NCBI RefSeq assembly: GCF_018555685.1
Contig: NZ_JAFLWW010000010.1
Span: 124,001-188,000, forward strand
Origin: Aminobacter anthyllidis
GTDB taxonomy: Bacteria > Pseudomonadota > Alphaproteobacteria > Rhizobiales > Rhizobiaceae
Length of the DNA: 64,000 nucleotides
Direction: 5' to 3'
A program made the translations under genes and the position numbers. Below the pieces are notes generated by a model. The model saw only the letters and a program-made list of their open reading frames with translations, did no database searches and was not told where the DNA came from. Within the stretch, counting starts at the first letter, position 1, and each line of letters opens with the position of its first letter. Positions 1 to 64,000 of the stretch are shown here, in pieces.

Positions 1-205
1 GAAACGGCATGTGGCAAACATCGGGTGGTGGAAAAGCGTCAGCATGGTCCTGCGAAATTCGTGATCGATGGCGCTCTGGCGAATCGCCTGATGCGTCGCT
101 AGAGCTTCTGGGCCCGGCTCGCCGGGCTTCTCGGGCGACCCGACCTATAGGGTGAGTTCCGCCCCATGACAAGCAATCGCGCATGAACGCCTCGCGGGGA
201 TGGGA
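1..205. other. non-coding leader upstream of uppP
   Basis: I see no supported gene here. A GC-rich inverted repeat, GCCCGGC-TC-GCCGGGC, lies at 112-127, followed by a second small dyad, TCGGG-CGA-CCCGA, at about 131-143. These may be the terminator of a gene to the left of the window. The rest probably holds the uppP promoter, which I cannot place with confidence. Confidence 0.35.
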
Positions 206-1012
206 ATGGATAGCCAGACAATCATCAATGCACTGCTGCTCGGCCTGCTCGAGGGCCTGACAGAGTTCATCCCTGTGTCCTCGACCGGCCACATCCTGCT
301 CGCCGGGCATTTCCTGGGTTTCCACTCGACCGGCAAGACCTTCGAGATCCTGATCCAGCTCGGCGCGATCCTTGCGATCCTGTCGGTCTACGCTACCAAG
401 CTGTGGCGGATGCTGATCGACCTGCCCCGCGACCCTCAGACGCAGCGTTTCGTCGCGGGCATCCTGATCGCCTTCCTGCCGGCGGCGATCATCGGGGCAC
501 TTGCGCACGACTTCATCAAGACGGTGCTGTTCGAATCGCCGCGGCTGATCTGCGTCATGCTGATCCTGGGCGGTATCGTGCTGCTGTTCCTCGACAAGCT
601 CGACCTCAAGCCGCGCTACGGCGACGTCACCAACTTCCCGCTCTCGGTCTATCTCAAGATCGGCCTGTTCCAGTGCCTGGCGATGATCCCCGGCACCTCG
701 CGCTCGGGCGCCACCATCGTAGGTTCGCTGCTGATGGGCGTGGAAAAGCGCGCGGCGGCGGAATTCTCGTTCTTCCTCGCCATGCCGACAATGGCCGGCG
801 CCTTTGCCTACGACCTCTACAAGAACCGCGACATTCTTTCAGCGGCGGACCTGCCGGTAATCGGCATCGGCTTCCTCGCCGCCTTCATCACCGCGCTGCT
901 TGTCGTGCGGCACCTGCTCGACTACGTCTCGCGCAACGGCTACGCGCTGTTTGGCTGGTGGCGCCTGCTGGTCGGCGGCGTGGGATTGATCGCGCTGATG
1001 GTCTGGGGCTGA
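206..1012 (+). CDS. uppP: undecaprenyl-diphosphatase UppP (BacA family)
   Basis: Integral membrane phosphatase that recycles undecaprenyl diphosphate to the monophosphate carrier used for peptidoglycan and other envelope polymers; overexpression of the family gives bacitracin resistance. The 268-residue product has the family length. It carries both signature regions: the Glu-rich [16 protein letters not shown] block at about residues 13-29, and PGTSRSGAT at about 162-170, whose Ser/Arg belong to the active site. About eight hydrophobic segments are visible. I chose ATG 206 over ATG 200 because the GGGG at 196-199 is then correctly spaced as a ribosome binding site; either start leaves the protein unchanged functionally. 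The gene stands alone, convergent with the TauE gene. Confidence 0.96.
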
Positions 1013-1023
1013 GAGCCCACTGC

Positions 1024-1140
1024 CAACTCTACTCTGCCGGCCATCTGACGCGGTTTTCTGCGCTTCCGGTGCTCACGTACTTCAGTACGCTCCGCTCCGG
1101 TTCTCGAAGAACCGCGCCATATGTCTCGGCAGAGCGAGTT
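1024..1140. repeat. rhizobial-type intergenic palindromic element
   Basis: The spacer between uppP and the convergent TauE gene has imperfect terminal inverted repeats (AACTCTACTCTGCCG at 1024-1038 against CGGCAGAGCGAGTT at 1127-1140). It encloses two internal palindromes, GTACTTCAGTAC at 1077-1088 and GGTTCTCGAAGAACC at 1099-1113. Similar sequences are scattered between genes in many alphaproteobacteria. It may also act as a bidirectional terminator structure for the two converging genes. Confidence 0.5.
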
Positions 1141-1185
1141 ATCAAGCGGGCTCTCGCGTCGAGCTGGCCACCCCGGACAGGCGCC

Positions 1186-1953
1186 TCAACCCAGTCCCAT
1201 CAATCCCCTGCGCAGCAGGTCCAGCGCCAGCACGGTGATGGCGATCTTGAACCATTTGCGGAAGCTTTTTTCCGGCATGCGTTCGAGCAGCTTGGTGCCA
1301 TAGACGGTGCCGAGATAGCCCGAGACGATCATCGCGCCGATCAGCGGCAGCCAGTCCCAGAAGGCGAAGCCGGCGAGGCCGAAGACGATGATCTTGAGCC
1401 CGTGCTGGGCGACCATGCCTGCGGCATGAGTGGCGACGAGCGCCTTGCGGTCATTGGCGAAGAATTGCGCGAACAGCACCGACACCAGCGGCCCGGTGGC
1501 GCCGACAAGCATGCCGATCAGCGCGACGACGACGCTGCCGATGGCAAGCCCGGTGCGGGTCAGCTTGTCGATGCCGGGGATCTTGGCCCAGGTGATGGCG
1601 ATGACGAAGGCGCCGAGCACCAGCTTGAGCAGGGCATCGGGCAGCTGGATGACGACAAAGGCGCCGATGATCGCGCCGACGACGCTGCCAGCGATGAAGG
1701 GTGCCGCCACGTCCATGCGCACATTGGCGCGCTGGTGCCAGGCGCGGCCGGTGTTGGAGCCGAGCTGAACGGCGCCATGGACGGGGATGAGGGCGGCGAC
1801 AGGCACGAACAGGCCCATCAGCGTCAGCATGGCGATGCCGCCGCCGACGCCGAAAGCCGCGGTCAGCGCCGAGGTGAAGGCGCTGGCGACGATGAGGATG
1901 ACGGCAATGAGCGGGTCGAGCCCCTGCGGCAGGAGCGTGGCGAGGGCGTCCAT
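1186..1953 (-). CDS. TauE/SafE-family membrane permease
   Basis: A 255-residue membrane protein of the sulfite exporter TauE/SafE family (DUF81). Family members move small anions or organosulfur compounds, but the substrate cannot be read from sequence. About eight hydrophobic segments are arranged as two repeats. The Gly-rich turn FGVGGG at about residues 34-39 and a second Gly-rich loop near 145-150 are family features. The start ATG lies 14 bases after the stop of the NDUFA9-like gene on the same strand, so the two are probably cotranscribed. Confidence 0.85.
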   Translation of the reverse strand: MDALATLLPQGLDPLIAVILIVASAFTSALTAAFGVGGGIAMLTLMGLFVPVAALIPVHGAVQLGSNTGRAWHQRANVRMDVAAPFIAGSVVGAIIGAFVVIQLPDALLKLVLGAFVIAITWAKIPGIDKLTRTGLAIGSVVVALIGMLVGATGPLVSVLFAQFFANDRKALVATHAAGMVAQHGLKIIVFGLAGFAFWDWLPLIGAMIVSGYLGTVYGTKLLERMPEKSFRKWFKIAITVLALDLLRRGLMGLG

Positions 1954-1967
1954 GCGCCCTCAGCCGG

Positions 1968-2942
1968 TCAGGCTTCGGTCCGGCGGGTGAACTGGCCGGC
2001 GGCGCGGTAGCGCCAGAGGTAGCTCGGCAGGATCGATGCGGTCGACTTCGGCGCGATGCCGACGGTTGCGATGGTGCGGCCTTCATCGAGGGCCGCCTTC
2101 GACACGACATTGTCCGAACGCAGCAGCAGGACCTGGTCCTTGGTCAAAAGCGGATTGGGCAGCATGCCGAGAATCGAGGCCTGCAGTTTGGCGATCGACC
2201 ACGGCACCGTCACCAGCGTGCGCTTGCGGTCGATGACCTCGAGGATCTCTTCCATGCACTGCTTGAAGCTCAGCACCTGCGGGCCGCCGAGCTCATAGAT
2301 CGTGCCGCCCTTGACCTTGCCGTCGACGGCGCGCGCGACCGCCTCGGCGACGTCGCCGACATAGATCGGCTGGAACCGGGTCTCGCCGCCGCCGATCAGC
2401 GGCAGCACGGGGGAGAAACGCGCCATGTTGGCGAAGCGGTTGAAGAACTGGTCCTCGGGGCCGAAGACGATCGACGGGCGATAGATCACCGCGTCCGGCA
2501 GCGTGTCCATAACGGCCTTTTCGCCGCGCGCCTTGGTCTGGGCATAGGCCGATGGCGAGTTGGCGTCGGCACCGAGGGCCGAGACATGGGTCAGCGAGGC
2601 GCCAACGGCACGGGCCGCCTCGGCGACGGCACGGGCGCCGAATTCCTGCACCGTCGAGAAGCGCTGGCGTCCGCCTTCATGCAGGATGCCGACGAGGTTG
2701 ACGACGTGCGAAGCGCCCTGGACGGCGCGGTCGACCGACCAGCGCACGCGCAGATTGGCCTGCACCGGCTGGATCTGCCCGACATTGCCGAGCGGCTGCA
2801 GGTGGAAGGCGAGGTCGGGCCGGCGGCAGGCGACGCGCACGAGATACCCGCGCTTGGCCAGCGCCCGCACGACATGGCGGCCCAGGAAGCCGGACCCGCC
2901 GAAAACGGTCACGAGTTGCGGGGTCTGCAGAATTTCAGTCAT
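1968..2942 (-). CDS. NAD(P)-binding epimerase-like protein, complex I NDUFA9 family
   Basis: Atypical short-chain dehydrogenase of the group related to the complex I accessory subunit NDUFA9. The 324-residue product starts with a Rossmann motif (VTVFGGSGFLGRH, residues 12-23) and keeps a Tyr-x3-Lys pair (SAYAQTK) near residue 135. In mitochondria this family stabilises complex I with a bound NADPH; the role of the free-standing bacterial homologue is not settled. I chose ATG 2942 rather than an upstream in-frame start because a GGAG ribosome binding site precedes it and the sequence upstream is not protein-like. It probably heads an operon with the TauE gene. Confidence 0.88.
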   Translation of the reverse strand: MTEILQTPQLVTVFGGSGFLGRHVVRALAKRGYLVRVACRRPDLAFHLQPLGNVGQIQPVQANLRVRWSVDRAVQGASHVVNLVGILHEGGRQRFSTVQEFGARAVAEAARAVGASLTHVSALGADANSPSAYAQTKARGEKAVMDTLPDAVIYRPSIVFGPEDQFFNRFANMARFSPVLPLIGGGETRFQPIYVGDVAEAVARAVDGKVKGGTIYELGGPQVLSFKQCMEEILEVIDRKRTLVTVPWSIAKLQASILGMLPNPLLTKDQVLLLRSDNVVSKAALDEGRTIATVGIAPKSTASILPSYLWRYRAAGQFTRRTEA

Positions 2943-3033
2943 CGCTGGCTCCGGTCGCCAAAAGGGGCAGAAGATGTAGCGTTTCTTAGCCCGTTTCGCG
3001 AAAAAGGCAATCATCGAGCGACTGCACGGAGCG

Positions 3034-3056
3034 GCCCGCGCCGATCTGGCGCGGGC
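3034..3056 (-). terminator. perfect 9-bp stem-loop downstream of DoxX gene
   Basis: GCCCGCGCC and GGCGCGGGC pair perfectly around a 5-base loop, between the stop of the DoxX gene and the start of the NDUFA9-like gene. There is no immediate T-run on the minus strand, so it could be a weak terminator or a processing/stability hairpin. Confidence 0.4.
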
Positions 3057-3132
3057 ATGCGGCTTGCCTTGGGAGGCAGGGTTCAAAGCATGATTGAAAT
3101 CCGGTTCCCGGAAACGATCATGCGGTCACAAA

Positions 3133-3591
3133 CTAGAACTCGCGGCCGAGGCGCGCGTCGACAGAGTGGCGGTTGCCGCCGCGGATGACGAAGAACAGGA
3201 AGATCGCCGCCCAGATGATCGACTTCTCGGCGCCCTGGTAGCCCTGGCTCATGGTGACCCAGTGGAACCAGACGGTGACCAGCAGCACGAACATGGCGGC
3301 GAAGGCGGCCGGGCGCGTGAACAGGCCGATGGCGATCAGGATGCCGCCGAAGAACTCGGTGCAGGACAACAGCAGCGACCAGAAGGCGCCGGGGTAGAAG
3401 CCGAGGCCTTCGACCATTTCGGCGGCGCCGAAGGGGTCGGAGATCTTGCCGAGGCCGTGGATGACAAGGGCGCCGCCGGCGACGAGGCGCAGGATCGTTT
3501 CGGCGGAATCGTGGAAGTTCGAATAAAGGCCGCGAAGCGCGGGAATGAAAAGTCGGCGGCCGGAATTTTCGGTCGTCAGGGTCAAGGACAT
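3133..3591 (-). CDS. DoxX-family membrane protein
   Basis: A 152-residue DoxX-family protein with four predicted membrane helices. The typical first-helix sequence LRLVAGGALVIHGLGKI lies at about residues 35-51. In other bacteria DoxX-like proteins are linked to thiol or oxidative stress handling or to quinone-linked oxidation, but the function here is unknown. The start at ATG 3591 has a very close GGAG; an upstream TTG at 3639 would add 16 unconvincing residues. The gene diverges from the stress-type CsbD gene. Confidence 0.85.
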   Translation of the reverse strand: MSLTLTTENSGRRLFIPALRGLYSNFHDSAETILRLVAGGALVIHGLGKISDPFGAAEMVEGLGFYPGAFWSLLLSCTEFFGGILIAIGLFTRPAAFAAMFVLLVTVWFHWVTMSQGYQGAEKSIIWAAIFLFFVIRGGNRHSVDARLGREF

Positions 3592-3718
3592 GTCTCCGTT
3601 TGCGGGGCTATGCACGGTTGAAATATTGCAATGCACCAACGCCGCGAAGCCAGGGTCACGGTCAAGTCAACAAGGATTGATATAAAGATGATTAACAAAG
3701 TCAACTTTTAAAAAAGTC

Positions 3719-3743
3719 GGAACCCGAGCGGCGTGGAGGCGTT
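3719..3743 (+). promoter_or_regulatory. EcfG/RpoE2-type general stress promoter
   Basis: GGAAC at 3719-3723 and CGTT at 3740-3743 are separated by exactly 16 bases. This matches the alphaproteobacterial EcfG consensus (GGAAC-N16/17-CGTT). It lies about 50 bases upstream of the CsbD start, and CsbD-like genes are regular members of this stress regulon. Confidence 0.72.
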
Positions 3744-3795
3744 CATCCCCCAGTGCGGCGCTCCTGTCGTGCCAATCCCCGAAAGGAGAAAAGCA

Positions 3796-3993
3796 ATGAA
3801 TTGGAACCAGATCGAAGGCAATTGGGAGCAGTTCAAGGGCAAGGTGCAGGCCCAGTGGGGCAAGCTGACCGACGACGATCTCGACGTCATCAAAGGCAAG
3901 CGCACCGAACTCGCGGGCCGGCTCCAGGCCCGTTACGGCAAGGCGCAGGAAGAGGCCGAGAAGGATATCGACGGCTGGCTTTCGCGCCACTGA
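3796..3993 (+). CDS. CsbD-family stress-response protein
   Basis: A 65-residue hydrophilic protein with the hallmark CsbD opening MNWNQIEGNWEQFKGK, followed by a Trp-Gly-Lys-Leu-Thr and Asp-rich stretch and a helical, charged C-terminus. CsbD proteins are abundant small proteins induced by general stress; their biochemical role is unknown. ATG 3796 has an AAAGGAG ribosome binding site. An EcfG-type promoter lies upstream and strong terminators lie downstream, so it is a monocistronic stress gene. Confidence 0.92.
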   Translation: MNWNQIEGNWEQFKGKVQAQWGKLTDDDLDVIKGKRTELAGRLQARYGKAQEEAEKDIDGWLSRH

Positions 3994-4048
3994 ACCGTCT
4001 GCCACTGAACCGTCTCTTGCAACGCGCCGCGGGCTGATCGCCCGCGCA

Positions 4049-4072
4049 AAGCCCCGCCAGCGTGCGGGGCTT
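4049..4072 (+). terminator. rho-independent terminator of the CsbD gene
   Basis: AAGCCCCGC and GCGGGGCTT form a 9-bp stem around a CAGCGT loop, followed by TT and then CGTT. It starts about 55 bases after the CsbD stop codon. Confidence 0.8.
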
Positions 4073-4103
4073 TTCGTTGCCCATGCAGATCGCGCCAATG
4101 CAG

Positions 4104-4128
4104 AAAACCCCGCGCGAGGCGGGGTTTT
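4104..4128. terminator. bidirectional terminator between converging genes
   Basis: AAAACCCCGC and GCGGGGTTTT pair as a perfect 10-bp stem with a 5-base loop. A-run and T-run flanks make it usable on both strands. It backs up the CsbD terminator and can end transcription of the minus-strand secreted-protein gene. Confidence 0.8.
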
Positions 4129-4219
4129 CCGGATAGCAGCGATGCGGGCGACCGACGCCCAGCGAGGCCGTCGCCTTCGCGAGGGGCATGATCAGAAAGC
4201 CGGTTCCAGACTTTCGGGA

Positions 4220-4606
4220 TCATGCCCGAGGCATCAGGAGGGTTCCCGGCAGGTCTTGCCACCCCAACCCTGCTGGCCCGACATGTTGCCACCTGCAGTC
4301 CTGGATGAACTTGGTGTTGCAATCCGGGAACTTGCTCGAGCCGTTCTTGCAGTACTTGTCTTCGGTCGCGCCGCCATTGCCCGACGAAGCCTTGCCGCTC
4401 GGGCCGGATGGCTTGTCGTTGTCAGGCGCATCGGAGATGTCGCCGGGGCCCGAAGGGCCGTTGCCGCCCGGTGCGTCGGAGATATCGCTTGGACCCGACG
4501 GACGGTCGCCGCCGCCCGGGCCAGCCGAGAAGCTGGCGGCATTGGCGCTGCCGATGGCACCGGCAAGCAGCAGGACGGCGGTCAGGATGGTGATCTTGGT
4601 CTTCAT
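4220..4606 (-). CDS. secreted Gly/Pro/Ser-rich repeat protein, function unknown
   Basis: I do not recognise this 128-residue protein. It begins with a clear signal peptide (MKTKITILTAVLLLAGA, cleavage probably after SANA at about residue 23). A low-complexity region follows, in which RPSGPSDISDAP and GPSGPGDISDAP are tandem repeats ending in KPSGPSG (about residues 35-70). The last 45 residues hold three Cys (YCKNG, PDCN, QDCRW) that could form disulfides in the periplasm or outside. AAGGGA upstream of ATG 4606 can serve as ribosome binding site. The gene stands alone between terminators. Confidence 0.65.
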   Translation of the reverse strand: MKTKITILTAVLLLAGAIGSANAASFSAGPGGGDRPSGPSDISDAPGGNGPSGPGDISDAPDNDKPSGPSGKASSGNGGATEDKYCKNGSSKFPDCNTKFIQDCRWQHVGPAGLGWQDLPGTLLMPRA

Positions 4607-4933
4607 GGTCTCATTCCCTTTTCGAGGTTGTGTTTCGGGGCCGCGGAAACGCTCTGGTTTCCACGTCGGAACGATCTTTCGGTTTGGGTTCCCCCCGGTT
4701 GATCGGGCGAGCTCACCTCGCCCCGGACATGACTGGGTCGCAGCGTCAGCGGGAAAGGTTCAAAGGGGGTTCGAATTATTTTCGCGGGGGTTCGTGTGGG
4801 GGTGGGCCGTTGGACCTTGGTTCTGAAGTCACGGCATGAACACAGTTGCCATGCCGTGACGGTGAAATCGCTGATGCGGTCCAGGCTTGCTGCCTCGTTG
4901 GGCGGCGTCTCAAAGCGGAGCCGAAAGCCCGGA
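4607..4933. other. non-coding spacer with perfect stem-loop (4828-4860)
   Basis: No gene is supported here. GTCACGGCATG at 4828-4838 and CATGCCGTGAC at 4850-4860 form a perfect 11-bp stem with an 11-base loop. The stem-loop lies about 75 bases beyond the stop of the minus-strand dehydrogenase operon, so it may terminate or protect that transcript. The promoter of the secreted repeat protein must lie in the left part, but I cannot place it. Confidence 0.5.
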
Positions 4934-5968
4934 TCAGTCTGCCTGCCGCGCCGAAAACTCGCTGATGCGGATGTGCAGGGCCATGGGGATCGTGATGCCC
5001 TCCACCTCCGACCGAGCCCGGGCAGCGGCTTTTGCCGGGCCGGGGATGTGGACGTGATACTGATCCGACAACCGGTCGAGCTGTTCGCGCATGCGGGTTT
5101 CAAAGCCGGGATCGAACAATTTCGGGTCGAGGGCGACAATGAAGAGCCCGGTGCCCGGCGTCTCGTGTCCTTGCGATATCGACGGCGCGTCGACCGACCA
5201 GTTGGCGCCTGAGACGCCGGCGGCCAGCACCTCGACCATCAGCGCGACATTCGCGCCGCGCGCGCCGCCAAAGGCGAGCAGCACGCCTTTCATCGCCTTC
5301 TTGGCGTCGGTGGTCGGCTTGCCCTTGGCGTCAAGCGCCCAGCCCTCGGGGATCGCCTCGCCTGTTTCGGCGGCCTTGCGGACATTGACGTAGGCGGTGG
5401 CGCTCGACGACTGGTCGATGACCAGAGGCGGGCCTCCGGCTGAGGGGGCCGCGAGCGAGATCGGGTTGGTGCAGAACACCGGCTTGGTCGAACCGGAGCC
5501 GGCGACAAGCGCGGGACCGTTGGTGGCGGCGAGCGCGACGAGGCCGGCTTCGGCGAGGCGGCCGGTAAAGTAGCCGAGCGCACCGCAGGTGTAGGCGTTC
5601 CTTTGCGAGAATACGGTAACGCCGAACAGCCGCGCTGCCTTGGCGATCTCCTCGAAGCTGCGGTCGAAGCCGGTGTGGGCGGCACCACCCTGGCCGTCCG
5701 AGAGGTAGATCGCCAGCGCCGGCCGGGTGACCACGGGCTCGACCTTGCCGTCGATGCGCCCGGCTTCGAGCGCTTCGAGGTAGTCGACATAATGCGACAG
5801 CCCGACGCTCGACTGGCCATCGGCTTCCGCAGCGACTGCGGCGAGAGCGATCGAGGTCGCTGTTTCCTCGGCAGCACCCGCGCCGACGGCGGCTGATATG
5901 CACAGCGCGCGTGCCTCGTCGAGGCTCAGCGTGACCGTTTCTGTCCTTGTCTGCGGCATGGGCTTCAT
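4934..5968 (-). CDS. malate/L-lactate dehydrogenase family (Ldh2-type) oxidoreductase
   Basis: NAD(P)H-dependent reductase of the Ldh2 family, which includes malate, ureidoglycolate and 2,3-diketogulonate enzymes and the cyclic-imine reductase DpkA (delta1-piperideine/pyrroline-2-carboxylate). The 344-residue length is typical. Visible features are the GLSHYVDYLEALEAGRI region, the catalytic-His-like HTGF near residue 96, and LVAGSGSTKPVFCTNPIS at about 155-172. It is the last gene of an amino acid ABC operon. Its ATG 5968 overlaps the permease stop (ATGA), suggesting translational coupling; ATG 5959 is the alternative. The context favours an imino or keto acid substrate over lactate, but this is inference. 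Confidence 0.84.
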   Translation of the reverse strand: MKPMPQTRTETVTLSLDEARALCISAAVGAGAAEETATSIALAAVAAEADGQSSVGLSHYVDYLEALEAGRIDGKVEPVVTRPALAIYLSDGQGGAAHTGFDRSFEEIAKAARLFGVTVFSQRNAYTCGALGYFTGRLAEAGLVALAATNGPALVAGSGSTKPVFCTNPISLAAPSAGGPPLVIDQSSSATAYVNVRKAAETGEAIPEGWALDAKGKPTTDAKKAMKGVLLAFGGARGANVALMVEVLAAGVSGANWSVDAPSISQGHETPGTGLFIVALDPKLFDPGFETRMREQLDRLSDQYHVHIPGPAKAAARARSEVEGITIPMALHIRISEFSARQAD

Positions 5969-6771
5969 CCCAGTCTGGACGGAATCTTCGCCTCCAGCTT
6001 GCGGAAGCCGAAGACGAGGATGCCGGTGATGATCAGATAGATGAGGGCGAGCAGCAACAGCGGCTCGTAGACGATGAAGGTGTCCTGGCGGACGCGCGAG
6101 GCCACCGCGTAGATGTCGATGACGGTGATGGTGGCGACGAGCGGCGTCGCCTTGAGCTGCAGCACGGTTTCGCCTGCGAGCGTCGGCAAGGCACGGTGGA
6201 TCGCCTGCGGCAGCCAGATGCGACGGAAGCGTTTCCACGGACTCATGCCGAAGGCGCGGGCGGCTTCGAGCTGCCCCCTCGGCACGCCGGCGAAGGCGCC
6301 GCGCATCACCTCGCCTTCGTAGGCGGCGTAGGAGAGCGTCAGCGCCACCACGGCATAGGGCCAGGCTTGCCTCAGGATCGGCCACAGCTCGGACTGCCTG
6401 ATCCACGGAAATTGCGGGAACAGCGAGCCGAGGCCGTAATAGAGCAGCCACAGCTGCAGCAGCAGCGGGGTGCCACGGATGACGGTGCAGAAGGCTTTCG
6501 CCGGCCATGCGAGCCAGAACGGACCGGCCGCCTGGGCAAGGCCGAGCGGTACGGCGAGCATGAAGCCGAGCGTCACCGTGACGACGAGGATCCAGATGGT
6601 GCGCCAGATGCCGAGCAGCGCCAGGTCGTAATATCTGGGCAGCCACTCCCAGCGCATGAACAGGGCGGCCGATAGCACGAGTGCCGCAGCGATGGCGATC
6701 AAGACGATGCGGTGCGGCTGCAGCCACTCCGAGCGGGCGGGGGCCGGCTGGGTCGAGGCGGCGGTGCTCAT
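5965..6771 (-). CDS. polar amino acid ABC transporter permease (HisM-like)
   Basis: Inner-membrane permease of the histidine/glutamate/opine ABC class, 268 residues with about five membrane helices. The EAA loop, with the family spacing ARAFGMSPWKRFRRIWLPQA, lies at about residues 170-190. Start ATG 6771 overlaps the stop of the other permease by ATGA, and its own stop overlaps the dehydrogenase start, so three genes are tightly coupled. It forms the heterodimeric membrane channel with the 6768-7475 permease. The substrate is probably a basic or polar amino acid. Confidence 0.92.
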   Translation of the reverse strand: MSTAASTQPAPARSEWLQPHRIVLIAIAAALVLSAALFMRWEWLPRYYDLALLGIWRTIWILVVTVTLGFMLAVPLGLAQAAGPFWLAWPAKAFCTVIRGTPLLLQLWLLYYGLGSLFPQFPWIRQSELWPILRQAWPYAVVALTLSYAAYEGEVMRGAFAGVPRGQLEAARAFGMSPWKRFRRIWLPQAIHRALPTLAGETVLQLKATPLVATITVIDIYAVASRVRQDTFIVYEPLLLLALIYLIITGILVFGFRKLEAKIPSRLG

Positions 6772-7475
6772 CGGCCGGTCTCAGCGATCGGCGGCATGCC
6801 GCGCCGTGCCCAGCGCTCGATGCGGCCGATGATGACGTTCGAGAACAGCGTCAGCAGCAGGTAGAGCACGCCGGCGGCGACGAAGAAGGTGAAGTAGGCC
6901 TTGGTGGTGGCGCCAGCCTGGCGTGTCTCCTGGGTCAGCTCGTTGAAGCCGACGACGGCAAGCAGGGCGGTGTCCTTGGTGGCGATGAGCCAGAGGTTGG
7001 CGAGGCCGGGAATGGCGAAGGGCAGCATCGCCGGCAGGGTGATGCGGCGCAGCATCTTGCCCGGCGGCATGCCGTAGGCACGCGCCGCCTCGATCTGGCC
7101 CTGCGGTATGGCCAGGATGGCACCGCGGATGACTTCGGTGGCGTAGGCGCCCTGGACGATGCCGAGCACGCCGATACCCGCGACGAGGCCTGAAATGTCG
7201 ACCGGTGCGTAGCCGAGGCCGTCGAGTGCCCGGTTGATGAGGTCGGTGCCGGCGTAATAGAGCAGCAGGATCAGCACCAGCTCGGGCACGGCGCGCACGA
7301 CGGTGGTGTAGACCTCCATCAGGTCGCGCACGATCGGGCTGCCATAAAGCTTGCCCCAGGCGCCAGCGATGCCGATGGCGAGGCCGAGCCCGAAGGCACC
7401 GACGGCGATCTGGATGGAGTTGGCGAGCCCGCGCAGCAGGTTGGCGCCCCAGCCGGGCGGGGAGATCGCCAGCAA
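6768..7475 (-). CDS. polar amino acid ABC transporter permease (HisQ-like)
   Basis: Second permease of the same importer, about 235 residues with five membrane helices. The EAA loop ARAYGMPPGKMLRRITLPAM lies at about residues 140-160. The first recognised start is TTG 7475, which has no ribosome binding site. The reading frame stays open upstream, and an AAAGGA at 7529-7534 sits 8 bases before an ATC codon at 7518-7520 in frame, adding IEHLLTPLLQTSAVE. The true N-terminus is therefore uncertain. The gene is separated from the binding-protein gene by a repeat element. Confidence 0.9.
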   Translation of the reverse strand: MLAISPPGWGANLLRGLANSIQIAVGAFGLGLAIGIAGAWGKLYGSPIVRDLMEVYTTVVRAVPELVLILLLYYAGTDLINRALDGLGYAPVDISGLVAGIGVLGIVQGAYATEVIRGAILAIPQGQIEAARAYGMPPGKMLRRITLPAMLPFAIPGLANLWLIATKDTALLAVVGFNELTQETRQAGATTKAYFTFFVAAGVLYLLLTLFSNVIIGRIERWARRGMPPIAETGR

Positions 7476-7557
7476 TTCGACGGCGCTTGTCTGCAGCAGC
7501 GGGGTCAGCAGGTGCTCGATATCAGTGGTCCTTTGGAGAGCTGCGCGTTGCGCATTT

Positions 7558-7654
7558 CCCCTCCCCCCTGTGGGGAGGGGTCAGGGTGGGGGGATGGCGC
7601 GCAGCCGGTGCCCGAAGGACCCCCACCCTTTATCCCTCCCCACAAGGGGGAGGG
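7558..7654. repeat. inverted C/G-rich intergenic repeat element
   Basis: The left arm at 7558-7580, itself a palindrome centred on CTGTGGGG, is inverted as the right arm at 7634-7654 (centre CCCCACAAGG). Flanking TCAGGGTGGGG and CCCCACCCTTT extend the match. A spacer of about 25 bases lies between. A closely related element occurs at 40238-40372, so this is a dispersed repeat of the genome. Within the operon it may form a strong mRNA hairpin between the binding-protein and permease genes. Confidence 0.75.
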
Positions 7655-7716
7655 AGGGCGTTGGCGTCGCGACTGATCCGGTGCTGGCGCAAGGCCGGAT
7701 CTGCTCGCTCAGCCCC

Positions 7717-8496
7717 TCACTTGCCGTAGATGTCGAAGTCGAAATACTTCTTGGCGATCTCGGCATATTTGCCGCTGTCGCGCAGCGACTTGATGGCGGC
7801 GTTGAACTTGTCCTTCAGCTCGGTGTCGCCCTGGCGCAGGCCGATGCCGACGCCCGGACCGAGAATCTCGACGTCCTCGGCGACGTCGCCCTTCATGTCG
7901 CAGCAGGCTTTGCCGGCATCGGTGCCGAGGAAGGTCGCCAGCGACAGCGAATCCGCCTGCACCGCGTCGACGCGGCCGGCGGCGAGGTCGGCCTGGGCCT
8001 CATCCTGGGTCTGGTAGATCTTGATCTCGGAGGCCACGTCGGCGAAGTGCTTCTTGGCGTAGGCCTCATGCACCGTCGAAACCTGGACGCCGATGATCTT
8101 GCCCTTCAGCCCTTCAGGGGTGGCTTCGAACTTGGCATCCTTGGCACCGATGATGCCGGCCGGTGTGTTGTAGTATTTGTCGGAGAAGTCGATCGACTTC
8201 TTGCGCTCGTCGGTGATCGACATCGAGTTGATGATGGCGTCGATCTTCTTGGAATTGAGCGCCGGGATCAGGCCGTCCCACGCGGTCATGGTGACCTCGC
8301 ATTGAAGCTTGGCCTCGGCGCAGAGTGCTTCGATCATGTCCATTTCCCAGCCGCTCCATTTGCCGGAGGCGTCGGGCGAGGCGAAGGGCGGATAAGGCTC
8401 CGGCGCCATGCCGACCTTGATCGCCTGGGCGCTGGCGTTTCCGGCGCTCAAGCCAAGCACCAGGGCCAGGGCTGCGGTTGCAAGCAGTGCTTTCAT
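7717..8496 (-). CDS. periplasmic amino acid-binding protein of ABC importer
   Basis: Solute-binding protein of the HisJ/ArgT type (SBP_bac_3), 259 residues. It has a signal peptide of about 23 residues (cleavage after GNASA) and the usual mature start IKVGMAPEPYPPF. Family features are DLIPALNSKKIDAII-like and MSITDERKKSIDFSDKYY segments at about residues 80-110. It delivers the substrate to the two permeases downstream. Its position after the ATPase and before the repeat element suggests it can be expressed at a higher level than the permeases. The ligand is probably a basic amino acid or opine-like compound. Confidence 0.9.
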   Translation of the reverse strand: MKALLATAALALVLGLSAGNASAQAIKVGMAPEPYPPFASPDASGKWSGWEMDMIEALCAEAKLQCEVTMTAWDGLIPALNSKKIDAIINSMSITDERKKSIDFSDKYYNTPAGIIGAKDAKFEATPEGLKGKIIGVQVSTVHEAYAKKHFADVASEIKIYQTQDEAQADLAAGRVDAVQADSLSLATFLGTDAGKACCDMKGDVAEDVEILGPGVGIGLRQGDTELKDKFNAAIKSLRDSGKYAEIAKKYFDFDIYGK

Positions 8497-8566
8497 GCTG
8501 TCTCTCCCGTTTTCGTTGTCTTGTCGTTCCCGTGACTTCGTCCGCTGATGTTGTTTTCGGATTGCG

Positions 8567-9379
8567 CTAGCCGATGCTGCGGATGAATTGCTTGAGGCGT
8601 TCCGACTTCGGCGCGCCGAATATCTGTTCGGGCGGGCCTTCCTCCTCGACCACGCCGTTCCAGAGATAGATCACATGCGTCGCCACCTCGCGGGCGAACT
8701 TCATCTCATGCGTCACCAGCACCATGGTGCGGCCCTCGCGGGCGAGGTCGCCGATGACCTTGAGCACCTCGCCGACAAGCTCGGGGTCAAGCGCCGAGGT
8801 CGGCTCGTCGAACAGCATGACGCGCGGCTGGACGGCGAGAGCGCGCGCGATCGCCGCGCGTTGCTGCTGGCCGCCGGAGAGATAGGCGGGATAGACGTCG
8901 CGCTTTTCGGCGAGGCCGACGCGGGCCAGAAGCTTCTCGGCTTCGACGATGGCGGCCGCGCGCTTGATGCCCAGCACATGCACCGGCACCTCGATGACGT
9001 TTTCCAGCAGCGTCATGTGGCTCCACAGGTTGAAGCTCTGGAACACCATGCCGAGGCGCGAGCGGATGCGCTCGATCTGGCGGCGGTCGGCGGGAATGCT
9101 GTCGCCAAAGCCATTGGGCTTGAGGCGGATCTGCTCGCCATTGACGCGGATGATGCCGCTGGTCGGGTTTTCCAGGCAGTTGATGCAGCGCAGGAGCGTC
9201 GACTTGCCCGAGCCCGAGCCGCCGATGATCGCCACCACCTCGCCGTCGCGCGCCGACAGCGACACGCCCTTCAGCACATGCAGCTGGCCGAACTTCTTGT
9301 GCAGGTTCTCGACATGGATGGCTTCGGCGGCGACGCCGTCGGTCGGGGCAGGGTGATGGGCTGCATCGACCGCAGCCAT
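8567..9379 (-). CDS. amino acid ABC transporter ATP-binding protein (HisP-like)
   Basis: Cytoplasmic ATPase of the amino acid importer, 270 residues. It has Walker A GGSGSGKST (residues 53-61), the ABC signature LSGGQQQR, Walker B VMLFDEPTSALD, and the switch His in LVTHEM. An N-terminal extension of about 20 residues precedes the fold. It is the first gene of the five-gene operon running to 4934. It diverges from the TetR-family gene across a 232-base region that probably contains both promoters. Confidence 0.94.
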   Translation of the reverse strand: MAAVDAAHHPAPTDGVAAEAIHVENLHKKFGQLHVLKGVSLSARDGEVVAIIGGSGSGKSTLLRCINCLENPTSGIIRVNGEQIRLKPNGFGDSIPADRRQIERIRSRLGMVFQSFNLWSHMTLLENVIEVPVHVLGIKRAAAIVEAEKLLARVGLAEKRDVYPAYLSGGQQQRAAIARALAVQPRVMLFDEPTSALDPELVGEVLKVIGDLAREGRTMVLVTHEMKFAREVATHVIYLWNGVVEEEGPPEQIFGAPKSERLKQFIRSIG

Positions 9380-9544
9380 CAGCGACGGCCTCGGTGTTTG
9401 AACGTTTTCCCGTCAGCTGGCAATCGGCTGCTCATGGTCGCGTCGCGATGTTCCCCTGGGCGGTGAGGATGGACCCATCTGCCTCGCGGCGTCAACGGCA
9501 CCAAGTCCCGCTCTTATGCGCCCATTACGGCACTTGCGACGTTG

Positions 9545-9570
9545 TTATGCAAGTGTATAAATATTGCTAA
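9545..9570. promoter_or_regulatory. putative TetR-family operator / promoter
   Basis: TTATGCAA and TTGCTAA form an imperfect dyad (GCAA-N11-TTGC) around the AT-rich centre GTGTATAAATA, which resembles a -10 box. It lies about 40 bases upstream of the TetR-family gene in the divergent region shared with the ABC operon, where an autorepressor would be expected to bind. Confidence 0.4.
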
Positions 9571-9611
9571 GAGCCGGCTTCGGCGTTTTTTCTCAAGATG
9601 CGAAGGTGGGC

Positions 9612-10259
9612 ATGGCAGTCGCTGCGCGGAGAAAATTCCGCCGCGAAGGCGAGGAGCGCCGGCGGCAGGACCTGATCGAGGCGACGCTGGATTGCGTCGC
9701 CGAAAACGGGCTGCAGGGCGCGACCGTCAGAGCCATCGCGCTGCGCGCCGGTGTCACCGCCGGGCTGATCCGGCACTATTTCCCAGGCAAGGAAGAGCTG
9801 CTGCAAGCAGCTTATGCGACGATCATGGGGCGCATGACCGAACTCGCCAAGACAGCGCTTGCGACCGTCGAAGAACAGCCGAGGCTCCGGCTCGCCGCCT
9901 TCGTTGAAGCGAGCCTGGTACCGCCCGTCATCGACGTCAGGACCTTTTCCATCTGGGCGAGCTTCATCGGCCGGGCGGGATCCGATCCGGCACTGGGCGT
10001 GGCGCACCGGGCCGGCTATCTCGGCTTCCGTGACGAGGTCGAGACGCTTGTCGCCGAAGTGCTGGCCGACGCCGGCCGACAGGCGAGCGCGGGCGAGTTG
10101 CGCCGGCACGCCATCGCCATCAACGCGATCATCGACGGGCTGTGGGTCGAAGGCTGCCTCGCCGGCGACATGTTTGCAAAAGGCGAGCTGGCCGAGATCG
10201 GCATCGGCTCGGTCGAGGCGATGCTGGGTTTGAGATTGCGGCAAGGAGACGTGGCATGA
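9612..10259 (+). CDS. TetR-family transcriptional regulator (BetI-type C-terminus)
   Basis: A 215-residue DNA-binding repressor. The N-terminal TetR helix-turn-helix runs through VRAIALRAGVTAGLIRHYF at about residues 39-57. The C-terminal half (FVEASLVPPVIDVRTFSIWASF and following) resembles the ligand domain of BetI-type regulators. ATG 9612 has a GAAGG ribosome binding site; an upstream TTG would add 16 residues. Its stop overlaps the ATG of the decarboxylase gene (ATGA), so it is cotranscribed with it, and it likely controls this operon and the divergent transporter. Confidence 0.88.
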   Translation: MAVAARRKFRREGEERRRQDLIEATLDCVAENGLQGATVRAIALRAGVTAGLIRHYFPGKEELLQAAYATIMGRMTELAKTALATVEEQPRLRLAAFVEASLVPPVIDVRTFSIWASFIGRAGSDPALGVAHRAGYLGFRDEVETLVAEVLADAGRQASAGELRRHAIAINAIIDGLWVEGCLAGDMFAKGELAEIGIGSVEAMLGLRLRQGDVA

Positions 10260-11833
10260 CGACGATCGGCGAAGCGCTCATCGACCTGCTGGAAGCCTAT
10301 GGCGTCGACACGGTGTTCGGCATTCCCGGCGTGCACACGATCGAGCTCTATCGTGGGCTGGCGCGCTCGAAGATCAGGCATGTGACGCCGCGCCACGAAC
10401 AGGGTGCCGGCTTCATGGCCGACGGCTACGCCCGCGCCTCGGGCCGGCCGGGCGTGGCCTTCGTCATCACCGGGCCGGGGCTGACCAACACCATCACGGC
10501 AATGGCCCAGGCGCGCGCCGATTCCGTGCCGATGCTGGTGATTTCGGGCGTCAACGCCCGCGCCACGCTCGGCAAGGGGCTTGGCTACCTGCACGAACTG
10601 CCTGACCAGCTGGGCATGATGCAGAAGGTGGCGCTGTCGTCGCGGCGGGTGACGGAAGCAGCCGAACTGCCCGGAGCCATCTCGGAGGCCTTCGAGATCT
10701 TCGCCAGCCGGCGGCCGGGGCCAGTGCATATCGAAATCCCGCTCGACGTCATGCCGCTGCCAGCCGACGGCCTCAAGGCATCGGCAAGGCGCGCCGTGCC
10801 AGATCTGGTGGATGAGGCGGTAATTGCCGAGGCATCAGCCTTAGTCGCCGCGTCGCGCCGTCCGCTGATCCTGGCCGGCGGCGGCGCTAAGCGTGCGGAA
10901 GCGCAACTCAAGGCGCTGGCCGAAGCGCTCGATGCACCCGTGGTGACCACCGCCAACGGTCGCGGGCTGATGTATCGCCACCCGCTCAACGTGCCGGCAA
11001 GCCCGAGCCTCAAGGCGGTCAGGGCGCTGATGGCCGACGCCGATCTGGTCATCGCCGCGGGCACCGAGTTCGGGCCGACCGACTACGACATGTATGGCGA
11101 CGGCGGCCTGGTGGTCCCGCCGACGCTCATCCGTATCGACATCGATGACGCACAGCTGGCGCGGCGGCCCGCCACCGTATCGATCCGCTCGGATGCAGGC
11201 GCGGCCCTTGCGCGGTTGGCAGCGGCGGTGGGCGACGGGCGTGGCTCGCCGGGAGGCGCGACGCGGGCCAGGGCGACGCGGGAGCGCGCCTGGGCGGAGA
11301 TCGGCGAGGCGATGCAGGCTCAGGTGAGGGCGGTGGAAGCGATCCGCGACGCGCTGCCGGGGGCGATCATCGTCGGCGATTCCACCCAGCCGGTCTATGC
11401 CGCCAATCTCTACTATGACCACGATCGCCCCGGCGGCTGGTTCAATGCGGCGACCGGCTACGGCGCGCTCGGCTTTGGGCCGCCGGCTGCGATTGGTGCT
11501 GCCTTGGCCGTACCGGATGCGCCCGTGGTTTGCCTCAGCGGCGATGGCGGATTCCAGTTCACCCTGCCCGAACTTGGCGCGGCGCTCGACGCGCGGGCGC
11601 CAGTCATCTTCGTTGTCTGGAACAACCGCGGCTATCGCGAGATCGAGACCTCGATGCTCGACGCTGGCGTCGAACCCGTCGGCGTGTCTCCGGTGCCGCC
11701 TGATTTCGTGCTGATCGCACAGGCCTATGGGCTCGCGACGGAGCGCCTGCAGGATGTTGGCGCGCTTGGCGACGCATTGAAGAAAGCGCGCTCGACGGGA
11801 AAACCCTGTCTGATAGAACTCACCGTCAAATAG
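10256..11833 (+). CDS. thiamine-diphosphate 2-oxoacid decarboxylase (AruI-like / acetolactate synthase family)
   Basis: A 525-residue ThDP enzyme with the three-domain acetolactate synthase architecture. The N-terminal catalytic Glu lies in RHEQGAGFMADGYAR at about residues 45-60. The C-terminal ThDP motif runs from GDGGFQFTLPE to WNNRGYRE. The closest family I recall is 5-guanidino-2-oxopentanoate decarboxylase (AruI) of the arginine transaminase pathway, which converts 2-ketoarginine to 4-guanidinobutyraldehyde. The residues of the regulatory subunit partner are absent, so biosynthetic acetolactate synthase is unlikely. The neighbouring amino acid importer fits an arginine-like substrate; the exact 2-oxoacid is inference. 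Confidence 0.82.
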   Translation: MTTIGEALIDLLEAYGVDTVFGIPGVHTIELYRGLARSKIRHVTPRHEQGAGFMADGYARASGRPGVAFVITGPGLTNTITAMAQARADSVPMLVISGVNARATLGKGLGYLHELPDQLGMMQKVALSSRRVTEAAELPGAISEAFEIFASRRPGPVHIEIPLDVMPLPADGLKASARRAVPDLVDEAVIAEASALVAASRRPLILAGGGAKRAEAQLKALAEALDAPVVTTANGRGLMYRHPLNVPASPSLKAVRALMADADLVIAAGTEFGPTDYDMYGDGGLVVPPTLIRIDIDDAQLARRPATVSIRSDAGAALARLAAAVGDGRGSPGGATRARATRERAWAEIGEAMQAQVRAVEAIRDALPGAIIVGDSTQPVYAANLYYDHDRPGGWFNAATGYGALGFGPPAAIGAALAVPDAPVVCLSGDGGFQFTLPELGAALDARAPVIFVVWNNRGYREIETSMLDAGVEPVGVSPVPPDFVLIAQAYGLATERLQDVGALGDALKKARSTGKPCLIELTVK

Positions 11834-11865
11834 GCCGCGCGTCGCGGCCAGTCGGGGAGTTGTGC

Positions 11866-12573
11866 ATGACGAAGAGTTTCGAGGGCCGGCACGTCGTTGT
11901 GTCAGGCGCAACCGGTGCGCTGGGCGCGGCAGTTGCAAGGCACCTGCTTGGCGAGGGCGCGATCTGCCATTTGCCGATCAGCCGGACGACGGCGCCGGAA
12001 GGTTTCGAATTCTCAGGGCAAGACCGGGTGCATATCGCCACCGGCGTCGACCTAACCGACGCCAAGGCCGTCGACGCCTTCTACGATGCCATTCCCGGCC
12101 TGTGGGCCTCGATCCATTCGGCCGGTGGCTTCGACATGGGGTCGATCGACAAGGTCGATCCCGGCCAGTTCGGCCAGATGATGGACATCAACGCCAAGAC
12201 TGCTTTCCTGTGCTGCCGCGCGGCGGCGCGCGGAATGATTGCTGGCAAGGCCGGCGGCCGCATCGTCAACGTCTCGGCCCGCGCCGGCATCGAGCCGCGC
12301 AAGGGCGGCGGCATGGCCGCCTATGCGGCGAGCAAGGCGGCGGTCGCGGCGCTGACCGTGGCGCTCGCCGAAGAGCTGAAGGGCGCCGACATCCTGGTCA
12401 ACGCGGTGGCGCCATCGACACTCGACACCAAGGCCAACCGCAACGACATGCCCAAGGCGGATTTTTCGAAATGGGTCAGCCTAGAAGCGGCAGCCGCTTC
12501 GATCGCGCAGCTTGCCTCGCCGGCCAATCTGGTCACCAGCGGAACCGTGGCTGAGATATACGGACGCGCGTGA
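11866..12573 (+). CDS. SDR-family oxidoreductase
   Basis: A classical short-chain dehydrogenase/reductase of 235 residues. It has the nucleotide motif SGATGALG (residues 13-20), an NVSARAG active-site Ser region, and the catalytic YAASK at about residue 150. The start at ATG 11866 has GGGGAG six bases upstream. It follows the decarboxylase by 32 bases in the same operon and may oxidise or reduce the aldehyde that enzyme produces. The substrate is not determined. Confidence 0.87.
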   Translation: MTKSFEGRHVVVSGATGALGAAVARHLLGEGAICHLPISRTTAPEGFEFSGQDRVHIATGVDLTDAKAVDAFYDAIPGLWASIHSAGGFDMGSIDKVDPGQFGQMMDINAKTAFLCCRAAARGMIAGKAGGRIVNVSARAGIEPRKGGGMAAYAASKAAVAALTVALAEELKGADILVNAVAPSTLDTKANRNDMPKADFSKWVSLEAAAASIAQLASPANLVTSGTVAEIYGRA

Positions 12574-12623
12574 GGGCAGCCGTCAGGCCGTGACGGGATC
12601 GCCATTGGCAGATCCCGCCGCGC

Positions 12624-13766
12624 CTACTGCGTCAGCAGGCCGCCATTGGGCACGCCAAGCAGCTTGGCCGGCAGGTAGATGACCAGCGAGGCCGCGCCCT
12701 TGATGACCTGGCCGCCGTCGGCGAGGATCGTCTCGGCCGGGGCGCCCTCGCCCCTTTCGGTGACGTCGTTCATCAATCCGCCCTGGGTGGTCAGGGCCAT
12801 CAGCGTCGGTGAGCTGGCGAAGACGCCATGGCTGCCGCCGTCGAGATTGGACGTGTCGAGCACGGTGATGTTTTCCGCCTGCAGGGCGGCGACATCGGCG
12901 CCGGAGCCGACGCGCGGGTGGCCGCCGGTCAGCCCGCCCGACAGGTTCAGCGCCTTGTCGCGCTTCGACACCAGGATCATGAACGGGTTGGGCAGCTTGT
13001 CGATGTCGCGCATCTGGCTCTGGAACACGTCGATGTCGATGTCGGGTGCCGCCAGCACGAGGCCGCTGATGCGGCTGATGTATTTTTCGCGGCCGCTCAG
13101 CGACAGGCTGCGCAGCGCCTCCATCACGACATAGCTGCCCATCGAGTGGCCGACGAGCACGATGCGCTTGGCCTGGCTGCGCGCGGCGATCTCGATGGTG
13201 TCGGCAAGGCCGTCGCGGCTGTAGGCGGCACTGTCGCGGTCGTAGACGTAAAGCGGCAGCGATCCGGCCGACGGCCAGGCGTAATGCAGCGCCACCGCCT
13301 TGACCTTGTAGTCATGGACGATCTGGGCATTGCGGAAGATGCTGTCGGCGAAGTTGTTGTTGTAGCCATGCACGAAGATGAAGATTTCGCGCTCGGCCTC
13401 GGGGCGCCGCATCAGGTCTGCATTGAGGGCGGCGACGAATTGCGCCTTGTCGTCATAGGGCTGGAAGGTGCGGGCGATGAAGTTGCGTTCCGGGCTCGGC
13501 GTGCGGCTCGTGCTTTCGACCTCGCCGGCAACATGCGTCCTGGGGATGCCGATCTCGAACTTGGCGAAGTTGAGATGCTTGGCGCGTTCCGCCGAATAGG
13601 GCAGCGACAGGTCGTTCGAGCGGGCGCGCATCGTCGAGACGTAGATCTGCACGACGGAGGCGGATTCGCCTTGCTTGCCGTCATTGAGGCCGAGCACGGC
13701 CCGGCCGCCGCAGCCTGACAGCACCAGCAACACAAGGACAAACGTCAGAAAACGCAAACTGGGCAT
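12624..13766 (-). CDS. alpha/beta hydrolase lipoprotein (DUF900 family)
   Basis: A 380-residue envelope lipoprotein with a signal peptide ending in the lipobox LSGC (Cys 18 or so). The hydrolase fold shows FIFVHGYNNNF as oxyanion region and GHSMGS with the nucleophilic Ser. A C-terminal His is plausible in GGSHGVF. DUF900 members are predicted serine esterases or lipases of unknown substrate. I chose ATG 13766 because the upstream extension lacks signal-like sequence. The gene converges on the SDR and has no obvious operon partner. Confidence 0.82.
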   Translation of the reverse strand: MPSLRFLTFVLVLLVLSGCGGRAVLGLNDGKQGESASVVQIYVSTMRARSNDLSLPYSAERAKHLNFAKFEIGIPRTHVAGEVESTSRTPSPERNFIARTFQPYDDKAQFVAALNADLMRRPEAEREIFIFVHGYNNNFADSIFRNAQIVHDYKVKAVALHYAWPSAGSLPLYVYDRDSAAYSRDGLADTIEIAARSQAKRIVLVGHSMGSYVVMEALRSLSLSGREKYISRISGLVLAAPDIDIDVFQSQMRDIDKLPNPFMILVSKRDKALNLSGGLTGGHPRVGSGADVAALQAENITVLDTSNLDGGSHGVFASSPTLMALTTQGGLMNDVTERGEGAPAETILADGGQVIKGAASLVIYLPAKLLGVPNGGLLTQ

Positions 13767-13924
13767 GGGCAGGCTCTGAACGCGGGCAGCAGGTCCGCGA
13801 TTAATGAGCAGCAATTCCCTGTCACGGCAACCTTGGACAAGCCGATCCCGCCCGGCCTGGAAGCATTCGGACGTGCCGTGAAGCATTCCGGCATCACTTC
13901 GGGCCCGCTGGTGCAAGTCGCCAA

Positions 13925-13956
13925 AGAAAAAACCCGCCGGATCGCTCCGGCGGGGT
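13925..13956 (-). terminator. rho-independent terminator of rpsA
   Basis: Read on the minus strand, ACCCCGCCGGA and TCCGGCGGGT pair around a GCGA loop and are followed by TTTTTTCTTT. It begins about 30 bases after the rpsA stop. Confidence 0.85.
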
Positions 13957-13984
13957 CTTCAGTTCACGACAATGAGCTGTTGGC

Positions 13985-15682
13985 TCAGTTGTTGCGGTTC
14001 TTCAGGGCTGCGCCCAGGATGTCGCCGAGCGAAGCGCCGGAGTCGGTCGAGCCGTACTGAGCGACTGCTTCCTTCTCTTCAGCGATTTCCAGCGCCTTGA
14101 TCGAGACCTGCAGCTTGCGGGTCTTCTTGTCGAAGGCGATGATGCGGGCGTCTACCTTCTGGCCGACGACGAAGCGCTCGGGGCGCTGCTCGTCACGGTC
14201 ACGCGACAGATCCGAACGCTTGATGAAGGTCTCGATGCCGCTCTCGACGAGACGGACTTCGAGGCCACCATCCTTGATGCCGGTGACTTCGCAGGTGACG
14301 ACGGCGTTCTTGCGCAGTTCACCCGTGGTCGAAGCTTCGCCAACCGCATCCTTGCCGAGCTGCTTGATGCCGAGCGAGATGCGTTCCTTGTCGATGTCGA
14401 CGTCGAGAACCTGAGCCTTGACCATGTCGCCACGGTTGTACTCTTCGATGACCTGCTCGCCCGGACGGTTCCAGTCGAGGTCGGACAGGTGCACCATGCC
14501 GTCGACGTCGCCGTCGAGACCGATGAACAGGCCGAATTCGGTCTTGTTCTTGACTTCGCCTTCGACTTCGGTGCCGACCGGGTGGTTACGGGCGAAAGCT
14601 TCCCACGGATTCTCGAGCGTCTGCTTGAGGCCGAGCGAGATGCGGCGCTTGGCCGGATCCACTTCGAGCACGACCACGTCGACCTGCTGGGTGGTCGACA
14701 GGATCTTGCCGGGGTGCACGTTCTTCTTGGTCCACGACATTTCCGAAACGTGGATGAGGCCTTCGATGCCCGGCTCGAGCTCGACGAACGCACCGTAGTC
14801 GGTGATGTTCGTGACGGTGCCGGTGATCTTCTTGCCGATCGGGAACTTGGTGCCGATGTCCGACCACGGATCCGACTCGAGCTGCTTCATGCCGAGCGAG
14901 ATGCGGTGGGTTTCCTGGTTGATGCGGATGATCTGCACCTTGACCGTCTGACCGATGTTGAGGATTTCGGTCGGATGGTTGACGCGGCGCCAAGCCATGT
15001 CGGTGACGTGCAGCAGGCCGTCGATGCCGCCGAGGTCAACGAACGCACCGTAGTCGGTGATGTTCTTGACCACGCCTTCGACAACCTGGCCCTCTTCGAG
15101 GTTCTGCACGATTTCCGAACGCTGCTCAGCACGGCTCTCTTCAAGCACGGTGCGGCGCGACACGACGATGTTGCCGCGACGGCGATCCATCTTGAGGATC
15201 TCGAAGGGCTGCGGGTTGTGCATGAGCGGGGTGACGTCGCGGATCGGACGGATGTCGACCTGCGAACGCGGCAGGAAGGCAACAGCGCCGTCGAGATCGA
15301 CGGTGAAGCCGCCCTTGACCTGGTTGAAGATGACGCCTTCGACGCGCTCACCCTTGGTGAACTTCTCTTCGAGCTTGACCCAGCTCTCTTCGCGGCGAGC
15401 CTTGTCGCGCGACAGCATGGCTTCGCCAAGCGCGTTTTCGATGCGCTCGACATAGACCTCGACGGTGTCGCCGACCTTGAGCTGGCCGTCCTTGGCCTTG
15501 GCGCCGAATTCCTTCAGCGGCACGCGACCTTCGACCTTCAGGCCGACGTCGATGATGGCCATGTCTTTTTCGATGGCCGTGACGATACCCTTGACGACCT
15601 GGCCTTCGCCCGAATGACCGTCCGAGAAGGACTCTTCGAGCAGGCTCGCGAAATCGTCGCGGGATGGATTAGCTTGTGACAT
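13985..15682 (-). CDS. rpsA: 30S ribosomal protein S1
   Basis: Ribosomal protein S1 binds mRNA leaders and the 30S subunit during initiation. The 565-residue product has six S1 RNA-binding repeats in a row. Recurring blocks include ITDYGAFVDLGGIDGLLHVTD and NITDYGAFVELEPGIEGLIH, whose conserved Gly-Ala-Phe-Val is visible. The length is normal for alphaproteobacterial S1. It is the last gene of the aroA-cmk-rpsA run on the minus strand and ends at a strong terminator. The 171-base leader before it probably has its own promoter and autoregulatory region. Confidence 0.98.
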   Translation of the reverse strand: MSQANPSRDDFASLLEESFSDGHSGEGQVVKGIVTAIEKDMAIIDVGLKVEGRVPLKEFGAKAKDGQLKVGDTVEVYVERIENALGEAMLSRDKARREESWVKLEEKFTKGERVEGVIFNQVKGGFTVDLDGAVAFLPRSQVDIRPIRDVTPLMHNPQPFEILKMDRRRGNIVVSRRTVLEESRAEQRSEIVQNLEEGQVVEGVVKNITDYGAFVDLGGIDGLLHVTDMAWRRVNHPTEILNIGQTVKVQIIRINQETHRISLGMKQLESDPWSDIGTKFPIGKKITGTVTNITDYGAFVELEPGIEGLIHVSEMSWTKKNVHPGKILSTTQQVDVVVLEVDPAKRRISLGLKQTLENPWEAFARNHPVGTEVEGEVKNKTEFGLFIGLDGDVDGMVHLSDLDWNRPGEQVIEEYNRGDMVKAQVLDVDIDKERISLGIKQLGKDAVGEASTTGELRKNAVVTCEVTGIKDGGLEVRLVESGIETFIKRSDLSRDRDEQRPERFVVGQKVDARIIAFDKKTRKLQVSIKALEIAEEKEAVAQYGSTDSGASLGDILGAALKNRNN

Positions 15683-15853
15683 TGGATCTCCTGGTGCGTC
15701 CCGGCTAGCGGGAGCGGCGCCGTGGGTTAGCGTTGCGTTGGCCTGCCAACATCCCGGGCAAAAAGCCCTTGGCCGCTCAAAGCGGCAAATCGGCGCAAGA
15801 AGAATGCGGACAGGTCGGTTAAGTGGCGAAACCCCGAGGCTTCAGCCGTGCCT

Positions 15854-16492
15854 TCAACTTCCGAGGACTCGATCGACGATATCCCTGGCTGCGGAAAACG
15901 CGGCTTCTATATCCATTTCTGACGTGTCGAGCAAGTGCGCGTCGTCGGCGGGCCGCAAAGGCGAGTCGGCGCGGCCGCTGTCGCGCTCGTCGCGGCGTAC
16001 GATATCGGCGAGGATACCGGCGAAATCGGCGCTGCCGCCATTGGCCTCGATCTCGGCCAGCCGGCGCTGCGCGCGGACCTCGGCACTGGCCGTGACGTAA
16101 AACTTCACGTCGGCGTCGGGGCAGACCACGGTGCCGATGTCGCGGCCGTCGAGCACGGCACCTTGCGGCGAACGCGCAAACTGGCGCTGCTTTTCGACCA
16201 GGATTTTCCGCACCTCGGGGATCACCGCCACCTTGGATGCGGCCTCGCCGACGGCATGCGCCGACAGCACCTTGCGGTCGAGATGGTTGAGCTCGACAAG
16301 CTTTGCCGCCTCGATGGCATGGGCGACATCGTCGAGCGGCCAGCCTTTTTCGATCAGCATGTGGGCGACGGCACGGTAGGTCAGCCCTGTGTCGAGCAAA
16401 GCGAGGTGGTAGTAGTCGGCGAGCCGGCGGGCGAGCGTGCCCTTGCCGGCGCCAGCGGGGCCGTCGATGGCGATGGTGATGGAAACAGGCAT
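15854..16492 (-). CDS. cmk: cytidylate kinase
   Basis: Phosphorylates CMP and dCMP with ATP in pyrimidine nucleotide synthesis. The 212-residue protein has the P-loop GPAGAGKGT (residues 11-19), the CMP-binding [11 protein letters not shown] segment, and the DGRDIGTVV motif near residue 125. ATG 16492 starts at the usual family N-terminus. The stop is 171 bases before rpsA. A foreign-looking pair of genes (SDR, RhuM) separates it from aroA, its usual neighbour in rhizobia. Confidence 0.97.
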
Positions 16493-16512
16493 GTCTTTGC
16501 GCTGGTCCCTTG

Positions 16513-17214
16513 TCAGACGCCGCGCATCAGGCCGCCGTCAACCTTCAGGCTCTGGCCGGTGATGTAGGCAGCACCCTCGGAGGCCAGGAACGCGATGGTC
16601 GCGGCGATCTCCTGGGACGTGCCGTATCGCTGCATCGGCACGCCGTCGCGGCGCTCGTCGGTCTGCGGCAGGCTGTCGATCCAGCCCGGCAGCACGTTGT
16701 TCATGCGGACATTGTGCGGGGCGTACTGGTCGGCGAAGAGCTTGACATAGGCGGCGAGGCCGGCGCGTGCCACGGCCGAGGTGGGGAACATCGCCGCCGG
16801 TTCGCCGACCCATGCGGTCGAGATGTTGACGATGGCGCCGCCCTTCTGGGCAACCATGATGGGTGCCACGAGGCGCGTCGCGCGCACGACGTTCATGAAA
16901 TAGACGTCGATGCCGGTGTGCCATTGCTCGTCGGTGATCTCGAGCAGCGGCGCGCGCGGGCCATGGCCGGCGCCGTTGACCAGCGCGTCGATGCGGCCCC
17001 ATTTTGCCATTGTCAGGTCGACGAAGCGCTTGAGGTCGTCGTTCGACTGGTTGGAGCCGGTGAAGCCGAGCCCGCCAAGCTCCTTGGCCAGCGCCTCGCC
17101 CTTGCCCGACGAGGACAGGACAGCGACGGAATAGCCGTCGGCTGCCAGTTTTCGCGCCGCCGCAGCACCCATGCCGCTGCCGCCACCGACGATCATCGCT
17201 ACTTTGTTGGTCAT
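16513..17214 (-). CDS. divergent SDR-family protein lacking the Tyr-x3-Lys pair
   Basis: A 233-residue short-chain dehydrogenase fold with the cofactor motif [12 protein letters not shown] (residues 9-20) and an active-site-like NISTAW. Where the catalytic Tyr-x3-Lys should be, the sequence reads TSAVARAG, giving Ser and Arg by alignment to the following helix. Such SDRs may use another catalytic arrangement or act as binding proteins. The C-terminal [12 protein letters not shown] is standard. It lies 20 bases before cmk and 17 after RhuM on the same strand. Confidence 0.85.
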
Positions 17215-17231
17215 GCTATTCTCCGTGTCCC

Positions 17232-18263
17232 CTAGCGCTTGGGCGTCTTCGGAAGGCCCTTCGACTGCCTCACCAGATCGGCGATGGCCCGGTCCGCCTC
17301 TTCCTGGCGTGTCAACTTCCGCATCTGGTCAAATCGTTCATATTCAGCTTCGGCGAACTGCCTGGCCGTTGCGGCTTTCACCGAGCCGCCTGTTCGCAGC
17401 ACGTTTCGCCCCAGATTGGCAAGCTGCCTGTCCAACAGATTTTGTGCGTCCAGCATGACGACAAGGCGGCCGAGGTCGAGCTGATCCTCGAAGATATCGA
17501 GCAGGATCGTGGTCAGCCGGTTCAGCTCCTTGATCTCGGGATCAGCGAGATAGTTCTTCGAGACGGCTACGTCAGACTTCCGGATGTTGTCGCCTTGCCA
17601 TGCTGTAAGACCCATGTTGATGGCATTGTGGTCGGCTCGTGCGGCGACAATCTCCGCTGGCGTATTGGACGTTACCGCAAATACCAGCTTGGCTTGGGTT
17701 CTCTGATAAAACTCCCGGGCAGTGTCTGTGGTGCCATCGTAATCCTGGCACATGGCGCAAATCGCACGCAGTTCACGATAGACATTGGCCTCATCGGACC
17801 GGATGTCGCGAATGATCTCGCGAAGCTCGGCGACTCGGTCCCTGGCTTCCGGCTGCTTGAGGCGAGGAGCGTCGACAACGAAGCCCTTTTTTGCAAACTG
17901 GACGAGAATCCCGGTTGCCCAACGCCGGAAGACCGTGGCCTGAGCCGAAGAGACGCGGTAGCCGACGGAAATTACCGTATCGAGGCTGTATAGTACGGCA
18001 GGCCTACCGGTAGTTGTTTGCGTTTTCCGCAAAGAACTGGGCTCGTCCAACTCCCCTTCCGCAAACACGTTCGCGATGTGTCGCGACACAGTCGATATGT
18101 CCTTGCCAAAAAGCTGCGCGATCTGGGCCTGGCTCATCCAGAGCGTTTCGCCTTCATAGCGAATGTCGAGGCGAAGGCCCTTGTCCGAGTCGTAGACAAG
18201 AAAGCGGTCGCCGGATTCCGCGTCCTCGACCAGGCGAACCGGTCCCTCAATGTCGTCGCTCAT
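17232..18263 (-). CDS. RhuM-family (virulence RhuM) protein
   Basis: A 343-residue RhuM-like protein (PF13310 type). The N-terminal part holds a helix-turn-helix-like LWMSQAQIAQLFGKDIS at about residues 42-58. The family core YSLDTVISVGYRVSSAQAT is next, then FRRWATGIL, and a C-terminal helical region rich in Leu, Asp and Arg. RhuM genes are usually found on genomic islands next to mobile or defence genes and their function is unknown. Base composition looks less GC-rich than its neighbours, and it interrupts the aroA-cmk pair, so lateral acquisition is likely. Confidence 0.86.
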   Translation of the reverse strand: MSDDIEGPVRLVEDAESGDRFLVYDSDKGLRLDIRYEGETLWMSQAQIAQLFGKDISTVSRHIANVFAEGELDEPSSLRKTQTTTGRPAVLYSLDTVISVGYRVSSAQATVFRRWATGILVQFAKKGFVVDAPRLKQPEARDRVAELREIIRDIRSDEANVYRELRAICAMCQDYDGTTDTAREFYQRTQAKLVFAVTSNTPAEIVAARADHNAINMGLTAWQGDNIRKSDVAVSKNYLADPEIKELNRLTTILLDIFEDQLDLGRLVVMLDAQNLLDRQLANLGRNVLRTGGSVKAATARQFAEAEYERFDQMRKLTRQEEADRAIADLVRQSKGLPKTPKR

Positions 18264-18350
18264 AGCCCCACCTAGCTCTTAGAATGGAACATAATGGCAA
18301 CATTGCTATGGCAACTGGGACGCGAACTCAAGGGCAGACAGCGCCTTGCG

Positions 18351-19829
<1,479 letters not shown>

Positions 19830-19865
19830 CTAAGGGGACCAAAATCGAGAAAGACGAGGCCTGAC

Positions 19866-20252
19866 GTGGCGAAATCCGAACTTGGCACAAAACGCGTCGA
19901 CCCGGAGACGGGCCGAAAGTTCTATGACCTGAACAAGGACCCGATCGTTTCGCCCTATACGGGCAAGACTTATCCGCGTTCCTACTTCGACGACGGCAAG
20001 ATTGCCGCCATCCTCGAGGAAGAAGAGGAAGTCGAGACCAAGGAGCTCGACGCCGAAGAGGAAGGCGCGGAAGTCGTGTCCCTCGAGGATGCCGACGACG
20101 AGGCCAAGGCCGGCGACGACCTGCCGGATCTGGACGACGACGATGTCGATCTGGGCGACGACGATGACGATACCTTCCTCGCCGACGAGGAAGAGGAAGA
20201 CGACGACGTCTCCGACATGATCGGCGTCGGCGACGACGACGACGAGATCTGA
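19866..20252 (+). CDS. FYDLN-acid domain protein (TIGR02300 family)
   Basis: A 128-residue protein conserved across alphaproteobacteria. The N-terminal third (LGTKRVDPETGRKFYDLNKD, residues 6-25) is the family signature and resembles a small zinc-ribbon-like segment without Cys. The remaining two thirds are almost entirely Asp and Glu, giving an extremely acidic tail. The function is unknown; nucleic-acid mimicry or protein binding is possible. Its place divergent from aroA and upstream of tRNA-Ala is the typical rhizobial order. Confidence 0.93.
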   Translation: MAKSELGTKRVDPETGRKFYDLNKDPIVSPYTGKTYPRSYFDDGKIAAILEEEEEVETKELDAEEEGAEVVSLEDADDEAKAGDDLPDLDDDDVDLGDDDDDTFLADEEEEDDDVSDMIGVGDDDDEI

Positions 20253-20398
20253 TACGGCTTTTCGGGCAACCGAAAAAAAGGTTTCGATCAAGGCTTGCCA
20301 AGGGTCGAATGCGGCGCTAGAAGCCGCCAACAACTGCGGCGCGGACGACAAATTCGCGCCGACCTTCGCCGGAAACGGCGCCCGGCCCAGGCCGGTGT

Positions 20399-20474
20399 GG
20401 GGCCATAGCTCAGCTGGGAGAGCGCCTGCATGGCATGCAGGAGGTCAGCGGTTCGATCCCGCTTGGCTCCACCA
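20399..20474 (+). tRNA. tRNA-Ala (anticodon GGC)
   Basis: A complete cloverleaf is readable. The acceptor stem GGGGCCA pairs with TGGCTCC, the D-loop region is TAGCTCAGCTGGGAGAG, and the anticodon stem CCTGC/GCAGG holds the loop ATGGCAT (anticodon GGC). The T-arm has GTTCGATCC and the CCA end is encoded. Total length is 76 bases. It stands alone, followed by a decayed iron-uptake locus. Confidence 0.97.
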
Positions 20475-20585
20475 AATTCTTCACAAGGTCAGTAAGTTAG
20501 CGAATCCTGGCGGAAACGCCGCTTTGCTGTCCGTCTGCAAATCCCCTGGACATATCCAAATCATGACCGCATCGGCCATATCCGT

Positions 20586-20933
20586 TCAGTTGGCCGGCGT
20601 GCCGACCTCATCTGGGTAAAGCGCCTCGGCCAGGTCGCGCACTGCTTCCGCCGTGCGTGGGCCGAAGCCGATCATGTAGGCGCCGTCGAGCACGACCAGC
20701 GCGCGGTTGGCAGCGGCGGGCGTGGCGCTCCAAGCGGAAATGGAAAAGACCTGCTCCCGCGTCGGCCCACCATTGCCGTCGCTCAGGATGACGTAGGGCG
20801 CCGTTTCGACGAGCTTTTCCTCCGACGCGGCCTTGAAGCCGTTGACCTCGCGCATCGGATTGATGCCGCCGGCATGACCGATGATCGCATCGGCTGATGT
20901 GCCGGCACTGGTCCTATCCGAGGTTTCCGGCAA
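20586..20933 (-). pseudogene. C-terminal remnant of haem ABC transporter binding protein (HmuT-like)
   Basis: The 115 readable residues match only the C-terminal lobe of HmuT-like haem-binding proteins: TSADAIIGHAGGINPMREV, then AAPYVILS, the AWSATPAAANRALVVLDG segment, and FGPRTAEAVRDLA. There is no ATG, signal peptide or N-terminal lobe, and the frame opens next to the AT-rich iron-box region. I read this as the leftover of a deletion that fused the 3' end of hmuT to an upstream regulatory region. Confidence 0.72.
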
Positions 20934-20940
20934 TGATTTA

Positions 20941-20961
20941 ACTTGACTAGCATAATCAAGT
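20941..20961. promoter_or_regulatory. RirA-type iron-responsive box
   Basis: ACTTGA and TCAAGT form a perfect dyad whose core, TGA-N9-TCA at 20944-20958, matches the rhizobial iron-responsive operator recognised by RirA. It lies beside the hmuT remnant and upstream of the siderophore-interacting reductase, so it is likely a surviving iron-control site. Confidence 0.6.
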
Positions 20962-21076
20962 TTAATTACTCAAGTCCATGACGCAGGGTACAGATGCCCT
21001 GTCGTCGAGCCAGCTCGGTGCGTCACCTGCACATTCAGCAAGCAATTCTGTCGCGCGGACGATTTGAGGGCTTGAA

Positions 21077-21265
21077 GTGACGACGTTCAGAAATTTCCTT
21101 TTTGCCGGCACGGGATGTGCGGTCATTGGCAGCGTGCCGGCTTTGGCGCAGCCGGTGAAGGTTCTGCCTGCAAGCACCGATGCCGAGGCTCTGCTGAAGA
21201 AGCCCGCTGTCACCCTGGCCGACCTCTTCGCCACAACAAGGGCCAGACCTTCGAGATCGGCCTGA
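21077..21265 (+). pseudogene. short signal-peptide ORF, probable remnant of an iron-uptake protein
   Basis: A GTG start with GAGGG six bases upstream opens a 62-residue frame. It begins like an exported protein (FRNFLFAGTGCAVIGSVPALAQ) and then reads VKVLPASTDAEALLKKPAV. Just before its end a different frame carries HNKGQTFEIGLTGRIGG and a stop (about 21231-21285), which resembles an outer-membrane receptor C-terminus. The simplest reading is a receptor gene reduced by deletion and frameshift, but a real small protein cannot be excluded. Confidence 0.35.
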
Positions 21266-21315
21266 CCGGCCGCATCGGCGGCTAATTCCTTCATGCAAAC
21301 CGGACTTGAACTGCC

Positions 21316-22386
21316 ATGACCGAACTTCAATCCCGCGCCGAACTGCAATTGCAGCTTTCACCCGACCAACTGCAAAACATCCGTGACCGGATGGAAAGCT
21401 TCGACGCGCGCTCGAGCGACGAGGGCGGGGCGGTCAATTTCCGTTTCGTCTTTGGCGAAGCCTCGCTTGTGATGCCCAAGGGTTCGCTGATCATGCGTGC
21501 CAGGTCGCCACATCCCGACGGCCTGGCTCGGCTCAAGGACCTGATGGCGACATCCGTGGAGTTCTATGCGAGCGAGAGCCGGCCGCAGATCGTGTGGCAG
21601 GGCGACCTGTCCGGTCAAGGCGAGCTGGAACAGTTTCGCGAGGCGACAGTCGTCGAGACGATGGACCTGACGCCGCATATGAAACGCGTCCGGCTCAAGG
21701 CTGCCAATCTCGAACGCTTCGCATCATTTGGCGGGTTGCACATCCGCATGCTGTTTCCGACGCTCGCCGTGCCAGATCCGGTGTGGCCGGTGCGCGGCAA
21801 CAATGGCCTGGTGTCCTGGCCTGATGAGGCGCGGCGCCCGCCAGCGCGGGTCTATACCATCCGAAGGCTAGACGTGTCGGGTGGGCATTTCGACGTCGAT
21901 TTCCTGATCCACGAAGGCGAAAATGTCGGCTCCAACTGGGCTTCGGCTGCGCGCAAGGGTGACAAGGTCGGCATCCTGGGGCCGGTCGGGCGTCCGCTCA
22001 GGCCGGCTGACTGGTTCGTCATGGGCGCCGACGAAACCGGCCTGCCGGCGGTCGGGCGGATGCTCGAGAGCTTGCCGGCAACGACGCGCGGCATCGCCTT
22101 CATCGAGGTTGCGGATGAGGGCGAACGCCAACCGATCGAAAATCTGACCGGGATCGAGGTGAAGTGGCTGTATCGAAACGGCGCGCCCGGCGGTGAAAGC
22201 ACGGCACTTGTGGATGCCGTCATGTCGGTTGCATGGCCAGAGCAGGGAACGAGCTTCGGCTGGTTCGCGGCAGAAGCCGACGCGGCAAAGCGCGTCCGCG
22301 ATCACTGGCGCAGCGACTTGGCGCTGGGGCGCGACCAGACGATTGCCTCGGCCTACTGGACACGCGGCGCTGCCGAAACGGAGTGA
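21316..22386 (+). CDS. siderophore-interacting protein with N-terminal DUF2218 domain
   Basis: Predicted cytoplasmic ferric-siderophore reductase of the ViuB/SIP family. Residues 1-95 look like a DUF2218 domain (a small domain often encoded next to siderophore reductases). Residues of about 105-235 form the FAD-binding part, with MKRVRLKAANLERF, PARVYTIRRLD and DFLIHEGENVGSNWA. The C-terminal NAD(P)H part ends with GRDQTIASAYWTRG. Length is 356 residues and the frame is intact, unlike the flanking remnants. Iron control through the nearby RirA-type box is plausible. Confidence 0.86.
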   Translation: MTELQSRAELQLQLSPDQLQNIRDRMESFDARSSDEGGAVNFRFVFGEASLVMPKGSLIMRARSPHPDGLARLKDLMATSVEFYASESRPQIVWQGDLSGQGELEQFREATVVETMDLTPHMKRVRLKAANLERFASFGGLHIRMLFPTLAVPDPVWPVRGNNGLVSWPDEARRPPARVYTIRRLDVSGGHFDVDFLIHEGENVGSNWASAARKGDKVGILGPVGRPLRPADWFVMGADETGLPAVGRMLESLPATTRGIAFIEVADEGERQPIENLTGIEVKWLYRNGAPGGESTALVDAVMSVAWPEQGTSFGWFAAEADAAKRVRDHWRSDLALGRDQTIASAYWTRGAAETE

Positions 22387-22428
22387 GGCGCGATGCGTGG
22401 CTGGGGCGCGACGACGGAACAGCCGGCA

Positions 22429-22770
22429 TCAGCGGCATTTGCGCTTTCTGGCGGTGTCGATGGCGGCTTGCTCCTGACGCAAGCCGTCGATCTTCGCCGT
22501 CTGCCTGTCCTGGATAGCGCCGACGGCCCGGTTGCCGACTGGCGCCCAGGCCGGAACGTTCCACTGGCCGACGGTGCCGCGGCTGATGGCTGTGCGTGAA
22601 ATGCCCGCGGCCGTGGTGCCCATGGCGACATCGAGTTCGCCGCAGTCGAGGGCGTCGTATTTCAGTGGGTCGATTGATCCAAGCGAACCTGTCCCGGATG
22701 CGCAGCCAGCCGCCGAGGCCAGGGCGAGGAACAGGGCAGCCCCCGTTGAAGCAAGAGCTATTGCCTTCAT
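22429..22770 (-). CDS. small predicted lipoprotein, function unknown
   Basis: A 113-residue protein with a signal peptide and a lipobox-like ASAAGC at about residues 18-23. After a Gly/Ser linker it has LKYDALDCGELDVAMG and a helical, basic C-terminus (DGLRQEQAAIDTARKRKC). Two further Cys are present. I do not recognise a named family. It lies alone between the convergent SIP gene and the D-amino acid lyase gene. Confidence 0.6.
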   Translation of the reverse strand: MKAIALASTGAALFLALASAAGCASGTGSLGSIDPLKYDALDCGELDVAMGTTAAGISRTAISRGTVGQWNVPAWAPVGNRAVGAIQDRQTAKIDGLRQEQAAIDTARKRKCR

Positions 22771-22920
22771 CAGGCAAGCCTAACAAGTCCGCGCTGCAAT
22801 TGGAACAGGCGGCGTCCCAAGCGGTGGCGGTGCCTGCATGGAGCGTTCGTTTTCTGAGCCGCAGGCGAAGCTTCGCGCCTGTGGCTCATGGCCATTTCGG
22901 TCCCGCGTGAAGCGAGCTGC

Positions 22921-24144
22921 TCAGGTCTGGCAGTTGCGGGCGTTGACCGGCAGAGCCAGTGCTTCGCCTTCGTCGCGGCGGAGGACAAAACTGTCGAAAT
23001 TGGCGATGGTGGCGCAGGAGTGGTTGGGGAAGACCCTGACGCGGCTGCCGAGCGGCAAGCTGCGGCCCGCCACCGGCACGAAGCCGTGCTCCTCCGACAT
23101 GCGCTCGAGCGTCCACACGCCTGCGTCGCTGCCTGCGTCTGCGCCGATGACGATACCGAAGCCGTTGCCGCCCATGCCATGCGCACCGCGGTCGGAGCTC
23201 ATGGTCTTGGATCCCGCATCGATGATGAAATGCGTGTCGTTGGAGGCGACGACACGGGCGACGACCGACAGCGCCAGGTCGTCGGCGCTGCAGATGCCGA
23301 GGCGAAGGGCGGTGCCGTCGAGGAAGACGTAGTTGCCGGGACGGATGCAGTCGACCGCCTGAAGCGGGGCGCCGCGGCAGGTCGGCGTCGCGCCGACCGA
23401 CAGGCAAGGCACCGCGATGCCCAGGCTCTTCAGCGTGGCGGCGAGGCCCGCCAAGGCAGCAGCCTCGTTGCGTGCGACAGCGGCAAGGCTGTCGGCATCG
23501 GCGGCGGCATAGGAATGGCCGGCATGTGACAGCAGGCCGGCAAAGTGCAGGCCAGGTGCCGCGACGATCTTCTGGCAAACGGCGATCGCCGCCGGATCGT
23601 TCGGCTTCAAGCCGACGCGGCCGAGGCCGACATCGACCTTGAGGAAGACGCCGATTTCGATGCCGTGGCGCACGGCGGCGGCGGAGACCGCGTCGACGCC
23701 TGTCTCGCTCGCGGCGATCATGCGCAGCTCGGTGCCATGCGCCTTTACCGCCGGCAGCAGACGGTCGAGCGATGAGGCGTTGACGATCGGATAGGCAACG
23801 ATGATCGACGGGATGCCGGCCTCGACGAAGACCAGTGCTTCGCTCGGCTTGGACGCGGTGATGCCACGGGCGCCAAGGGCCAGCTGCCGCTTGGCCAGGT
23901 CGATGCTCTTGTGTGTCTTGACGTGCGGGAACATGAAAAGCCCGGCGGCATCGGCGCGGGCCTGCATCGCCTGCATGTTGCGGACAAGGCGTGTTTCGTC
24001 GACCTCGACATAGGGCGTCGGACGCTCCGCCGCCGCCGGGCGCCTGAGGCCTTCGATCTTCAGCTGGGCAGGCGTTGCGACAATGTCGTGGGTTGTGCTG
24101 GCGGACGCAGTGGCGGCCGCCAACGACAGGTTTGAAGTGGTCAT
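22921..24144 (-). CDS. DSD1-family PLP enzyme (D-threonine aldolase / D-serine dehydratase type)
   Basis: A 407-residue fold-type III PLP enzyme (alanine racemase N-terminal fold) that acts on D-amino acids such as D-threonine, D-serine or D-threo-3-hydroxyaspartate. The PLP Lys lies in FMFPHVKTHKS at about residues 70-80. The metal-binding His-x-Cys of D-serine dehydratases is visible as FPNHSCAT near residue 375. It follows the dppF-like ATPase by 48 bases on the same strand, tying it to peptide import. Which D-amino acid it cleaves is not known. Confidence 0.85.
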   Translation of the reverse strand: MTTSNLSLAAATASASTTHDIVATPAQLKIEGLRRPAAAERPTPYVEVDETRLVRNMQAMQARADAAGLFMFPHVKTHKSIDLAKRQLALGARGITASKPSEALVFVEAGIPSIIVAYPIVNASSLDRLLPAVKAHGTELRMIAASETGVDAVSAAAVRHGIEIGVFLKVDVGLGRVGLKPNDPAAIAVCQKIVAAPGLHFAGLLSHAGHSYAAADADSLAAVARNEAAALAGLAATLKSLGIAVPCLSVGATPTCRGAPLQAVDCIRPGNYVFLDGTALRLGICSADDLALSVVARVVASNDTHFIIDAGSKTMSSDRGAHGMGGNGFGIVIGADAGSDAGVWTLERMSEEHGFVPVAGRSLPLGSRVRVFPNHSCATIANFDSFVLRRDEGEALALPVNARNCQT

Positions 24145-24192
24145 TTTGGGAATGCTCTGATTTGAAACGAGGAACTGTTGATAGGGCCGTCG

Positions 24193-25145
24193 TCAGCCCG
24201 CCGCCACCTGTCGCACGTAATGGGTGGATGAAATCTGGTGCATCGGCAGCTCGACGGGCACGAAATCGGTCGCGCGCATGGCACTCGGGATTTCGTCCGA
24301 CATCGGCAGGCGTCCCTCCGGCCGGCGTGTCGGGTCGGCGACGGGAACCGTCGACAAAAGCTTGCGCGTGTAGGGATGCTGCGGGTTGTTGAACACCGAG
24401 CGGCGGTCGCCGATCTCGACGATCTCGCCGAGATACATCACCGCGACTCGGTGGGCGATGCGTTCGACGACGGCCATGTCGTGGCTGATGAACAACAGCG
24501 CGATCTGCATGTCGCGCTGCAAGTCCATCAGAAGGTTGATGACCTGGGCCTGGATCGTGACGTCGAGCGAGGCGACAGCCTCGTCGGCGACGATCAGGCG
24601 CGGGTTGAGCGCAAGCGCCCGGGCAATGCAGATGCGCTGGCGCTGGCCGCCTGAGAACGCATGCGGATAGCGTTCGAGATGTTCGGGCGACAGCTCGACC
24701 TTGGCCAGGAGCTCGGCGGCGCGGGCGCGCATGGTCTCGGTCGAGCCGACCTTGTGCACCCGCATCGGGTCCATCAGCGATTGCTCGATTGTCATGCGTG
24801 GATTGAGCGAGGAGAACGGATCCTGGAAGACCATCTGTGCCTGGCGGCGAAACCGCGCCACGATCTGGCGCGGCGCGCCGATCAGTTCGATGCCGTCGAA
24901 GCGGATCGAACCGGACCGTGGCTTGTCGAGCTGCATGAGCGAGCGGGCGACAGTGGATTTGCCGCAACCGGACTCGCCGACAAGCGCCAGTGTTTCGCCC
25001 GGGAAGATGTCGAAGGAGACGTTCTCGACGGCATGGACGCGGCCCGAGACATGGCCGAACAGGCCGGCCTTGAGGTCGAAGCGCGTCACCAGGTTGCGGA
25101 CTTCGACGAGCGGCTGGCGGGTTTCCTTAAGCGGGGTGGATGCGT

Positions 25146-25149
<4 letters not shown>
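24193..25149 (-). CDS. dipeptide/oligopeptide ABC transporter ATP-binding protein (DppF-like)
   Basis: A 318-residue ATPase with Walker A GESGCGKST (residues 58-66), signature FSGGQRQR, Walker B LIVADEAVASLD, and the C-terminal oligopeptide-transporter extension after the Tyr-Leu-Gly-Glu-Ile segment. It overlaps the stop of the DppD-like gene by ATGA. Its permeases and binding protein are encoded on the opposite strand from 27420, beyond a LysR gene, so the importer is divided between two divergent operons. Confidence 0.93.
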
Positions 25150-26117
<968 letters not shown>

Positions 26118-26343
26118 CGAACGCAACGGTGCCGGGTTCTGTCAATAGGCCGGATGGGGCCCGCCGGCCGGTGCGATGGAGGTGTCGGCGCCTCGATACG
26201 AAGGCGGCCTGTTCTGGCCCCGGCGTAAAAGCCAGCGAAATCAATGTGTCACGATTGCTGGTGCGAAAACTATGCGCATCACGCATTGCTTCGCCTGTCT
26301 TCGCATATCGTGGCCAAAGCGCAATTTGCAGCGCCCTTGGCCG

Positions 26344-27297
26344 TCAGGCTGCGTCCAGGGCGGCCTCGAACGTGCTCTTGTACTGGGGCAGTTCGGCGCA
26401 ATCCTTGAGATGCTGCCACAGCGCGTCGCTGTCATGGCTGCCGGCCCCGGCCCGCCTGAAGATCCGGATCTCCATTTCCAGCGACATCTGCTGACCGCCG
26501 ATCTGGACGAGCTGACCCTGCCTCATCGCCTCGGCGACGCAGATCTGCGGCAGCCAGGCGACGCCGCGGCCCGCGACCGCCATGTGTTTCAAGCCGTCGG
26601 CGAGTGCCGACTGGTAGACGGTGCTGAGGTTGAGCGGGCGGCGCCAGCGCGACTGGATCAGCGTCGCCAGCTTGCCGATGTAGCCGTCGCTCCAGGAATA
26701 GGCGAGGTAGGGGATTTCGGTGCTCTCCGGCACGTCGAGGTCGAACAGCGCCCTGCCGTTCTCGTCGGTTCCAGACACCAGAATGAGCCTATCCTTGCCG
26801 ATAAGCAGGGTTTCGAACGGTCCACCCTCCAGAACCGGCGGGCCGTCGGGGTGGACGTAGGTGATGCAGAAGTCGCACTGCCCGGAGCACAGATGGTCGA
26901 CGCTTTCGAGGAAATCCGCCGCGTGCATGCTGGTGCGCAACGGCATGCGCGAGATCAGCGGCGAGCTGATCCACTTCGGAAAGAAGTACATCGCCAGCGT
27001 ATGCAGCGAGGTGAAGGTCAGCATCGCCGAGCTTTCGCCGGCGACGTTTCTGCAGTCCGTGCGCAGGCGGTAGGCCTCGCGCACCAGCCTCTGGCAGCCG
27101 GGTAAGAACATGTTGCCGGCCCGGGTCAGCTGTACCGGATAGGTGCTGCGGTCGATCAGGTCGGCGCCGATCCAGCTCTCCAGCGATTTGATGCGTCGGC
27201 TGAAGGCCGGCTGCGAAATATTCCGCGCCGTCGCCGCCGTCGAGAAATTGCGTGTCGCCGCGATTTCCAGGAAATCTTCAAGCCATTGCAGTTCCAT
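26344..27297 (-). CDS. LysR-family transcriptional regulator
   Basis: A 317-residue LysR-type regulator. The N-terminal winged helix-turn-helix starts MELQWLEDFLEIAATRNFS and continues with NISQPAFSRRIKSLESWIG; the effector domain follows. ATG 27297 is preceded by GAGGG at good spacing, better than ATG 27309. It is divergent from the peptide-binding-protein gene and upstream of the ATPase operon, so it likely regulates the peptide importer and its hydrolases. Confidence 0.92.
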   Translation of the reverse strand: MELQWLEDFLEIAATRNFSTAATARNISQPAFSRRIKSLESWIGADLIDRSTYPVQLTRAGNMFLPGCQRLVREAYRLRTDCRNVAGESSAMLTFTSLHTLAMYFFPKWISSPLISRMPLRTSMHAADFLESVDHLCSGQCDFCITYVHPDGPPVLEGGPFETLLIGKDRLILVSGTDENGRALFDLDVPESTEIPYLAYSWSDGYIGKLATLIQSRWRRPLNLSTVYQSALADGLKHMAVAGRGVAWLPQICVAEAMRQGQLVQIGGQQMSLEMEIRIFRRAGAGSHDSDALWQHLKDCAELPQYKSTFEAALDAA

Positions 27298-27323
27298 GCC
27301 GGCCCTCATGCGTGTTTTGCATA

Positions 27324-27347
27324 GTCCATCCTATCTACACATTGGAC
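27324..27347. promoter_or_regulatory. putative LysR operator
   Basis: GTCCA and TGGAC form an inverted repeat with a 14-base spacer. Inside it, T at 27329 and A at 27341 give the T-N11-A pattern of LysR boxes. It sits in the 122-base divergent region between the LysR gene and the peptide-binding-protein gene. Confidence 0.5.
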
Positions 27348-27419
27348 AGACCGGCAAGCGCTCTTCTAGCCTTTCCGTAACGAGAAGAAGAAAACTTCCT
27401 CCGCCATCAGAAGGGAACG

Positions 27420-29351
27420 ATGATGAAACTAGCCTTAGCGTTGGCTATGGGTATGGGGCTTGCCGTGACGGCTGCACCGGCCATGGCCGAGACAAAGAAC
27501 CCCGGCACATTCGTGTTCATGTGGACCGACGACATCCAGTCGTTCGATCCCGCCTACATCGCCAACACGCCGAGTTCGTATGGCGCGCTCAACATCTACA
27601 GCCGCCTGCTGAACTTCAACGGCTCCAAGATTTCCGAGTTCGTGCCGTCGCTGTCGACCGAGGTGCCGTCGCTCGAAAACGGCCTGATCAAGCAGGGCGA
27701 CGACGGTTCGGTGAGCTACACCTTCCCGATCCGCAAGGGAGTCTTCGCCCACAAGGTCGGCGTCAAGGGCGCCGACGGCAAGATCACCTGGGAATACTAC
27801 GACAAGCTGACGGATGCGCAGAAGGCTGCGATCGAGCCGGGCTACGGCCAGATCACGCCCGACGACGTGCGCTACTCGCTGCTGCGCGCCATTCTCCAGG
27901 GCCAGTCATGGATGTCGAACGCGATCACCGAGGTGATCACCGCCGGAAAGTACACCGACATCGCCAAGTGGGTGGAGACAGAAGGCAAGGTCAAGTCGGT
28001 CGACGAGGCCAGCCCCGAGACGCTGCGCGCGGTTTATGACCAGCTCGCATCGCAGATCGTCGTCGACGGCGACAATGTCACGCTCAAGCTGCCCAAGTCG
28101 TTCCCGGCCACGCTCGGCGTGATCGCGCTGCCCTTCGGCACCTCGGTCCTCGACAAGGAATGGGTCGCCTCGGTCGGCGGCTGGGATGGTTCGGGCGACG
28201 ACTGGAAAAAGCACTATCGCCCGGAACTCGGCGCCAACCCGCTGTTTGCCGATGAAAACGGCACCGGTCCGTTCATGCTCGAGGAGTGGGACCGCACCGA
28301 CCGCCGCATCACGCTGAAGCGCTTCGATAACTATTTCATGGGCCCGGCCAAGCTCGAGCGGGTCGTCATGCGGACCGTTCCGGAATGGACGACGCGGCGT
28401 CTGCAGCTTCTGTCCGGCGACGCCGACTTCGTCGCGGCACCGGTCGAGTTCATTGACGAGCTGAGCAAGACCGAGGGCGTCAAGGTCATCGACGGCCTGC
28501 AGAAGGTGTTCTCGCGCGGCGTCTTCTTCGCCTGGCCGCTCGACGACAACGACAACCCGGCCATCGGCAGCGGCAAGCTGGACGGTGCCGGTATTCCGCC
28601 AGACTTCTTCGGCGATATCGACGTGCGCAAGGGCTTCAACTATGCCCAGAATTACGATGCGCTGATCAACCAGGTGCTGCTCGGCAAGACTGTCCAGTCG
28701 CGCGGCCCGACCGTGCGCGGCATCATGGGCTATCGCCCGGATTCGCCTGTCTACAGCTACGATCCCGCCAAGGCCGAGGAACACTTCAAGAAGGCGTTCG
28801 GCGGCAAGCTTTGGGATGTTGGCTTCACCTTCACCGCCTATGTGACTGAAGGCAACCCGCAACTGACGGCAGCCCTGTCGGCACTGCAGATGGGCCTGTC
28901 GCGCATCAATCCGAAGTTCAAGATGCAGATCCAGGCGCTGCCCTGGGCCTCTGTTTCGGACAAGCTCAACAACCGCGAAAAGCCGGCAGCTCCGCTGACT
29001 GTCATGGGCTGGGGTCCTGACTATTCCGATCCGGGCGGCCCGCTGGGTGCGGCAAGCTACTACCTCTCGCCCACCGGTCTTGTCGGCGGCATGGCTGGGA
29101 AAGGCTACCGCGACCTGATGGCGGAGAAGTTCAAGCCGCTGCTGGATGAGGCCTGGGCCTCGAACGATCCGGCCGTTCGCGAGCCGATCTACGCCAAGCT
29201 GCAGGAGATGTCGTACGACTACGCCACCACCCAGTTCCTGTGGGAGGACTTCGGCTACGTCGTCACCCGCAGCAACATCGACGGCTATGTCGACAACATG
29301 ATCCTCTACGGCGCCTGGGACTTCTACCCGGTGACCAAGGCCAACGACTGA
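27420..29351 (+). CDS. periplasmic peptide-binding protein of ABC importer (DppA/OppA family)
   Basis: A 643-residue SBP_bac_5 protein, longer than typical DppA (about 530), as in the oligopeptide or peptidoglycan-peptide binding group. A signal peptide of about 22 residues ends at AMA-ET, and the mature protein opens with PGTFVFMWTDDIQSFDPAY. AAGGGA precedes a double ATG at 27420 and 27423; either could start. A strong hairpin follows the stop codon, before the permease genes. It should define substrate choice for the D-peptide cluster. Confidence 0.92.
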   Translation: MMKLALALAMGMGLAVTAAPAMAETKNPGTFVFMWTDDIQSFDPAYIANTPSSYGALNIYSRLLNFNGSKISEFVPSLSTEVPSLENGLIKQGDDGSVSYTFPIRKGVFAHKVGVKGADGKITWEYYDKLTDAQKAAIEPGYGQITPDDVRYSLLRAILQGQSWMSNAITEVITAGKYTDIAKWVETEGKVKSVDEASPETLRAVYDQLASQIVVDGDNVTLKLPKSFPATLGVIALPFGTSVLDKEWVASVGGWDGSGDDWKKHYRPELGANPLFADENGTGPFMLEEWDRTDRRITLKRFDNYFMGPAKLERVVMRTVPEWTTRRLQLLSGDADFVAAPVEFIDELSKTEGVKVIDGLQKVFSRGVFFAWPLDDNDNPAIGSGKLDGAGIPPDFFGDIDVRKGFNYAQNYDALINQVLLGKTVQSRGPTVRGIMGYRPDSPVYSYDPAKAEEHFKKAFGGKLWDVGFTFTAYVTEGNPQLTAALSALQMGLSRINPKFKMQIQALPWASVSDKLNNREKPAAPLTVMGWGPDYSDPGGPLGAASYYLSPTGLVGGMAGKGYRDLMAEKFKPLLDEAWASNDPAVREPIYAKLQEMSYDYATTQFLWEDFGYVVTRSNIDGYVDNMILYGAWDFYPVTKAND

Positions 29352-29360
29352 TTGGTTTCA

Positions 29361-29394
29361 GGCACGTCGGGCGGCAACGCTTGCCCGACGTGCC
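29361..29394 (+). promoter_or_regulatory. intercistronic hairpin between binding protein and permeases
   Basis: GGCACGTCGGGC and GCCCGACGTGCC pair perfectly (12 bp) around a 10-base loop. There is no T-run after it. In ABC operons such a hairpin usually protects the upstream binding-protein mRNA and lowers permease expression. Confidence 0.6.
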
Positions 29395-29433
29395 CATTGC
29401 TTCATTTCCCCTGAAATCGGAACATGTGGACCC

Positions 29434-30471
29434 GTGCTGAATTACGCGCTCAGACGACTGATGATGTTGCCCATCGTCCTGTTCGCTCTGTCCCTGATGA
29501 TCTTTGCGCTGCAGATGTCGCTCTCGCCGACGCAGCGCCTGGCGGCTTATGCGCCGTCGCCTGACTACCTCAAGGGTGGCCAGGAGAGCATCCGCAGGAT
29601 GATCGAGCAGTACGGGCTGAACGATCCTTTCTACATCCAGTACGGGCGCTGGATCGGCGGTATCCTGACCGGCAATCTCGGCTGGTCGGAGACCGCCCGC
29701 CAGCCGGTCTCGACGGCGCTGATGTCGCTGTTTCCGGCGACGCTGGAACTCGTCGTTCTCGCCTTCATTCCATGCCTGCTGCTAGCGGTTTTCCTGGGCT
29801 CCCGCGCGGGCATCTACCTCAACCGCTGGCCCGACCATGTCATCCGCATCTTCACCATCCTCGGCTGGTCGTTCCCGGTCTATGTCTTCGGCCTGCTGAT
29901 GCTGCTGATCTTCTATTCGGCGCTCGACTGGTTTCCGCCCGGCCGGCTCAGCCAGTGGGCGCAGACGATTGTCAGCTCCGGCGATTTCGTCCGCTACACC
30001 GGTGCCAATACCATCGATGCGATCCTCAACGGCAACTGGGCGGTCTTCATCGACTCGCTGCGTCATCTCGCGGCACCGGTCATCACCCTGACTTATGTCA
30101 ACGTCGCCAGCATGACCCGCGTGATGCGCACCTCGATGCTCGAGACGCTGCGCCAGGACTATGTCCGCACCGCCCGCGCCAAGGGCCTGCCGCGCCGCGT
30201 GGTGGAGCTCAAGCACGCCCGCCGCAACGCGCTGCTGCCAGTGGCGACCATCGCCGGCATGGAACTGGCCGTCATGATGGGTGGCGTCGTCATCACCGAA
30301 ACCATCTTCGACTATGCCGGTCTCGGCCAGTTTGCCGCCAAGACCGCGGCCAATCTCGATTTCCCGGCGGTCCTGGGCTTCGGCCTCTACTTCGCGGTGG
30401 TTCTCGTGGTGATGAACCTGATCGTCGACCTGATCTATCCGCTGCTCGATCCGAGGGTGAAGACGCAATGA
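29434..30471 (+). CDS. peptide ABC transporter permease (DppB-like)
   Basis: A 345-residue inner-membrane permease with six helices. The EAA loop region, DYVRTARAKGLPRRVVELKH, lies at about residues 240-260, and the typical ETIFDYAGLG segment follows. The start codon is GTG 29434, with GTGGA just upstream. Its stop overlaps the start of the next permease (ATGA). The family-typical opening MLNYALRRLMMLPIVLF supports this start. Confidence 0.93.
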   Translation: MLNYALRRLMMLPIVLFALSLMIFALQMSLSPTQRLAAYAPSPDYLKGGQESIRRMIEQYGLNDPFYIQYGRWIGGILTGNLGWSETARQPVSTALMSLFPATLELVVLAFIPCLLLAVFLGSRAGIYLNRWPDHVIRIFTILGWSFPVYVFGLLMLLIFYSALDWFPPGRLSQWAQTIVSSGDFVRYTGANTIDAILNGNWAVFIDSLRHLAAPVITLTYVNVASMTRVMRTSMLETLRQDYVRTARAKGLPRRVVELKHARRNALLPVATIAGMELAVMMGGVVITETIFDYAGLGQFAAKTAANLDFPAVLGFGLYFAVVLVVMNLIVDLIYPLLDPRVKTQ

Positions 30472-31340
30472 AGGCCCTTCGCTACCTCGCGCGCAATCCG
30501 GTCTCGCTTGTGGGTGTCCTGATCCTGCTCGCTTTCGTGCTGATCGCGATCTTCGCGCCGCTTCTGGCGCCGCCGCAGAGCTTCCAGCTGTCGCCTTACG
30601 ACACGCCGCGCGCCGGCTTTTTGGCAACGCCGATGCCGCCATCGCGTGATGCGATCTTCGGCACCACGCAGGGCCAGTACGACATCTTCTACGGCGTCGT
30701 CTGGGGCACCCGCACGGCCTTCAAGATCGGCCTTGGCGTCGTTGCGATCTCGGTGCTCGTCGGCACCATTATCGGGGCGGTTGCGGCCTATTATGGCGGG
30801 CTGATCGAGGAAGTGCTGATGCGCATCGTCGACGTGTTCATGGCGGTGCCGTTCCTGATCGCCGCGATGGTGCTGACGGCACTGCTCGGCAAGGGCATCT
30901 GGCCGATCACGATTGCGCTGACGACATTCGGCTGGATGAGTTACGCCCGCATCGTGCGCAGCGAAATCCTGAGGATCCGCGAGATGGACTACATCCACGC
31001 GGCCAGGAGCTATGGCGCCAGCGACCTCCGGCTGATCGTGCTGCACATCCTGCCCAATGCGATGTTCCCGGTGCTGGTGCTAGCGACAATGGCGACCGGC
31101 TCGATGGTGCTGTCGGCATCGGCCCTGAGTTTCCTCGGCGTCGGTACCGAGGAAGGCTACGCCGACTGGGGCCAGTTCATCGCCTATTCGCGCAACTGGA
31201 TCGTCGGCCAGCCCGGCAACCCGTTCCAGTTCTGGTACACGCTGGCCTTCCCGGGTGCTGCCGTCTTCCTCTTCGTCTTGTCGTGGAATCTCGTCGGAGA
31301 CGCGCTGCGCGACATGCTCGACCCCCGACATTCCCACTGA
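30468..31340 (+). CDS. peptide ABC transporter permease (DppC-like)
   Basis: A 290-residue permease pairing with the DppB-like protein. The N-terminal LARNPVSLVGVLILLAFVL helix is typical of DppC. The EAA loop MDYIHAARSYGASDLRLIVL lies near residue 180, and the C-terminus ends LVGDALRDMLDPR. The ATG at 30468 overlaps the previous stop. It is followed after 37 bases by the serine hydrolase gene, so transporter and hydrolases form one operon. Confidence 0.94.
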   Translation: MKALRYLARNPVSLVGVLILLAFVLIAIFAPLLAPPQSFQLSPYDTPRAGFLATPMPPSRDAIFGTTQGQYDIFYGVVWGTRTAFKIGLGVVAISVLVGTIIGAVAAYYGGLIEEVLMRIVDVFMAVPFLIAAMVLTALLGKGIWPITIALTTFGWMSYARIVRSEILRIREMDYIHAARSYGASDLRLIVLHILPNAMFPVLVLATMATGSMVLSASALSFLGVGTEEGYADWGQFIAYSRNWIVGQPGNPFQFWYTLAFPGAAVFLFVLSWNLVGDALRDMLDPRHSH

Positions 31341-31377
31341 GACCTCCCCCATTTTTTGAGATCTAGGAGCATTTGCC

Positions 31378-33054
31378 ATGCCTTCCCTGTCCGCCGCTTC
31401 GATCGAGCTGTTCGAGGACCTGATCCGCTACGAGGTCGAGGACAAGGCGATCCCATCGATCTCCTATGCGCTCGTCGACCGCGACGGCGTGCTGGCCCAG
31501 GGCCACATCCAGCGTAACGATCGTCACTTCGACATGCGCGAAGACACCTGCTTCCGCATCGGCTCGATCACCAAGACCTTCACCTCGCTGGCGCTGATGC
31601 AGCTGGCTGAAAAGGGGCTGGTCGACCTCGATGCTGACGTCTCGACCTACCTGCCCGGCTTCCACCCGATCAACCCGTTCGCCGGCGCCGAGGGCGGGCC
31701 CAATGGCTCGGTCATCAGCCTGCGCAAGCTTTTGACACATACGGCCGGCCTCGTGCGCGAGCCGAAGAGCGGCCATTATCTCGACGCGACCCGTCCGCCG
31801 CTCGAGGATACGGTCAACGAGCTGGCGAGCTCGACGCTGAAGCAGGACCCGAGCATCGGCATCATGCATTATTCCAATGCCGGCATCGCCGTCGTCGGCA
31901 GGGTCATCGAGGTGGTGACGGGCCAGAGCTATTCCGACTATGTCGCCGAAAACATTATGAAGCCGCTCGGCATGAACCAGTCGTCCTGCGGCATGGCATC
32001 AGGCATCCGCGAGCGCCTTGCGCCGGCCGACATGTGGACGCTGGACGGCGACACGCCGGCGCCGGTGTTCAGCCTCGGCGGCTCGCCGGCCGGCAACATC
32101 TTCTCCACCACCGGCGACATGGCACGCTATGTCCAGTGCCTGCTGCGCGGCGGCTTCGACGCCGAGGGCAACTCGATCGTCTCGCCGGCTTCGCTGCGCG
32201 AGATGTGGAGGCCCTTCGGCAAGCGCCCCGACAGCCTGGACAAGTCGATGGCCGGCTACGGGCTGTGCTTCGGCGCCGGCGAAGTCGATGGCTGGGAGTC
32301 GGTCGGCCATGGCGGCGCTGTCTACGGCTATGCCTCGCACATGCTGCTCCTGCCTGGCGCGGGCATCGGCGTGCTGGTCTTTGCGACGCTCGATTTCGCC
32401 AACCAGATCGCTTCGCGGCTGGGCATCGACGGCCTGCGCATCGCGCTTTCAGAACGCAAGATGGGCAAGGCGCTGGAGCGCACACAGCGCCCGCCGGTCA
32501 TTGCCGACGAGCAGTTCAAGACCTTGCCCGGCTACTACCGCGATGACGCCACCAAGGAGGTCGTCGAGGTCAAGGCCAAGGCCGGCAAGCTCTATCTGAT
32601 GGGCGATGGCGTGCCGCTGCAGATCCGCCCCGTGGCCGGCAAGGATTTCGTCATCGACGGCCGCATCTACGGGCGCGGCGCCGGATATGCCCACATGAAC
32701 CTGTCCTTCCCCGAGCCGGGCAAGCTGGTCTGGAAGGACGCAAGCTGGACGCGCATCGAAGCGCCGGCCGACGAGACGGTGCCCGACGAGATCAAGCCGC
32801 ATCTCGGCGAATACGGTCCGGATTTCAACATCACCTACCTGACCTACAGCCATGGCGGGCTGAAGTGCCTGATCGAGTATTTCTGCACCCACACGTGCGA
32901 GCCAGTCGAGGAAGGGCGCTTCCGCATGCATGGCAAGCTCTATGAAGACGAGATCCTGGAGCTGGATGCCATCGACGGCAATGGCAAGCGCGGCATCCGT
33001 GTCGGTCCGATGTTCCTCGAGCGCCGCGCATCCTCCCAGGCGGCAGCGGCCTGA
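31378..33054 (+). CDS. serine hydrolase, beta-lactamase / D-aminopeptidase (S12) family
   Basis: A 558-residue serine hydrolase with the penicillin-recognising fold. The nucleophile motif is SITK (Ser 63, Lys 66), followed by a YSN motif in HYSNAGIAVVG and an HGG third motif in GHGGAVYGYA near residue 305. After residue 380 a C-terminal beta-rich domain resembles the extra domains of D-aminopeptidase-type S12 enzymes. No signal peptide is seen, so it should act in the cytoplasm on imported peptides with D-residues. GGAG precedes ATG 31378. A cytoplasmic esterase is the alternative. Confidence 0.84.
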   Translation: MPSLSAASIELFEDLIRYEVEDKAIPSISYALVDRDGVLAQGHIQRNDRHFDMREDTCFRIGSITKTFTSLALMQLAEKGLVDLDADVSTYLPGFHPINPFAGAEGGPNGSVISLRKLLTHTAGLVREPKSGHYLDATRPPLEDTVNELASSTLKQDPSIGIMHYSNAGIAVVGRVIEVVTGQSYSDYVAENIMKPLGMNQSSCGMASGIRERLAPADMWTLDGDTPAPVFSLGGSPAGNIFSTTGDMARYVQCLLRGGFDAEGNSIVSPASLREMWRPFGKRPDSLDKSMAGYGLCFGAGEVDGWESVGHGGAVYGYASHMLLLPGAGIGVLVFATLDFANQIASRLGIDGLRIALSERKMGKALERTQRPPVIADEQFKTLPGYYRDDATKEVVEVKAKAGKLYLMGDGVPLQIRPVAGKDFVIDGRIYGRGAGYAHMNLSFPEPGKLVWKDASWTRIEAPADETVPDEIKPHLGEYGPDFNITYLTYSHGGLKCLIEYFCTHTCEPVEEGRFRMHGKLYEDEILELDAIDGNGKRGIRVGPMFLERRASSQAAAA

Positions 33055-33062
33055 GCAGCAGC

Positions 33063-34154
33063 ATGACCGTCCCCTTCAAGATGGAATCGCCCATCGGCGC
33101 CCGCATGGTCATTGGCGGGCGCGAGGTCGATTATTACTGCGGCACCTCCTACTTCTGCCTGCACGGCCACCCCGAAGTGATCGAGGCCGCCTGCACTGCT
33201 ACCAGGCAGTATGGCATGGGGCCGGGCACGCTGGCCCACATGCAGGTCTATGCCGACCTGCAGGAGCGGCTGCGGGAGTGGTTCGGCACCGAGGAGGTCG
33301 TATACATGATCTCGGGCTACACCAGCCCGATGGTGCTGCTGCAAGGGCTGCGCGAGGATTTCGACGTCATCTTCATCGACGCCGCGACGCATTACAGCAC
33401 CCGCGATGCGATACCGACGCTTGGCAAGCCGGTGCACGAATTCCGTCACGCCGATGCCGGCGACCTTGCCGAGCAGTTGGCGCGCCACGTCACCGCAAAA
33501 CAGCGGCCGGCGGTGTTGACCGATGGGGTGTTCCCGTCGTCTGGCCGCTTGGCGCCGCTGAACGACTACCGGCAGGCGATGGCTCCCTACGAGGGCGCGT
33601 TGCTGTGCATCGACGATTCCCACGGCGTCGGCGTGCTGGGCGAAACAGGGCGCGGCTCGCTGCAGCATGCCGGGCTCGAGGGCGAAGGTAACTTCCTCGC
33701 CGGCACGATGAGCAAGGCGTTTGGCGCTTTGGGCGGTGTCGTCCCGGGTGATGCCGCGCTTGCCGCAAAGATCGCGCGCAACGCGATGATCATGCGCGGC
33801 GCCTCGCCGGCACCGCCCGGACTGGCGGCTGCCGCCGCCGCTTCGTTGCGGATACTGCAGACGACGGACAGGCGTGCACGGCTGGCGCGCAATGTCGGCC
33901 ACATGCGCAACGGCCTGCGCGGCCTCGGCTTCGAGGTCGCCGACACGCCGGTGCCGATCGTCACCATCAAGGGCGTCACCGACCTCGAGCTGTTGCGCGA
34001 CCGTCTTGCCGAGCGCGACATCATCGTCAGGGTCCAGCAGCCGGGCGGCTATTCCGACGCGTCCGACGTGCCGAGCATGCGGCTGGCGGTGTTTTCCGAG
34101 CATTCTCCAGGCCAGATCGACAGGCTGTTGTCGTCGATGTCCGAGCTTCTGTAA
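33063..34154 (+). CDS. PLP-dependent alpha-oxoamine synthase-like enzyme
   Basis: A 363-residue fold-type I PLP enzyme related to 8-amino-7-oxononanoate synthase and 2-amino-3-ketobutyrate CoA ligase. The cofactor motif CIDDSHGVGVLGETGRG and the PLP Lys in GTMSKAFGALGG are visible. It is somewhat shorter than the 390-400 residue biosynthetic enzymes and lacks part of the N-terminal arm. No biotin or threonine degradation gene is near. It starts 8 bases after the serine hydrolase. It may act on an amino acid freed from the imported peptide; the reaction is unknown. Confidence 0.8.
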   Translation: MTVPFKMESPIGARMVIGGREVDYYCGTSYFCLHGHPEVIEAACTATRQYGMGPGTLAHMQVYADLQERLREWFGTEEVVYMISGYTSPMVLLQGLREDFDVIFIDAATHYSTRDAIPTLGKPVHEFRHADAGDLAEQLARHVTAKQRPAVLTDGVFPSSGRLAPLNDYRQAMAPYEGALLCIDDSHGVGVLGETGRGSLQHAGLEGEGNFLAGTMSKAFGALGGVVPGDAALAAKIARNAMIMRGASPAPPGLAAAAAASLRILQTTDRRARLARNVGHMRNGLRGLGFEVADTPVPIVTIKGVTDLELLRDRLAERDIIVRVQQPGGYSDASDVPSMRLAVFSEHSPGQIDRLLSSMSELL

Positions 34155-34172
34155 AAACCGTAGGAAACGATC

Positions 34173-34970
34173 ATGAAAGTTTTCATCAGCGCCGATATCG
34201 AAGGCACCGCCGGCATCACCGTCTGGGACGAGGCCCGCAAGGGGCATGCCGCCTATGACGAGTTCCGTGAATACATGACCGACGAGCTGGTGGCGGCGTG
34301 CGAGGGCGCGAAAGCCGCCGGTGCCAAGGAAGTGCTGGTCAAGGACGCGCATTCCACCGGGCGCAACCTGATCCTGTCGAAGCTGCCGGCCTATGTCAGC
34401 ATCATCAGGGACTGGAGCGGCCACCCTGATATGATGATGTTCGGCATCGACGACAGCTTTTCGGCAACACTCTACACCGGCTACCACAACAAGGCCGGCA
34501 CCGACACAAATCCACTGGCGCATACGCTGACCGGCACGGTGTCGCGGCTTTTGATCAATGGTGAGGTGGCGTCCGAATACACGCTCAATGCGCTGTGCGC
34601 CGCGCGCTATGGCGTGCCTTCGGCGTTCCTTGCGGGCGATGCCGGCATGTGCGCCGAGGCCAAGCTGCTTGTGCCGCGCATCGGCACCGTGGCGACCAGC
34701 GAGGGCTTTGGCCCGGCGACCAGGTCGCTGACGCCGAAAGCCTCGGTCGCGGCGATCCGCGCCGGCGTCGAGGAGGCGCTGTCGCGCGACCTCAAGGCCT
34801 GCCTGCCGAAGCTCGCCGACAGCTTCGAGCTGGTCGTCGAATACACCACCCCGATCGAGGCCTATCGGGGCAGCTGGTATCCCGGCGTCGAGCATCCGGC
34901 CCCGCGCACGCTGCGCTTCCGCGCCAAGGATTTCTTCGAGATCCAGCGCGCCATCCGCTTCATCGTGTAG
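34173..34970 (+). CDS. M55-family D-aminopeptidase (DppA type)
   Basis: A zinc D-aminopeptidase homologous to Bacillus subtilis DppA, which cleaves D-Ala-containing peptides. The 265-residue protein keeps the metal ligands in the expected order: Asp8 and Glu10 in ISADIEGTAG, His60 in VKDAHSTGRN, His105 in YTGYHNKAGT, and Glu131 or Glu135 in INGEVASEYT. No signal peptide is present. It is the last gene of the peptide importer operon, which supports uptake and cytoplasmic breakdown of D-amino acid peptides. Confidence 0.93.
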   Translation: MKVFISADIEGTAGITVWDEARKGHAAYDEFREYMTDELVAACEGAKAAGAKEVLVKDAHSTGRNLILSKLPAYVSIIRDWSGHPDMMMFGIDDSFSATLYTGYHNKAGTDTNPLAHTLTGTVSRLLINGEVASEYTLNALCAARYGVPSAFLAGDAGMCAEAKLLVPRIGTVATSEGFGPATRSLTPKASVAAIRAGVEEALSRDLKACLPKLADSFELVVEYTTPIEAYRGSWYPGVEHPAPRTLRFRAKDFFEIQRAIRFIV

Positions 34971-34990
34971 CGGGTCGCTGGAACGACCGG

Positions 34991-36073
34991 CTACGGCCGG
35001 CGCTGCCTGAACGGGCGCGTCAGCCGCTTCGCCGCGGCCTCCATAGTCCGGCCCGGAGCGAGCGGCAAGCATTGTGCGTAGAGTGCAAGTTTGCTGCGCA
35101 TGCCGCCCGGCGGATTGCGGAGCATGCGGGAGACGACGATCTTGCCGAGCCGGCGCCGGTCCTCGGCATCGGCGGCGCGCGCAAAGGGCTGCTCGGCCTT
35201 CAGGAACGCCTTCAGTACCGTCAACATCTTAGCATAAGCAGCAGTCCGCCGCTCTTTGGCGATATCGCCACCGTTGAGGAAGTTGGCGATCTCGAGCGCC
35301 AGCGCATCGTCATAGAGGTCGTATGTCAGACCGATCCTTGGCCACAGCGCTTCACGGATGCGATGCGTGCGGTTGCGCGGCCTGACGGCGTTGGTGGCTG
35401 TCAGGCCTTGCGAATTGATGCGGTAGCGAGTCAACGGCTCGGCGAGGTTGCGCATGCGGCAATGCGGCAGCATCTCGAACCACAGATAATGATCCTGTGA
35501 GACGAGCTCTTCCGGCCTGTAGCGTCCTGCTGACTCGTAGCAGCTGCGGCGAAAGGCGACCGTCGAATGATAGAACGGACACTGGAACAGGATCGTCCAG
35601 CGCACGTCGACATCGGTCAGCGGCATGGGGCGCACCTGCAGTGCCCGGCCGTTTTCGTCGATCAACGTCACGGCGCTGCCAACCAGCCCGAGCTCGGGAT
35701 CTTCATCGAGGGCCGCCACCAAGCGCCCGATGCGATCCGGCTCGGAAATGTCGTCGGCGTCGAGCCTTACGATGATGTCGGCGCGCGAGGCTTCGATGCC
35801 GCGATTGGCCGCGGCGGCAGTGCCGATGTTGGTCGGATTGATCACCAGGCGGATGCGGGGATCGCGACGGGCGACGCTGTCGAACAGCTCCGTCTGGCCG
35901 GTACCGTCGTCGACGACGACGAGTTCAAGGTCACGAAAATCCTGGGCGAGGACGCTATCGACCGCAGCATCGAAAAAGCGCAGGTCGTTGTAGACGGTCA
36001 TCACCACGGACACGCGCGGGCCGGTGTCGCTGTCCTGGGCCGATTGGTTGGCAAGGGCGTAAGGCTGGGTCAT
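34991..36073 (-). CDS. family 2 glycosyltransferase
   Basis: A 360-residue GT-A-fold glycosyltransferase. It starts its catalytic domain at VSVVMTVYNDLRFFDAAVDS, has the nucleotide-sugar VVVDDGT, and the DxD-type RLDADDISEPDRI near residue 95. The C-terminal third is helical and probably cytoplasmic. No membrane helix is evident. ATG 36073 starts just before the domain; a longer frame upstream is not convincing. It is isolated, with no polysaccharide genes beside it, so the acceptor is unknown. Confidence 0.87.
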   Translation of the reverse strand: MTQPYALANQSAQDSDTGPRVSVVMTVYNDLRFFDAAVDSVLAQDFRDLELVVVDDGTGQTELFDSVARRDPRIRLVINPTNIGTAAAANRGIEASRADIIVRLDADDISEPDRIGRLVAALDEDPELGLVGSAVTLIDENGRALQVRPMPLTDVDVRWTILFQCPFYHSTVAFRRSCYESAGRYRPEELVSQDHYLWFEMLPHCRMRNLAEPLTRYRINSQGLTATNAVRPRNRTHRIREALWPRIGLTYDLYDDALALEIANFLNGGDIAKERRTAAYAKMLTVLKAFLKAEQPFARAADAEDRRRLGKIVVSRMLRNPPGGMRSKLALYAQCLPLAPGRTMEAAAKRLTRPFRQRRP

Positions 36074-36199
36074 ACCGCGGCACCATATCCCGGCTCTTTC
36101 ACATTTCACAACCTGCGGCGGCAAGGCGGCGATGGTACGTGAATAGCCCAAGAGGTCGCGCGAAAACGCCTGTCCGCCTCAGGATGCGGCAGATTATGA

Positions 36200-36229
36200 T
36201 GTGCGTTGCACAACATTTGGAGTTGCACC
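36200..36229. promoter_or_regulatory. putative operator upstream of the PotD-type operon
   Basis: TGTGC-GTT-GCACA at 36200-36212 is a perfect dyad. The heptamer GTTGCAC recurs 18 bases later at 36223-36229, on the same DNA face after nearly two turns. It lies about 80-110 bases before the binding-protein start. No regulator gene is adjacent, so the protein that reads it is unknown. Confidence 0.35.
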
Positions 36230-36307
36230 TTAGCTGTCACGAAAATAGGCTGAATTGTCCCTCCGTGCGCCCCTAGGTGCCAGGGCGTCAAACAACAGAG
36301 GCTTTCC

Positions 36308-37348
36308 ATGACACGACTTCACACCCTTCTCGCGGCTGGCGTTGCCGGCCTCGCGACGACCCTTGTCGCCGCGCCGGCGCTCGCCCAGGGCAAGACCCTG
36401 ACCATCTCCTGGTGGGGCTTCAACGGTGACAAGCTCGACGAGTACATCGTCAAGCCGTTCAAGGAGAAGTGCGGCTGCGAGATCGTGTTCGAGACCGGCA
36501 ACAACGCCGACCGCCTCAACAAGATCAAGATCCGCAACGGCGAAGGCGTCGACGTCGCCTACTTCACCGACGCCTATTCGCAGATCGGCATCAAGGAAGG
36601 CCTGTTCCAGCCGATCGACAAGTCGAAGGTGCCGAACCTCGAAGGCCTCTACGATCTCGCCAAGGCACCGCAGGGCGAGTTCGGTCCGGCCTACACGATC
36701 GGCCGCGTCGGCGTGATCTATGACACCGCCAAGGTCAAGGCGCCGGTCACCTCCTGGAACGACCTGTGGAAGGAAGATTTCAAGGCGTCGCTGTCGCTGC
36801 CGGGCATCACCACCACCGCCGGCCCGATGGCCGTGATGATCGCCGGCACCCATGCCGGCGTCGATCCCTTCACCGATACCGACGGTGCCTTCAAGGCGAT
36901 CGAGGCGCTGAAGCCGAATGTCGTCAAGAACTACAACACCGGCTCCGAGCTGGTGAACCTGTTCTCGACCGGCGAGATTTCGGCCTCTGTCGCCCAGGAC
37001 TTCACGCTCGCCCAGATCCAGGCCGCCGTGCCGACCGCTGCCTGGGCCAACCTCTCGGACGGCGCCATCGCCACGCTGAACACCATCAACATCCCCAAGG
37101 GCGCTGCCAACGTCGAACTCGCGCACGAGTTCATCAACTTCGTACTGTCCCAGGAAGTGCAGCAGAAGACCGCCGAGAACGGCGTCGATGCGCCGGTCGT
37201 CAAGGCCGTCACACTGACGCCCGAGCAGGCCAAGCTGTGGACCTACGGCGCCGACATGATCGCCTCGCTCAAGCAGGTCGATTACGAGAAGCTCAATGCG
37301 GCCAAGACCGACTGGGTTGATCGCTGGAATGAAGTGTTCGGCATGTAA
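36308..37348 (+). CDS. periplasmic binding protein of polyamine-type ABC importer (PotD-like)
   Basis: A 346-residue SBP_bac_8-type protein with a signal peptide ending AAPALAQ at about residue 26. The mature protein begins KTLTISWWGFNGDKLDEYIV, typical of the PotD group. The acidic polyamine-binding residues cannot be confirmed by eye, so the ligand is open; the downstream nucleobase enzymes suggest a nucleoside-like or other nitrogen compound. It is the first gene of the operon and is followed by two terminator-like hairpins. Confidence 0.88.
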   Translation: MTRLHTLLAAGVAGLATTLVAAPALAQGKTLTISWWGFNGDKLDEYIVKPFKEKCGCEIVFETGNNADRLNKIKIRNGEGVDVAYFTDAYSQIGIKEGLFQPIDKSKVPNLEGLYDLAKAPQGEFGPAYTIGRVGVIYDTAKVKAPVTSWNDLWKEDFKASLSLPGITTTAGPMAVMIAGTHAGVDPFTDTDGAFKAIEALKPNVVKNYNTGSELVNLFSTGEISASVAQDFTLAQIQAAVPTAAWANLSDGAIATLNTINIPKGAANVELAHEFINFVLSQEVQQKTAENGVDAPVVKAVTLTPEQAKLWTYGADMIASLKQVDYEKLNAAKTDWVDRWNEVFGM

Positions 37349-37357
37349 CTGCGATTG

Positions 37358-37384
37358 GGGCGGGAAGGCATGGCTTTCCCGCCC
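37358..37384 (+). promoter_or_regulatory. intercistronic hairpin after PotD-like gene
   Basis: GGGCGGGAA and TTCCCGCCC form a 9-bp stem around a 9-base loop, 10 bases after the stop codon. It probably protects the binding-protein transcript. Confidence 0.55.
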
Positions 37385-37393
37385 GCCATTGTG

Positions 37394-37420
37394 TGCCTGG
37401 GGCCACGCCCCAGGCATTTT
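37394..37420 (+). terminator. rho-independent attenuator between binding protein and permease genes
   Basis: TGCCTGGGGC and GCCCCAGGCA form a perfect 10-bp stem with a CAC loop, followed directly by TTTTATTG. A true terminator at this place would let only part of the transcripts reach the permease genes. Confidence 0.7.
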
Positions 37421-37539
37421 ATTGCCGCTGTCACAGCCCTTGCGGCATTCTGCGCCTTTCGCGGCCGCCCGATGAAGGGTAGCACGCCGCAACAAGATGT
37501 CCCGGACGCCATCTGTCCGCGGAAACTGGAAGAGATTTC

Positions 37540-38367
37540 ATGTTGAAACGCTTTGCCGGATGGTGGCTCGCAGGGCCGGCTACACTGGCCGTATTGGTGT
37601 TTTTGGTGCTGCCGGTCGCGGCCACCATCGCCACGACCTTCGGCGAGGACGGCGGCATCTTCGCGCCCTACATCGCCTTCTTCAACAGCGGCTTCCGCCG
37701 CACCGTGCTTTGGCGCACCATCGAGATATCGCTGGCGACCACCGCCATCTCGCTCGTCGTCGGCTTCCTCACCGCCTATGTCGTGTCGAAGTCGCCGGGC
37801 AAGCTGAAGAGCCTCTTGATCATTGCCGCGGTGTTTCCGCTGCTGACGGGCGTCGTCGTCCGCTCCTTCGCCTGGCTGATCATCCTCGGCAAGAACGGCA
37901 TCCTCAACAACTTCCTGGTCGGCATCGGCGCCATCAGCGAGCCGCTGTCGATGCTCTACACCCAAGGCTCGGTCATCGTCGCCATGGTCTACCTGTTCGT
38001 GCCACTGATGATCCTGACGCTTGTCGGCGTGCTGGAGAACATTCCTGACGACGTCGTCCAGGCCTCGTCGTCGCTTGGCGCCACGCCGGCTGCCACGTTC
38101 CGGCAGGTCATCCTGCCGCTGGCCGTGCCCGGCCTCATCGTCGGCGCGGTGCTCGTCTTCACCGGTTCGTTCACCGCTTATGCCACGCCGCAGCTGCTCG
38201 GCGGCGAGCGCCAGATGGTGATGGGCACGCTGATGTACCAGCGCGCCATGGTGTCGTTCGACTGGGTCGGCGCATCGACAATCGCAGCAATCATGGTGGT
38301 GATCACTGTCGCCGTCGTTCTTGCCATGAGCCGCGTTGCGCGGCGTCTCAACCCGATGGCGACATGA
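37540..38367 (+). CDS. polyamine-type ABC transporter permease (PotB-like)
   Basis: A 275-residue permease with six predicted helices. The EAA loop, ASSSLGATPAATFRQVILPL, lies at about residues 175-195 and matches the PotB class. A GGAAGAG ribosome binding site precedes ATG 37540. It begins 191 bases after the binding-protein gene, beyond the two hairpins, and overlaps the next permease by ATGA. Confidence 0.92.
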   Translation: MLKRFAGWWLAGPATLAVLVFLVLPVAATIATTFGEDGGIFAPYIAFFNSGFRRTVLWRTIEISLATTAISLVVGFLTAYVVSKSPGKLKSLLIIAAVFPLLTGVVVRSFAWLIILGKNGILNNFLVGIGAISEPLSMLYTQGSVIVAMVYLFVPLMILTLVGVLENIPDDVVQASSSLGATPAATFRQVILPLAVPGLIVGAVLVFTGSFTAYATPQLLGGERQMVMGTLMYQRAMVSFDWVGASTIAAIMVVITVAVVLAMSRVARRLNPMAT

Positions 38368-39155
38368 TGACCAGCCGCATCCACCCCCTGCTGATCCTGT
38401 TTACCGTCCTGGTCTATATCTTTCTGATGGGGCCGCTGATCATCGTGCTTGGCGCGTCGGTCAGCGACACCACCTACCTGACCTTCCCGCCGCAAGGCCT
38501 GACGCTGCGCTGGTTCGAGAACATCTTCGCGATCAGCGCCTTCAAGCGCACCATCATAACCTCCCTGGAGCTGGCCTTCCTGGCCACCGGACTGGCGCTG
38601 CTGATCGGCATCCCGGCGGCCTATGCCATCAACCGCTACCGCATCAAGCTGCCAACCTGGCTGTCGACGGTATTCGTGCTGCCGATCCTGGTGCCCGAGA
38701 TCGTGCTCGGCTTCTCGCTGCTCAAGTCGGTGGCCGTGGGCATGGACACGCCGATCTTCTTGACGCTGCTTGTCGGCCACATGCTGCTGGTGCTGCCCTA
38801 TTGCGTGCGCGTCGTCTCGGCCAGCTTGGCGTCGTTCGACTTCTCGATCGAGGAAGCCGCCGTCAGCCTGGGCAGCCCGCCGGTGAAAACCTTCTTCACC
38901 ATCGTCCTGCCCAATGTCCGCTCGGGTGTGATCGCGGCCTTCATCCTGGCCTTCATCACCTCGATCAACGACGTGTCGACGTCGCTGTTCCTCACCGGTC
39001 CTGGCGTCTCGACGCTGCCGATCCAGATCCTCGCCCATGTCGAGCAGTTCTTCGATCCGACGATCGCGTCGGTCTCGGTGCTGCTGATGCTGCTGACCGT
39101 CGCAGTCATGGCCATCGTCGAGCGCACGCTCGGCCTCACCTTCCTTGCGAAGTAG
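38364..39155 (+). CDS. polyamine-type ABC transporter permease (PotC-like)
   Basis: A 263-residue partner permease with six helices and the EAA loop EEAAVSLGSPPVKTFFTIVL at about residues 162-181. The ATG overlaps the PotB-like stop (ATGA; a second ATG follows directly). Six bases separate it from the ATPase gene. Confidence 0.92.
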   Translation: MMTSRIHPLLILFTVLVYIFLMGPLIIVLGASVSDTTYLTFPPQGLTLRWFENIFAISAFKRTIITSLELAFLATGLALLIGIPAAYAINRYRIKLPTWLSTVFVLPILVPEIVLGFSLLKSVAVGMDTPIFLTLLVGHMLLVLPYCVRVVSASLASFDFSIEEAAVSLGSPPVKTFFTIVLPNVRSGVIAAFILAFITSINDVSTSLFLTGPGVSTLPIQILAHVEQFFDPTIASVSVLLMLLTVAVMAIVERTLGLTFLAK

Positions 39156-39161
39156 AACCAT

Positions 39162-40223
39162 ATGACCCAGGCACTTACCGTCCAAAACCTCACCGCCCAC
39201 TACGGCGCCACCAAGGTGCTGGAGGACCTGTCGCTGTCGGTTGGCAAAGGCGAGCTCGTCTCGCTGCTCGGCGCCTCGGGCTGCGGCAAGACAACGACGC
39301 TGCGGCTCATTGCCGGCTTCCTCGAGCCGACCTCGGGCTCGATCCGCCTCGGCGACAAGGACCTGACGCGGCTGCCGGCCTACAAGCGCGACATCGGTCT
39401 GGTGTTCCAGAACTATGCGCTGTTCCCGCATCTTTCCGTGCTCGACAATGTCGGCTTCGGCCTAAAGCAGCGCGGCATAGCCCCTGCCGAGCGTGAGAAG
39501 CGCGCGAAAGCGATGCTCGAACGCGTCGGCCTGTCGCCGCTCGCCGATCGCCTGCCGGGCGCGCTGTCGGGCGGCCAGAAGCAGCGCGTGGCGCTGGCGC
39601 GTGCACTGGTCATCGAGCCGCCGCTTTTGATGTTCGATGAGCCGCTGTCCAATCTCGACGCCAAGCTGCGCGTCGACATGCGTGTCGAGATCCGCCAGCT
39701 GCAGCGCGCCAATGGCACCACTTCGGTCTACGTCACCCATGACCAGGAAGAGGCGTTTTCGATCTCCGACCGCGTCGCCATCATGAATGCCGGCCGCATC
39801 ATGCAGTTCGACACGCCCGAGATGTTGTACCAGCGCCCGGCCAACGCGTTTGTCGCCCGCTTCGTCGGCTTCGAGAACCTGGTGCCGATGAAGGTGTCGG
39901 CGCGCGACGGCGAGACCGTGACCGCAACGACGCCAGACGGGTCGCAGCTGAAGCTGTCGCAGGAGCGTTTCGGCGCGATCCCCGATGCGTTCGTGCTGGC
40001 TGCGCGTGCGGATGGCCTGGCCGTCAGCACCGATCCCAAAGCCGAAGGCATTCCGGCGACGCTCGGCCTCAGGACCTATCTCGGCCGCGCCTACCAGTAC
40101 CAGAGCGATACGGCGGCAGGCATGCTGATCGCCAATGGCGCGCTGTCGAGCCCGCTCGAACCGGGCAGCGCCGCCAAGCTGATGCCGGTGCCCGACCAGT
40201 GCTGCGTGCTGCAGCCGGAGTAG
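39162..40223 (+). CDS. polyamine-type ABC transporter ATP-binding protein (PotA-like)
   Basis: A 353-residue ATPase with Walker A GASGCGKTT (residues 37-45), signature LSGGQKQR near 133, Walker B LMFDEPLSNLD near 153, and a C-terminal TOBE-type domain from about residue 235 (FVARFVGFENLVPMKV onward), as in PotA and other CUT1-like ATPases. It completes a full importer with the three preceding genes. A repeat element directly follows. Confidence 0.94.
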   Translation: MTQALTVQNLTAHYGATKVLEDLSLSVGKGELVSLLGASGCGKTTTLRLIAGFLEPTSGSIRLGDKDLTRLPAYKRDIGLVFQNYALFPHLSVLDNVGFGLKQRGIAPAEREKRAKAMLERVGLSPLADRLPGALSGGQKQRVALARALVIEPPLLMFDEPLSNLDAKLRVDMRVEIRQLQRANGTTSVYVTHDQEEAFSISDRVAIMNAGRIMQFDTPEMLYQRPANAFVARFVGFENLVPMKVSARDGETVTATTPDGSQLKLSQERFGAIPDAFVLAARADGLAVSTDPKAEGIPATLGLRTYLGRAYQYQSDTAAGMLIANGALSSPLEPGSAAKLMPVPDQCCVLQPE

Positions 40224-40237
40224 TTATGCGCTCGGGT

Positions 40238-40372
40238 ACCCCCACCCCTTACCCCTCCCCACAAGGGGCAGGGGGAGTTGCCGGCGACTGGCACCAATCG
40301 TCAACGAGCGTGGTGGCAACGGCGGTGAAACTGTTCCCCTCCCCCTTGTGGGGAGGGGCTAGGGGTGGGGGT
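40238..40372. repeat. inverted C/G-rich intergenic repeat element
   Basis: The left arm at 40238-40275 (core CCCCTCCCCACAAGGGG) is inverted as the right arm at 40336-40372, with a 60-base spacer. It is the same family as the element at 7558-7654 but has longer arms. It lies in the spacer between the ATPase gene and the amidohydrolase gene and could form a large hairpin in the transcript. Confidence 0.8.
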
Positions 40373-40401
40373 AGAACGGGCTCGAACTTGGAGGCTGGCG
40401 C

Positions 40402-41724
40402 ATGTCGGTAGTCATCACCAACGCCACCGTCCTGCCCTGCACCGAAGACATGCCTGTCATCGGCAAGGGCTGGATCCATGTCGAGGGCGACGTCATCAAG
40501 GCCGTAGGCTCTGGCGATGCGCCAGTAATTGACGGCGCCGAGCAGGTCGATGCCGGCGGTGATCTCGTCATGCCCGGCATGGTCAACCCGCATTGCCATA
40601 TGGCAATGACTTTGTTCCGCGGCCTCGGCGAAGACGTCGACGACCGGCTCTACCGCTACATCCTTCCGCTGGAGCGCAAGTTCGTTCGGCCCGAGGCGGT
40701 GCGCGCCGGCACGGCACTTGCAGCGCTCGAACTGATCGAAGGCGGCGTCACCACGGTTGCCGACATGTATTATTTCGAAACCGAGGTGGCCCGCGTGGTT
40801 GCTCAGGCCGGCATCCGTGGCGTGCTCGGCCAAACCATCGCCGACTTCGATCCGCCGGATCATAAGAACGCCGACGAAGGTTTTGCGCTGACCGAGGCGC
40901 TGGTCGCCGAGTTCGCGGGCCATGCGCGCGTCATTCCGTCGATTGCGCCGCACGCGCCTTATTCGACCGGCATGGCAACGATGGAACGCATCGCCCGCTG
41001 GTCCGAAGATCACCCTGACGTGCCCGTGCAGATGCATCTCGCCGAGAGCGACGCCGAGATGGAGTGGGCCCAAAAAACCCACGGCATGCGTCCGGTCGAG
41101 GTTGTCGAGAAAGCCGGCCTGCTGCGCAAGGGCCTGATCTGCGCCCACTGCCTGCATGTCGACGCAACCGACATTGAGCGCATGGCCCATGCCCAGGTCT
41201 GCGTCGCCCACAATGCCCGCTCCAACGGCAAGGCCGGGCGGGGCATCGCGCCCGTAGAGGCGATGCGCAAGGCCGGCATCCCGGTCGGCATCTCGACCGA
41301 TGGCGCGATGAGCGGCAACACGCTCGACTTGTTCTCGCAGTTCGCGCCGGTGTCGATGTTCGCAAAGCTGCTCGGCCACAGCCGCAAGCCGATGGCCTCG
41401 GTCGACGTCGTGCGCATGGCCACCCGCGATGGCGCCAAGGTGCTGGGACTGGACGCCAAGGTCGGCTCGCTCGAAGCGGGCAAGCAGGCCGACGTCATCC
41501 GCGTCAGCCTGTCGTCGCCGCGCCAGCAGCCGGTCTACGACATCTATTCGACGCTGGTCTTCGCCACCCTGCCGACCGACGTGCGCGACGTCATGGTGGG
41601 CGGCGACTGGCTGATGCGCGACCGCGAGGTCTTGAGCCTCGAACGCAAGAAGGTACTGCGCGACGCGCTGCAGGTGGCGCAGAGCTTCAAGGCAGAGATG
41701 GCCCGTATCGATGCTGCTGGCTAG
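40402..41724 (+). CDS. amidohydrolase / deaminase (MtaD-SsnA-TrzA family)
   Basis: A 440-residue metal-dependent hydrolase. Ligands are visible as the HxH in NPHCHMAM (about residues 62-66), His in HLAESDAEM, His in CAHCLH, and the catalytic Asp in ISTDGAMSGN. The group includes S-adenosylhomocysteine/methylthioadenosine deaminase, guanine deaminase-like and triazine hydrolases, so a nucleobase- or nucleoside-like substrate is likely. GGAGG precedes ATG 40402. It follows the PotA-like gene and precedes an M20 hydrolase in the same direction. Confidence 0.87.
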   Translation: MSVVITNATVLPCTEDMPVIGKGWIHVEGDVIKAVGSGDAPVIDGAEQVDAGGDLVMPGMVNPHCHMAMTLFRGLGEDVDDRLYRYILPLERKFVRPEAVRAGTALAALELIEGGVTTVADMYYFETEVARVVAQAGIRGVLGQTIADFDPPDHKNADEGFALTEALVAEFAGHARVIPSIAPHAPYSTGMATMERIARWSEDHPDVPVQMHLAESDAEMEWAQKTHGMRPVEVVEKAGLLRKGLICAHCLHVDATDIERMAHAQVCVAHNARSNGKAGRGIAPVEAMRKAGIPVGISTDGAMSGNTLDLFSQFAPVSMFAKLLGHSRKPMASVDVVRMATRDGAKVLGLDAKVGSLEAGKQADVIRVSLSSPRQQPVYDIYSTLVFATLPTDVRDVMVGGDWLMRDREVLSLERKKVLRDALQVAQSFKAEMARIDAAG

Positions 41725-41798
41725 AGCAATTCCAGGAAAACTGTGACGCGGGTTTCCGTCCGGAATTGCATCAAGATACGATAGAGAAGGACAAAGTC

Positions 41799-43208
41799 AT
41801 GAACAGATCAGAAGCCTCGGCACGCCTCGAAGAGGTGCTTGCCAATGTCGACGCCAACATCGACGGCAGCCTGGAGCGCCTGTTCGACCTGATCCGCATT
41901 CCCTCTGTTTCCACCGATCCGGCGCATGCCGCCGACTGCAAGCGCGCCGCCGAATGGCTGACGAAGGAGCTTGGGCAGCTCGGCTTCGACGCGTCGGTGC
42001 GCCCGACCGCGCGCCACCCGATGGTGGTCGGCCATGACCGCACGGGGCAGGGGCCGCACGTTCTGTTCTACGGCCACTACGATGTCCAGCCGGTCGACCC
42101 GCTGGCGCTGTGGCACTCCGATCCGTTCGAGCCCAAGCTGGTGCCGCAGCCCGACGGCGAGACCCATATCGTTGCCCGTGGCGCCTCCGACGACAAGGGC
42201 CAGCTGCTCACCTTCGTCGAGGCGTGCCGCGCCTGGAAGGCCGTCACCGGCAGCCTGCCGATCCAGGTCTCGGTGCTGCTTGAGGGCGAGGAGGAGATTT
42301 CGAGCCCGAGCCTGCCACCCTTCCTCGACACGACGGGCGCCGAGCTCAAGGCCGACGTCGTGCTGGTCTGCGACACCGACATGTGGGATGCCGAGACGCC
42401 TGCGGTGACCACCATGCTGCGCGGCGTGCTGAAGGAGGAGATCGTCATCTCCTGCTCCAACCGCGACTTGCATTCGGGCATCTACGGCAACGCCGCGCGC
42501 AACCCGCTGCAGGTGCTGTCCGACATCGTTTCGAGCCTGCGTACGCCTGACGGCGGCGTCGCCGTCGAAGGCTTTTACGACGGCGTGCGCGAATTGCCGG
42601 AGGCGATCAAGGCGCAGTGGCAGCGCCTGCCTTTCGACGACAAGGGTTTCCTGGGCGACATTGGCCTCTCGATCCCCGCCGGCGAAAACGGCCGTTCCGT
42701 GCTCGAACAGGTCTGGGCGCGCCCGAGTTGCGAGATCCACGGCATCATCGGCGGCTACACCGAAGAGGGCTTCAAGACCGTCATCCCGGCCAAGGCGCAA
42801 TCCAAGATCTCGTTCCGTCTCGTCGCCGGCCAGGATCCCCAGAAGATTCGCGAGGCCTTCCACGCCCATGTCCGCGCCCGCATTCCCGCCGATTGCTCGG
42901 TCGAGTTCATCGACCACGGCGCCAGTGCCGCGACCGTGATGCCCATCGACGGCGATTTTCTCACCAAGGCGCTCAGTGCGCTGACCGAGGAATGGCAGCG
43001 CGAGGCGGCCGTTGCCGGCAGCGGCGGCTCGATCCCGATCGTCTCCGCCTTCAAGGAAAAGCTCGGCATGGATTCGCTGCTGATCGGCTTCGCCCGCTTC
43101 GACAACCGCATCCACAGCCCGAACGAAAAGTACGACCTGACAAGCTTCCGCAAAGGCATCCGCTCCTGGGCCCGCATCCTGGCGGCGTTTGCGGAAGACA
43201 AGGGCTGA
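41799..43208 (+). CDS. M20-family dipeptidase/deacylase
   Basis: A 469-residue zinc hydrolase of the M20 family. Metal and catalytic sites appear as LFYGHYDVQPVD (His and the following Asp), ARGASDDKGQL, and the Glu pair in LLEGEEEISSPS. A dimerisation domain separates the two halves of the catalytic domain. ATG 41799 has AAGGA at good spacing. M20 enzymes of this length remove amino acids or N-acyl/carbamoyl groups; the substrate here is unknown. It is cotranscribed with or follows the amidohydrolase, and it ends just before a MITE-like repeat. Confidence 0.87.
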   Translation: MNRSEASARLEEVLANVDANIDGSLERLFDLIRIPSVSTDPAHAADCKRAAEWLTKELGQLGFDASVRPTARHPMVVGHDRTGQGPHVLFYGHYDVQPVDPLALWHSDPFEPKLVPQPDGETHIVARGASDDKGQLLTFVEACRAWKAVTGSLPIQVSVLLEGEEEISSPSLPPFLDTTGAELKADVVLVCDTDMWDAETPAVTTMLRGVLKEEIVISCSNRDLHSGIYGNAARNPLQVLSDIVSSLRTPDGGVAVEGFYDGVRELPEAIKAQWQRLPFDDKGFLGDIGLSIPAGENGRSVLEQVWARPSCEIHGIIGGYTEEGFKTVIPAKAQSKISFRLVAGQDPQKIREAFHAHVRARIPADCSVEFIDHGASAATVMPIDGDFLTKALSALTEEWQREAAVAGSGGSIPIVSAFKEKLGMDSLLIGFARFDNRIHSPNEKYDLTSFRKGIRSWARILAAFAEDKG

Positions 43209-43219
43209 GGTGGTTGGCG

Positions 43220-43566
43220 GGTGCGTCCTTCGAGGCTCGCCCGCCGATGGTTTTCGCGACTGGATGGAGGTTTAGCGGGCTCGCACCTCAGGATGAGGGG
43301 CGGCGGCGCCGCCGATTTCGCGGACTTGGTTGTTCTCTAGCTTGGTTGTCCGCTGGTTCGACGGAGAGGGGGCTTTCGAGCGAAACCGTATCAGCAGCCC
43401 TCATGGTGAGCCTGTCGAACCACGAGGGCGCCAGGCACAATCTTCGGCACCGGCGCCAAGTCCCTCATGGTTCGACAGGCTCACCATGAGGGTTTTTTGG
43501 GGAGATCGCACCCACTGTCCTCATCCTGAGGTGCTCGCCCAACGGGCGAGCCTCGAAGGACGCACC
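43220..43566. repeat. 347-bp nested inverted repeat (MITE-like)
   Basis: The ends at 43220-43243 and 43543-43566 are perfect 24-bp inverted repeats. Inside, 43283-43298 pairs with 43519-43534, and 43398-43428 pairs with 43462-43492 with one mismatch. There is no coding capacity. The arrangement is that of a non-autonomous repeat or of successive insertions, and it fills the whole spacer between two converging genes. Confidence 0.8.
43462..43498 (+). terminator. hairpin with T-run inside the repeat
   Basis: CCCTCATGG and CCATGAGGG pair around a 13-base loop and are followed by TTTTTT. It can terminate transcription of the M20 gene from the left. Confidence 0.55.
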
Positions 43567-43578
43567 TAAAGCTTCGCC

Positions 43579-45453
43579 CTACCAGACCACCTTGTGGCTT
43601 TCGCCCGTTTGCACGTTGACGAACCCTTGCGGCACGGCATCCGTCGGCGCCACCAGCACCCAGCGCCAGGGCGCGCAGGTCAGCGTGGCGAACTGCAGGC
43701 GCTCGGGGAAGCCGGGGAACCAGCGCGGCGAGAATGTCGGCTCGTAGAGCCAGTCGATCTTGTTGGCCTCGGCGTAGAGCTTTTCCATCTCGGCATCGAG
43801 CGCTTCGGCCGGGCGGTTGGTCATGAGACCACCGACCTCGTAATGCACGTCGGCCACCACCTTGCCCCCGGTGACCAAAGCCCAGCCGCCCTGATTTTCG
43901 GAGATGCGGTTGACCACTTCGGCCATGGCGGCGTCGGACGAGCCGACGACCCAGATGTTGTGCTGGTCGTGCGCCACCGTGCAGCCCACCGCCGTGTCGG
44001 GCGTCTTCGGGCCGCAGCCAAGCCAGAACATCTTGGCCACCCGGCCCTTGCCCGAGTAGCGGTCGACGACGGCGAACTTGGTGATGTTGCGGTCGCTGTC
44101 GCGCTGCACCTCGCCATCCGCCACCGGCAACTCGGTGGTGATGAAATTGTCGTCCCAGTGGAACGGGCGCAGCAGGGCCGCCTGCATCGTCTCGCGGCCC
44201 GGTTCGGCGGCAATCGCGAAGTCCCCGGCCGTCAGCTTGCGGCCGACATTGACCGTCTTGGTCGCCCAGTCGGGCCAGTCGATATCAGGCAGGTGACCGG
44301 TGAAAGTCTTGCCTTCGGAAACCTGCTCGCCGTCGGCCCAGACCTCCGCGATCGACACGCTCGCTGCCTTGTCGAGCAGCACCATGTCGGCGAAGCGGCC
44401 GGGCGCGATGGAACCGACGAAGGGCGTCAGCCGCATGTGCCGCGCCGGGTTGATCGACACGCACTGGTAGGCGATTTCGGGCGAAAGCCCGCTTTCGATG
44501 GCGAGCCGGACATTGTGGTCGGTCGCGCCCATCTTCAGCGTGTCGGAGGCGCTGCGGTCGTCGGTGGCGAACGCCACCTGGCTCCAGTCGCGCAGGCCGC
44601 GCTCAAGCAGGCCCTTGATGATGTCGGGCATCGAATGGGGGCGGATCTCGATGAAGATGCCGCGCCTGAGCTTGTCCCATGCTTCCTCGGGCGTCCAGGC
44701 CTCATGGTCGGAAGACAGGCCGGCGGCGGCGAAGGCATTGATCGAGGCCAGGTCGCGCAGGCCGGCGCCATGGCCTTCGACCACGCCGCGCTTCTCGAAG
44801 GTCGCCTGGATCATGCCCCAGAGCCGGCCGTAGGACGGGTTCTCGGGGTTCCAGACGGCAGGCCAGTCCATGACCTCGTCGAGGCCGGCGACCATCGTGC
44901 TTTCGCCAAGGAAGCCGACCTGCTCGGCATAGCCGAAATGGCCGCCGCCGCCTTCATAGGCCGTCGGCGGCACGGCCGAGCCGGGCAGCGGGAAGATCTT
45001 CATCGGCGAGCCGGCGCGGCGCGCCGTCAGCCAGAATTCGAGATTGTTGGGGCCGTTGACGTTGGAGAATTCGTGGCTCGCCTCGCAGGTCCAGGTGTTG
45101 CCACGCGGCATGACCAGCGCCGCCTCATGCTCTGGCGTCAGATGCGAGCTTTCGATGTGCTTGTGCACCTCGCCGAAGCCCGGCACGGCGGCCAGATGGG
45201 TGCGGTCGATTGTTTCGCGCGCGGTGCCCGGGAAGCTGCCGGCGGGGCCGACATAGGCGATGCGTCGGCCGCGGATCGCCACCTCGCAATCGTCCATCCA
45301 GGTGCCGGTGTGCACGTCGAGCACGCGGCCGAATTGGACGAGGCGATCGGCCTCGCGCTTGCCGAGTGCCGTCAGCACAAGGTCCTGCCGGATCAGGATT
45401 TCGTCGGCGGGTTCGATGAGGAGATCGGCGGGCAAGGGAGCTGTGTTGGTCAT
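43579..45453 (-). CDS. adenine deaminase family protein
   Basis: A 624-residue amidohydrolase related to bacterial adenine deaminase (Ade), which converts adenine to hypoxanthine with a bimetal centre. The HxH is in FGEVHKHIESSHL near residue 98. Other ligand regions are SSDHEAWTPEE, FATDDRSASD, and the cofactor-typical VAHDQHNIWVVG in the C-terminal domain. The length is slightly above the usual 570-600. ATG 45453 is supported by GAGG. It diverges from the nucleoside hydrolase gene. Confidence 0.88.
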   Translation of the reverse strand: MTNTAPLPADLLIEPADEILIRQDLVLTALGKREADRLVQFGRVLDVHTGTWMDDCEVAIRGRRIAYVGPAGSFPGTARETIDRTHLAAVPGFGEVHKHIESSHLTPEHEAALVMPRGNTWTCEASHEFSNVNGPNNLEFWLTARRAGSPMKIFPLPGSAVPPTAYEGGGGHFGYAEQVGFLGESTMVAGLDEVMDWPAVWNPENPSYGRLWGMIQATFEKRGVVEGHGAGLRDLASINAFAAAGLSSDHEAWTPEEAWDKLRRGIFIEIRPHSMPDIIKGLLERGLRDWSQVAFATDDRSASDTLKMGATDHNVRLAIESGLSPEIAYQCVSINPARHMRLTPFVGSIAPGRFADMVLLDKAASVSIAEVWADGEQVSEGKTFTGHLPDIDWPDWATKTVNVGRKLTAGDFAIAAEPGRETMQAALLRPFHWDDNFITTELPVADGEVQRDSDRNITKFAVVDRYSGKGRVAKMFWLGCGPKTPDTAVGCTVAHDQHNIWVVGSSDAAMAEVVNRISENQGGWALVTGGKVVADVHYEVGGLMTNRPAEALDAEMEKLYAEANKIDWLYEPTFSPRWFPGFPERLQFATLTCAPWRWVLVAPTDAVPQGFVNVQTGESHKVVW

Positions 45454-45610
45454 GGTGCCGCCTCTAATGCATCGTTGTCGAAATCGGAACCGGTTTTCGC
45501 TGTGCCAGCATACAGCGGTCGGGCGGCGCTGGGACAAGCATTTCGGCTTGATTCCCCCGTTGCGATGATGTGAAGCCAGTCGGACTTGATTTGGAATGAA
45601 AGGTCGCGGC

Positions 45611-46534
45611 ATGCAGCAGAACCCCACCCGCAAGGTGATCATCGACACCGATCCCGGCATCGACGATGCGGTGGCGATCCTTTTGGCGCTGAAGTCGGCC
45701 GAGTTCGACGTCATCGGCATCACCACCGTCGCCGGCAACATCGGCATCGCAACGACGACGCGCAATGCCGGCCGCATCCTGGCGCTCGAAGGCCGTGTCG
45801 ACGTGCCGGTGGTCGCCGGCGCCGCCGGTCCCCTGTCGCGAAAAGGCTTCGACACCGCCGACATCCACGGCAATGACGGCCTCGGCGGCGTCGCCTTCCC
45901 CGACCCGCTGGCGAAGCCCGTGGCCGGTGATGCCGTGACCTGGTTGCGCGATACGCTGCAGGCAGCGGAAGCCGGCACCATCGACATCCTGGCGCTGGGC
46001 CCGCTCACCAACATCGCCCGGCTTGTCACCGAACATCCCGGGGCTGCCCGACGCATCGGCCGTGTCATCGCCATGGGCGGTGCGGTTTACGAGCCGGGCA
46101 ACATCGGCCCGCGCGCCGAGTTCAACATCGCCGCCGATCCGGAGGCAGCCGAGATCGTATTCGCTGCCGGGCTCGACTTCACGCTGATCCCGCTCGACGT
46201 CACCCGCAAGGTGCGCGCCACGCGCTACGACACCGCGATGTTGCAGAACTCCGGCGTGCCGGCGGCTGTGGCTTCGGGTTCGCTGATCGAGGCCTATTTC
46301 CAGTCGACCACAGGTGGCGAGAGCCGGCCGCTGCACGACCCCTGCGTCATGCTGCTGGCGCTGGACGAGGGACTGTTCACTTGTGAGACGCTGAAGCTTG
46401 CGGTCGACACCGGCACCACCCGCGACGCCGGGGCGCTGACAGTTGCCGAAGACGGCGCGTCGGTTTCGGTGGCGCTTAAGGTCGAGAGCGCCGCGGTGCT
46501 GAAGCTGCTCTATGACAGGCTGAAGGCGGAGTAG
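45611..46534 (+). CDS. nucleoside hydrolase (inosine-uridine preferring type)
   Basis: Cleaves the N-glycosidic bond of ribonucleosides. The 307-residue protein has the calcium-binding signature VIIDTDPGIDDAVAIL (about residues 9-24), VAGNIGIATTTRNA, the catalytic-loop Asp and His in DIHGNDGLGG, and a C-terminal HDPCVML. I prefer ATG 45611 with AAAGG upstream; ATG 45596 is possible. It is divergent from adenine deaminase, giving a pair that turns adenosine into ribose plus hypoxanthine. Confidence 0.92.
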   Translation: MQQNPTRKVIIDTDPGIDDAVAILLALKSAEFDVIGITTVAGNIGIATTTRNAGRILALEGRVDVPVVAGAAGPLSRKGFDTADIHGNDGLGGVAFPDPLAKPVAGDAVTWLRDTLQAAEAGTIDILALGPLTNIARLVTEHPGAARRIGRVIAMGGAVYEPGNIGPRAEFNIAADPEAAEIVFAAGLDFTLIPLDVTRKVRATRYDTAMLQNSGVPAAVASGSLIEAYFQSTTGGESRPLHDPCVMLLALDEGLFTCETLKLAVDTGTTRDAGALTVAEDGASVSVALKVESAAVLKLLYDRLKAE

Positions 46535-46566
46535 AACCCTCATAGCAGAAGGGAAGGCCCCTCCGT

Positions 46567-46678
46567 CACGGCTTTGCCGTGCCACCTCGCCCCCACTTTG
46601 TGGGGGCGAGGAACCCAAATCCTGAGAGGCCGCGCCCTGCGAGATGAGCGTTTCCTCGCCCCACGAAGTGGGGAGAGG
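46567..46678. repeat. cluster of intergenic palindromes
   Basis: Three palindromes are spaced through the region between two converging genes: CACGGCTTTGCCGTG at 46567-46581, a 25-base one at 46586-46610 centred on CCACTTTGTGG, and another at 46654-46678 centred on CCACGAAGTGG. They belong to a common rhizobial repeat family and probably act as terminators. Confidence 0.6.
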
Positions 46679-46731
46679 TGGTTCGCGTACCGAACCGGAG
46701 AGGGGCTTTCAGCGCACCGGTTGACGAGCCT

Positions 46732-47910
46732 CTACGCCGCCAGCTCCTGCTCGACCAGCGTCGTCCAGAATTTCACCCCACTCGCCAGTGCATCGTCGTT
46801 GAAGTCGTAGCGGCTGTTGTGGTGCAGGGCGCCGTCGACGGCGGGGCCGTTGCCGAGCCAGACATAGGCGCCTGGCACCTCCTGGGAGAACATGGCGAAG
46901 TCGTCGCCGGCGGTCGAGGGCGGGAACTCGGTCATGACCTTGTCGACACCGAGTGCCGCCTGTGCCGCCGCCAGCGCCCGGCGCGTGGCGTCGCGGTCGT
47001 TCACGACGGGCGGCATCTGCCTGAAATAGCGGTACTCCGCCTCGATGCCGTAGAGCCGCGCCGAGCCCTCGGCCAGCGCGCCGATCTCTTCTTCCAACTG
47101 GTCGCGCACGGCGGCCGAATAGGCGCGCGACGTGCCGCCGATCTTGACCAGGTCGGGAATGACGTTGAGCGCCTCGAAGCTGCCGGCTTCCATGGCGCAG
47201 GCGCTGACCACCGCCGGCTGCAGCGGGTCGACCCGGCGCGCGACGATGGTGTGAAGTGCCGTCAGGAACTGGCCGGCCGCAGTCATGGCGTCGCGGCCGA
47301 GATGCGGCTTGGCGCCATGGGTGCCGATACCCTTGAAGGTGACGGTCCAGCGGTCGGACGACGCGAGCTGCGGACCGGCGACCACCGCCATGCTGTCGGG
47401 CGCGATGCCAGGCATGTTGTGCAACCCATAGACCGCATCGACCGGGAACTGCTTGAAGAAGCCGTCGGCGATCATTGCTTTTGCGCCGCCGCGACCTTCC
47501 TCGGCCGGCTGGAAGATGAAGTGCACCGTGCCGGAAAAATTCTTGCGGCGGGCGAGCTCGCGCGCCGCGCCCAGCAGCATGACGGTGTGGCCGTCATGGC
47601 CGCAGGCATGCATCTTGCCCTCGATGGTTGACTTGTAGGCGCGATCCTCGGCCATTTCGGGCATGGCGAGCGCATCCATGTCGGCGCGCAGGGCGATCCG
47701 CCGTGAGCCGTCGCCAATCTTGAGCGTTCCGACGACGCCGGTCTTGCCGAGACCCGTCTGCATGGCAATCCCGGCCTCGGCCAGCATCTTTTGCACGATT
47801 GCAGAGGTGCGCACCTCCTCGAAGCCGAGCTCGGGATGGGCGTGGATGTCGCGGCGCAAGGCCGTCAGCAATGCGATTTCGCCCTTGTCGTGCCCGGCCG
47901 TCGATGTCAT
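46732..47910 (-). CDS. M20-family amidohydrolase (hippurate hydrolase-like)
   Basis: A 392-residue N-acyl-amino acid amidohydrolase. The metal motif MHACGHDGHT (near residue 100), the Glu pair in FQPAEEGRGGAK, and the C-terminal HHNSRYDF are visible. The first residues contain HAHPELGFEE, typical of the family. ATG 47910 has GGAG upstream; the preceding GTG is an alternative. It is divergent from the phosphoribosyltransferase gene. A role on N-acylated or carbamoylated nitrogen compounds is inferred only. Confidence 0.9.
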   Translation of the reverse strand: MTSTAGHDKGEIALLTALRRDIHAHPELGFEEVRTSAIVQKMLAEAGIAMQTGLGKTGVVGTLKIGDGSRRIALRADMDALAMPEMAEDRAYKSTIEGKMHACGHDGHTVMLLGAARELARRKNFSGTVHFIFQPAEEGRGGAKAMIADGFFKQFPVDAVYGLHNMPGIAPDSMAVVAGPQLASSDRWTVTFKGIGTHGAKPHLGRDAMTAAGQFLTALHTIVARRVDPLQPAVVSACAMEAGSFEALNVIPDLVKIGGTSRAYSAAVRDQLEEEIGALAEGSARLYGIEAEYRYFRQMPPVVNDRDATRRALAAAQAALGVDKVMTEFPPSTAGDDFAMFSQEVPGAYVWLGNGPAVDGALHHNSRYDFNDDALASGVKFWTTLVEQELAA

Positions 47911-47970
47911 CACGCAAACTCCGTTCGGCCCGGTTCCGCAATCTCAGGCGCCCAGGACCATCGGCGCCGC

Positions 47971-48702
47971 ATGTCCCCTTCTGCAACAGAAAGGCCCGTT
48001 GTGCCACTCGCTCCGCATCAATTCTGGCAGACAGTCTATCCCGAGGGCACGTTCGATACGGCGCCTGCCGAGGGCTTCCGCGACCTCTATCCGGCGGTGC
48101 TGCCGGATGGACGCCAGATTGCGCTGCCTGTTCGGATCCTGCCTGGCGACGGCAGCCGGGCGGTGGCCTCGATGATCGTCAACCAGGCGAGCTTCACTGT
48201 GGAGGATGCGCTGTCGGACGCGATGGCCGCGCATGCTCGGGCCTACGCCCCCGACGTCGTCATCGGCGTGCCGACGCTCGGCCTGCCGCTTGCCAATGGC
48301 GTCGCGCGGCGTCTGGGCCATGAGCGCATGGTGGCGCTCGGGACGTCGAAAAAGTTCTGGTACAGCGAGGATCTGTCCGAGCCAATGAGCTCGATCACCA
48401 GCCCGGATCACGCAAAGCGGCTCTATCTCGATCCGCGCATGCTGCCGCTGCTTCAGGGCAAGCGGGTGCTGGTCGTCGATGATGTCATAAGCTCCGGCAC
48501 TTCGATGCTGGCGGTGTTGCGCCTGCTGCGCACGGCCGGCATCGAGCCCGTCGCGGCCGTCTTCGCCATGCTGCAGGGCGACAACTGGCGCGCAGTCATC
48601 GGCGGCCATGACGCGTCGCTCGTTTCACGCATCCACGGCGCGATTGCGTCGCCACGTCTCAGCCACGGCGGCTCTGGCGCCTGGTTCCCGGCCCAGGCCT
48701 GA
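47971..48702 (+). CDS. purine-type phosphoribosyltransferase
   Basis: A 243-residue type I phosphoribosyltransferase. The PRPP-binding motif VLVVDDVISSGTS lies at residues 166-178, and the pyrophosphate loop region VVIGVPTLGLPLANG at about 97-110. The C-terminus resembles xanthine/adenine-type enzymes rather than pyrF/pyrE. It would return free purine bases to nucleotides, matching the deaminase and nucleoside hydrolase nearby. ATG 47971 has no clear ribosome binding site; GTG 48001 is an alternative start. Confidence 0.82.
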   Translation: MSPSATERPVVPLAPHQFWQTVYPEGTFDTAPAEGFRDLYPAVLPDGRQIALPVRILPGDGSRAVASMIVNQASFTVEDALSDAMAAHARAYAPDVVIGVPTLGLPLANGVARRLGHERMVALGTSKKFWYSEDLSEPMSSITSPDHAKRLYLDPRMLPLLQGKRVLVVDDVISSGTSMLAVLRLLRTAGIEPVAAVFAMLQGDNWRAVIGGHDASLVSRIHGAIASPRLSHGGSGAWFPAQA

Positions 48703-48783
48703 GATTTGCCGGCAGGCCCCGCTCAAGCGGGAGCCATTTGGGATTTCTCGGTGCTGCCGCGTCGCGGGCCAGCGCTGACGCGA

Positions 48784-49518
48784 TCAGTTGGACGCCCTGG
48801 CCTCCGAGACCAGCACCGGGTCGCTGCGGTAGCGTTCCGGGAACAGGCGCTTGAGGTTCTCGATCTTCGGCAGGTCGTTGTAGACGATGTAGGGGTAAGT
48901 CGGGTTCAGGGTCAGGAAATCCTGGTGATAGTCCTCGGCCTTGTAGAAGGCATGGCCAGGTTCGATCGTCGTCGCGATGGCGGCGTCAAAGACCTTGGCA
49001 TTGTCGAGCTGGGCAACGTAGGCCTTGGCGACCTTTGCCTGTTCGGCGTCGACCGGGAAGATCGTCGAGCGGTATTGGGGGCCGGTGTCGGGACCCTGGC
49101 GGTTGAGCTCCGTCGGATCATGCGCGACGGAGAAGTAGATCTGCAGGATCCGGCCATAGCTGATCTTGTGCGGGTCGAAGGTGATCCTGACCGATTCCGC
49201 ATGACCGGTCGAGCCGCTGCCGACGACGCTATATTGCGCCGTCTGCTTGTCGCCGCCGGCATAGCCTGACACGGCGTTCGCGACGCCCTCGACGTGCTGG
49301 AACACACCCTGCACGCCCCAGAAGCAGCCGCCGGCCAGCACCGCCACTTCCGAGTTGCCTTGCGCCGGCGCGTCGAGCGCGGGAGCCGGAATCTTTATCC
49401 CCTCCTGCGCCGCACTCGGTGTCGCCAGGGCCCAGGCGCCAAATGCGGCGACCGCGGCTGACAGCCAGAATACCGGCCTAACGGCTATCTTTCTTGCTCT
49501 CGAAATGTCCCGTGTCAT
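48784..49518 (-). CDS. msrA: peptide-methionine (S)-S-oxide reductase MsrA, exported
   Basis: Reduces methionine-S-sulfoxide. The 244-residue protein carries an N-terminal signal/anchor (VRPVFWLSAAVAAFGAWALA, ending near SAAQEG at residue 40). The catalytic GGCFWG follows at about residues 63-68 (Cys 65), then GYAGGDKQTAQY and the FDPHKISYGRIL segment. It is thus predicted periplasmic rather than cytosolic. ATG 49518 has GGAG at good spacing. It is divergent from the RidA operon, which includes a BisC-type enzyme in the same cluster. Confidence 0.92.
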   Translation of the reverse strand: MTRDISRARKIAVRPVFWLSAAVAAFGAWALATPSAAQEGIKIPAPALDAPAQGNSEVAVLAGGCFWGVQGVFQHVEGVANAVSGYAGGDKQTAQYSVVGSGSTGHAESVRITFDPHKISYGRILQIYFSVAHDPTELNRQGPDTGPQYRSTIFPVDAEQAKVAKAYVAQLDNAKVFDAAIATTIEPGHAFYKAEDYHQDFLTLNPTYPYIVYNDLPKIENLKRLFPERYRSDPVLVSEARASN

Positions 49519-49850
49519 CCAACTGCTCCAGTTCGTTCCTGGCCGCGTCCCTTGAGACACGTCTAGGCCCGCTCGGCCAAGCCGAACGATGCCCGCCAGC
49601 ACAGGATACGGAGATGGATGTGGTTTTGTTACGCGGAATCGGCGTGGGTCACGCGCAAGTGACTGCTGTGGCGGTTCATGTTGGCCTGCGATCCGATCGA
49701 CCCGGCGTCCAGTCCCTGACTGTTCACGCATTATGCCTTCCGTCCATCGACCCAAAATTCCCACGCCGTCTAGAGGCGGTTGATCTCACCGCGAACTTGC
49801 GTTATCACGCTGATGGTTTGATCAAATGAGCGTATATTGCAGAGGCGCCG
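49519..49850. other. non-coding divergent region between msrA and the RidA operon
   Basis: I see no gene in these 332 bases. The right end carries the candidate GntR operator TTTGATCAAA at 49817-49826, about 25 bases before the RidA start. The promoters of msrA and of the RidA operon should lie here, but no clear -35/-10 pair is visible. Confidence 0.55.
49817..49829. promoter_or_regulatory. candidate GntR operator, site A
   Basis: TTTGATCAAATGA, with the perfect palindrome TTTGATCAAA. The core TGATCAAAYGA is shared with sites at 55596-55610 and at 61712-61720 (reverse strand). It is placed where a repressor would block the RidA-aminotransferase-transporter operon. Confidence 0.55.
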
Positions 49851-50267
49851 ATGACAAGAAAAGCGATCTACTCCGGCTCTCCATTCGAGGAGCTCGCGGG
49901 CTATTCCCGGGCGCTTGTCGACGGCGACTGGATCTTCGTTTCAGGCACGGCCGGCCATGATCCGGCCATTGGCGGCTTCGCGCCCGAGGCTGAAGCCCAG
50001 GCGCGGCGCGCGCTCGACATCATCGCAGCGGCATTGGCGGAAGCAGGCTCCGGCTTGCGCGACATCGTTTCGGTGCGCGTCTACCTCGCCAGCCGCGACG
50101 ACGTCATGGCCGTCTCGCGCGTGCTCGGCGCGACCTTCGCCGACCCGCGCCCGACCAACACGACCATCATCTGCGGTTTCCCCGTCGAGGAGATCAAGGT
50201 CGAGATCGAAGTGATCGCGCGCCGCCAGGCCGGCGCTGCGGCAAACATCAGCCAGGTGGAACAATGA
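49851..50267 (+). CDS. RidA/YjgF-family protein lacking the key Arg
   Basis: A 138-residue Rid protein, expected trimeric. Canonical RidA hydrolyses enamines/imines using the Arg in the PARxxV motif. Here the aligned segment reads PTNTTI, so that Arg is Asn, as in other Rid subgroups whose activity is uncertain. GDWIFVSGTAGHDP and KVEIEVIARRQ are typical. It is the first gene of the operon and overlaps the aminotransferase start (ATGA), indicating work on the same imino or enamino intermediates. Confidence 0.9.
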   Translation: MTRKAIYSGSPFEELAGYSRALVDGDWIFVSGTAGHDPAIGGFAPEAEAQARRALDIIAAALAEAGSGLRDIVSVRVYLASRDDVMAVSRVLGATFADPRPTNTTIICGFPVEEIKVEIEVIARRQAGAAANISQVEQ

Positions 50268-51484
50268 AGCGGGTCGCGCGGCGTATCTCCGAGACGCCAC
50301 AGAAATCATTCGGCATGTACCAGAAGGCGGCGGCACTTGCCGGCAGCGGGCGTGACCTCATCCATCTCGAGCTTGGCCGCCCGGCCGCCGATACGCCCGA
50401 GCACATCAAGCAAGCGACGATCACGGCGATCCTGGCCGGCGACGTCCACTACAGCGACCTCAAGGGCACGGCGAGCTTCCGCGCCGCGCTGGCCGAAAAG
50501 CTGCGCAACCAGAACCGCATGGATGTGACCCCGGCGGACATCCTGGTCACCAACGGGCTGACGCACGCCTCGTTCGCGGCGTTCCTGGCCTTGCTCGATC
50601 CGGGCGACGAGGCGATCCTGCTCGACCCGTTCTACCCCCAGCATATCGGCAAGATCGAGCTGGCCGGCGCCAAGCCGGTGTTCGTGACGCTGGATGCCGC
50701 CGACGATTTCGCGCTCAAGCCAGAACTGATCGAGGCCGCCATCACCGAGCGCACCCGGATGATCGTGCTGGTCAATCCGGTCAACCCGACCGGCCGCGTC
50801 TACTCGCGCACCGAGCTCGAAGGTCTTGCCGAACTGGCGATCCGGCGCGACCTGCTCCTCATTTCCGACGAGGTCTATGAAGACATGGTCTATGACGGCC
50901 GCGAGCATATCTCCATTGGCGCACTGCCCGGCATGGCCGAGCGCACCATCACAGCATTTGCATTCACCAAATCCTTTGCCATGGATGGGTGGCGTCTCGG
51001 CTACATGGTCGCACCCGCCTGGGCGATGCCCGGGCTGCTCAAGATCACCGCCAACGACGCCACCCACGTCAATACATTTATCCAGGCCGGTGGTCGTGCT
51101 GCGATCACCGGCCCTTCCGAAGTGCTTGCCGAACTTGTCGACCATGACCGCCAGAAGCGCGATCTCGTCGTCCGCCGCCTGAACCAGATGCCGGGCGTGA
51201 AATGCCCGTCACCGCAAGGCGCGATCTACGCCTTTCCCGACATCTCGGCCTTCGGCATTCCGTCTCAGGCGCTTGCGGAAAGGATCCTCGACGAGGCAGA
51301 TGTGGTCGTCGAGGCCGGCAGCTTCTACGGTCAATCGGGCGAAGGCCATCTTCGCGTCTGCTTCGGCTCCGAGAGCCTGGAGCGGCTGGACGAAGGCATG
51401 GACCGGCTGTCCAGGTTCTTCAACAATCTCTGGGACGGGCGCGACGGAGCGCCGGCCAGCGAAGCAAAGCGGGGCAGTGCATGA
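50264..51484 (+). CDS. class I/II PLP-dependent aminotransferase
   Basis: A 406-residue fold-type I aminotransferase. The PLP Lys is in AFTKSFAMDGWRLGY near residue 237; the NPVNPTG and SDEVYEDM motifs are visible. The N-terminus resembles aspartate aminotransferase-like enzymes. It overlaps both the RidA stop and the next ABC ATPase start by ATGA, so it is translationally coupled. The amino donor or acceptor is not evident from sequence. Confidence 0.92.
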   Translation: MKRVARRISETPQKSFGMYQKAAALAGSGRDLIHLELGRPAADTPEHIKQATITAILAGDVHYSDLKGTASFRAALAEKLRNQNRMDVTPADILVTNGLTHASFAAFLALLDPGDEAILLDPFYPQHIGKIELAGAKPVFVTLDAADDFALKPELIEAAITERTRMIVLVNPVNPTGRVYSRTELEGLAELAIRRDLLLISDEVYEDMVYDGREHISIGALPGMAERTITAFAFTKSFAMDGWRLGYMVAPAWAMPGLLKITANDATHVNTFIQAGGRAAITGPSEVLAELVDHDRQKRDLVVRRLNQMPGVKCPSPQGAIYAFPDISAFGIPSQALAERILDEADVVVEAGSFYGQSGEGHLRVCFGSESLERLDEGMDRLSRFFNNLWDGRDGAPASEAKRGSA

Positions 51485-52272
51485 CACAGACCGGCGATGT
51501 CATCCTGCAGACCCGGGGCCTCTCCAGGAGCTTTGGCGCGCTCAAGGCGGTGGACGGTGTCGACATAGCGGTCAAGGCGGGCCAGATCACTGGCCTGATC
51601 GGCCCCAACGGCGCGGGCAAGAGCACGCTGTTCGGCCTCATCGCCGGCGAAGTCCAGCCGAGTGCCGGCGAGGTGATCTTCGGCGGCCAACGCATTTCAT
51701 GCCTCAGGCCCGACAAGATCTTCCGCGCCGGCCTGGCGCGGACCTTCCAGATCCCGCGGCCGTTTCCCGAGATGTCGGTGCTCGAAAACGTCATGCTGTC
51801 GGCAACCGACCAGTCGGGCGAGAAATTCTGGAACAACTGGTTCCGCGGCGGGCTGGTGGCCAGCGAGGAACGCCGCGCCCGTGAACGGGCGATGGAGGTG
51901 CTTGCCTTCACCGGTCTCGCCGATAAGGCGCGCGACCTTGCCGGCGTGCTTTCGGGCGGCCAGCAGAAACTGCTCGAGCTTGCCCGCGTCATGATGGTCG
52001 ACCCGCCGCTCATCCTGCTCGACGAACCGACGGCGGGCGTCAACCCGACACTCATCGAAACGCTGATCGACAAGATCGTGGCGCTCAACGAGCGCGGTGT
52101 CGCCTTCCTCATCGTCGAGCACAACATGGACATGGTGATGCGCATCTGCCGCCACATCGTGGTGATGGCGCAGGGACGGGTGATCTTCGAAGGCGACCCG
52201 GCCGGCGTGATGAAGGAGCAGCGCGTCGTCGACGCCTATCTCGGTGACGTAACGGTGGGAGAACTGGCATGA
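51481..52272 (+). CDS. branched-chain amino acid-type ABC transporter ATP-binding protein (LivG-like)
   Basis: A 263-residue ATPase with Walker A GPNGAGKST (residues 41-49), signature LSGGQQKLLEL, and Walker B LILLDEPTAGVNP. The C-terminal VDAYLG is characteristic of LivG. It overlaps the aminotransferase stop and the LivF-like start. Substrate specificity lies in the binding protein encoded at 60332-61606, on the opposite operon. Confidence 0.94.
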   Translation: MTQTGDVILQTRGLSRSFGALKAVDGVDIAVKAGQITGLIGPNGAGKSTLFGLIAGEVQPSAGEVIFGGQRISCLRPDKIFRAGLARTFQIPRPFPEMSVLENVMLSATDQSGEKFWNNWFRGGLVASEERRARERAMEVLAFTGLADKARDLAGVLSGGQQKLLELARVMMVDPPLILLDEPTAGVNPTLIETLIDKIVALNERGVAFLIVEHNMDMVMRICRHIVVMAQGRVIFEGDPAGVMKEQRVVDAYLGDVTVGELA

Positions 52273-52997
52273 GCGCGCCCGTCTGCGAAGCGCGCAACCT
52301 GCGCGCCAGCTACATCCCCGGCATGCCGATCGTCTTCGACATCTCGGTCACCATCGATGCTGGCGAACTTGTCACGCTGATCGGCCCGAACGGTGCTGGC
52401 AAGTCGACCTTCCTCAAGGCGCTCGCCGGCCTGGTGCTGGTCGAGGGTGGCGAGGTCAAGCTTGGCGGCAAGCGTATCTCGGGCCTGCCGACCCATGAGA
52501 TCATCGCCGCGGGCGTCGGTTTCGTGCCGCAGACCAGCAACGTCTTTTCCTCGCTGTCGATCGAGGACAATCTGATCAGCGGCGGCCACACCTTGCCGCG
52601 TTCGGTGCTGCGCGAACGCGTGCAGCGCGCCTTCGAGCATTTTCCGGCGCTGGCCGACCGTCGTCGCGCCGCAGCCAACGTGCTCTCCGGCGGCCAGCGC
52701 CAGATGCTCGCGGTGGCGCGCGCTCTGATGACCGATCCGCGCGTCATCATGCTCGACGAGCCGACGGCGGGCCTGGCCCCCAAGATCGTCCACGAGGTGC
52801 TCGACGACCTGCGCCGCCTCGCCAAGAGCGGCGTCGCGGTGCTGATGGTGGAGCAGAACGCCAAGGCGGCACTTCGGGTTTCCGACCGTGCCTATGTCCT
52901 GGTCGAAGGCCGCAACCACATGACGGGGACGGCGACCGACCTGCTCGACAACGACGCCATTGCCGAAGCATTCCTGGGCTTCCGGAGGAAATCATGA
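52269..52997 (+). CDS. branched-chain amino acid-type ABC transporter ATP-binding protein (LivF-like)
   Basis: A 242-residue ATPase with Walker A GPNGAGKST (residues 39-47), signature LSGGQRQMLAV, and Walker B VIMLDEPTAGLAP. The C-terminal DAIAEAFLGF fits LivF. It starts in the LivG-like stop and overlaps the LivH-like start, both as ATGA. Confidence 0.94.
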   Translation: MSAPVCEARNLRASYIPGMPIVFDISVTIDAGELVTLIGPNGAGKSTFLKALAGLVLVEGGEVKLGGKRISGLPTHEIIAAGVGFVPQTSNVFSSLSIEDNLISGGHTLPRSVLRERVQRAFEHFPALADRRRAAANVLSGGQRQMLAVARALMTDPRVIMLDEPTAGLAPKIVHEVLDDLRRLAKSGVAVLMVEQNAKAALRVSDRAYVLVEGRNHMTGTATDLLDNDAIAEAFLGFRRKS

Positions 52998-53896
52998 TCG
53001 GACAAGCCATCGCCGACGGTCTCTTGACCGGCGGTATCCTCGCGCTCGGGGCAATCGGCTATTCGCTGTGCGCGCATATGCTGAAATTCGCCAATTTCGC
53101 CCATGCCGAAATGCTGACCTGGGGCGCCTACCTGGCATTTGCGGTGGTGGCGTTCCTGCCTGCCGGCCCCGCAATCGGTCCCTTCTCCTTTGGCTGGCCG
53201 CTGCTCGTTGCCATCGTCGTCTCCTGCGTCGGTACCGGGCTGATCGCCGTTGCCGCCGACGCGCTCGTTTTCTCCAAGCTCAGGAAGCGTCGCGCCAGCA
53301 GCTTGACGCTGGTTTTCGCCAGCTTCGGCATTGCGCTGATCCTGCGCAATCTTGTGCTCTTCGTCTGGGGTGCGGATGCGCATTACTACAGCCAGGAACT
53401 GCAGATCTCGCTCGAGGTCTTGCCCAATGTCAGGCTGATGCCCGACCAGGTGCTCGTCCTGGTGCTGACGGTGGCGCTGGTGGTGGCGCTGCACCTGTTC
53501 CTGAAGTTCAGCCGCATCGGCGTCGCCATGCGTTCGATGGCCGAGAACCCGGCCCTGTCGCAGGTCTGCGGCATCGACATCGCCAAGGTGGTGCGCTGGA
53601 CCTGGATGCTGAGCGGAGCGCTTGCCGCCATTGCCGGCGTGTTTGCCGGGCTGACGGTGCAGATTCGTCCGGAGATGGGCTTCAACATGCTTTTGGCGCT
53701 GTTCACGGCGGCGATCCTCGGCGGCACCGGCAGCCTGTTCGGCGCGGTCGCCGGCGGCCTGATCGTCGGCCTCGCCGAAAGCCTGTCGGCGCTGGTCATC
53801 CCGACCGGCTACAAGGCGGCGGTGCCCTTCGGCCTGCTGCTCATCATCCTCTACCTCAGGCCGCAGGGTCTGTTCTCCAGGTCGGCACGCGTGTGA
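52994..53896 (+). CDS. branched-chain amino acid-type ABC transporter permease (LivH-like)
   Basis: A 300-residue inner-membrane permease with about eight helices. ILALGAIGYSLCAHMLKFANFAH at the N-terminus, and the conserved VGLAESLSALVIPTGYK near residue 260, are LivH features. It overlaps the preceding ATPase by ATGA and is followed 7 bases later by the LivM-like gene. Confidence 0.93.
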   Translation: MIGQAIADGLLTGGILALGAIGYSLCAHMLKFANFAHAEMLTWGAYLAFAVVAFLPAGPAIGPFSFGWPLLVAIVVSCVGTGLIAVAADALVFSKLRKRRASSLTLVFASFGIALILRNLVLFVWGADAHYYSQELQISLEVLPNVRLMPDQVLVLVLTVALVVALHLFLKFSRIGVAMRSMAENPALSQVCGIDIAKVVRWTWMLSGALAAIAGVFAGLTVQIRPEMGFNMLLALFTAAILGGTGSLFGAVAGGLIVGLAESLSALVIPTGYKAAVPFGLLLIILYLRPQGLFSRSARV

Positions 53897-53903
53897 GGCT
53901 CAG

Positions 53904-54848
53904 ATGATCGGATTTGTTTCGTATCTCGTATTCTTCCTCACCGTTGCGCTGATCCTCGGCATCGCGACGCTTGGGCTCAACCTGCAATGGGGCGGCACCG
54001 GCCTGTTCAATGCCGGTATCGTCGGCTTCTATGCCATCGGCGCCTACACCTTCGCGATCCTGACAGCGCCGGCGCGTCCGGAACTGCTCGGCAATTTCGA
54101 ACTGCCCTGGATCGTTGGCCTGGTCGGCGCGATGGCCGCCGCAGCACTTGCGGCGCTCATCACCGGTCTGGCGACGGTCCGGCTGCGCGGCGACTACCTT
54201 GCCGTCGCCACCTTCGGCATCGCCGTCACCATCCAGTTGGTGGCGACCAACTTCGAAGCCTTGACCGGCGGCACGATGGGCATCGCCTCGATCCCCAATC
54301 CGTTCCGCGGGCTGTTTGCGGCGCCGCTCGCCAACAATTTCGGCTACCTGGCCGTCGTCGTGGTGATCCTCGCTATCGCTTATGTCGCCCTCGAGCGCAT
54401 CGCGCGTTCGCCATGGGGACGCGTGCTCAAGGCCATCCGCGAGGACGAGGTTGCCGCCGAAACGCTGGGCAAGAACACCCGCAGCTTCCGCCTGCAGGCG
54501 TTCGTCATCGGCTCGACGCTGATGGGGCTTGCCGGTGCGCTCTATGCCAGCTTCATCGGCTTCGTTAGCCCGTTCGACTTCCTGCCGATCCTGACCTTCC
54601 AGATCTGGACGATGCTGATCATCGGCGGCAGCGGCAACAATCGTGGCGCCATCCTCGGCGCGATCGTTGTCTGGGGCATCTGGAGCGCCATCGGTGCGGC
54701 GTCGTCGAAGATGTTGCCGGAGCAGCTCCAGATCTATGGCGGCGCGGCCCAAGCGATGATCATCGGCCTGGCGCTGGTGCTGGTGCTGCTGCTGCGGCCG
54801 CGCGGCCTGATCGGCGAGCAGCCGGTCACCTCGCGTCACGCCGCCTGA
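53904..54848 (+). CDS. branched-chain amino acid-type ABC transporter permease (LivM-like)
   Basis: A 314-residue permease with about nine helices. GLNLQWGGTGLFNAGIVGFY, TVRLRGDYLAVATFGIAV and GRVLKAIREDEVAAETLGKN are LivM hallmarks. GAGG precedes ATG 53904. It is the last gene of the RidA operon and converges on the GntR gene, with a short hairpin between. Confidence 0.94.
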   Translation: MIGFVSYLVFFLTVALILGIATLGLNLQWGGTGLFNAGIVGFYAIGAYTFAILTAPARPELLGNFELPWIVGLVGAMAAAALAALITGLATVRLRGDYLAVATFGIAVTIQLVATNFEALTGGTMGIASIPNPFRGLFAAPLANNFGYLAVVVVILAIAYVALERIARSPWGRVLKAIREDEVAAETLGKNTRSFRLQAFVIGSTLMGLAGALYASFIGFVSPFDFLPILTFQIWTMLIIGGSGNNRGAILGAIVVWGIWSAIGAASSKMLPEQLQIYGGAAQAMIIGLALVLVLLLRPRGLIGEQPVTSRHAA

Positions 54849-54862
54849 GAGTCAGGCTTGAA

Positions 54863-54884
54863 AGGCCGGCACTAGCGCCGGCCT
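54863..54884. terminator. shared hairpin between LivM-like and GntR genes
   Basis: AGGCCGGC and GCCGGCCT form an 8-bp stem with a 6-base loop in the 37-base gap between the two convergent genes. No T-run follows on either strand, so it is a weak or rho-assisted terminator. Confidence 0.55.
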
Positions 54885-54885
54885 G

Positions 54886-55584
54886 TCAGTTCGTCTCGAC
54901 GGCTTCCTTGCACAGGCGGCGCAGCAGGGCTTGCGTCGTCTCGATGTCGCCCTTGATCGCCTTGGCGGCGGCACGGGCGTCGCCTGCATCCATCGCCTCG
55001 ATCAGGTCGCGGTGATGCGAGCTCGGCTGGTACTTGCCGGAGACCAGCACCGGCTCGATGTGGCCCGACAGCATGCGCATATACGGGCCGAACCGGAGCC
55101 ACAGGCTCTGGATGAACTGGGTGATGACGGGCGAGCCGCAGCAGTCGTAGACGGCGAAATGCAGCTCCTGGTTCCGCGCCAGCATCAATTCGAGATTTCT
55201 GTCGTTGGCGGCGGCCTCATGCTCCTCGACGAGATGCCGGAAGGTCTTTCGGTCGGCCGGCGTCGAGCGTTCGGTGGCGAGCTTGGCCGCAAGCGTTTCC
55301 AGCGCGATGCGCGTCAGGCAAAGGTCGTCCAGAGCCGCCAGGCTGACGGTCGGCACCTGCGCCGATCCGGTGGTCAGCACCACCAGCGCGTTCTCGGCGA
55401 TCAGGCGACGCAGCGCCTCGCGCACCGGCATGTGGCTGGTCTTGAACGTGTCGGACAGCATGGCGATTGTCAGCGTCTGGCCGGGGTCGAAATGGCCCGA
55501 CATCAGCGCCTTGCGCAGCTGGCGATAGATACCGTCCTGAATCGTCGAGCGCGACGAAACAGGCTCCAGGAAATCGACGCTCAT
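54886..55584 (-). CDS. GntR-family (FCD/FadR-type) transcriptional regulator
   Basis: A 232-residue regulator. The N-terminal winged helix contains IYRQLRKALMSGHFDPGQ and TSHMPVREALRRL (residues about 24-65). The C-terminal helical FCD domain carries the metal/ligand His set (NQELHFAVYDCC, SSHHRDLIEAM). ATG 55584 is strongly supported by AGAGGAAG; the longer ORF start is not used. A TTTTGATCAAA palindrome directly upstream suggests autoregulation and control of the two flanking operons. Confidence 0.92.
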   Translation of the reverse strand: MSVDFLEPVSSRSTIQDGIYRQLRKALMSGHFDPGQTLTIAMLSDTFKTSHMPVREALRRLIAENALVVLTTGSAQVPTVSLAALDDLCLTRIALETLAAKLATERSTPADRKTFRHLVEEHEAAANDRNLELMLARNQELHFAVYDCCGSPVITQFIQSLWLRFGPYMRMLSGHIEPVLVSGKYQPSSHHRDLIEAMDAGDARAAAKAIKGDIETTQALLRRLCKEAVETN

Positions 55585-55595
55585 CCAGCTTCCTC

Positions 55596-55610
55596 TTTTG
55601 ATCAAACGAT
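55596..55610. promoter_or_regulatory. candidate GntR operator, site B
   Basis: TTTTGATCAAACGAT lies just upstream of the GntR ribosome binding site. Together with the next two bases it differs from the reverse complement of site C at only two positions. Confidence 0.55.
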
Positions 55611-55689
55611 GGATCTGCCCATAGCATAGAAATCGCGCCGCGCGGTATCAAGCCGGCACGACGCGTGTGAACTGTTTGCTGCAGGGGCC

Positions 55690-56655
55690 CTACCAGGCGA
55701 CCCTTTGGCCAAGGCCCTTGTCGATCGCGTTCTTCACGGCTCGAATTGCTGCCGCAGCGTCCTCCACGGCGATGCCGAGCGACTTGAACACCGTGAGTTC
55801 CTGGGCTGACGACCGCCCGGGACGCAGGCCGGCCAGAACCTCGCCGAGTTCGGCGCGGGCATGATCGGGGCCGATCACGCCGCGTTCGAGCGGCTGCAGC
55901 AGTTCGCCACACTCGACCGCGGCCTGGCTGCGCGAATCGACAAAGAACGCCGAAGCGGCAACGATGTCGTCGCCAAGCTCGCGCGCCATGCGGTTGCTGG
56001 AACCGACGGCGTTGATGTGACAGCCCGGCTTCAGCCAGTGGAGCTCGACGATAGGTTCCTTCGAGCCGGTCAGCGTGCAGATCACGTCAGCGTCGGCGAC
56101 CGCAGCCCGAGCGCTGTCGGCCGTCTCGGCGCCACTTTTGCCGGCAAGCTCCACGACCTTGTCGCGTGAGCGGCCCCAGAGCACGAAGGCAGCATCTGGG
56201 ATGACATGGCGCAGCGCTTCGATATGCGTCTCGGCCTGCGTTCCCGTGCCGAGGATGGCGACGGTCCTCGCGTCGGGCCGGGCCAGTGCCGCCGTTGCCA
56301 CGGCTGAAGTCGCGGCGGTGCGGCGGGCGGTGATTTCGGTGGCGTCGAGCACGGCTCGAAGCTGGCCGGTCTCGCCGTCGTTGAGCAGCACAGCGCCCTG
56401 GTGATTGTCGAGGCCGCGCGCCGCGTTGTCGTGGGCGACGAGCACATCCTTCAGGCACCAGAGCTTTTCGCCGCCAGCCTGCGAGAATGTCGGCATCAGC
56501 CCCATCAACACCTCTCCGGGGCCGGCATTGAGCTGCTGGCGCGGAAACAGCTTGTAGCCACCGGTGGCGAAATCAGCGAGTGCGATGCGCATCGCGTCGA
56601 TGCAGTCGGCCATGGGCAAGGCGGCGGCGACGGCCTGCCGGTTGAGGATCAGCAT
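55690..56655 (-). CDS. ornithine cyclodeaminase / mu-crystallin family protein
   Basis: A 321-residue NAD(P)-dependent enzyme of the OCD family, which includes ornithine cyclodeaminase, alanine and arginine dehydrogenases and ketimine reductases. The Rossmann motif AILGTGTQAETHIEAL is near residue 135. The substrate-binding Arg/Lys region (WCLKDVLVAH, near 70) and the DATEITARRTAATSAVA segment are typical. AAAGGAG lies about 10 bases before ATG 56655. It is the last gene of the binding-protein/molybdoenzyme operon and may reduce or form a cyclic imine. Confidence 0.88.
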   Translation of the reverse strand: MLILNRQAVAAALPMADCIDAMRIALADFATGGYKLFPRQQLNAGPGEVLMGLMPTFSQAGGEKLWCLKDVLVAHDNAARGLDNHQGAVLLNDGETGQLRAVLDATEITARRTAATSAVATAALARPDARTVAILGTGTQAETHIEALRHVIPDAAFVLWGRSRDKVVELAGKSGAETADSARAAVADADVICTLTGSKEPIVELHWLKPGCHINAVGSSNRMARELGDDIVAASAFFVDSRSQAAVECGELLQPLERGVIGPDHARAELGEVLAGLRPGRSSAQELTVFKSLGIAVEDAAAAIRAVKNAIDKGLGQRVAW

Positions 56656-56706
56656 TGAAAACGGCTCCTTTGCGAGGCCAGACAGATATGCCGCCGTATC
56701 TGGCGA

Positions 56707-58011
56707 TCACAATCCCTGGCGCCGGTCCTGCCATCTGGCCTGGGCGATGGCGACCGACGGGGCCGCCGCGGCAATGCTGCGAAACGGCAAGGCGCGCGGC
56801 GATGCCTGCGGGATTGGCAATGCGTCGCGCGGCGTGTCGGACGCGGCGTCGGCCAGCACCTCGCCGAGCATTGCCGTCAAGGCGATGCCACGGCCGTTGC
56901 AGCCGATGCCGCCGATGAAGCGCGGACCGAATTCATAGACATGCGGCAGGAAGTCGGTGGTCATGGCGGCGGTGCCGCGCCAGATGCTTTCGACTACGGG
57001 CAGGCGCGGCAGGCCCAATTCGGCCTGCAGGCGGCCGGCGACCATCGCAGCCATGCGGGGTTGGGCGCCGAGCGGAAGCATCGACATGCCGCCGCTGATC
57101 AGCCGGTTGTCGCGGTCGAGCCTGAAGGTGAAGAGGTTGGCGCGCGTGTCGGCAACGGGGTTCCGCTCCGGCGAAATGCGCCGCATCGTTGCCTCGTCGA
57201 GCGGGGCGGTGGCGATCTGGTAGACGCGCAGCGGCACGACGATGCGGCCGAGGCGGCGGGCGGCACCCTGCTCCGAGGCATTGGTGCACAGCAGGACCGT
57301 GTCGGCGTTGACCGTGCTTTTTCCGCTGGTCAGCCGCCAGCCATTGCCCGACCGCTCTACGGCCCGGACAGGCGCGTGCTCGTGGATGAAGGCACCGGCC
57401 TTGATGGCAGCGCTTGCCAGTCCATAGGCATAGTTGAGCGGATGCAGCGTGCCGCCGCTCTCGTCGATGAGGGCTCCGGCGTTATGCCTGAGGCTGGCGC
57501 GGCGGCGCGCCTCGGCGGCGTCGAGCATGCGCACCGGACGGCCCATCGCCTGCCAGGCTTCCGCCCGGCGTTCGAGGATGCCGAGCATCTTTTCCGAATG
57601 CGCGACATGCATCCAGCCGACCTGCTCGGCATCGCAGGCGATGCCGTTTTCGCGGATGGTCGCGTAGACGCGGTCGGCGCCACCGCCGATCATCTGGAGC
57701 AACTTGTGGCCGCGTTCAGCGCCAAGCTTGGCGATCACCGCCGCCGGGTCGGCCTTGGCGAAATTCGGCACGACGAAACCGGCGTTGAGGCCGCTCGCGC
57801 CGCTGCCGATCGTTTCGGCCTCGAGCACGGCGACTCGCGCGCCACGCCGTGCGAGGTGGAGTGCCGCGGTCAGGCCGGTGAAGCCGGCGCCGATGATCGC
57901 GACGTCGACCTTGCTTGTGCCCGATAAGGGTTGGGTCAAAGGTGCCGGATTGGCGGTTTGCCACCACACCGTTCGCATGTGCTGGTGCGGCGCGTTCTGT
58001 GCGGTGGTCAT
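56707..58011 (-). CDS. FAD-dependent amine/amino acid oxidoreductase (DAO family)
   Basis: A 434-residue flavoprotein of the D-amino acid oxidase/sarcosine oxidase/PuuB group. The FAD motif VAIIGAGFTGLTAALHLARR lies at residues 37-56, and a C-terminal GCNGRGIALTA binds FAD. A short N-terminal Trp-rich segment (TVWWQTANP) precedes it, as in PuuB-like gamma-glutamylputrescine oxidases. ATG 58011 overlaps the molybdoenzyme stop (ATGA). Such enzymes turn an amine or amino acid into an imine, matching the RidA and OCD neighbours. Confidence 0.88.
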   Translation of the reverse strand: MTTAQNAPHQHMRTVWWQTANPAPLTQPLSGTSKVDVAIIGAGFTGLTAALHLARRGARVAVLEAETIGSGASGLNAGFVVPNFAKADPAAVIAKLGAERGHKLLQMIGGGADRVYATIRENGIACDAEQVGWMHVAHSEKMLGILERRAEAWQAMGRPVRMLDAAEARRRASLRHNAGALIDESGGTLHPLNYAYGLASAAIKAGAFIHEHAPVRAVERSGNGWRLTSGKSTVNADTVLLCTNASEQGAARRLGRIVVPLRVYQIATAPLDEATMRRISPERNPVADTRANLFTFRLDRDNRLISGGMSMLPLGAQPRMAAMVAGRLQAELGLPRLPVVESIWRGTAAMTTDFLPHVYEFGPRFIGGIGCNGRGIALTAMLGEVLADAASDTPRDALPIPQASPRALPFRSIAAAAPSVAIAQARWQDRRQGL

Positions 58012-60305
58012 GATGTCGCAAATTCCGGCAGGCAAAAGGCGGTGACAGGTGGAACCGGACCGGCAAAGGCGGCGATCTCGACCAGGCAGGTCTGGGCGCT
58101 GCAGCCTTGCGACAGGCTAGACGCCGGCACATCGAGCGTCAGCACGTTCGGGTTGCCGTGCTTTTCAAGCCCGGTCTCAGGGTCTGGGTCGAACCATGCG
58201 CCGGTGTTGAGCCGCGCCACGCCGGGCATGATGTCGCTGCTGATCGTCACCGCTGCCAGGCAGCGGCCACGATCGTTGAAAAGTTCGACGATCTGGCCTT
58301 CGCCGAGCCCGCGCTGCGTGGCATCCCCCGGGTTCATGTAGACAAGCTCGCGGCCATTAGACTTGCCACCGGCGCTGTAGGGACTGGCGTCGAGCTGGCT
58401 GTGCAGCCGGCGCGCCGGCTGGTCGGTCAGAAGGTGCAGTGGAAACTTGGCCGTGAGTTCGTCGCCCAGCCACTCCGCCGGTTCCATCCATGTGGCATGG
58501 CCGGGGCAGTCATCCAGGCCGAAGCCGGCGATACGCTGCGAGAAGATCTCGATCTTGCCCGACGGTGTGCCAAGCGGCTTGCTGTCCGGATCGGCGACGA
58601 AGTCGGCGAGCATGGTGACGGGGCGGTCGAGCGGGGTGAGGTCGATCAGCCCGTCGCGCCAGAAGGTCTCGAAGTCGGGCAGGTCGAGCCCGCGCGCGCG
58701 GTTGAGCGGCCGGCATTCTTCATAGAGCCGCGTCAGCCAGCCGGCGGCGTCGAGCCCTTCGGAGAAGGTTTCGCCGCAGCCGAGCCGCTCGGCCAGTTCG
58801 GCGAAGATCGCATAGTCGTCGCGGGCTTCTCCGGCCGGTGGCACCGCCTGCTTCATCGCAACGATGAAGGCTTCCAGCGTTGCCGAGCCGATATCGTCGC
58901 GTTCGAGCGAGATCGTAGCCGGCAAAACGATGTCGGCGCGCTTGGCCGTCGGCGTCCAGTACTGCTCGTTGACGATGACCGTTTCCGGCTTCTGCCAGGC
59001 AGTGAGCAGGCGGTTGAGGTCCTGGTGATGGTGAAACGGGTTGCCGCCGGCCCAATAGATCAGGTGGATGTCGGGATAGTTCTGCGTCTTGCCATTGTAG
59101 GTGAAGGGCGCGCCGGGATTGAGCAGCATGTCGGCGATGCGGGCGACGGGGATGAAATCGGGAATGCCCGGCTTGAGCTGCGACAGCGTCGGGCCCTTGA
59201 TGCGGGTGTGGGCGCTGCCGACAAGATTTGCCGCGCCGTAGCCGACGCCGAAGCCGCCGCCCGGCGTGCCGATCTGGCCGAGCATCGCCGCCAGCGTCAC
59301 CACCATCCAGTAGGGCTGCTCGCCATGGCTGGCGCGCTGCATCGACCATGACACATTGAGCATCGTGCGCGACGATGCCATGCGACGCGCGAGATCGACG
59401 ATGGTTCCGGCAGGCACGCCGCTGATCGCTGCGGCCCATTCAGGTGTCTTGGGCGTGCCGTCGATCGCGCCGGTGAGGTAGGGGACGAAGTTGTCGAAGC
59501 CCGTGCAGCAGCGTTCGAGGAATGCCTGGTCGTGCAGGCCTTCGCTTAGAAGCACCCATGCCAGCGCCAGCATCAAGGCTGTGTCGGTGTTGGGCCGGCA
59601 GGCGATCCATTCCGCCGCATCGGCGACCGCGCCGAAATTGTCGCGTACCGGGCCGATATTGACGAAGCGGGTGCCGGCTGCGCGCATGCCGGCAAGACCC
59701 GCCGGCACGCCGTGCAGGGCGACGCCGCCGGCGTTGATCTGGGAGTTCTTGACGGGCACGCCGCCGAAGCTGACGAACAGCTCGCAATGCGCGGCCAGCG
59801 TATCCCATGAGGAATGGCCGGCCATCAGTTCGTCCATGCTCGCCACGATGTGCGGCAGCACGACGTTTGCCGCGCCCAGGCTGTAGGAATCGACATGCCG
59901 GACATAGCCGCCGGCGGCATTCAGGAAGCGATGGACCTGGCTTTGCGCGTGGTGGAAGCGGCCGGCACTCGACCAGCCATAGGAGCCGCCGAAGATCGAC
60001 GAATTGCCATGGGCGGTGCGGACCCGGTCGATCTCGGCTGCGGCAAGATCAAGGGCGCGATCCCATTCCACTTCGACGAAGGGATCGATACCGCGCCGCT
60101 CTGGTGCTGCTCCCGGGCCATGATCGAGCCAGCTCTTGCGTATGGCCGGGCGCCGGACCCGGAGCCTGTCGAGCGCCGGGTCGAGCTGGTAGAGGCCGAT
60201 CGGGCTCGGGTCCCGATCGCGCCTGAACGGCTTCAGGGCGGGCAAACCGTTCCCACGGGGTTCGACCTCGTAGGTGCCCCAATGGGAAAGGGTGTAGTTC
60301 GTCAT
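58008..60305 (-). CDS. BisC/TorZ-family molybdopterin oxidoreductase
   Basis: A 765-residue molybdopterin guanine dinucleotide enzyme of the DMSO reductase superfamily, BisC/TMAO reductase group. The Mo-ligand Ser is expected in GGSYGWSSAGRFHHAQSQ at residues 106-123. Further typical blocks are NVSWSMQRASHGEQPYW and the C-terminal HSQLD segment. It lacks the N-terminal Cys cluster for Fe-S and any Tat signal, so it should work in the cytoplasm like biotin sulfoxide reductase, reducing an S- or N-oxide. It follows the binding-protein gene by 26 bases and overlaps the FAD oxidase gene. Confidence 0.9.
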   Translation of the reverse strand: MTNYTLSHWGTYEVEPRGNGLPALKPFRRDRDPSPIGLYQLDPALDRLRVRRPAIRKSWLDHGPGAAPERRGIDPFVEVEWDRALDLAAAEIDRVRTAHGNSSIFGGSYGWSSAGRFHHAQSQVHRFLNAAGGYVRHVDSYSLGAANVVLPHIVASMDELMAGHSSWDTLAAHCELFVSFGGVPVKNSQINAGGVALHGVPAGLAGMRAAGTRFVNIGPVRDNFGAVADAAEWIACRPNTDTALMLALAWVLLSEGLHDQAFLERCCTGFDNFVPYLTGAIDGTPKTPEWAAAISGVPAGTIVDLARRMASSRTMLNVSWSMQRASHGEQPYWMVVTLAAMLGQIGTPGGGFGVGYGAANLVGSAHTRIKGPTLSQLKPGIPDFIPVARIADMLLNPGAPFTYNGKTQNYPDIHLIYWAGGNPFHHHQDLNRLLTAWQKPETVIVNEQYWTPTAKRADIVLPATISLERDDIGSATLEAFIVAMKQAVPPAGEARDDYAIFAELAERLGCGETFSEGLDAAGWLTRLYEECRPLNRARGLDLPDFETFWRDGLIDLTPLDRPVTMLADFVADPDSKPLGTPSGKIEIFSQRIAGFGLDDCPGHATWMEPAEWLGDELTAKFPLHLLTDQPARRLHSQLDASPYSAGGKSNGRELVYMNPGDATQRGLGEGQIVELFNDRGRCLAAVTISSDIMPGVARLNTGAWFDPDPETGLEKHGNPNVLTLDVPASSLSQGCSAQTCLVEIAAFAGPVPPVTAFCLPEFATS

Positions 60306-60331
60306 GCCCAGTGGTCCAACCCGCCCGAGGA

Positions 60332-61606
60332 TCAGCCCTCGATTTCCGCGAACAGCTTCTTCATATCCTCGTTCGAATAGGTCTTGTCGATGATCAGTTC
60401 GTCGCCCTGGATATGCCAGGACAGGGCTGGACCGCTGATGTCGCCATAAGCATCGAATTCAATCTCGCCGAGCGAGCCGACGAACTTGATCGGCTTGCCG
60501 GCCTTGATCAGCTCGAGCGCCTTCTTGAACTCGGCCGGACCAGTGCCGATAACTTCGCCCTCGGCGGCCTGCGTCTTGCGGACCGCGTCGCGGATGGAGG
60601 CGCCGGAAAGGTCGGGTGCGATGTTCATGGCGAGGCCGAGGATCATGACGGCGTCGTATTCGCTGTAGATGCCGGGGCCGTCTGAGCTGATCCCGTAGGC
60701 GGCGTTGAAAGCCTGCTTGAAGGCTTCGATCTCGGGACCGGCTACCGACGCGTTGTCGGTGCCGAAGGCCTTGGTCAGGTACTTGGCGCCCACAGCCTTG
60801 ACGAAGTCGGGGCTGCGCAGCGCGTTGTTGAGGATCAGGTCCTGCGTTCCGCCGAGCGAAATCCACTCGCGGGTGATGGTCGCGCCGTCCTGCGGGAAGG
60901 CGACGAGGAACATCGCGTCAGGCTTTTCCGCGAGAGCGGCCGAAACCTCGGCGCGATAGGAAGCCTGGTTCTCGTTGAAGGCAACGGATTTCACGACTTC
61001 GCCGCCAAGCTTCTCCGTCGCCTTCCTGAAATCCTTCTCCAGGCTCGTGCCGTAGTCGTTGTTGAGGTAGATGACCGCGATGCGCTTGAAGCCGCGCTCG
61101 GCGGCGATCTTGGCCGGCGGATAGGCGAGGTTCTTGACCGTTGGCTGTGTGCGGAAGAAGAAGCCGCCGGTCTTGCCTTCCTGCGCGAGCGTGGTGAGAA
61201 CGGGGGCGGAGGCGCAGCAGGCGATCTGCGGAATTTGCGAAGGGGCGGTCACCGAGGTCAGGATCGGGATGGTGACGCCACTGCCGATGCTGGCCGTCAG
61301 CGCCTTGACTCCCTCGACATCGACGAGAAACTTGGCCGCGTCGACGCCGACATTGGGCTGGCCCTGATCGTCGCGCAGCACGAATTCGACCTGGCAGCCC
61401 TTGACGCCGCCGCCCTCATTGATGTTTGCGATGGCGAGTTGCGCGCTGCTGGCGATGTTCTTGCCGACGGCACCCATCGAGCCGGTCAGTGACAGCACGC
61501 CGCCGATCTTGACCGGGCATGCGGCGTCCTCGGCCATTGCCGACGAGGTGGAAAATGCGGTGGCCGCGAGCAGGCTGGCCAGCATCAGGCCCTTGGTTTT
61601 GTTCAT
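60332..61606 (-). CDS. branched-chain amino acid-type periplasmic binding protein (LivK/Amt type)
   Basis: A 424-residue Peripla_BP_6 protein with a signal peptide ending at about residue 25 (SSAMA-ED). The mature start is CPVKIGGVLSLTGSMGAVGK. It has several Cys in the mature part (KGCQ, CCASA), unusual for LivK. It supplies the ligand to the LivGFHM-type transporter encoded in the other operon. ATG 61606 is preceded by GTG 61609; AGGGGA upstream fits either. A TTTGATCAT site lies 105 bases upstream. Confidence 0.9.
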   Translation of the reverse strand: MNKTKGLMLASLLAATAFSTSSAMAEDAACPVKIGGVLSLTGSMGAVGKNIASSAQLAIANINEGGGVKGCQVEFVLRDDQGQPNVGVDAAKFLVDVEGVKALTASIGSGVTIPILTSVTAPSQIPQIACCASAPVLTTLAQEGKTGGFFFRTQPTVKNLAYPPAKIAAERGFKRIAVIYLNNDYGTSLEKDFRKATEKLGGEVVKSVAFNENQASYRAEVSAALAEKPDAMFLVAFPQDGATITREWISLGGTQDLILNNALRSPDFVKAVGAKYLTKAFGTDNASVAGPEIEAFKQAFNAAYGISSDGPGIYSEYDAVMILGLAMNIAPDLSGASIRDAVRKTQAAEGEVIGTGPAEFKKALELIKAGKPIKFVGSLGEIEFDAYGDISGPALSWHIQGDELIIDKTYSNEDMKKLFAEIEG

Positions 61607-61711
61607 CACAGTTCGTTCCCCTTGTTTGGATGATGGCGGCCGCTTGCTCGTCTCAGGCCTTGGTGCCCGTTGGTCAAGTCGTCGCGGGATGGTGGTTCCT
61701 TATCTCCATCA

Positions 61712-61720
61712 TTTGATCAT
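61712..61720. promoter_or_regulatory. candidate GntR operator, site C
   Basis: TTTGATCAT; on the reverse strand the extended sequence TTATGATCAAATGATGG aligns with site B. It lies about 105 bases upstream of the binding-protein start, in the right place for control of the molybdoenzyme operon. Confidence 0.5.
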
Positions 61721-62097
61721 AAGCGCACAAAATTTTTCGGTTGTAAAGCGAGGTCGAAAGGCGCGAAATTTCGGGGGGTTGGCGGGTATAGAAGAGAAAT
61801 AAATGTTTTTAGTCAGATGGTTGGGTGATTTAGCGACGCCTTGCGTAGCTGTCGGTGGCGGCGTGAAATTGCAGTCTCCGGAATTCGGATTCTTGTCGAA
61901 TTTGCTCCGGATCGGGAGGTTTTCACCTGCCTGGCGGGCTGAAAGAAGTTACTATGCGATGGTTGGCTGGGGCTGAGCTTGGCCCGCTGGCATCGCCATA
62001 GCTGCCCCTTGGCCAGCCAAAACCGACCAGAACCATGCATGCGGGGATATTCGAGCTTCAAGGATACCGGTGCCGTTGGCATTCTCGCGAAAATAAT

Positions 62098-62107
62098 ATT
62101 TGCAAAT
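62098..62107. promoter_or_regulatory. palindrome ATTTGCAAAT before cyclase gene
   Basis: A perfect 10-base dyad in an AT-rich stretch about 70 bases before the cyclase start. MarR proteins often bind such palindromes, and a MarR gene follows the cyclase. Confidence 0.35.
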
Positions 62108-62174
62108 GCATATGACTTGATTAGGCTGAAGCAAACCTGGCCTTCCGGACCGGGCAAAGAGGAGGAGAGCCAAG

Positions 62175-62966
62175 ATGACAGCCAACCAGACGCTGGCGGA
62201 TTTCGCGTCGGCAATCGCCACGGGTGCGGTCCAGATCGTCGACCTTACCGCGCCGCTGGGGCCTGATACGCCGGTTCTGTACCTGCCGCCGGATTTCGCC
62301 AAGAACACGCCGAAGTTCAAGATGCACGAGATCTCGCGCTACGACGCCAACGGCCCGTGGTGGGCATGGGGCTGGATGGAACTGGGCGAGCACACCGGTA
62401 CGCATTTTGATGCCCCGGCGCACTGGATTTCCGGCAAGGATGTCGCCCAGGGCACGACGGATACCGTGTCGCCGCAGTCCTTTGTCGCGCCTTGCGTGGT
62501 CATCGACTGCTCCAAGGAAGTTGCGGCCAATCCGGATTACCTGCTGACCGCCGATGGCGTGAAGGCATGGGAGGCAGTGCACGGCCAGATTCCGCGGGGC
62601 GCCTGGGTGCTGATGCGCTCGGACTGGTATCCGCGTAACACCTCGACCGAAGCCTTCCTGAATGCCGACGAAAATGGCCCGCACACGCCTGGACCAAGCG
62701 TCGATTGCGTTCGCCTGCTGGTCGAGCGCGGCGTGCTCGGCTTCGGCAACGAATGCGTCGGCACCGATGCCGGCAGCGCGGTCGCGATGGATCCGCCGTT
62801 CCCCACCCACAGCCTCCTGCTTGAAGTCGGCAGCTACGGCCTCGCCAGCCTGTGCAACCTCGACAAGCTGCCGGCCACCGGTGCCGTGCTGGTCGTCGCC
62901 CCGCTCAAGATCGTCGGTGGCACCGGCAGCCCGGTACGTGCCTTCGCGCTCGCGCCGCGCGCCTGA
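62175..62966 (+). CDS. cyclase-family (kynurenine formamidase-like) metal hydrolase
   Basis: A 263-residue protein of the cyclase family (PF04199), whose members include bacterial kynurenine formamidase KynB and isatin hydrolase. The metal motif HTGTHFDAPAHW lies at residues 73-84 (His and Asp ligands). GAGGAGAG precedes ATG 62175. It could open an amide or lactam ring in aromatic amino acid breakdown or in the neighbouring cluster; it may belong to either. The MarR gene follows after 195 bases. Confidence 0.88.
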   Translation: MTANQTLADFASAIATGAVQIVDLTAPLGPDTPVLYLPPDFAKNTPKFKMHEISRYDANGPWWAWGWMELGEHTGTHFDAPAHWISGKDVAQGTTDTVSPQSFVAPCVVIDCSKEVAANPDYLLTADGVKAWEAVHGQIPRGAWVLMRSDWYPRNTSTEAFLNADENGPHTPGPSVDCVRLLVERGVLGFGNECVGTDAGSAVAMDPPFPTHSLLLEVGSYGLASLCNLDKLPATGAVLVVAPLKIVGGTGSPVRAFALAPRA

Positions 62967-63161
62967 TCGAGCACCTTGAGGACTGCGGCGGCTCCCACCG
63001 CCGCCGTCGCCGCAAGACGGGTGGGTACCAGCCGTCGCGGCGTAGGGCCGGGTTGCCTTCTGGCGCCCGGCCTTTTCGTGCAATGCTATGGACGGTTGTC
63101 GGATAATCGGCTTCATGGCAATTCGAACAGCGTCGAACTCCATCGAGCCAAACAGGTAACA

Positions 63162-63713
63162 ATGGTCACGAAATACTTCCTCGGGTCTCTCAGGGAAGCC
63201 GGCGACGGCAACCGCCTGCCCAGCCTTGGCGAAATCGGGCTCAACCGCTTCGCGCCGCACCTCATCAACCGGCTGTCGGCGAGCTATAACGCCAATCTGC
63301 AGGAGTTGTTGCGCCCGCTCGACCTGACCACGCCGAAGATGCGGGCCATCGCGCTTTTGACGATCTCGCCCGGGCTGACGGTCAATGAGCTGTCGTTCCT
63401 TGCGGTTGTCGAGCAGTCGACGATGAGCCGCACGCTCGATGCGCTGGAAGAGCAGGGCTTTGTCCGCCGCCAGTCGCGCGCCGACGACATGCGCGTACGC
63501 GAAGTGCACATCACCGACGCCGGCCGCGATGTCTTCCAGCAGTTCTGGCCGGTGCTGTTCGGCATCTTCTCGCAGCTGTTCGAAGGCATCGAGCCCGACG
63601 AATACGATGCCTTCATCGTCACGCTGCACAAGGTCCTGCGCAACATGGACAAGTTCAGCGTCGATGAAGTTGCGGCCAAGCCCAGCGACGCAAAGACCGA
63701 CGCCGAGGCCTAG
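63162..63713 (+). CDS. MarR-family transcriptional regulator
   Basis: A 183-residue winged helix regulator. The DNA-binding segment is LTVNELSFLAVVEQSTMSRTLDALEEQGFVRR (about residues 73-104, shown here only as its MarR-type Ser-Thr-Met-Ser-Arg recognition helix). The wing RADDMRVREVHIT follows. ATG 63162 with AACAGG upstream is preferred over a longer frame. It converges on the next gene and probably regulates the cyclase or that gene. Confidence 0.88.
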   Translation: MVTKYFLGSLREAGDGNRLPSLGEIGLNRFAPHLINRLSASYNANLQELLRPLDLTTPKMRAIALLTISPGLTVNELSFLAVVEQSTMSRTLDALEEQGFVRRQSRADDMRVREVHITDAGRDVFQQFWPVLFGIFSQLFEGIEPDEYDAFIVTLHKVLRNMDKFSVDEVAAKPSDAKTDAEA

Positions 63714-63718
63714 GCTTC

Positions 63719-64000
63719 TCAGCTAAAGCTTCGGACCGTCGCCAATGCGCCGTCGAGCGACTTGCCGGCTTCGTCCTGCAGTGCTGCCTGGACGAGGCGC
63801 TTGAGCCAGGTCCCGCCATCCTCGCGCCCCTTGAGCAGGGGCACGGCCGAAAGCACCTTGTCGAACTTGCCCTGGCCGCGGCTGTGCGTGTCGGAATAGC
63901 CTTTCACCAGCCGGCGGCTGCCGATCACTGCGGCAGCCAAATCATAGTTGGCAGGCAGCATGGCGGTGGCCGTATCCAGCCAATTCTTGATATGCGCCAT
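63719..64000 (-). CDS. C-terminal part of indolepyruvate oxidoreductase subunit beta family protein (cut by window edge)
   Basis: Only the last 93 residues are in the window. RRLVKGYSDTHSRGQGKFDKVL resembles the C-terminal DUF6537 part of indolepyruvate ferredoxin oxidoreductase beta proteins in alphaproteobacteria, which are several hundred residues long. The Met at the edge is therefore probably internal. The full enzyme would oxidise aryl-pyruvates with its alpha subunit beyond the window. Confidence 0.65.
   Translation of the reverse strand: MAHIKNWLDTATAMLPANYDLAAAVIGSRRLVKGYSDTHSRGQGKFDKVLSAVPLLKGREDGGTWLKRLVQAALQDEAGKSLDGALATVRSFS

Follow-up and report, generated by a model that had tools for sequence, protein, structure and literature searches.

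Which kind of compound do eleven adjacent genes of the soil bacterium Aminobacter anthyllidis, arranged as two convergent operons with gntR between them, import and break down, and do they form one system at all? The cluster, which belongs to the genus Aminobacter, occupies positions 49851-61609 of the window, that is, of the whole 64,000-nucleotide stretch of DNA that was analysed. All eleven open reading frames that an earlier note had placed there are present at those positions. Its family assignments agree with Pfam for the ten ORFs scanned, and the matches of the binding protein are of Liv type. The plus-strand operon begins with a Rid-family protein lacking the catalytic arginine (RPTNTT here; 49851-50267, PF01042 75.9 bits), followed by a class I/II PLP enzyme of aminotransferase fold (50264-51484, PF00155 192.8 bits), LivG-like (51481-52272) and LivF-like (52269-52997) ABC ATPases, both assigned from family matches, and LivH-like (52994-53896, PF02653 141.7 bits) and LivM-like (53904-54848, PF02653 155.3 bits) permeases. 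The minus strand carries a GntR/FCD-family regulator (54886-55605, PF00392 and PF07729), a reductase-like protein of the OCD/mu-crystallin family (55690-56655, PF02423 219.9 bits), an FAD-dependent DAO-family oxidoreductase (56707-58011, PF01266 200.9 bits), a BisC/DMSO-reductase-type molybdoenzyme (58008-60305; family profiles, active-site alignment and a clade of its own) and a Liv-type (HAAT) periplasmic binding protein (60332-61609; NCBIfam and structure relatives, AlphaFold2 model).

Start-stop overlaps had been described inside each operon. This holds for the plus operon, where ATGA overlaps occur at four of the five junctions (RidA/aminotransferase; aminotransferase/LivG, with the ATG at 51481; LivG/LivF; LivF/LivH) and LivH and LivM are spaced by 7 bases without overlap. 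In the minus operon there is only one such overlap among four junctions (BisC/DAO, with the ATG at 58011), and the gaps, with the starts used, are 26 bases between the binding protein and BisC, 51 between DAO and OCD, and 84 between OCD and GntR. The gntR gene, last on the minus strand, may belong to the minus operon, yet it has an operator-like site of its own.

New here is a palindrome, TTTGATCAAA, that marks three operon heads. It lies about 34 bases before ridA (49817-49826) and over the start of gntR (55597-55606); a copy with a single mismatch, reading TATGATCAAA on the minus strand, stands some 110 bases ahead of the binding-protein gene (61712-61721). The palindrome was first spotted by eye and then tested by pattern searches. 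With up to one mismatch allowed, nine of nine loci have it before ridA, all nine before the binding-protein gene and eight at gntR. This makes 26 of 27 operon heads, whereas none of 68 regions upstream of the remaining eight cluster genes has it, a control count that leaves out the MsrA regions. A 14-base form, derived from the very sites that it then finds, has exactly three sites per genome in five of five Aminobacter genomes, all within the cluster, and its reversed control has none; the split operons therefore look like one regulon. Three more exact copies of the bare 10-mer occur in the window's genome, and a one-mismatch copy lies at 34550-34559, within the window and outside the cluster. 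Of the nine exact 10-mer sites in the Gemmobacter genome none falls in the cluster, whose own copies have a mismatch. A FadR-type operator was rejected, as neither of the two strict patterns had a match and a looser one had just two stray hits. A literature search found no paper linking TTTGATCAAA with GntR.

The whole set is present in four of nine other genomes of the genus, including one (G204) with different flanks. All eleven genes are also found in Gemmobacter and in the metagenome-assembled genome (MAG) ALPHA1, in the latter over two contigs (Rid and aminotransferase on one, the other nine on the second, with LivG cut by a contig end). Nearly the whole set occurs in Chelatococcus and Rhizobium RU36D, with partial matches to Rid in Chelatococcus (48 residues only) and GntR in RU36D (82 residues). 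The block of binding protein, BisC, DAO and OCD is inverted in Chelatococcus and ALPHA1, its internal order being kept. The earlier note had named a lack of co-occurrence in related genomes as the result that would speak against it; the search was run, and co-occurrence is conserved in Aminobacter, Gemmobacter and ALPHA1, with the near-whole sets of Chelatococcus and RU36D. Since the set is conserved and has an operator-like site common to it, the cluster is more than a chance association. Its proposed status as one catabolic uptake system is thus supported, as is the predicted co-expression of the two operons, for which the shared palindrome and the cluster-only 14-base form speak. We regard it as nearly certain (probability about 0.9) that the eleven genes are one putative GntR/FCD-controlled regulon for uptake and catabolism of one kind of compound. 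Literature searches found no paper joining ornithine cyclodeaminase, biotin sulfoxide reductase, ABC transporter, aminotransferase and operon, and none joining Aminobacter with sulfoxide and molybdopterin.

Two flanking genes adjoin the cluster in the window and in three other Aminobacter genomes (G200, G201, G202). One is MsrA-like (48784-49764, named by eye); the G204 locus gave no match to it, nor did the regions of Chelatococcus, RU36D and Gemmobacter. This gene was rejected as a regulon member, since its palindrome matches (4 of 4) come from the region shared with ridA, probably through too early a start. The other is isatin-hydrolase-like, and behind it the window's genome has IorAB; in ALPHA1 there is a partial match to it at a contig end beside OCD. 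The palindrome is absent before this gene (0 of 5 regions) and before MarR (0 of 4), and the pair of DAO and isatin hydrolase is not among the pairs found in at least four aminotransferase loci. A link to isatin or indole was set aside, but not disproved, as there is no operator and the stretches next to the cluster gave no match to the gene in G204, Chelatococcus, RU36D or Gemmobacter.

As in the LivJKHMGF/HAAT importers, the uptake system comprises a binding protein, two permeases and two ATPases; here, in contrast, the binding protein is encoded in the opposite operon, alongside the enzymes. None of the four importer components scanned (binding protein, LivG, LivF and LivH) reaches an NCBIfam curated cut-off among the matches listed. 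In a fold search with the AlphaFold2 model of the binding protein (mean pLDDT 87.2) the nearest structures are LivK (3td9) and LivJ (4gnr), a search that resolves only Liv-type or aromatic-acid-type. It is very improbable that the importer is simply a broad one for amino acids, of the ordinary kind, with enzymes loosely tied to it and BisC outside the pathway: Liv-type importers are very common and LivK and LivJ are the nearest folds, yet the operon heads share an operator-like site and the whole set is kept across families.

In HAAT amino-acid binders an acidic residue of lobe 2 contacts the alpha-ammonium group of the ligand. At this position ILNNALRS is found in 9 of 9 binding proteins of BisC clusters, versus GDG in 3td9, 3ip5 and 3ipc, GEG in 4n0q and GSSAL in 3hut, so that four of five relatives are acidic; 3hut, also without the acidic residue, is annotated as a putative branched-chain amino acid protein. 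The replacement (NNALRS) weakens the earlier suggestion of an amino-acid-like ligand. It is common to relatives without BisC, and a ligand that has no free alpha-ammonium group would fit the binding protein as well.

The best NCBIfam match of the molybdoenzyme, by about 275 bits, is bisC_fam (TIGR00509), at 952.5 bits and below the cut-off of 1017.55. It also matches DMSO reductase (1e18) over its full length (696.8 bits), with the GSYGW and Y-S stretches aligned. In DMSO reductase the serine is the Mo ligand, and the tyrosine and tryptophan lie in the active site; BisC has the same three residues, and Y109, W111 and S142 are invariant across an alignment of seven sequences. No leader was seen by eye. 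The assignment to the S/N-oxide-reductase type therefore stands, and the predicted role in oxide reduction is likely. Unlike the TIGR00509 family at large, the Aminobacter enzyme lies within an importer regulon and in a clade of its own. BisC was rejected as a marker of the system, as near BisC genes outside the cluster (60-67% identical) have unrelated neighbours; in seven regions around them no DAO, OCD, aminotransferase, binding protein, Rid or GntR was found at the thresholds used. Ten annotated plasmid BisC regions, chosen by us, were read by annotation, and in six (two pairs of them alike) neighbour names suggest organosulfur metabolism: methionine-type ABC transporter, methionine salvage and DMSP-lyase-family genes and NtaA/DmoA monooxygenases. 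These neighbours favour an S-oxide, for which OCD would be without obvious use.

Among 80 related aminotransferase loci, 23 of them shorter than 20 kb, BisC and OCD are both present in 5 (OCD being full-length in L069) and both absent in 75; one locus scored as having neither (L070) belongs to ALPHA1, whose other contig carries both. Neither gene is present in 22 of the 27 loci that bear DAO. With this all-or-none occurrence, the pair has the look of an addition to a more widespread module made up of importer, DAO, aminotransferase and Rid. At E<=1e-75 OCD is detected in 4 genomes out of 394 from the family, each of them cluster-bearing, and among 385 genomes from the class in one, that of the window. 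The cluster BisC proteins form one clade (support 100/100), as do the aminotransferases of BisC clusters (100/98), within which the cut-short MAG locus L076 falls. The module may have gained BisC and OCD on a single occasion, in which case five of five would not represent five independent events. It is improbable that BisC merely repairs methionine or biotin oxidised by the hydrogen peroxide of DAO, the imported compound being no oxide. The adjoining MsrA-like gene would suit such repair, but MsrA is unmatched in four of the regions (G204, Chelatococcus, RU36D, Gemmobacter), BisC is missing from those 22 DAO-bearing loci, and in the operon it is placed between the binding protein and DAO.

Ornithine cyclodeaminase proper has a catalytic aspartate after the HxNxxG turn. 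This residue is absent in 8 of 8 OCD sequences, which have G-S/A-S there; the position is G-W-V in 6t3e and G-A-S in 4bv8, both reductases. The best solved relatives of OCD are these same proteins, Delta1-pyrroline-2-carboxylate reductase (6t3e) and then thiomorpholine-carboxylate dehydrogenase (4bv8). In lysine catabolism the L-pipecolate oxidase AmaA works with Delta1-piperideine-2-carboxylate reductase, and these are the best family matches of the Aminobacter DAO and OCD, but at 276 bits versus a cut-off of 600 (NF050086) and 223.5 versus 322 (PRK06141, Delta1-pyrroline/piperideine-2-carboxylate reductase). All 13 of the DAO proteins compared, from BisC clusters and relatives, match the AmaA model. 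The aminotransferase reaches no NCBIfam cut-off among the best 25 of 82 families; its best among the matches listed is GntC, an arginine-type PLP cyclase in the available text of PMC10367076. The available part of PMC10018355 reports a canavanine utilisation operon with a PLP enzyme, canavanine-gamma-lyase, in Rhizobium and Pseudomonas. The present cluster likewise has a PLP enzyme in a putative catabolic operon, but a canavanine pathway was rejected, the similarity to GntC being 299.4 bits against a cut-off of 415.

An S-oxide derived from an amino or imino acid, be it methionine sulfoxide, an S-alkylcysteine sulfoxide or the oxide of a cyclic thia-imino acid (cycloalliin, for instance), is a possible substrate, though not a probable one. 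BisC would reduce it to the sulfide, DAO and the aminotransferase would remove the nitrogen, and OCD would handle a ketimine. The BisC-type active site and the organosulfur-type plasmid neighbours fit such a route, as do the thiomorpholine-carboxylate relative of OCD and the L-pipecolate oxidase family of DAO, whereas a linear S-oxide would leave OCD idle, despite its co-occurrence with BisC, and the binding protein is without the acidic residue of most aligned relatives.

Imine-hydrolysing Rid proteins (RidA, Rid1-3) require Arg 105, in E. coli TdcF numbering, according to the available text of PMC4433059 and PMC5619798. The window's Rid scores 56.6 bits against TIGR00004, below the cut-off of 106.25, and asparagine replaces this arginine in 14 of 14 aligned proteins (8 from BisC clusters, 6 from relatives without BisC), aligning with the arginine of 2b33. 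Because the decisive residue is changed throughout, the imine role that had been proposed for Rid is not supported, nor does the short match in Chelatococcus speak for it. To judge from these alignments, Rid is probably accessory and not an imine hydrolase.

DauB of P. aeruginosa presumably belongs to the OCD family. As far as the available text of PMC5619798 goes, DauA and DauB, with Rid2/Rid3, convert D-arginine to L-arginine, so that an FAD dehydrogenase, an amino-acid-forming reductase and Rid act in one pathway. A comparable change of configuration, in which BisC first removes an oxide, a D-amino or D-imino acid is oxidised by DAO, the imino or oxo acid is then reduced by OCD to the L form and the aminotransferase continues from there, would use the same pairing of functions and a reductase-like OCD. 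It is nevertheless rather unlikely: the Aminobacter set adds importer, BisC and aminotransferase, its DAO is AmaA-like, its Rid is without the arginine that the partners of DauA have, and DAO is kept without OCD in 22 of 27 loci.

The earlier note had pictured an amino-acid-like S-oxide or N-oxide that is reduced and then deaminated; the uptake system, co-expression, co-occurrence and oxide-reductase type are retained from it, the imine role of Rid is not, and the amino-acid-like character of the ligand is weakened. The compound handled is probably an oxidised one. In the scheme that we prefer, the inducer, either the substrate or a product of it, would lift GntR from TTTGATCAAA, and the binding protein with LivGFHM would import a carboxylate. 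Cytoplasmic BisC would then reduce its N-O (or S-O) group. If this N-O is oxime- or nitrone-like, reduction would leave an imine, which OCD would reduce to an amine with NAD(P)H. OCD would thus act before, not after, DAO. In the core module the DAO oxidase and, after it, the PLP enzyme would take the amine to a 2-oxo acid for general metabolism, and the same amine might be what this module handles in relatives without BisC and OCD. The scheme as a whole, in this order, is tentative. More doubtful is its specific form, with BisC and OCD as a two-step reductive front end converting an imported oxime or nitrone carboxylate via the imine to an amine for the standard oxidase-aminotransferase module, although this would account for the all-or-none pattern of the two genes (both in 5 and neither in 75 of 80 loci).

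If true, it would mean that oximes or nitrones can be assimilated by a bacterial route with a private GntR operator. A caution follows for gene annotation: a Rid gene beside an oxidase should not automatically be read as an imine hydrolase. Much the same kit is present in a few unrelated bacteria, and its target could thus be found by experiment. The set is compact, spread across families and looks self-contained (eleven genes, three operator-like sites, no other 14-base site in five genomes), so that, to identify the substrate, it is enough to study one binding protein, one regulator and four enzymes. A BisC-type molybdoenzyme would thereby gain a defined catabolic role, which its relatives, found in several catabolic contexts, do not have.

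The genome that carries the window is 6.7 Mb in size, and the window corresponds to positions 124001-188000 of its contig C2. Eleven ORFs at 49851-61609 form two opposed operons. Based on profile and sequence matches, the plus strand encodes a Rid-family protein (gene ridA), a class I/II PLP enzyme with an aminotransferase fold (AT), and LivG-, LivF-, LivH- and LivM-like proteins. The minus strand encodes a Liv-type periplasmic binding protein (SBP), a BisC/DMSO reductase-type molybdoenzyme (BisC), an FAD-dependent DAO-family enzyme (DAO), an OCD/mu-crystallin-family protein (OCD), and a GntR/FCD regulator. Start-stop overlaps had been described inside each operon; when the junctions are read from the DNA, four ATGA overlaps are seen in the plus operon, whereas the minus operon has only one (BisC/DAO).

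All eleven genes are present in 4 of 9 other Aminobacter genomes (G200, G201, G202, G204), with 77-100% identity. In G204 the complete cluster has flanks that differ from those of the window; thus, the eleven genes have stayed together through a change of neighbourhood. For a wider survey, an AT alignment was scanned against named genomes, which gave 95 confirmed loci; among the best 80, which were retained, two Aminobacter loci and three others bear BisC. Gemmobacter caeni has all eleven genes. Rhizobium sp. RU36D has the whole set, with GntR as an 82-residue match (L165:11514-11759), and Chelatococcus asaccharovorans has AT, LivGFHM, GntR, SBP, BisC, DAO and OCD, with a Rid match of 48 residues only (L164:3009-3152). 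These short matches may mean that GntR in RU36D and Rid in Chelatococcus have decayed and are perhaps dispensable there. In the metagenome-assembled genome ALPHA1, the set is split between two contigs: one holds Rid and AT, and the other holds OCD, DAO, BisC, SBP, GntR, LivM, LivH, LivF and a LivG truncated at the contig end. The SBP-BisC-DAO-OCD block is inverted in orientation in Chelatococcus and ALPHA1 with its internal order kept, as expected if the cluster consists of two operon modules. The earlier note had made its proposal depend on conserved co-occurrence of the two operons, and the set is indeed kept in related genomes. It is nevertheless rare. At E<=1e-75, a search of 394 genomes of the family found OCD in 4, all of them Aminobacter carrying the cluster, and a search of 385 genomes of the class found it in 1, that of the window; at E<=1e-150, AT was found in 4 of 397 genomes of the order, with just 61-68% identity in the other three.

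A 10-base operator-like palindrome, TTTGATCAAA, is located ~34 bases upstream of ridA and again over the gntR start, and a one-mismatch copy lies ~110 bases upstream of the SBP gene. With at most one mismatch, it is present at ridA and SBP in 9 of 9 loci each and at gntR in 8 of 9 (the exception being the RU36D fragment), and in these loci all 68 equal-length regions upstream of AT, LivG, LivF, LivH, LivM, OCD, DAO and BisC lack it. The background frequency of such a site in the loci searched is 0.11 per kb. The 14-base form, ATNNTTTGATCAWA, occurs at exactly three sites per genome in each of five Aminobacter genomes, always at the heads of ridA, gntR and SBP, this pattern having been derived from the same sites that it then recovers; its reversed form gave zero sites in these five genomes. 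Exact copies of the bare 10-mer number five in the genome carrying the window, of which two are in the cluster; the corresponding counts are four and two for Chelatococcus, eight and one for RU36D, and nine and none for Gemmobacter, where the cluster copies carry a mismatch. Within the window, a further one-mismatch copy is found outside the cluster at 34550-34559. Outside its cluster, Chelatococcus also has a pair of exact sites separated by 138 bases (G206 contig C2, 115145-115292); a second operon with a similar regulator may lie there. Among BisC-less relatives, operon genes are likewise preceded by sites with one mismatch or none in SOG26, Xaviernesmea, Rhizobium terrae, Aureimonas, Tianweitania, G051 and Caballeronia SBC1; Nitratireductor, Rhizobium 11515TR and Mesorhizobium B1-1-8 show such sites only when two mismatches are allowed. 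Coexpression of the SBP with ABC partners encoded in the other operon had been postulated, and a palindrome common to all three heads argues for it: shared operator-like sites would explain how an SBP from one operon serves permeases from the other. The cluster is real, conserved and, judged by these sites, co-regulated.

Beyond the cluster lie an isatin-hydrolase-like gene (62175-62966; 368 bits to 4j0n) and a MarR gene (63165-63713), after which two indolepyruvate-oxidoreductase-like genes, IorB/IorA, are found just outside the window (L147:3735-7423). A partial isatin-hydrolase-like match (55% over 118 residues) is located beside OCD at a contig end in ALPHA1. Across the best 80 of 95 AT loci, IorA and the isatin-hydrolase-like gene occur together 13 times, versus 3.1 expected. 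In 37 of the 80, the 10-kb surroundings of AT encode a class V PLP enzyme distantly resembling kynureninase, and its gene adjoins isatin hydrolase or IorA in the Roseobacteraceae loci L123, L128, L132, L134, L136 and L137, among others; cleavage of an oxidised tryptophan to isatin and alanine is a speculative role for this enzyme. In G204, a 3-hydroxyanthranilate 3,4-dioxygenase-like gene (identified by eye; L148:5599-6144) lies a few kb from the cluster, with ABC transporter genes between. An MsrA-like gene (also by eye; 48784-49764, its ORF start probably too early) is divergent from ridA, with the ridA operator-like site between the two; it flanks the cluster in the window as in G200, G201 and G202, and has no match in G204.

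For none of the genes scanned did the score reach the NCBIfam cut-off of a family with known activity (for AT, LivG, LivF and DAO, among the best 25 families listed). BisC matches Rhodobacter DMSO reductase over its full length and retains the GSYGW and Y-S stretch; no Tat-type leader was seen on inspection by eye, and its score is below the TIGR00509 cut-off. The best family for the window DAO is the L-pipecolate oxidase AmaA (276 bits versus a cut-off of 600), which matches 13 of 13 DAO proteins from BisC clusters and relatives. True cyclodeaminases carry an Asp at a turn where OCD has G-S/A-S in 8 of 8 cases; its nearest solved relatives are reductases. An imine role had been proposed for Rid, and this is not borne out, the essential Arg being replaced by Asn in 14 of 14 aligned proteins, 8 of them from BisC clusters. 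This Arg criterion is taken from PMC4433059 and PMC5619798, which report imine hydrolysis for Arg-bearing Rid subfamilies and none for the single Arg-less Rid7 tested. The SBP has a Liv fold according to its predicted structure and a fold search. It carries ILNNALRS in 9 of 9 BisC clusters, and a similar stretch is seen in SOG26-type relatives; at this position 3td9, 3ip5 and 3ipc have GDG and 4n0q has GEG, while 3hut also lacks the acid. The SBP (60332-61609) also has an adjacent cysteine pair (QIACCASAP) in the expected ligand region, present in BisC clusters and SOG26-type relatives and absent from the Aureimonas type.

Among the 80 AT loci (best 80 of 95), 18 encode DAO as well as SBP. At loose thresholds, BisC-family and OCD-family genes occur together in 5 of these 80 and are both missing from the remaining 75. 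Of the 80, 23 span less than 20 kb, and L070, counted among the 75, is part of ALPHA1, which has both genes on its other contig. The nine cluster BisC proteins form one clade (100/100; tree of 36 rows). The ATs of BisC clusters form another with that of a cut-short MAG locus, L076 (100/98; 85 rows), and the ATs of DAO-bearing Aureimonas and Antarcticirhabdus are its sister group. With the thresholds applied, no DAO, OCD, AT, SBP, Rid or GntR was found in seven regions around other near BisC genes (60-67% identical).

The reaction chemistry and order of steps that we infer take BisC and OCD as preparatory, since the two are paired and relatives seemingly manage with DAO and AT alone. They would turn an oxidised form into one accepted by the core module. 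With an oxime or nitrone, BisC would convert the N-O group to an imine and OCD would then convert the imine to an amine, so that such a substrate fits both enzymes in sequence. An S-oxide reduced by BisC would fit this enzyme too, but would offer no step for OCD unless the compound were a cyclic thia-imino acid. Organosulfur gene names do adjoin BisC in 6 of 10 annotated plasmid regions, which favours the S-oxide and counts against the oxime or nitrone order; these regions were hand-picked from search matches (an eleventh is without annotation), and the six include two alike pairs. In one of the other four, on Agrobacterium pAtAF1_95 (L173:4355-17039), BisC is found among histidine ammonia-lyase, urocanate hydratase, DUF917, Zn-dependent hydrolase and ABC importer names. 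This region, which at a guess may encode a pathway for ergothioneine or another thio-histidine, might also count among the organosulfur cases. By comparison with DauA/DauB, a third order is conceivable in which OCD would act after DAO, rather than before the core module as in the oxime or nitrone scheme.

The demonstrated parts make up what is very probably an inducible uptake and breakdown regulon. GntR-controlled catabolic regulons with an ABC importer are a known type, and here the enzyme set is unusual; no description of this gene combination was found in openly licensed PMC papers (CC0, CC BY, CC BY-SA). The simplest reading is that BisC and OCD joined an existing importer-DAO-AT-Rid module once, and that the whole then spread across orders.
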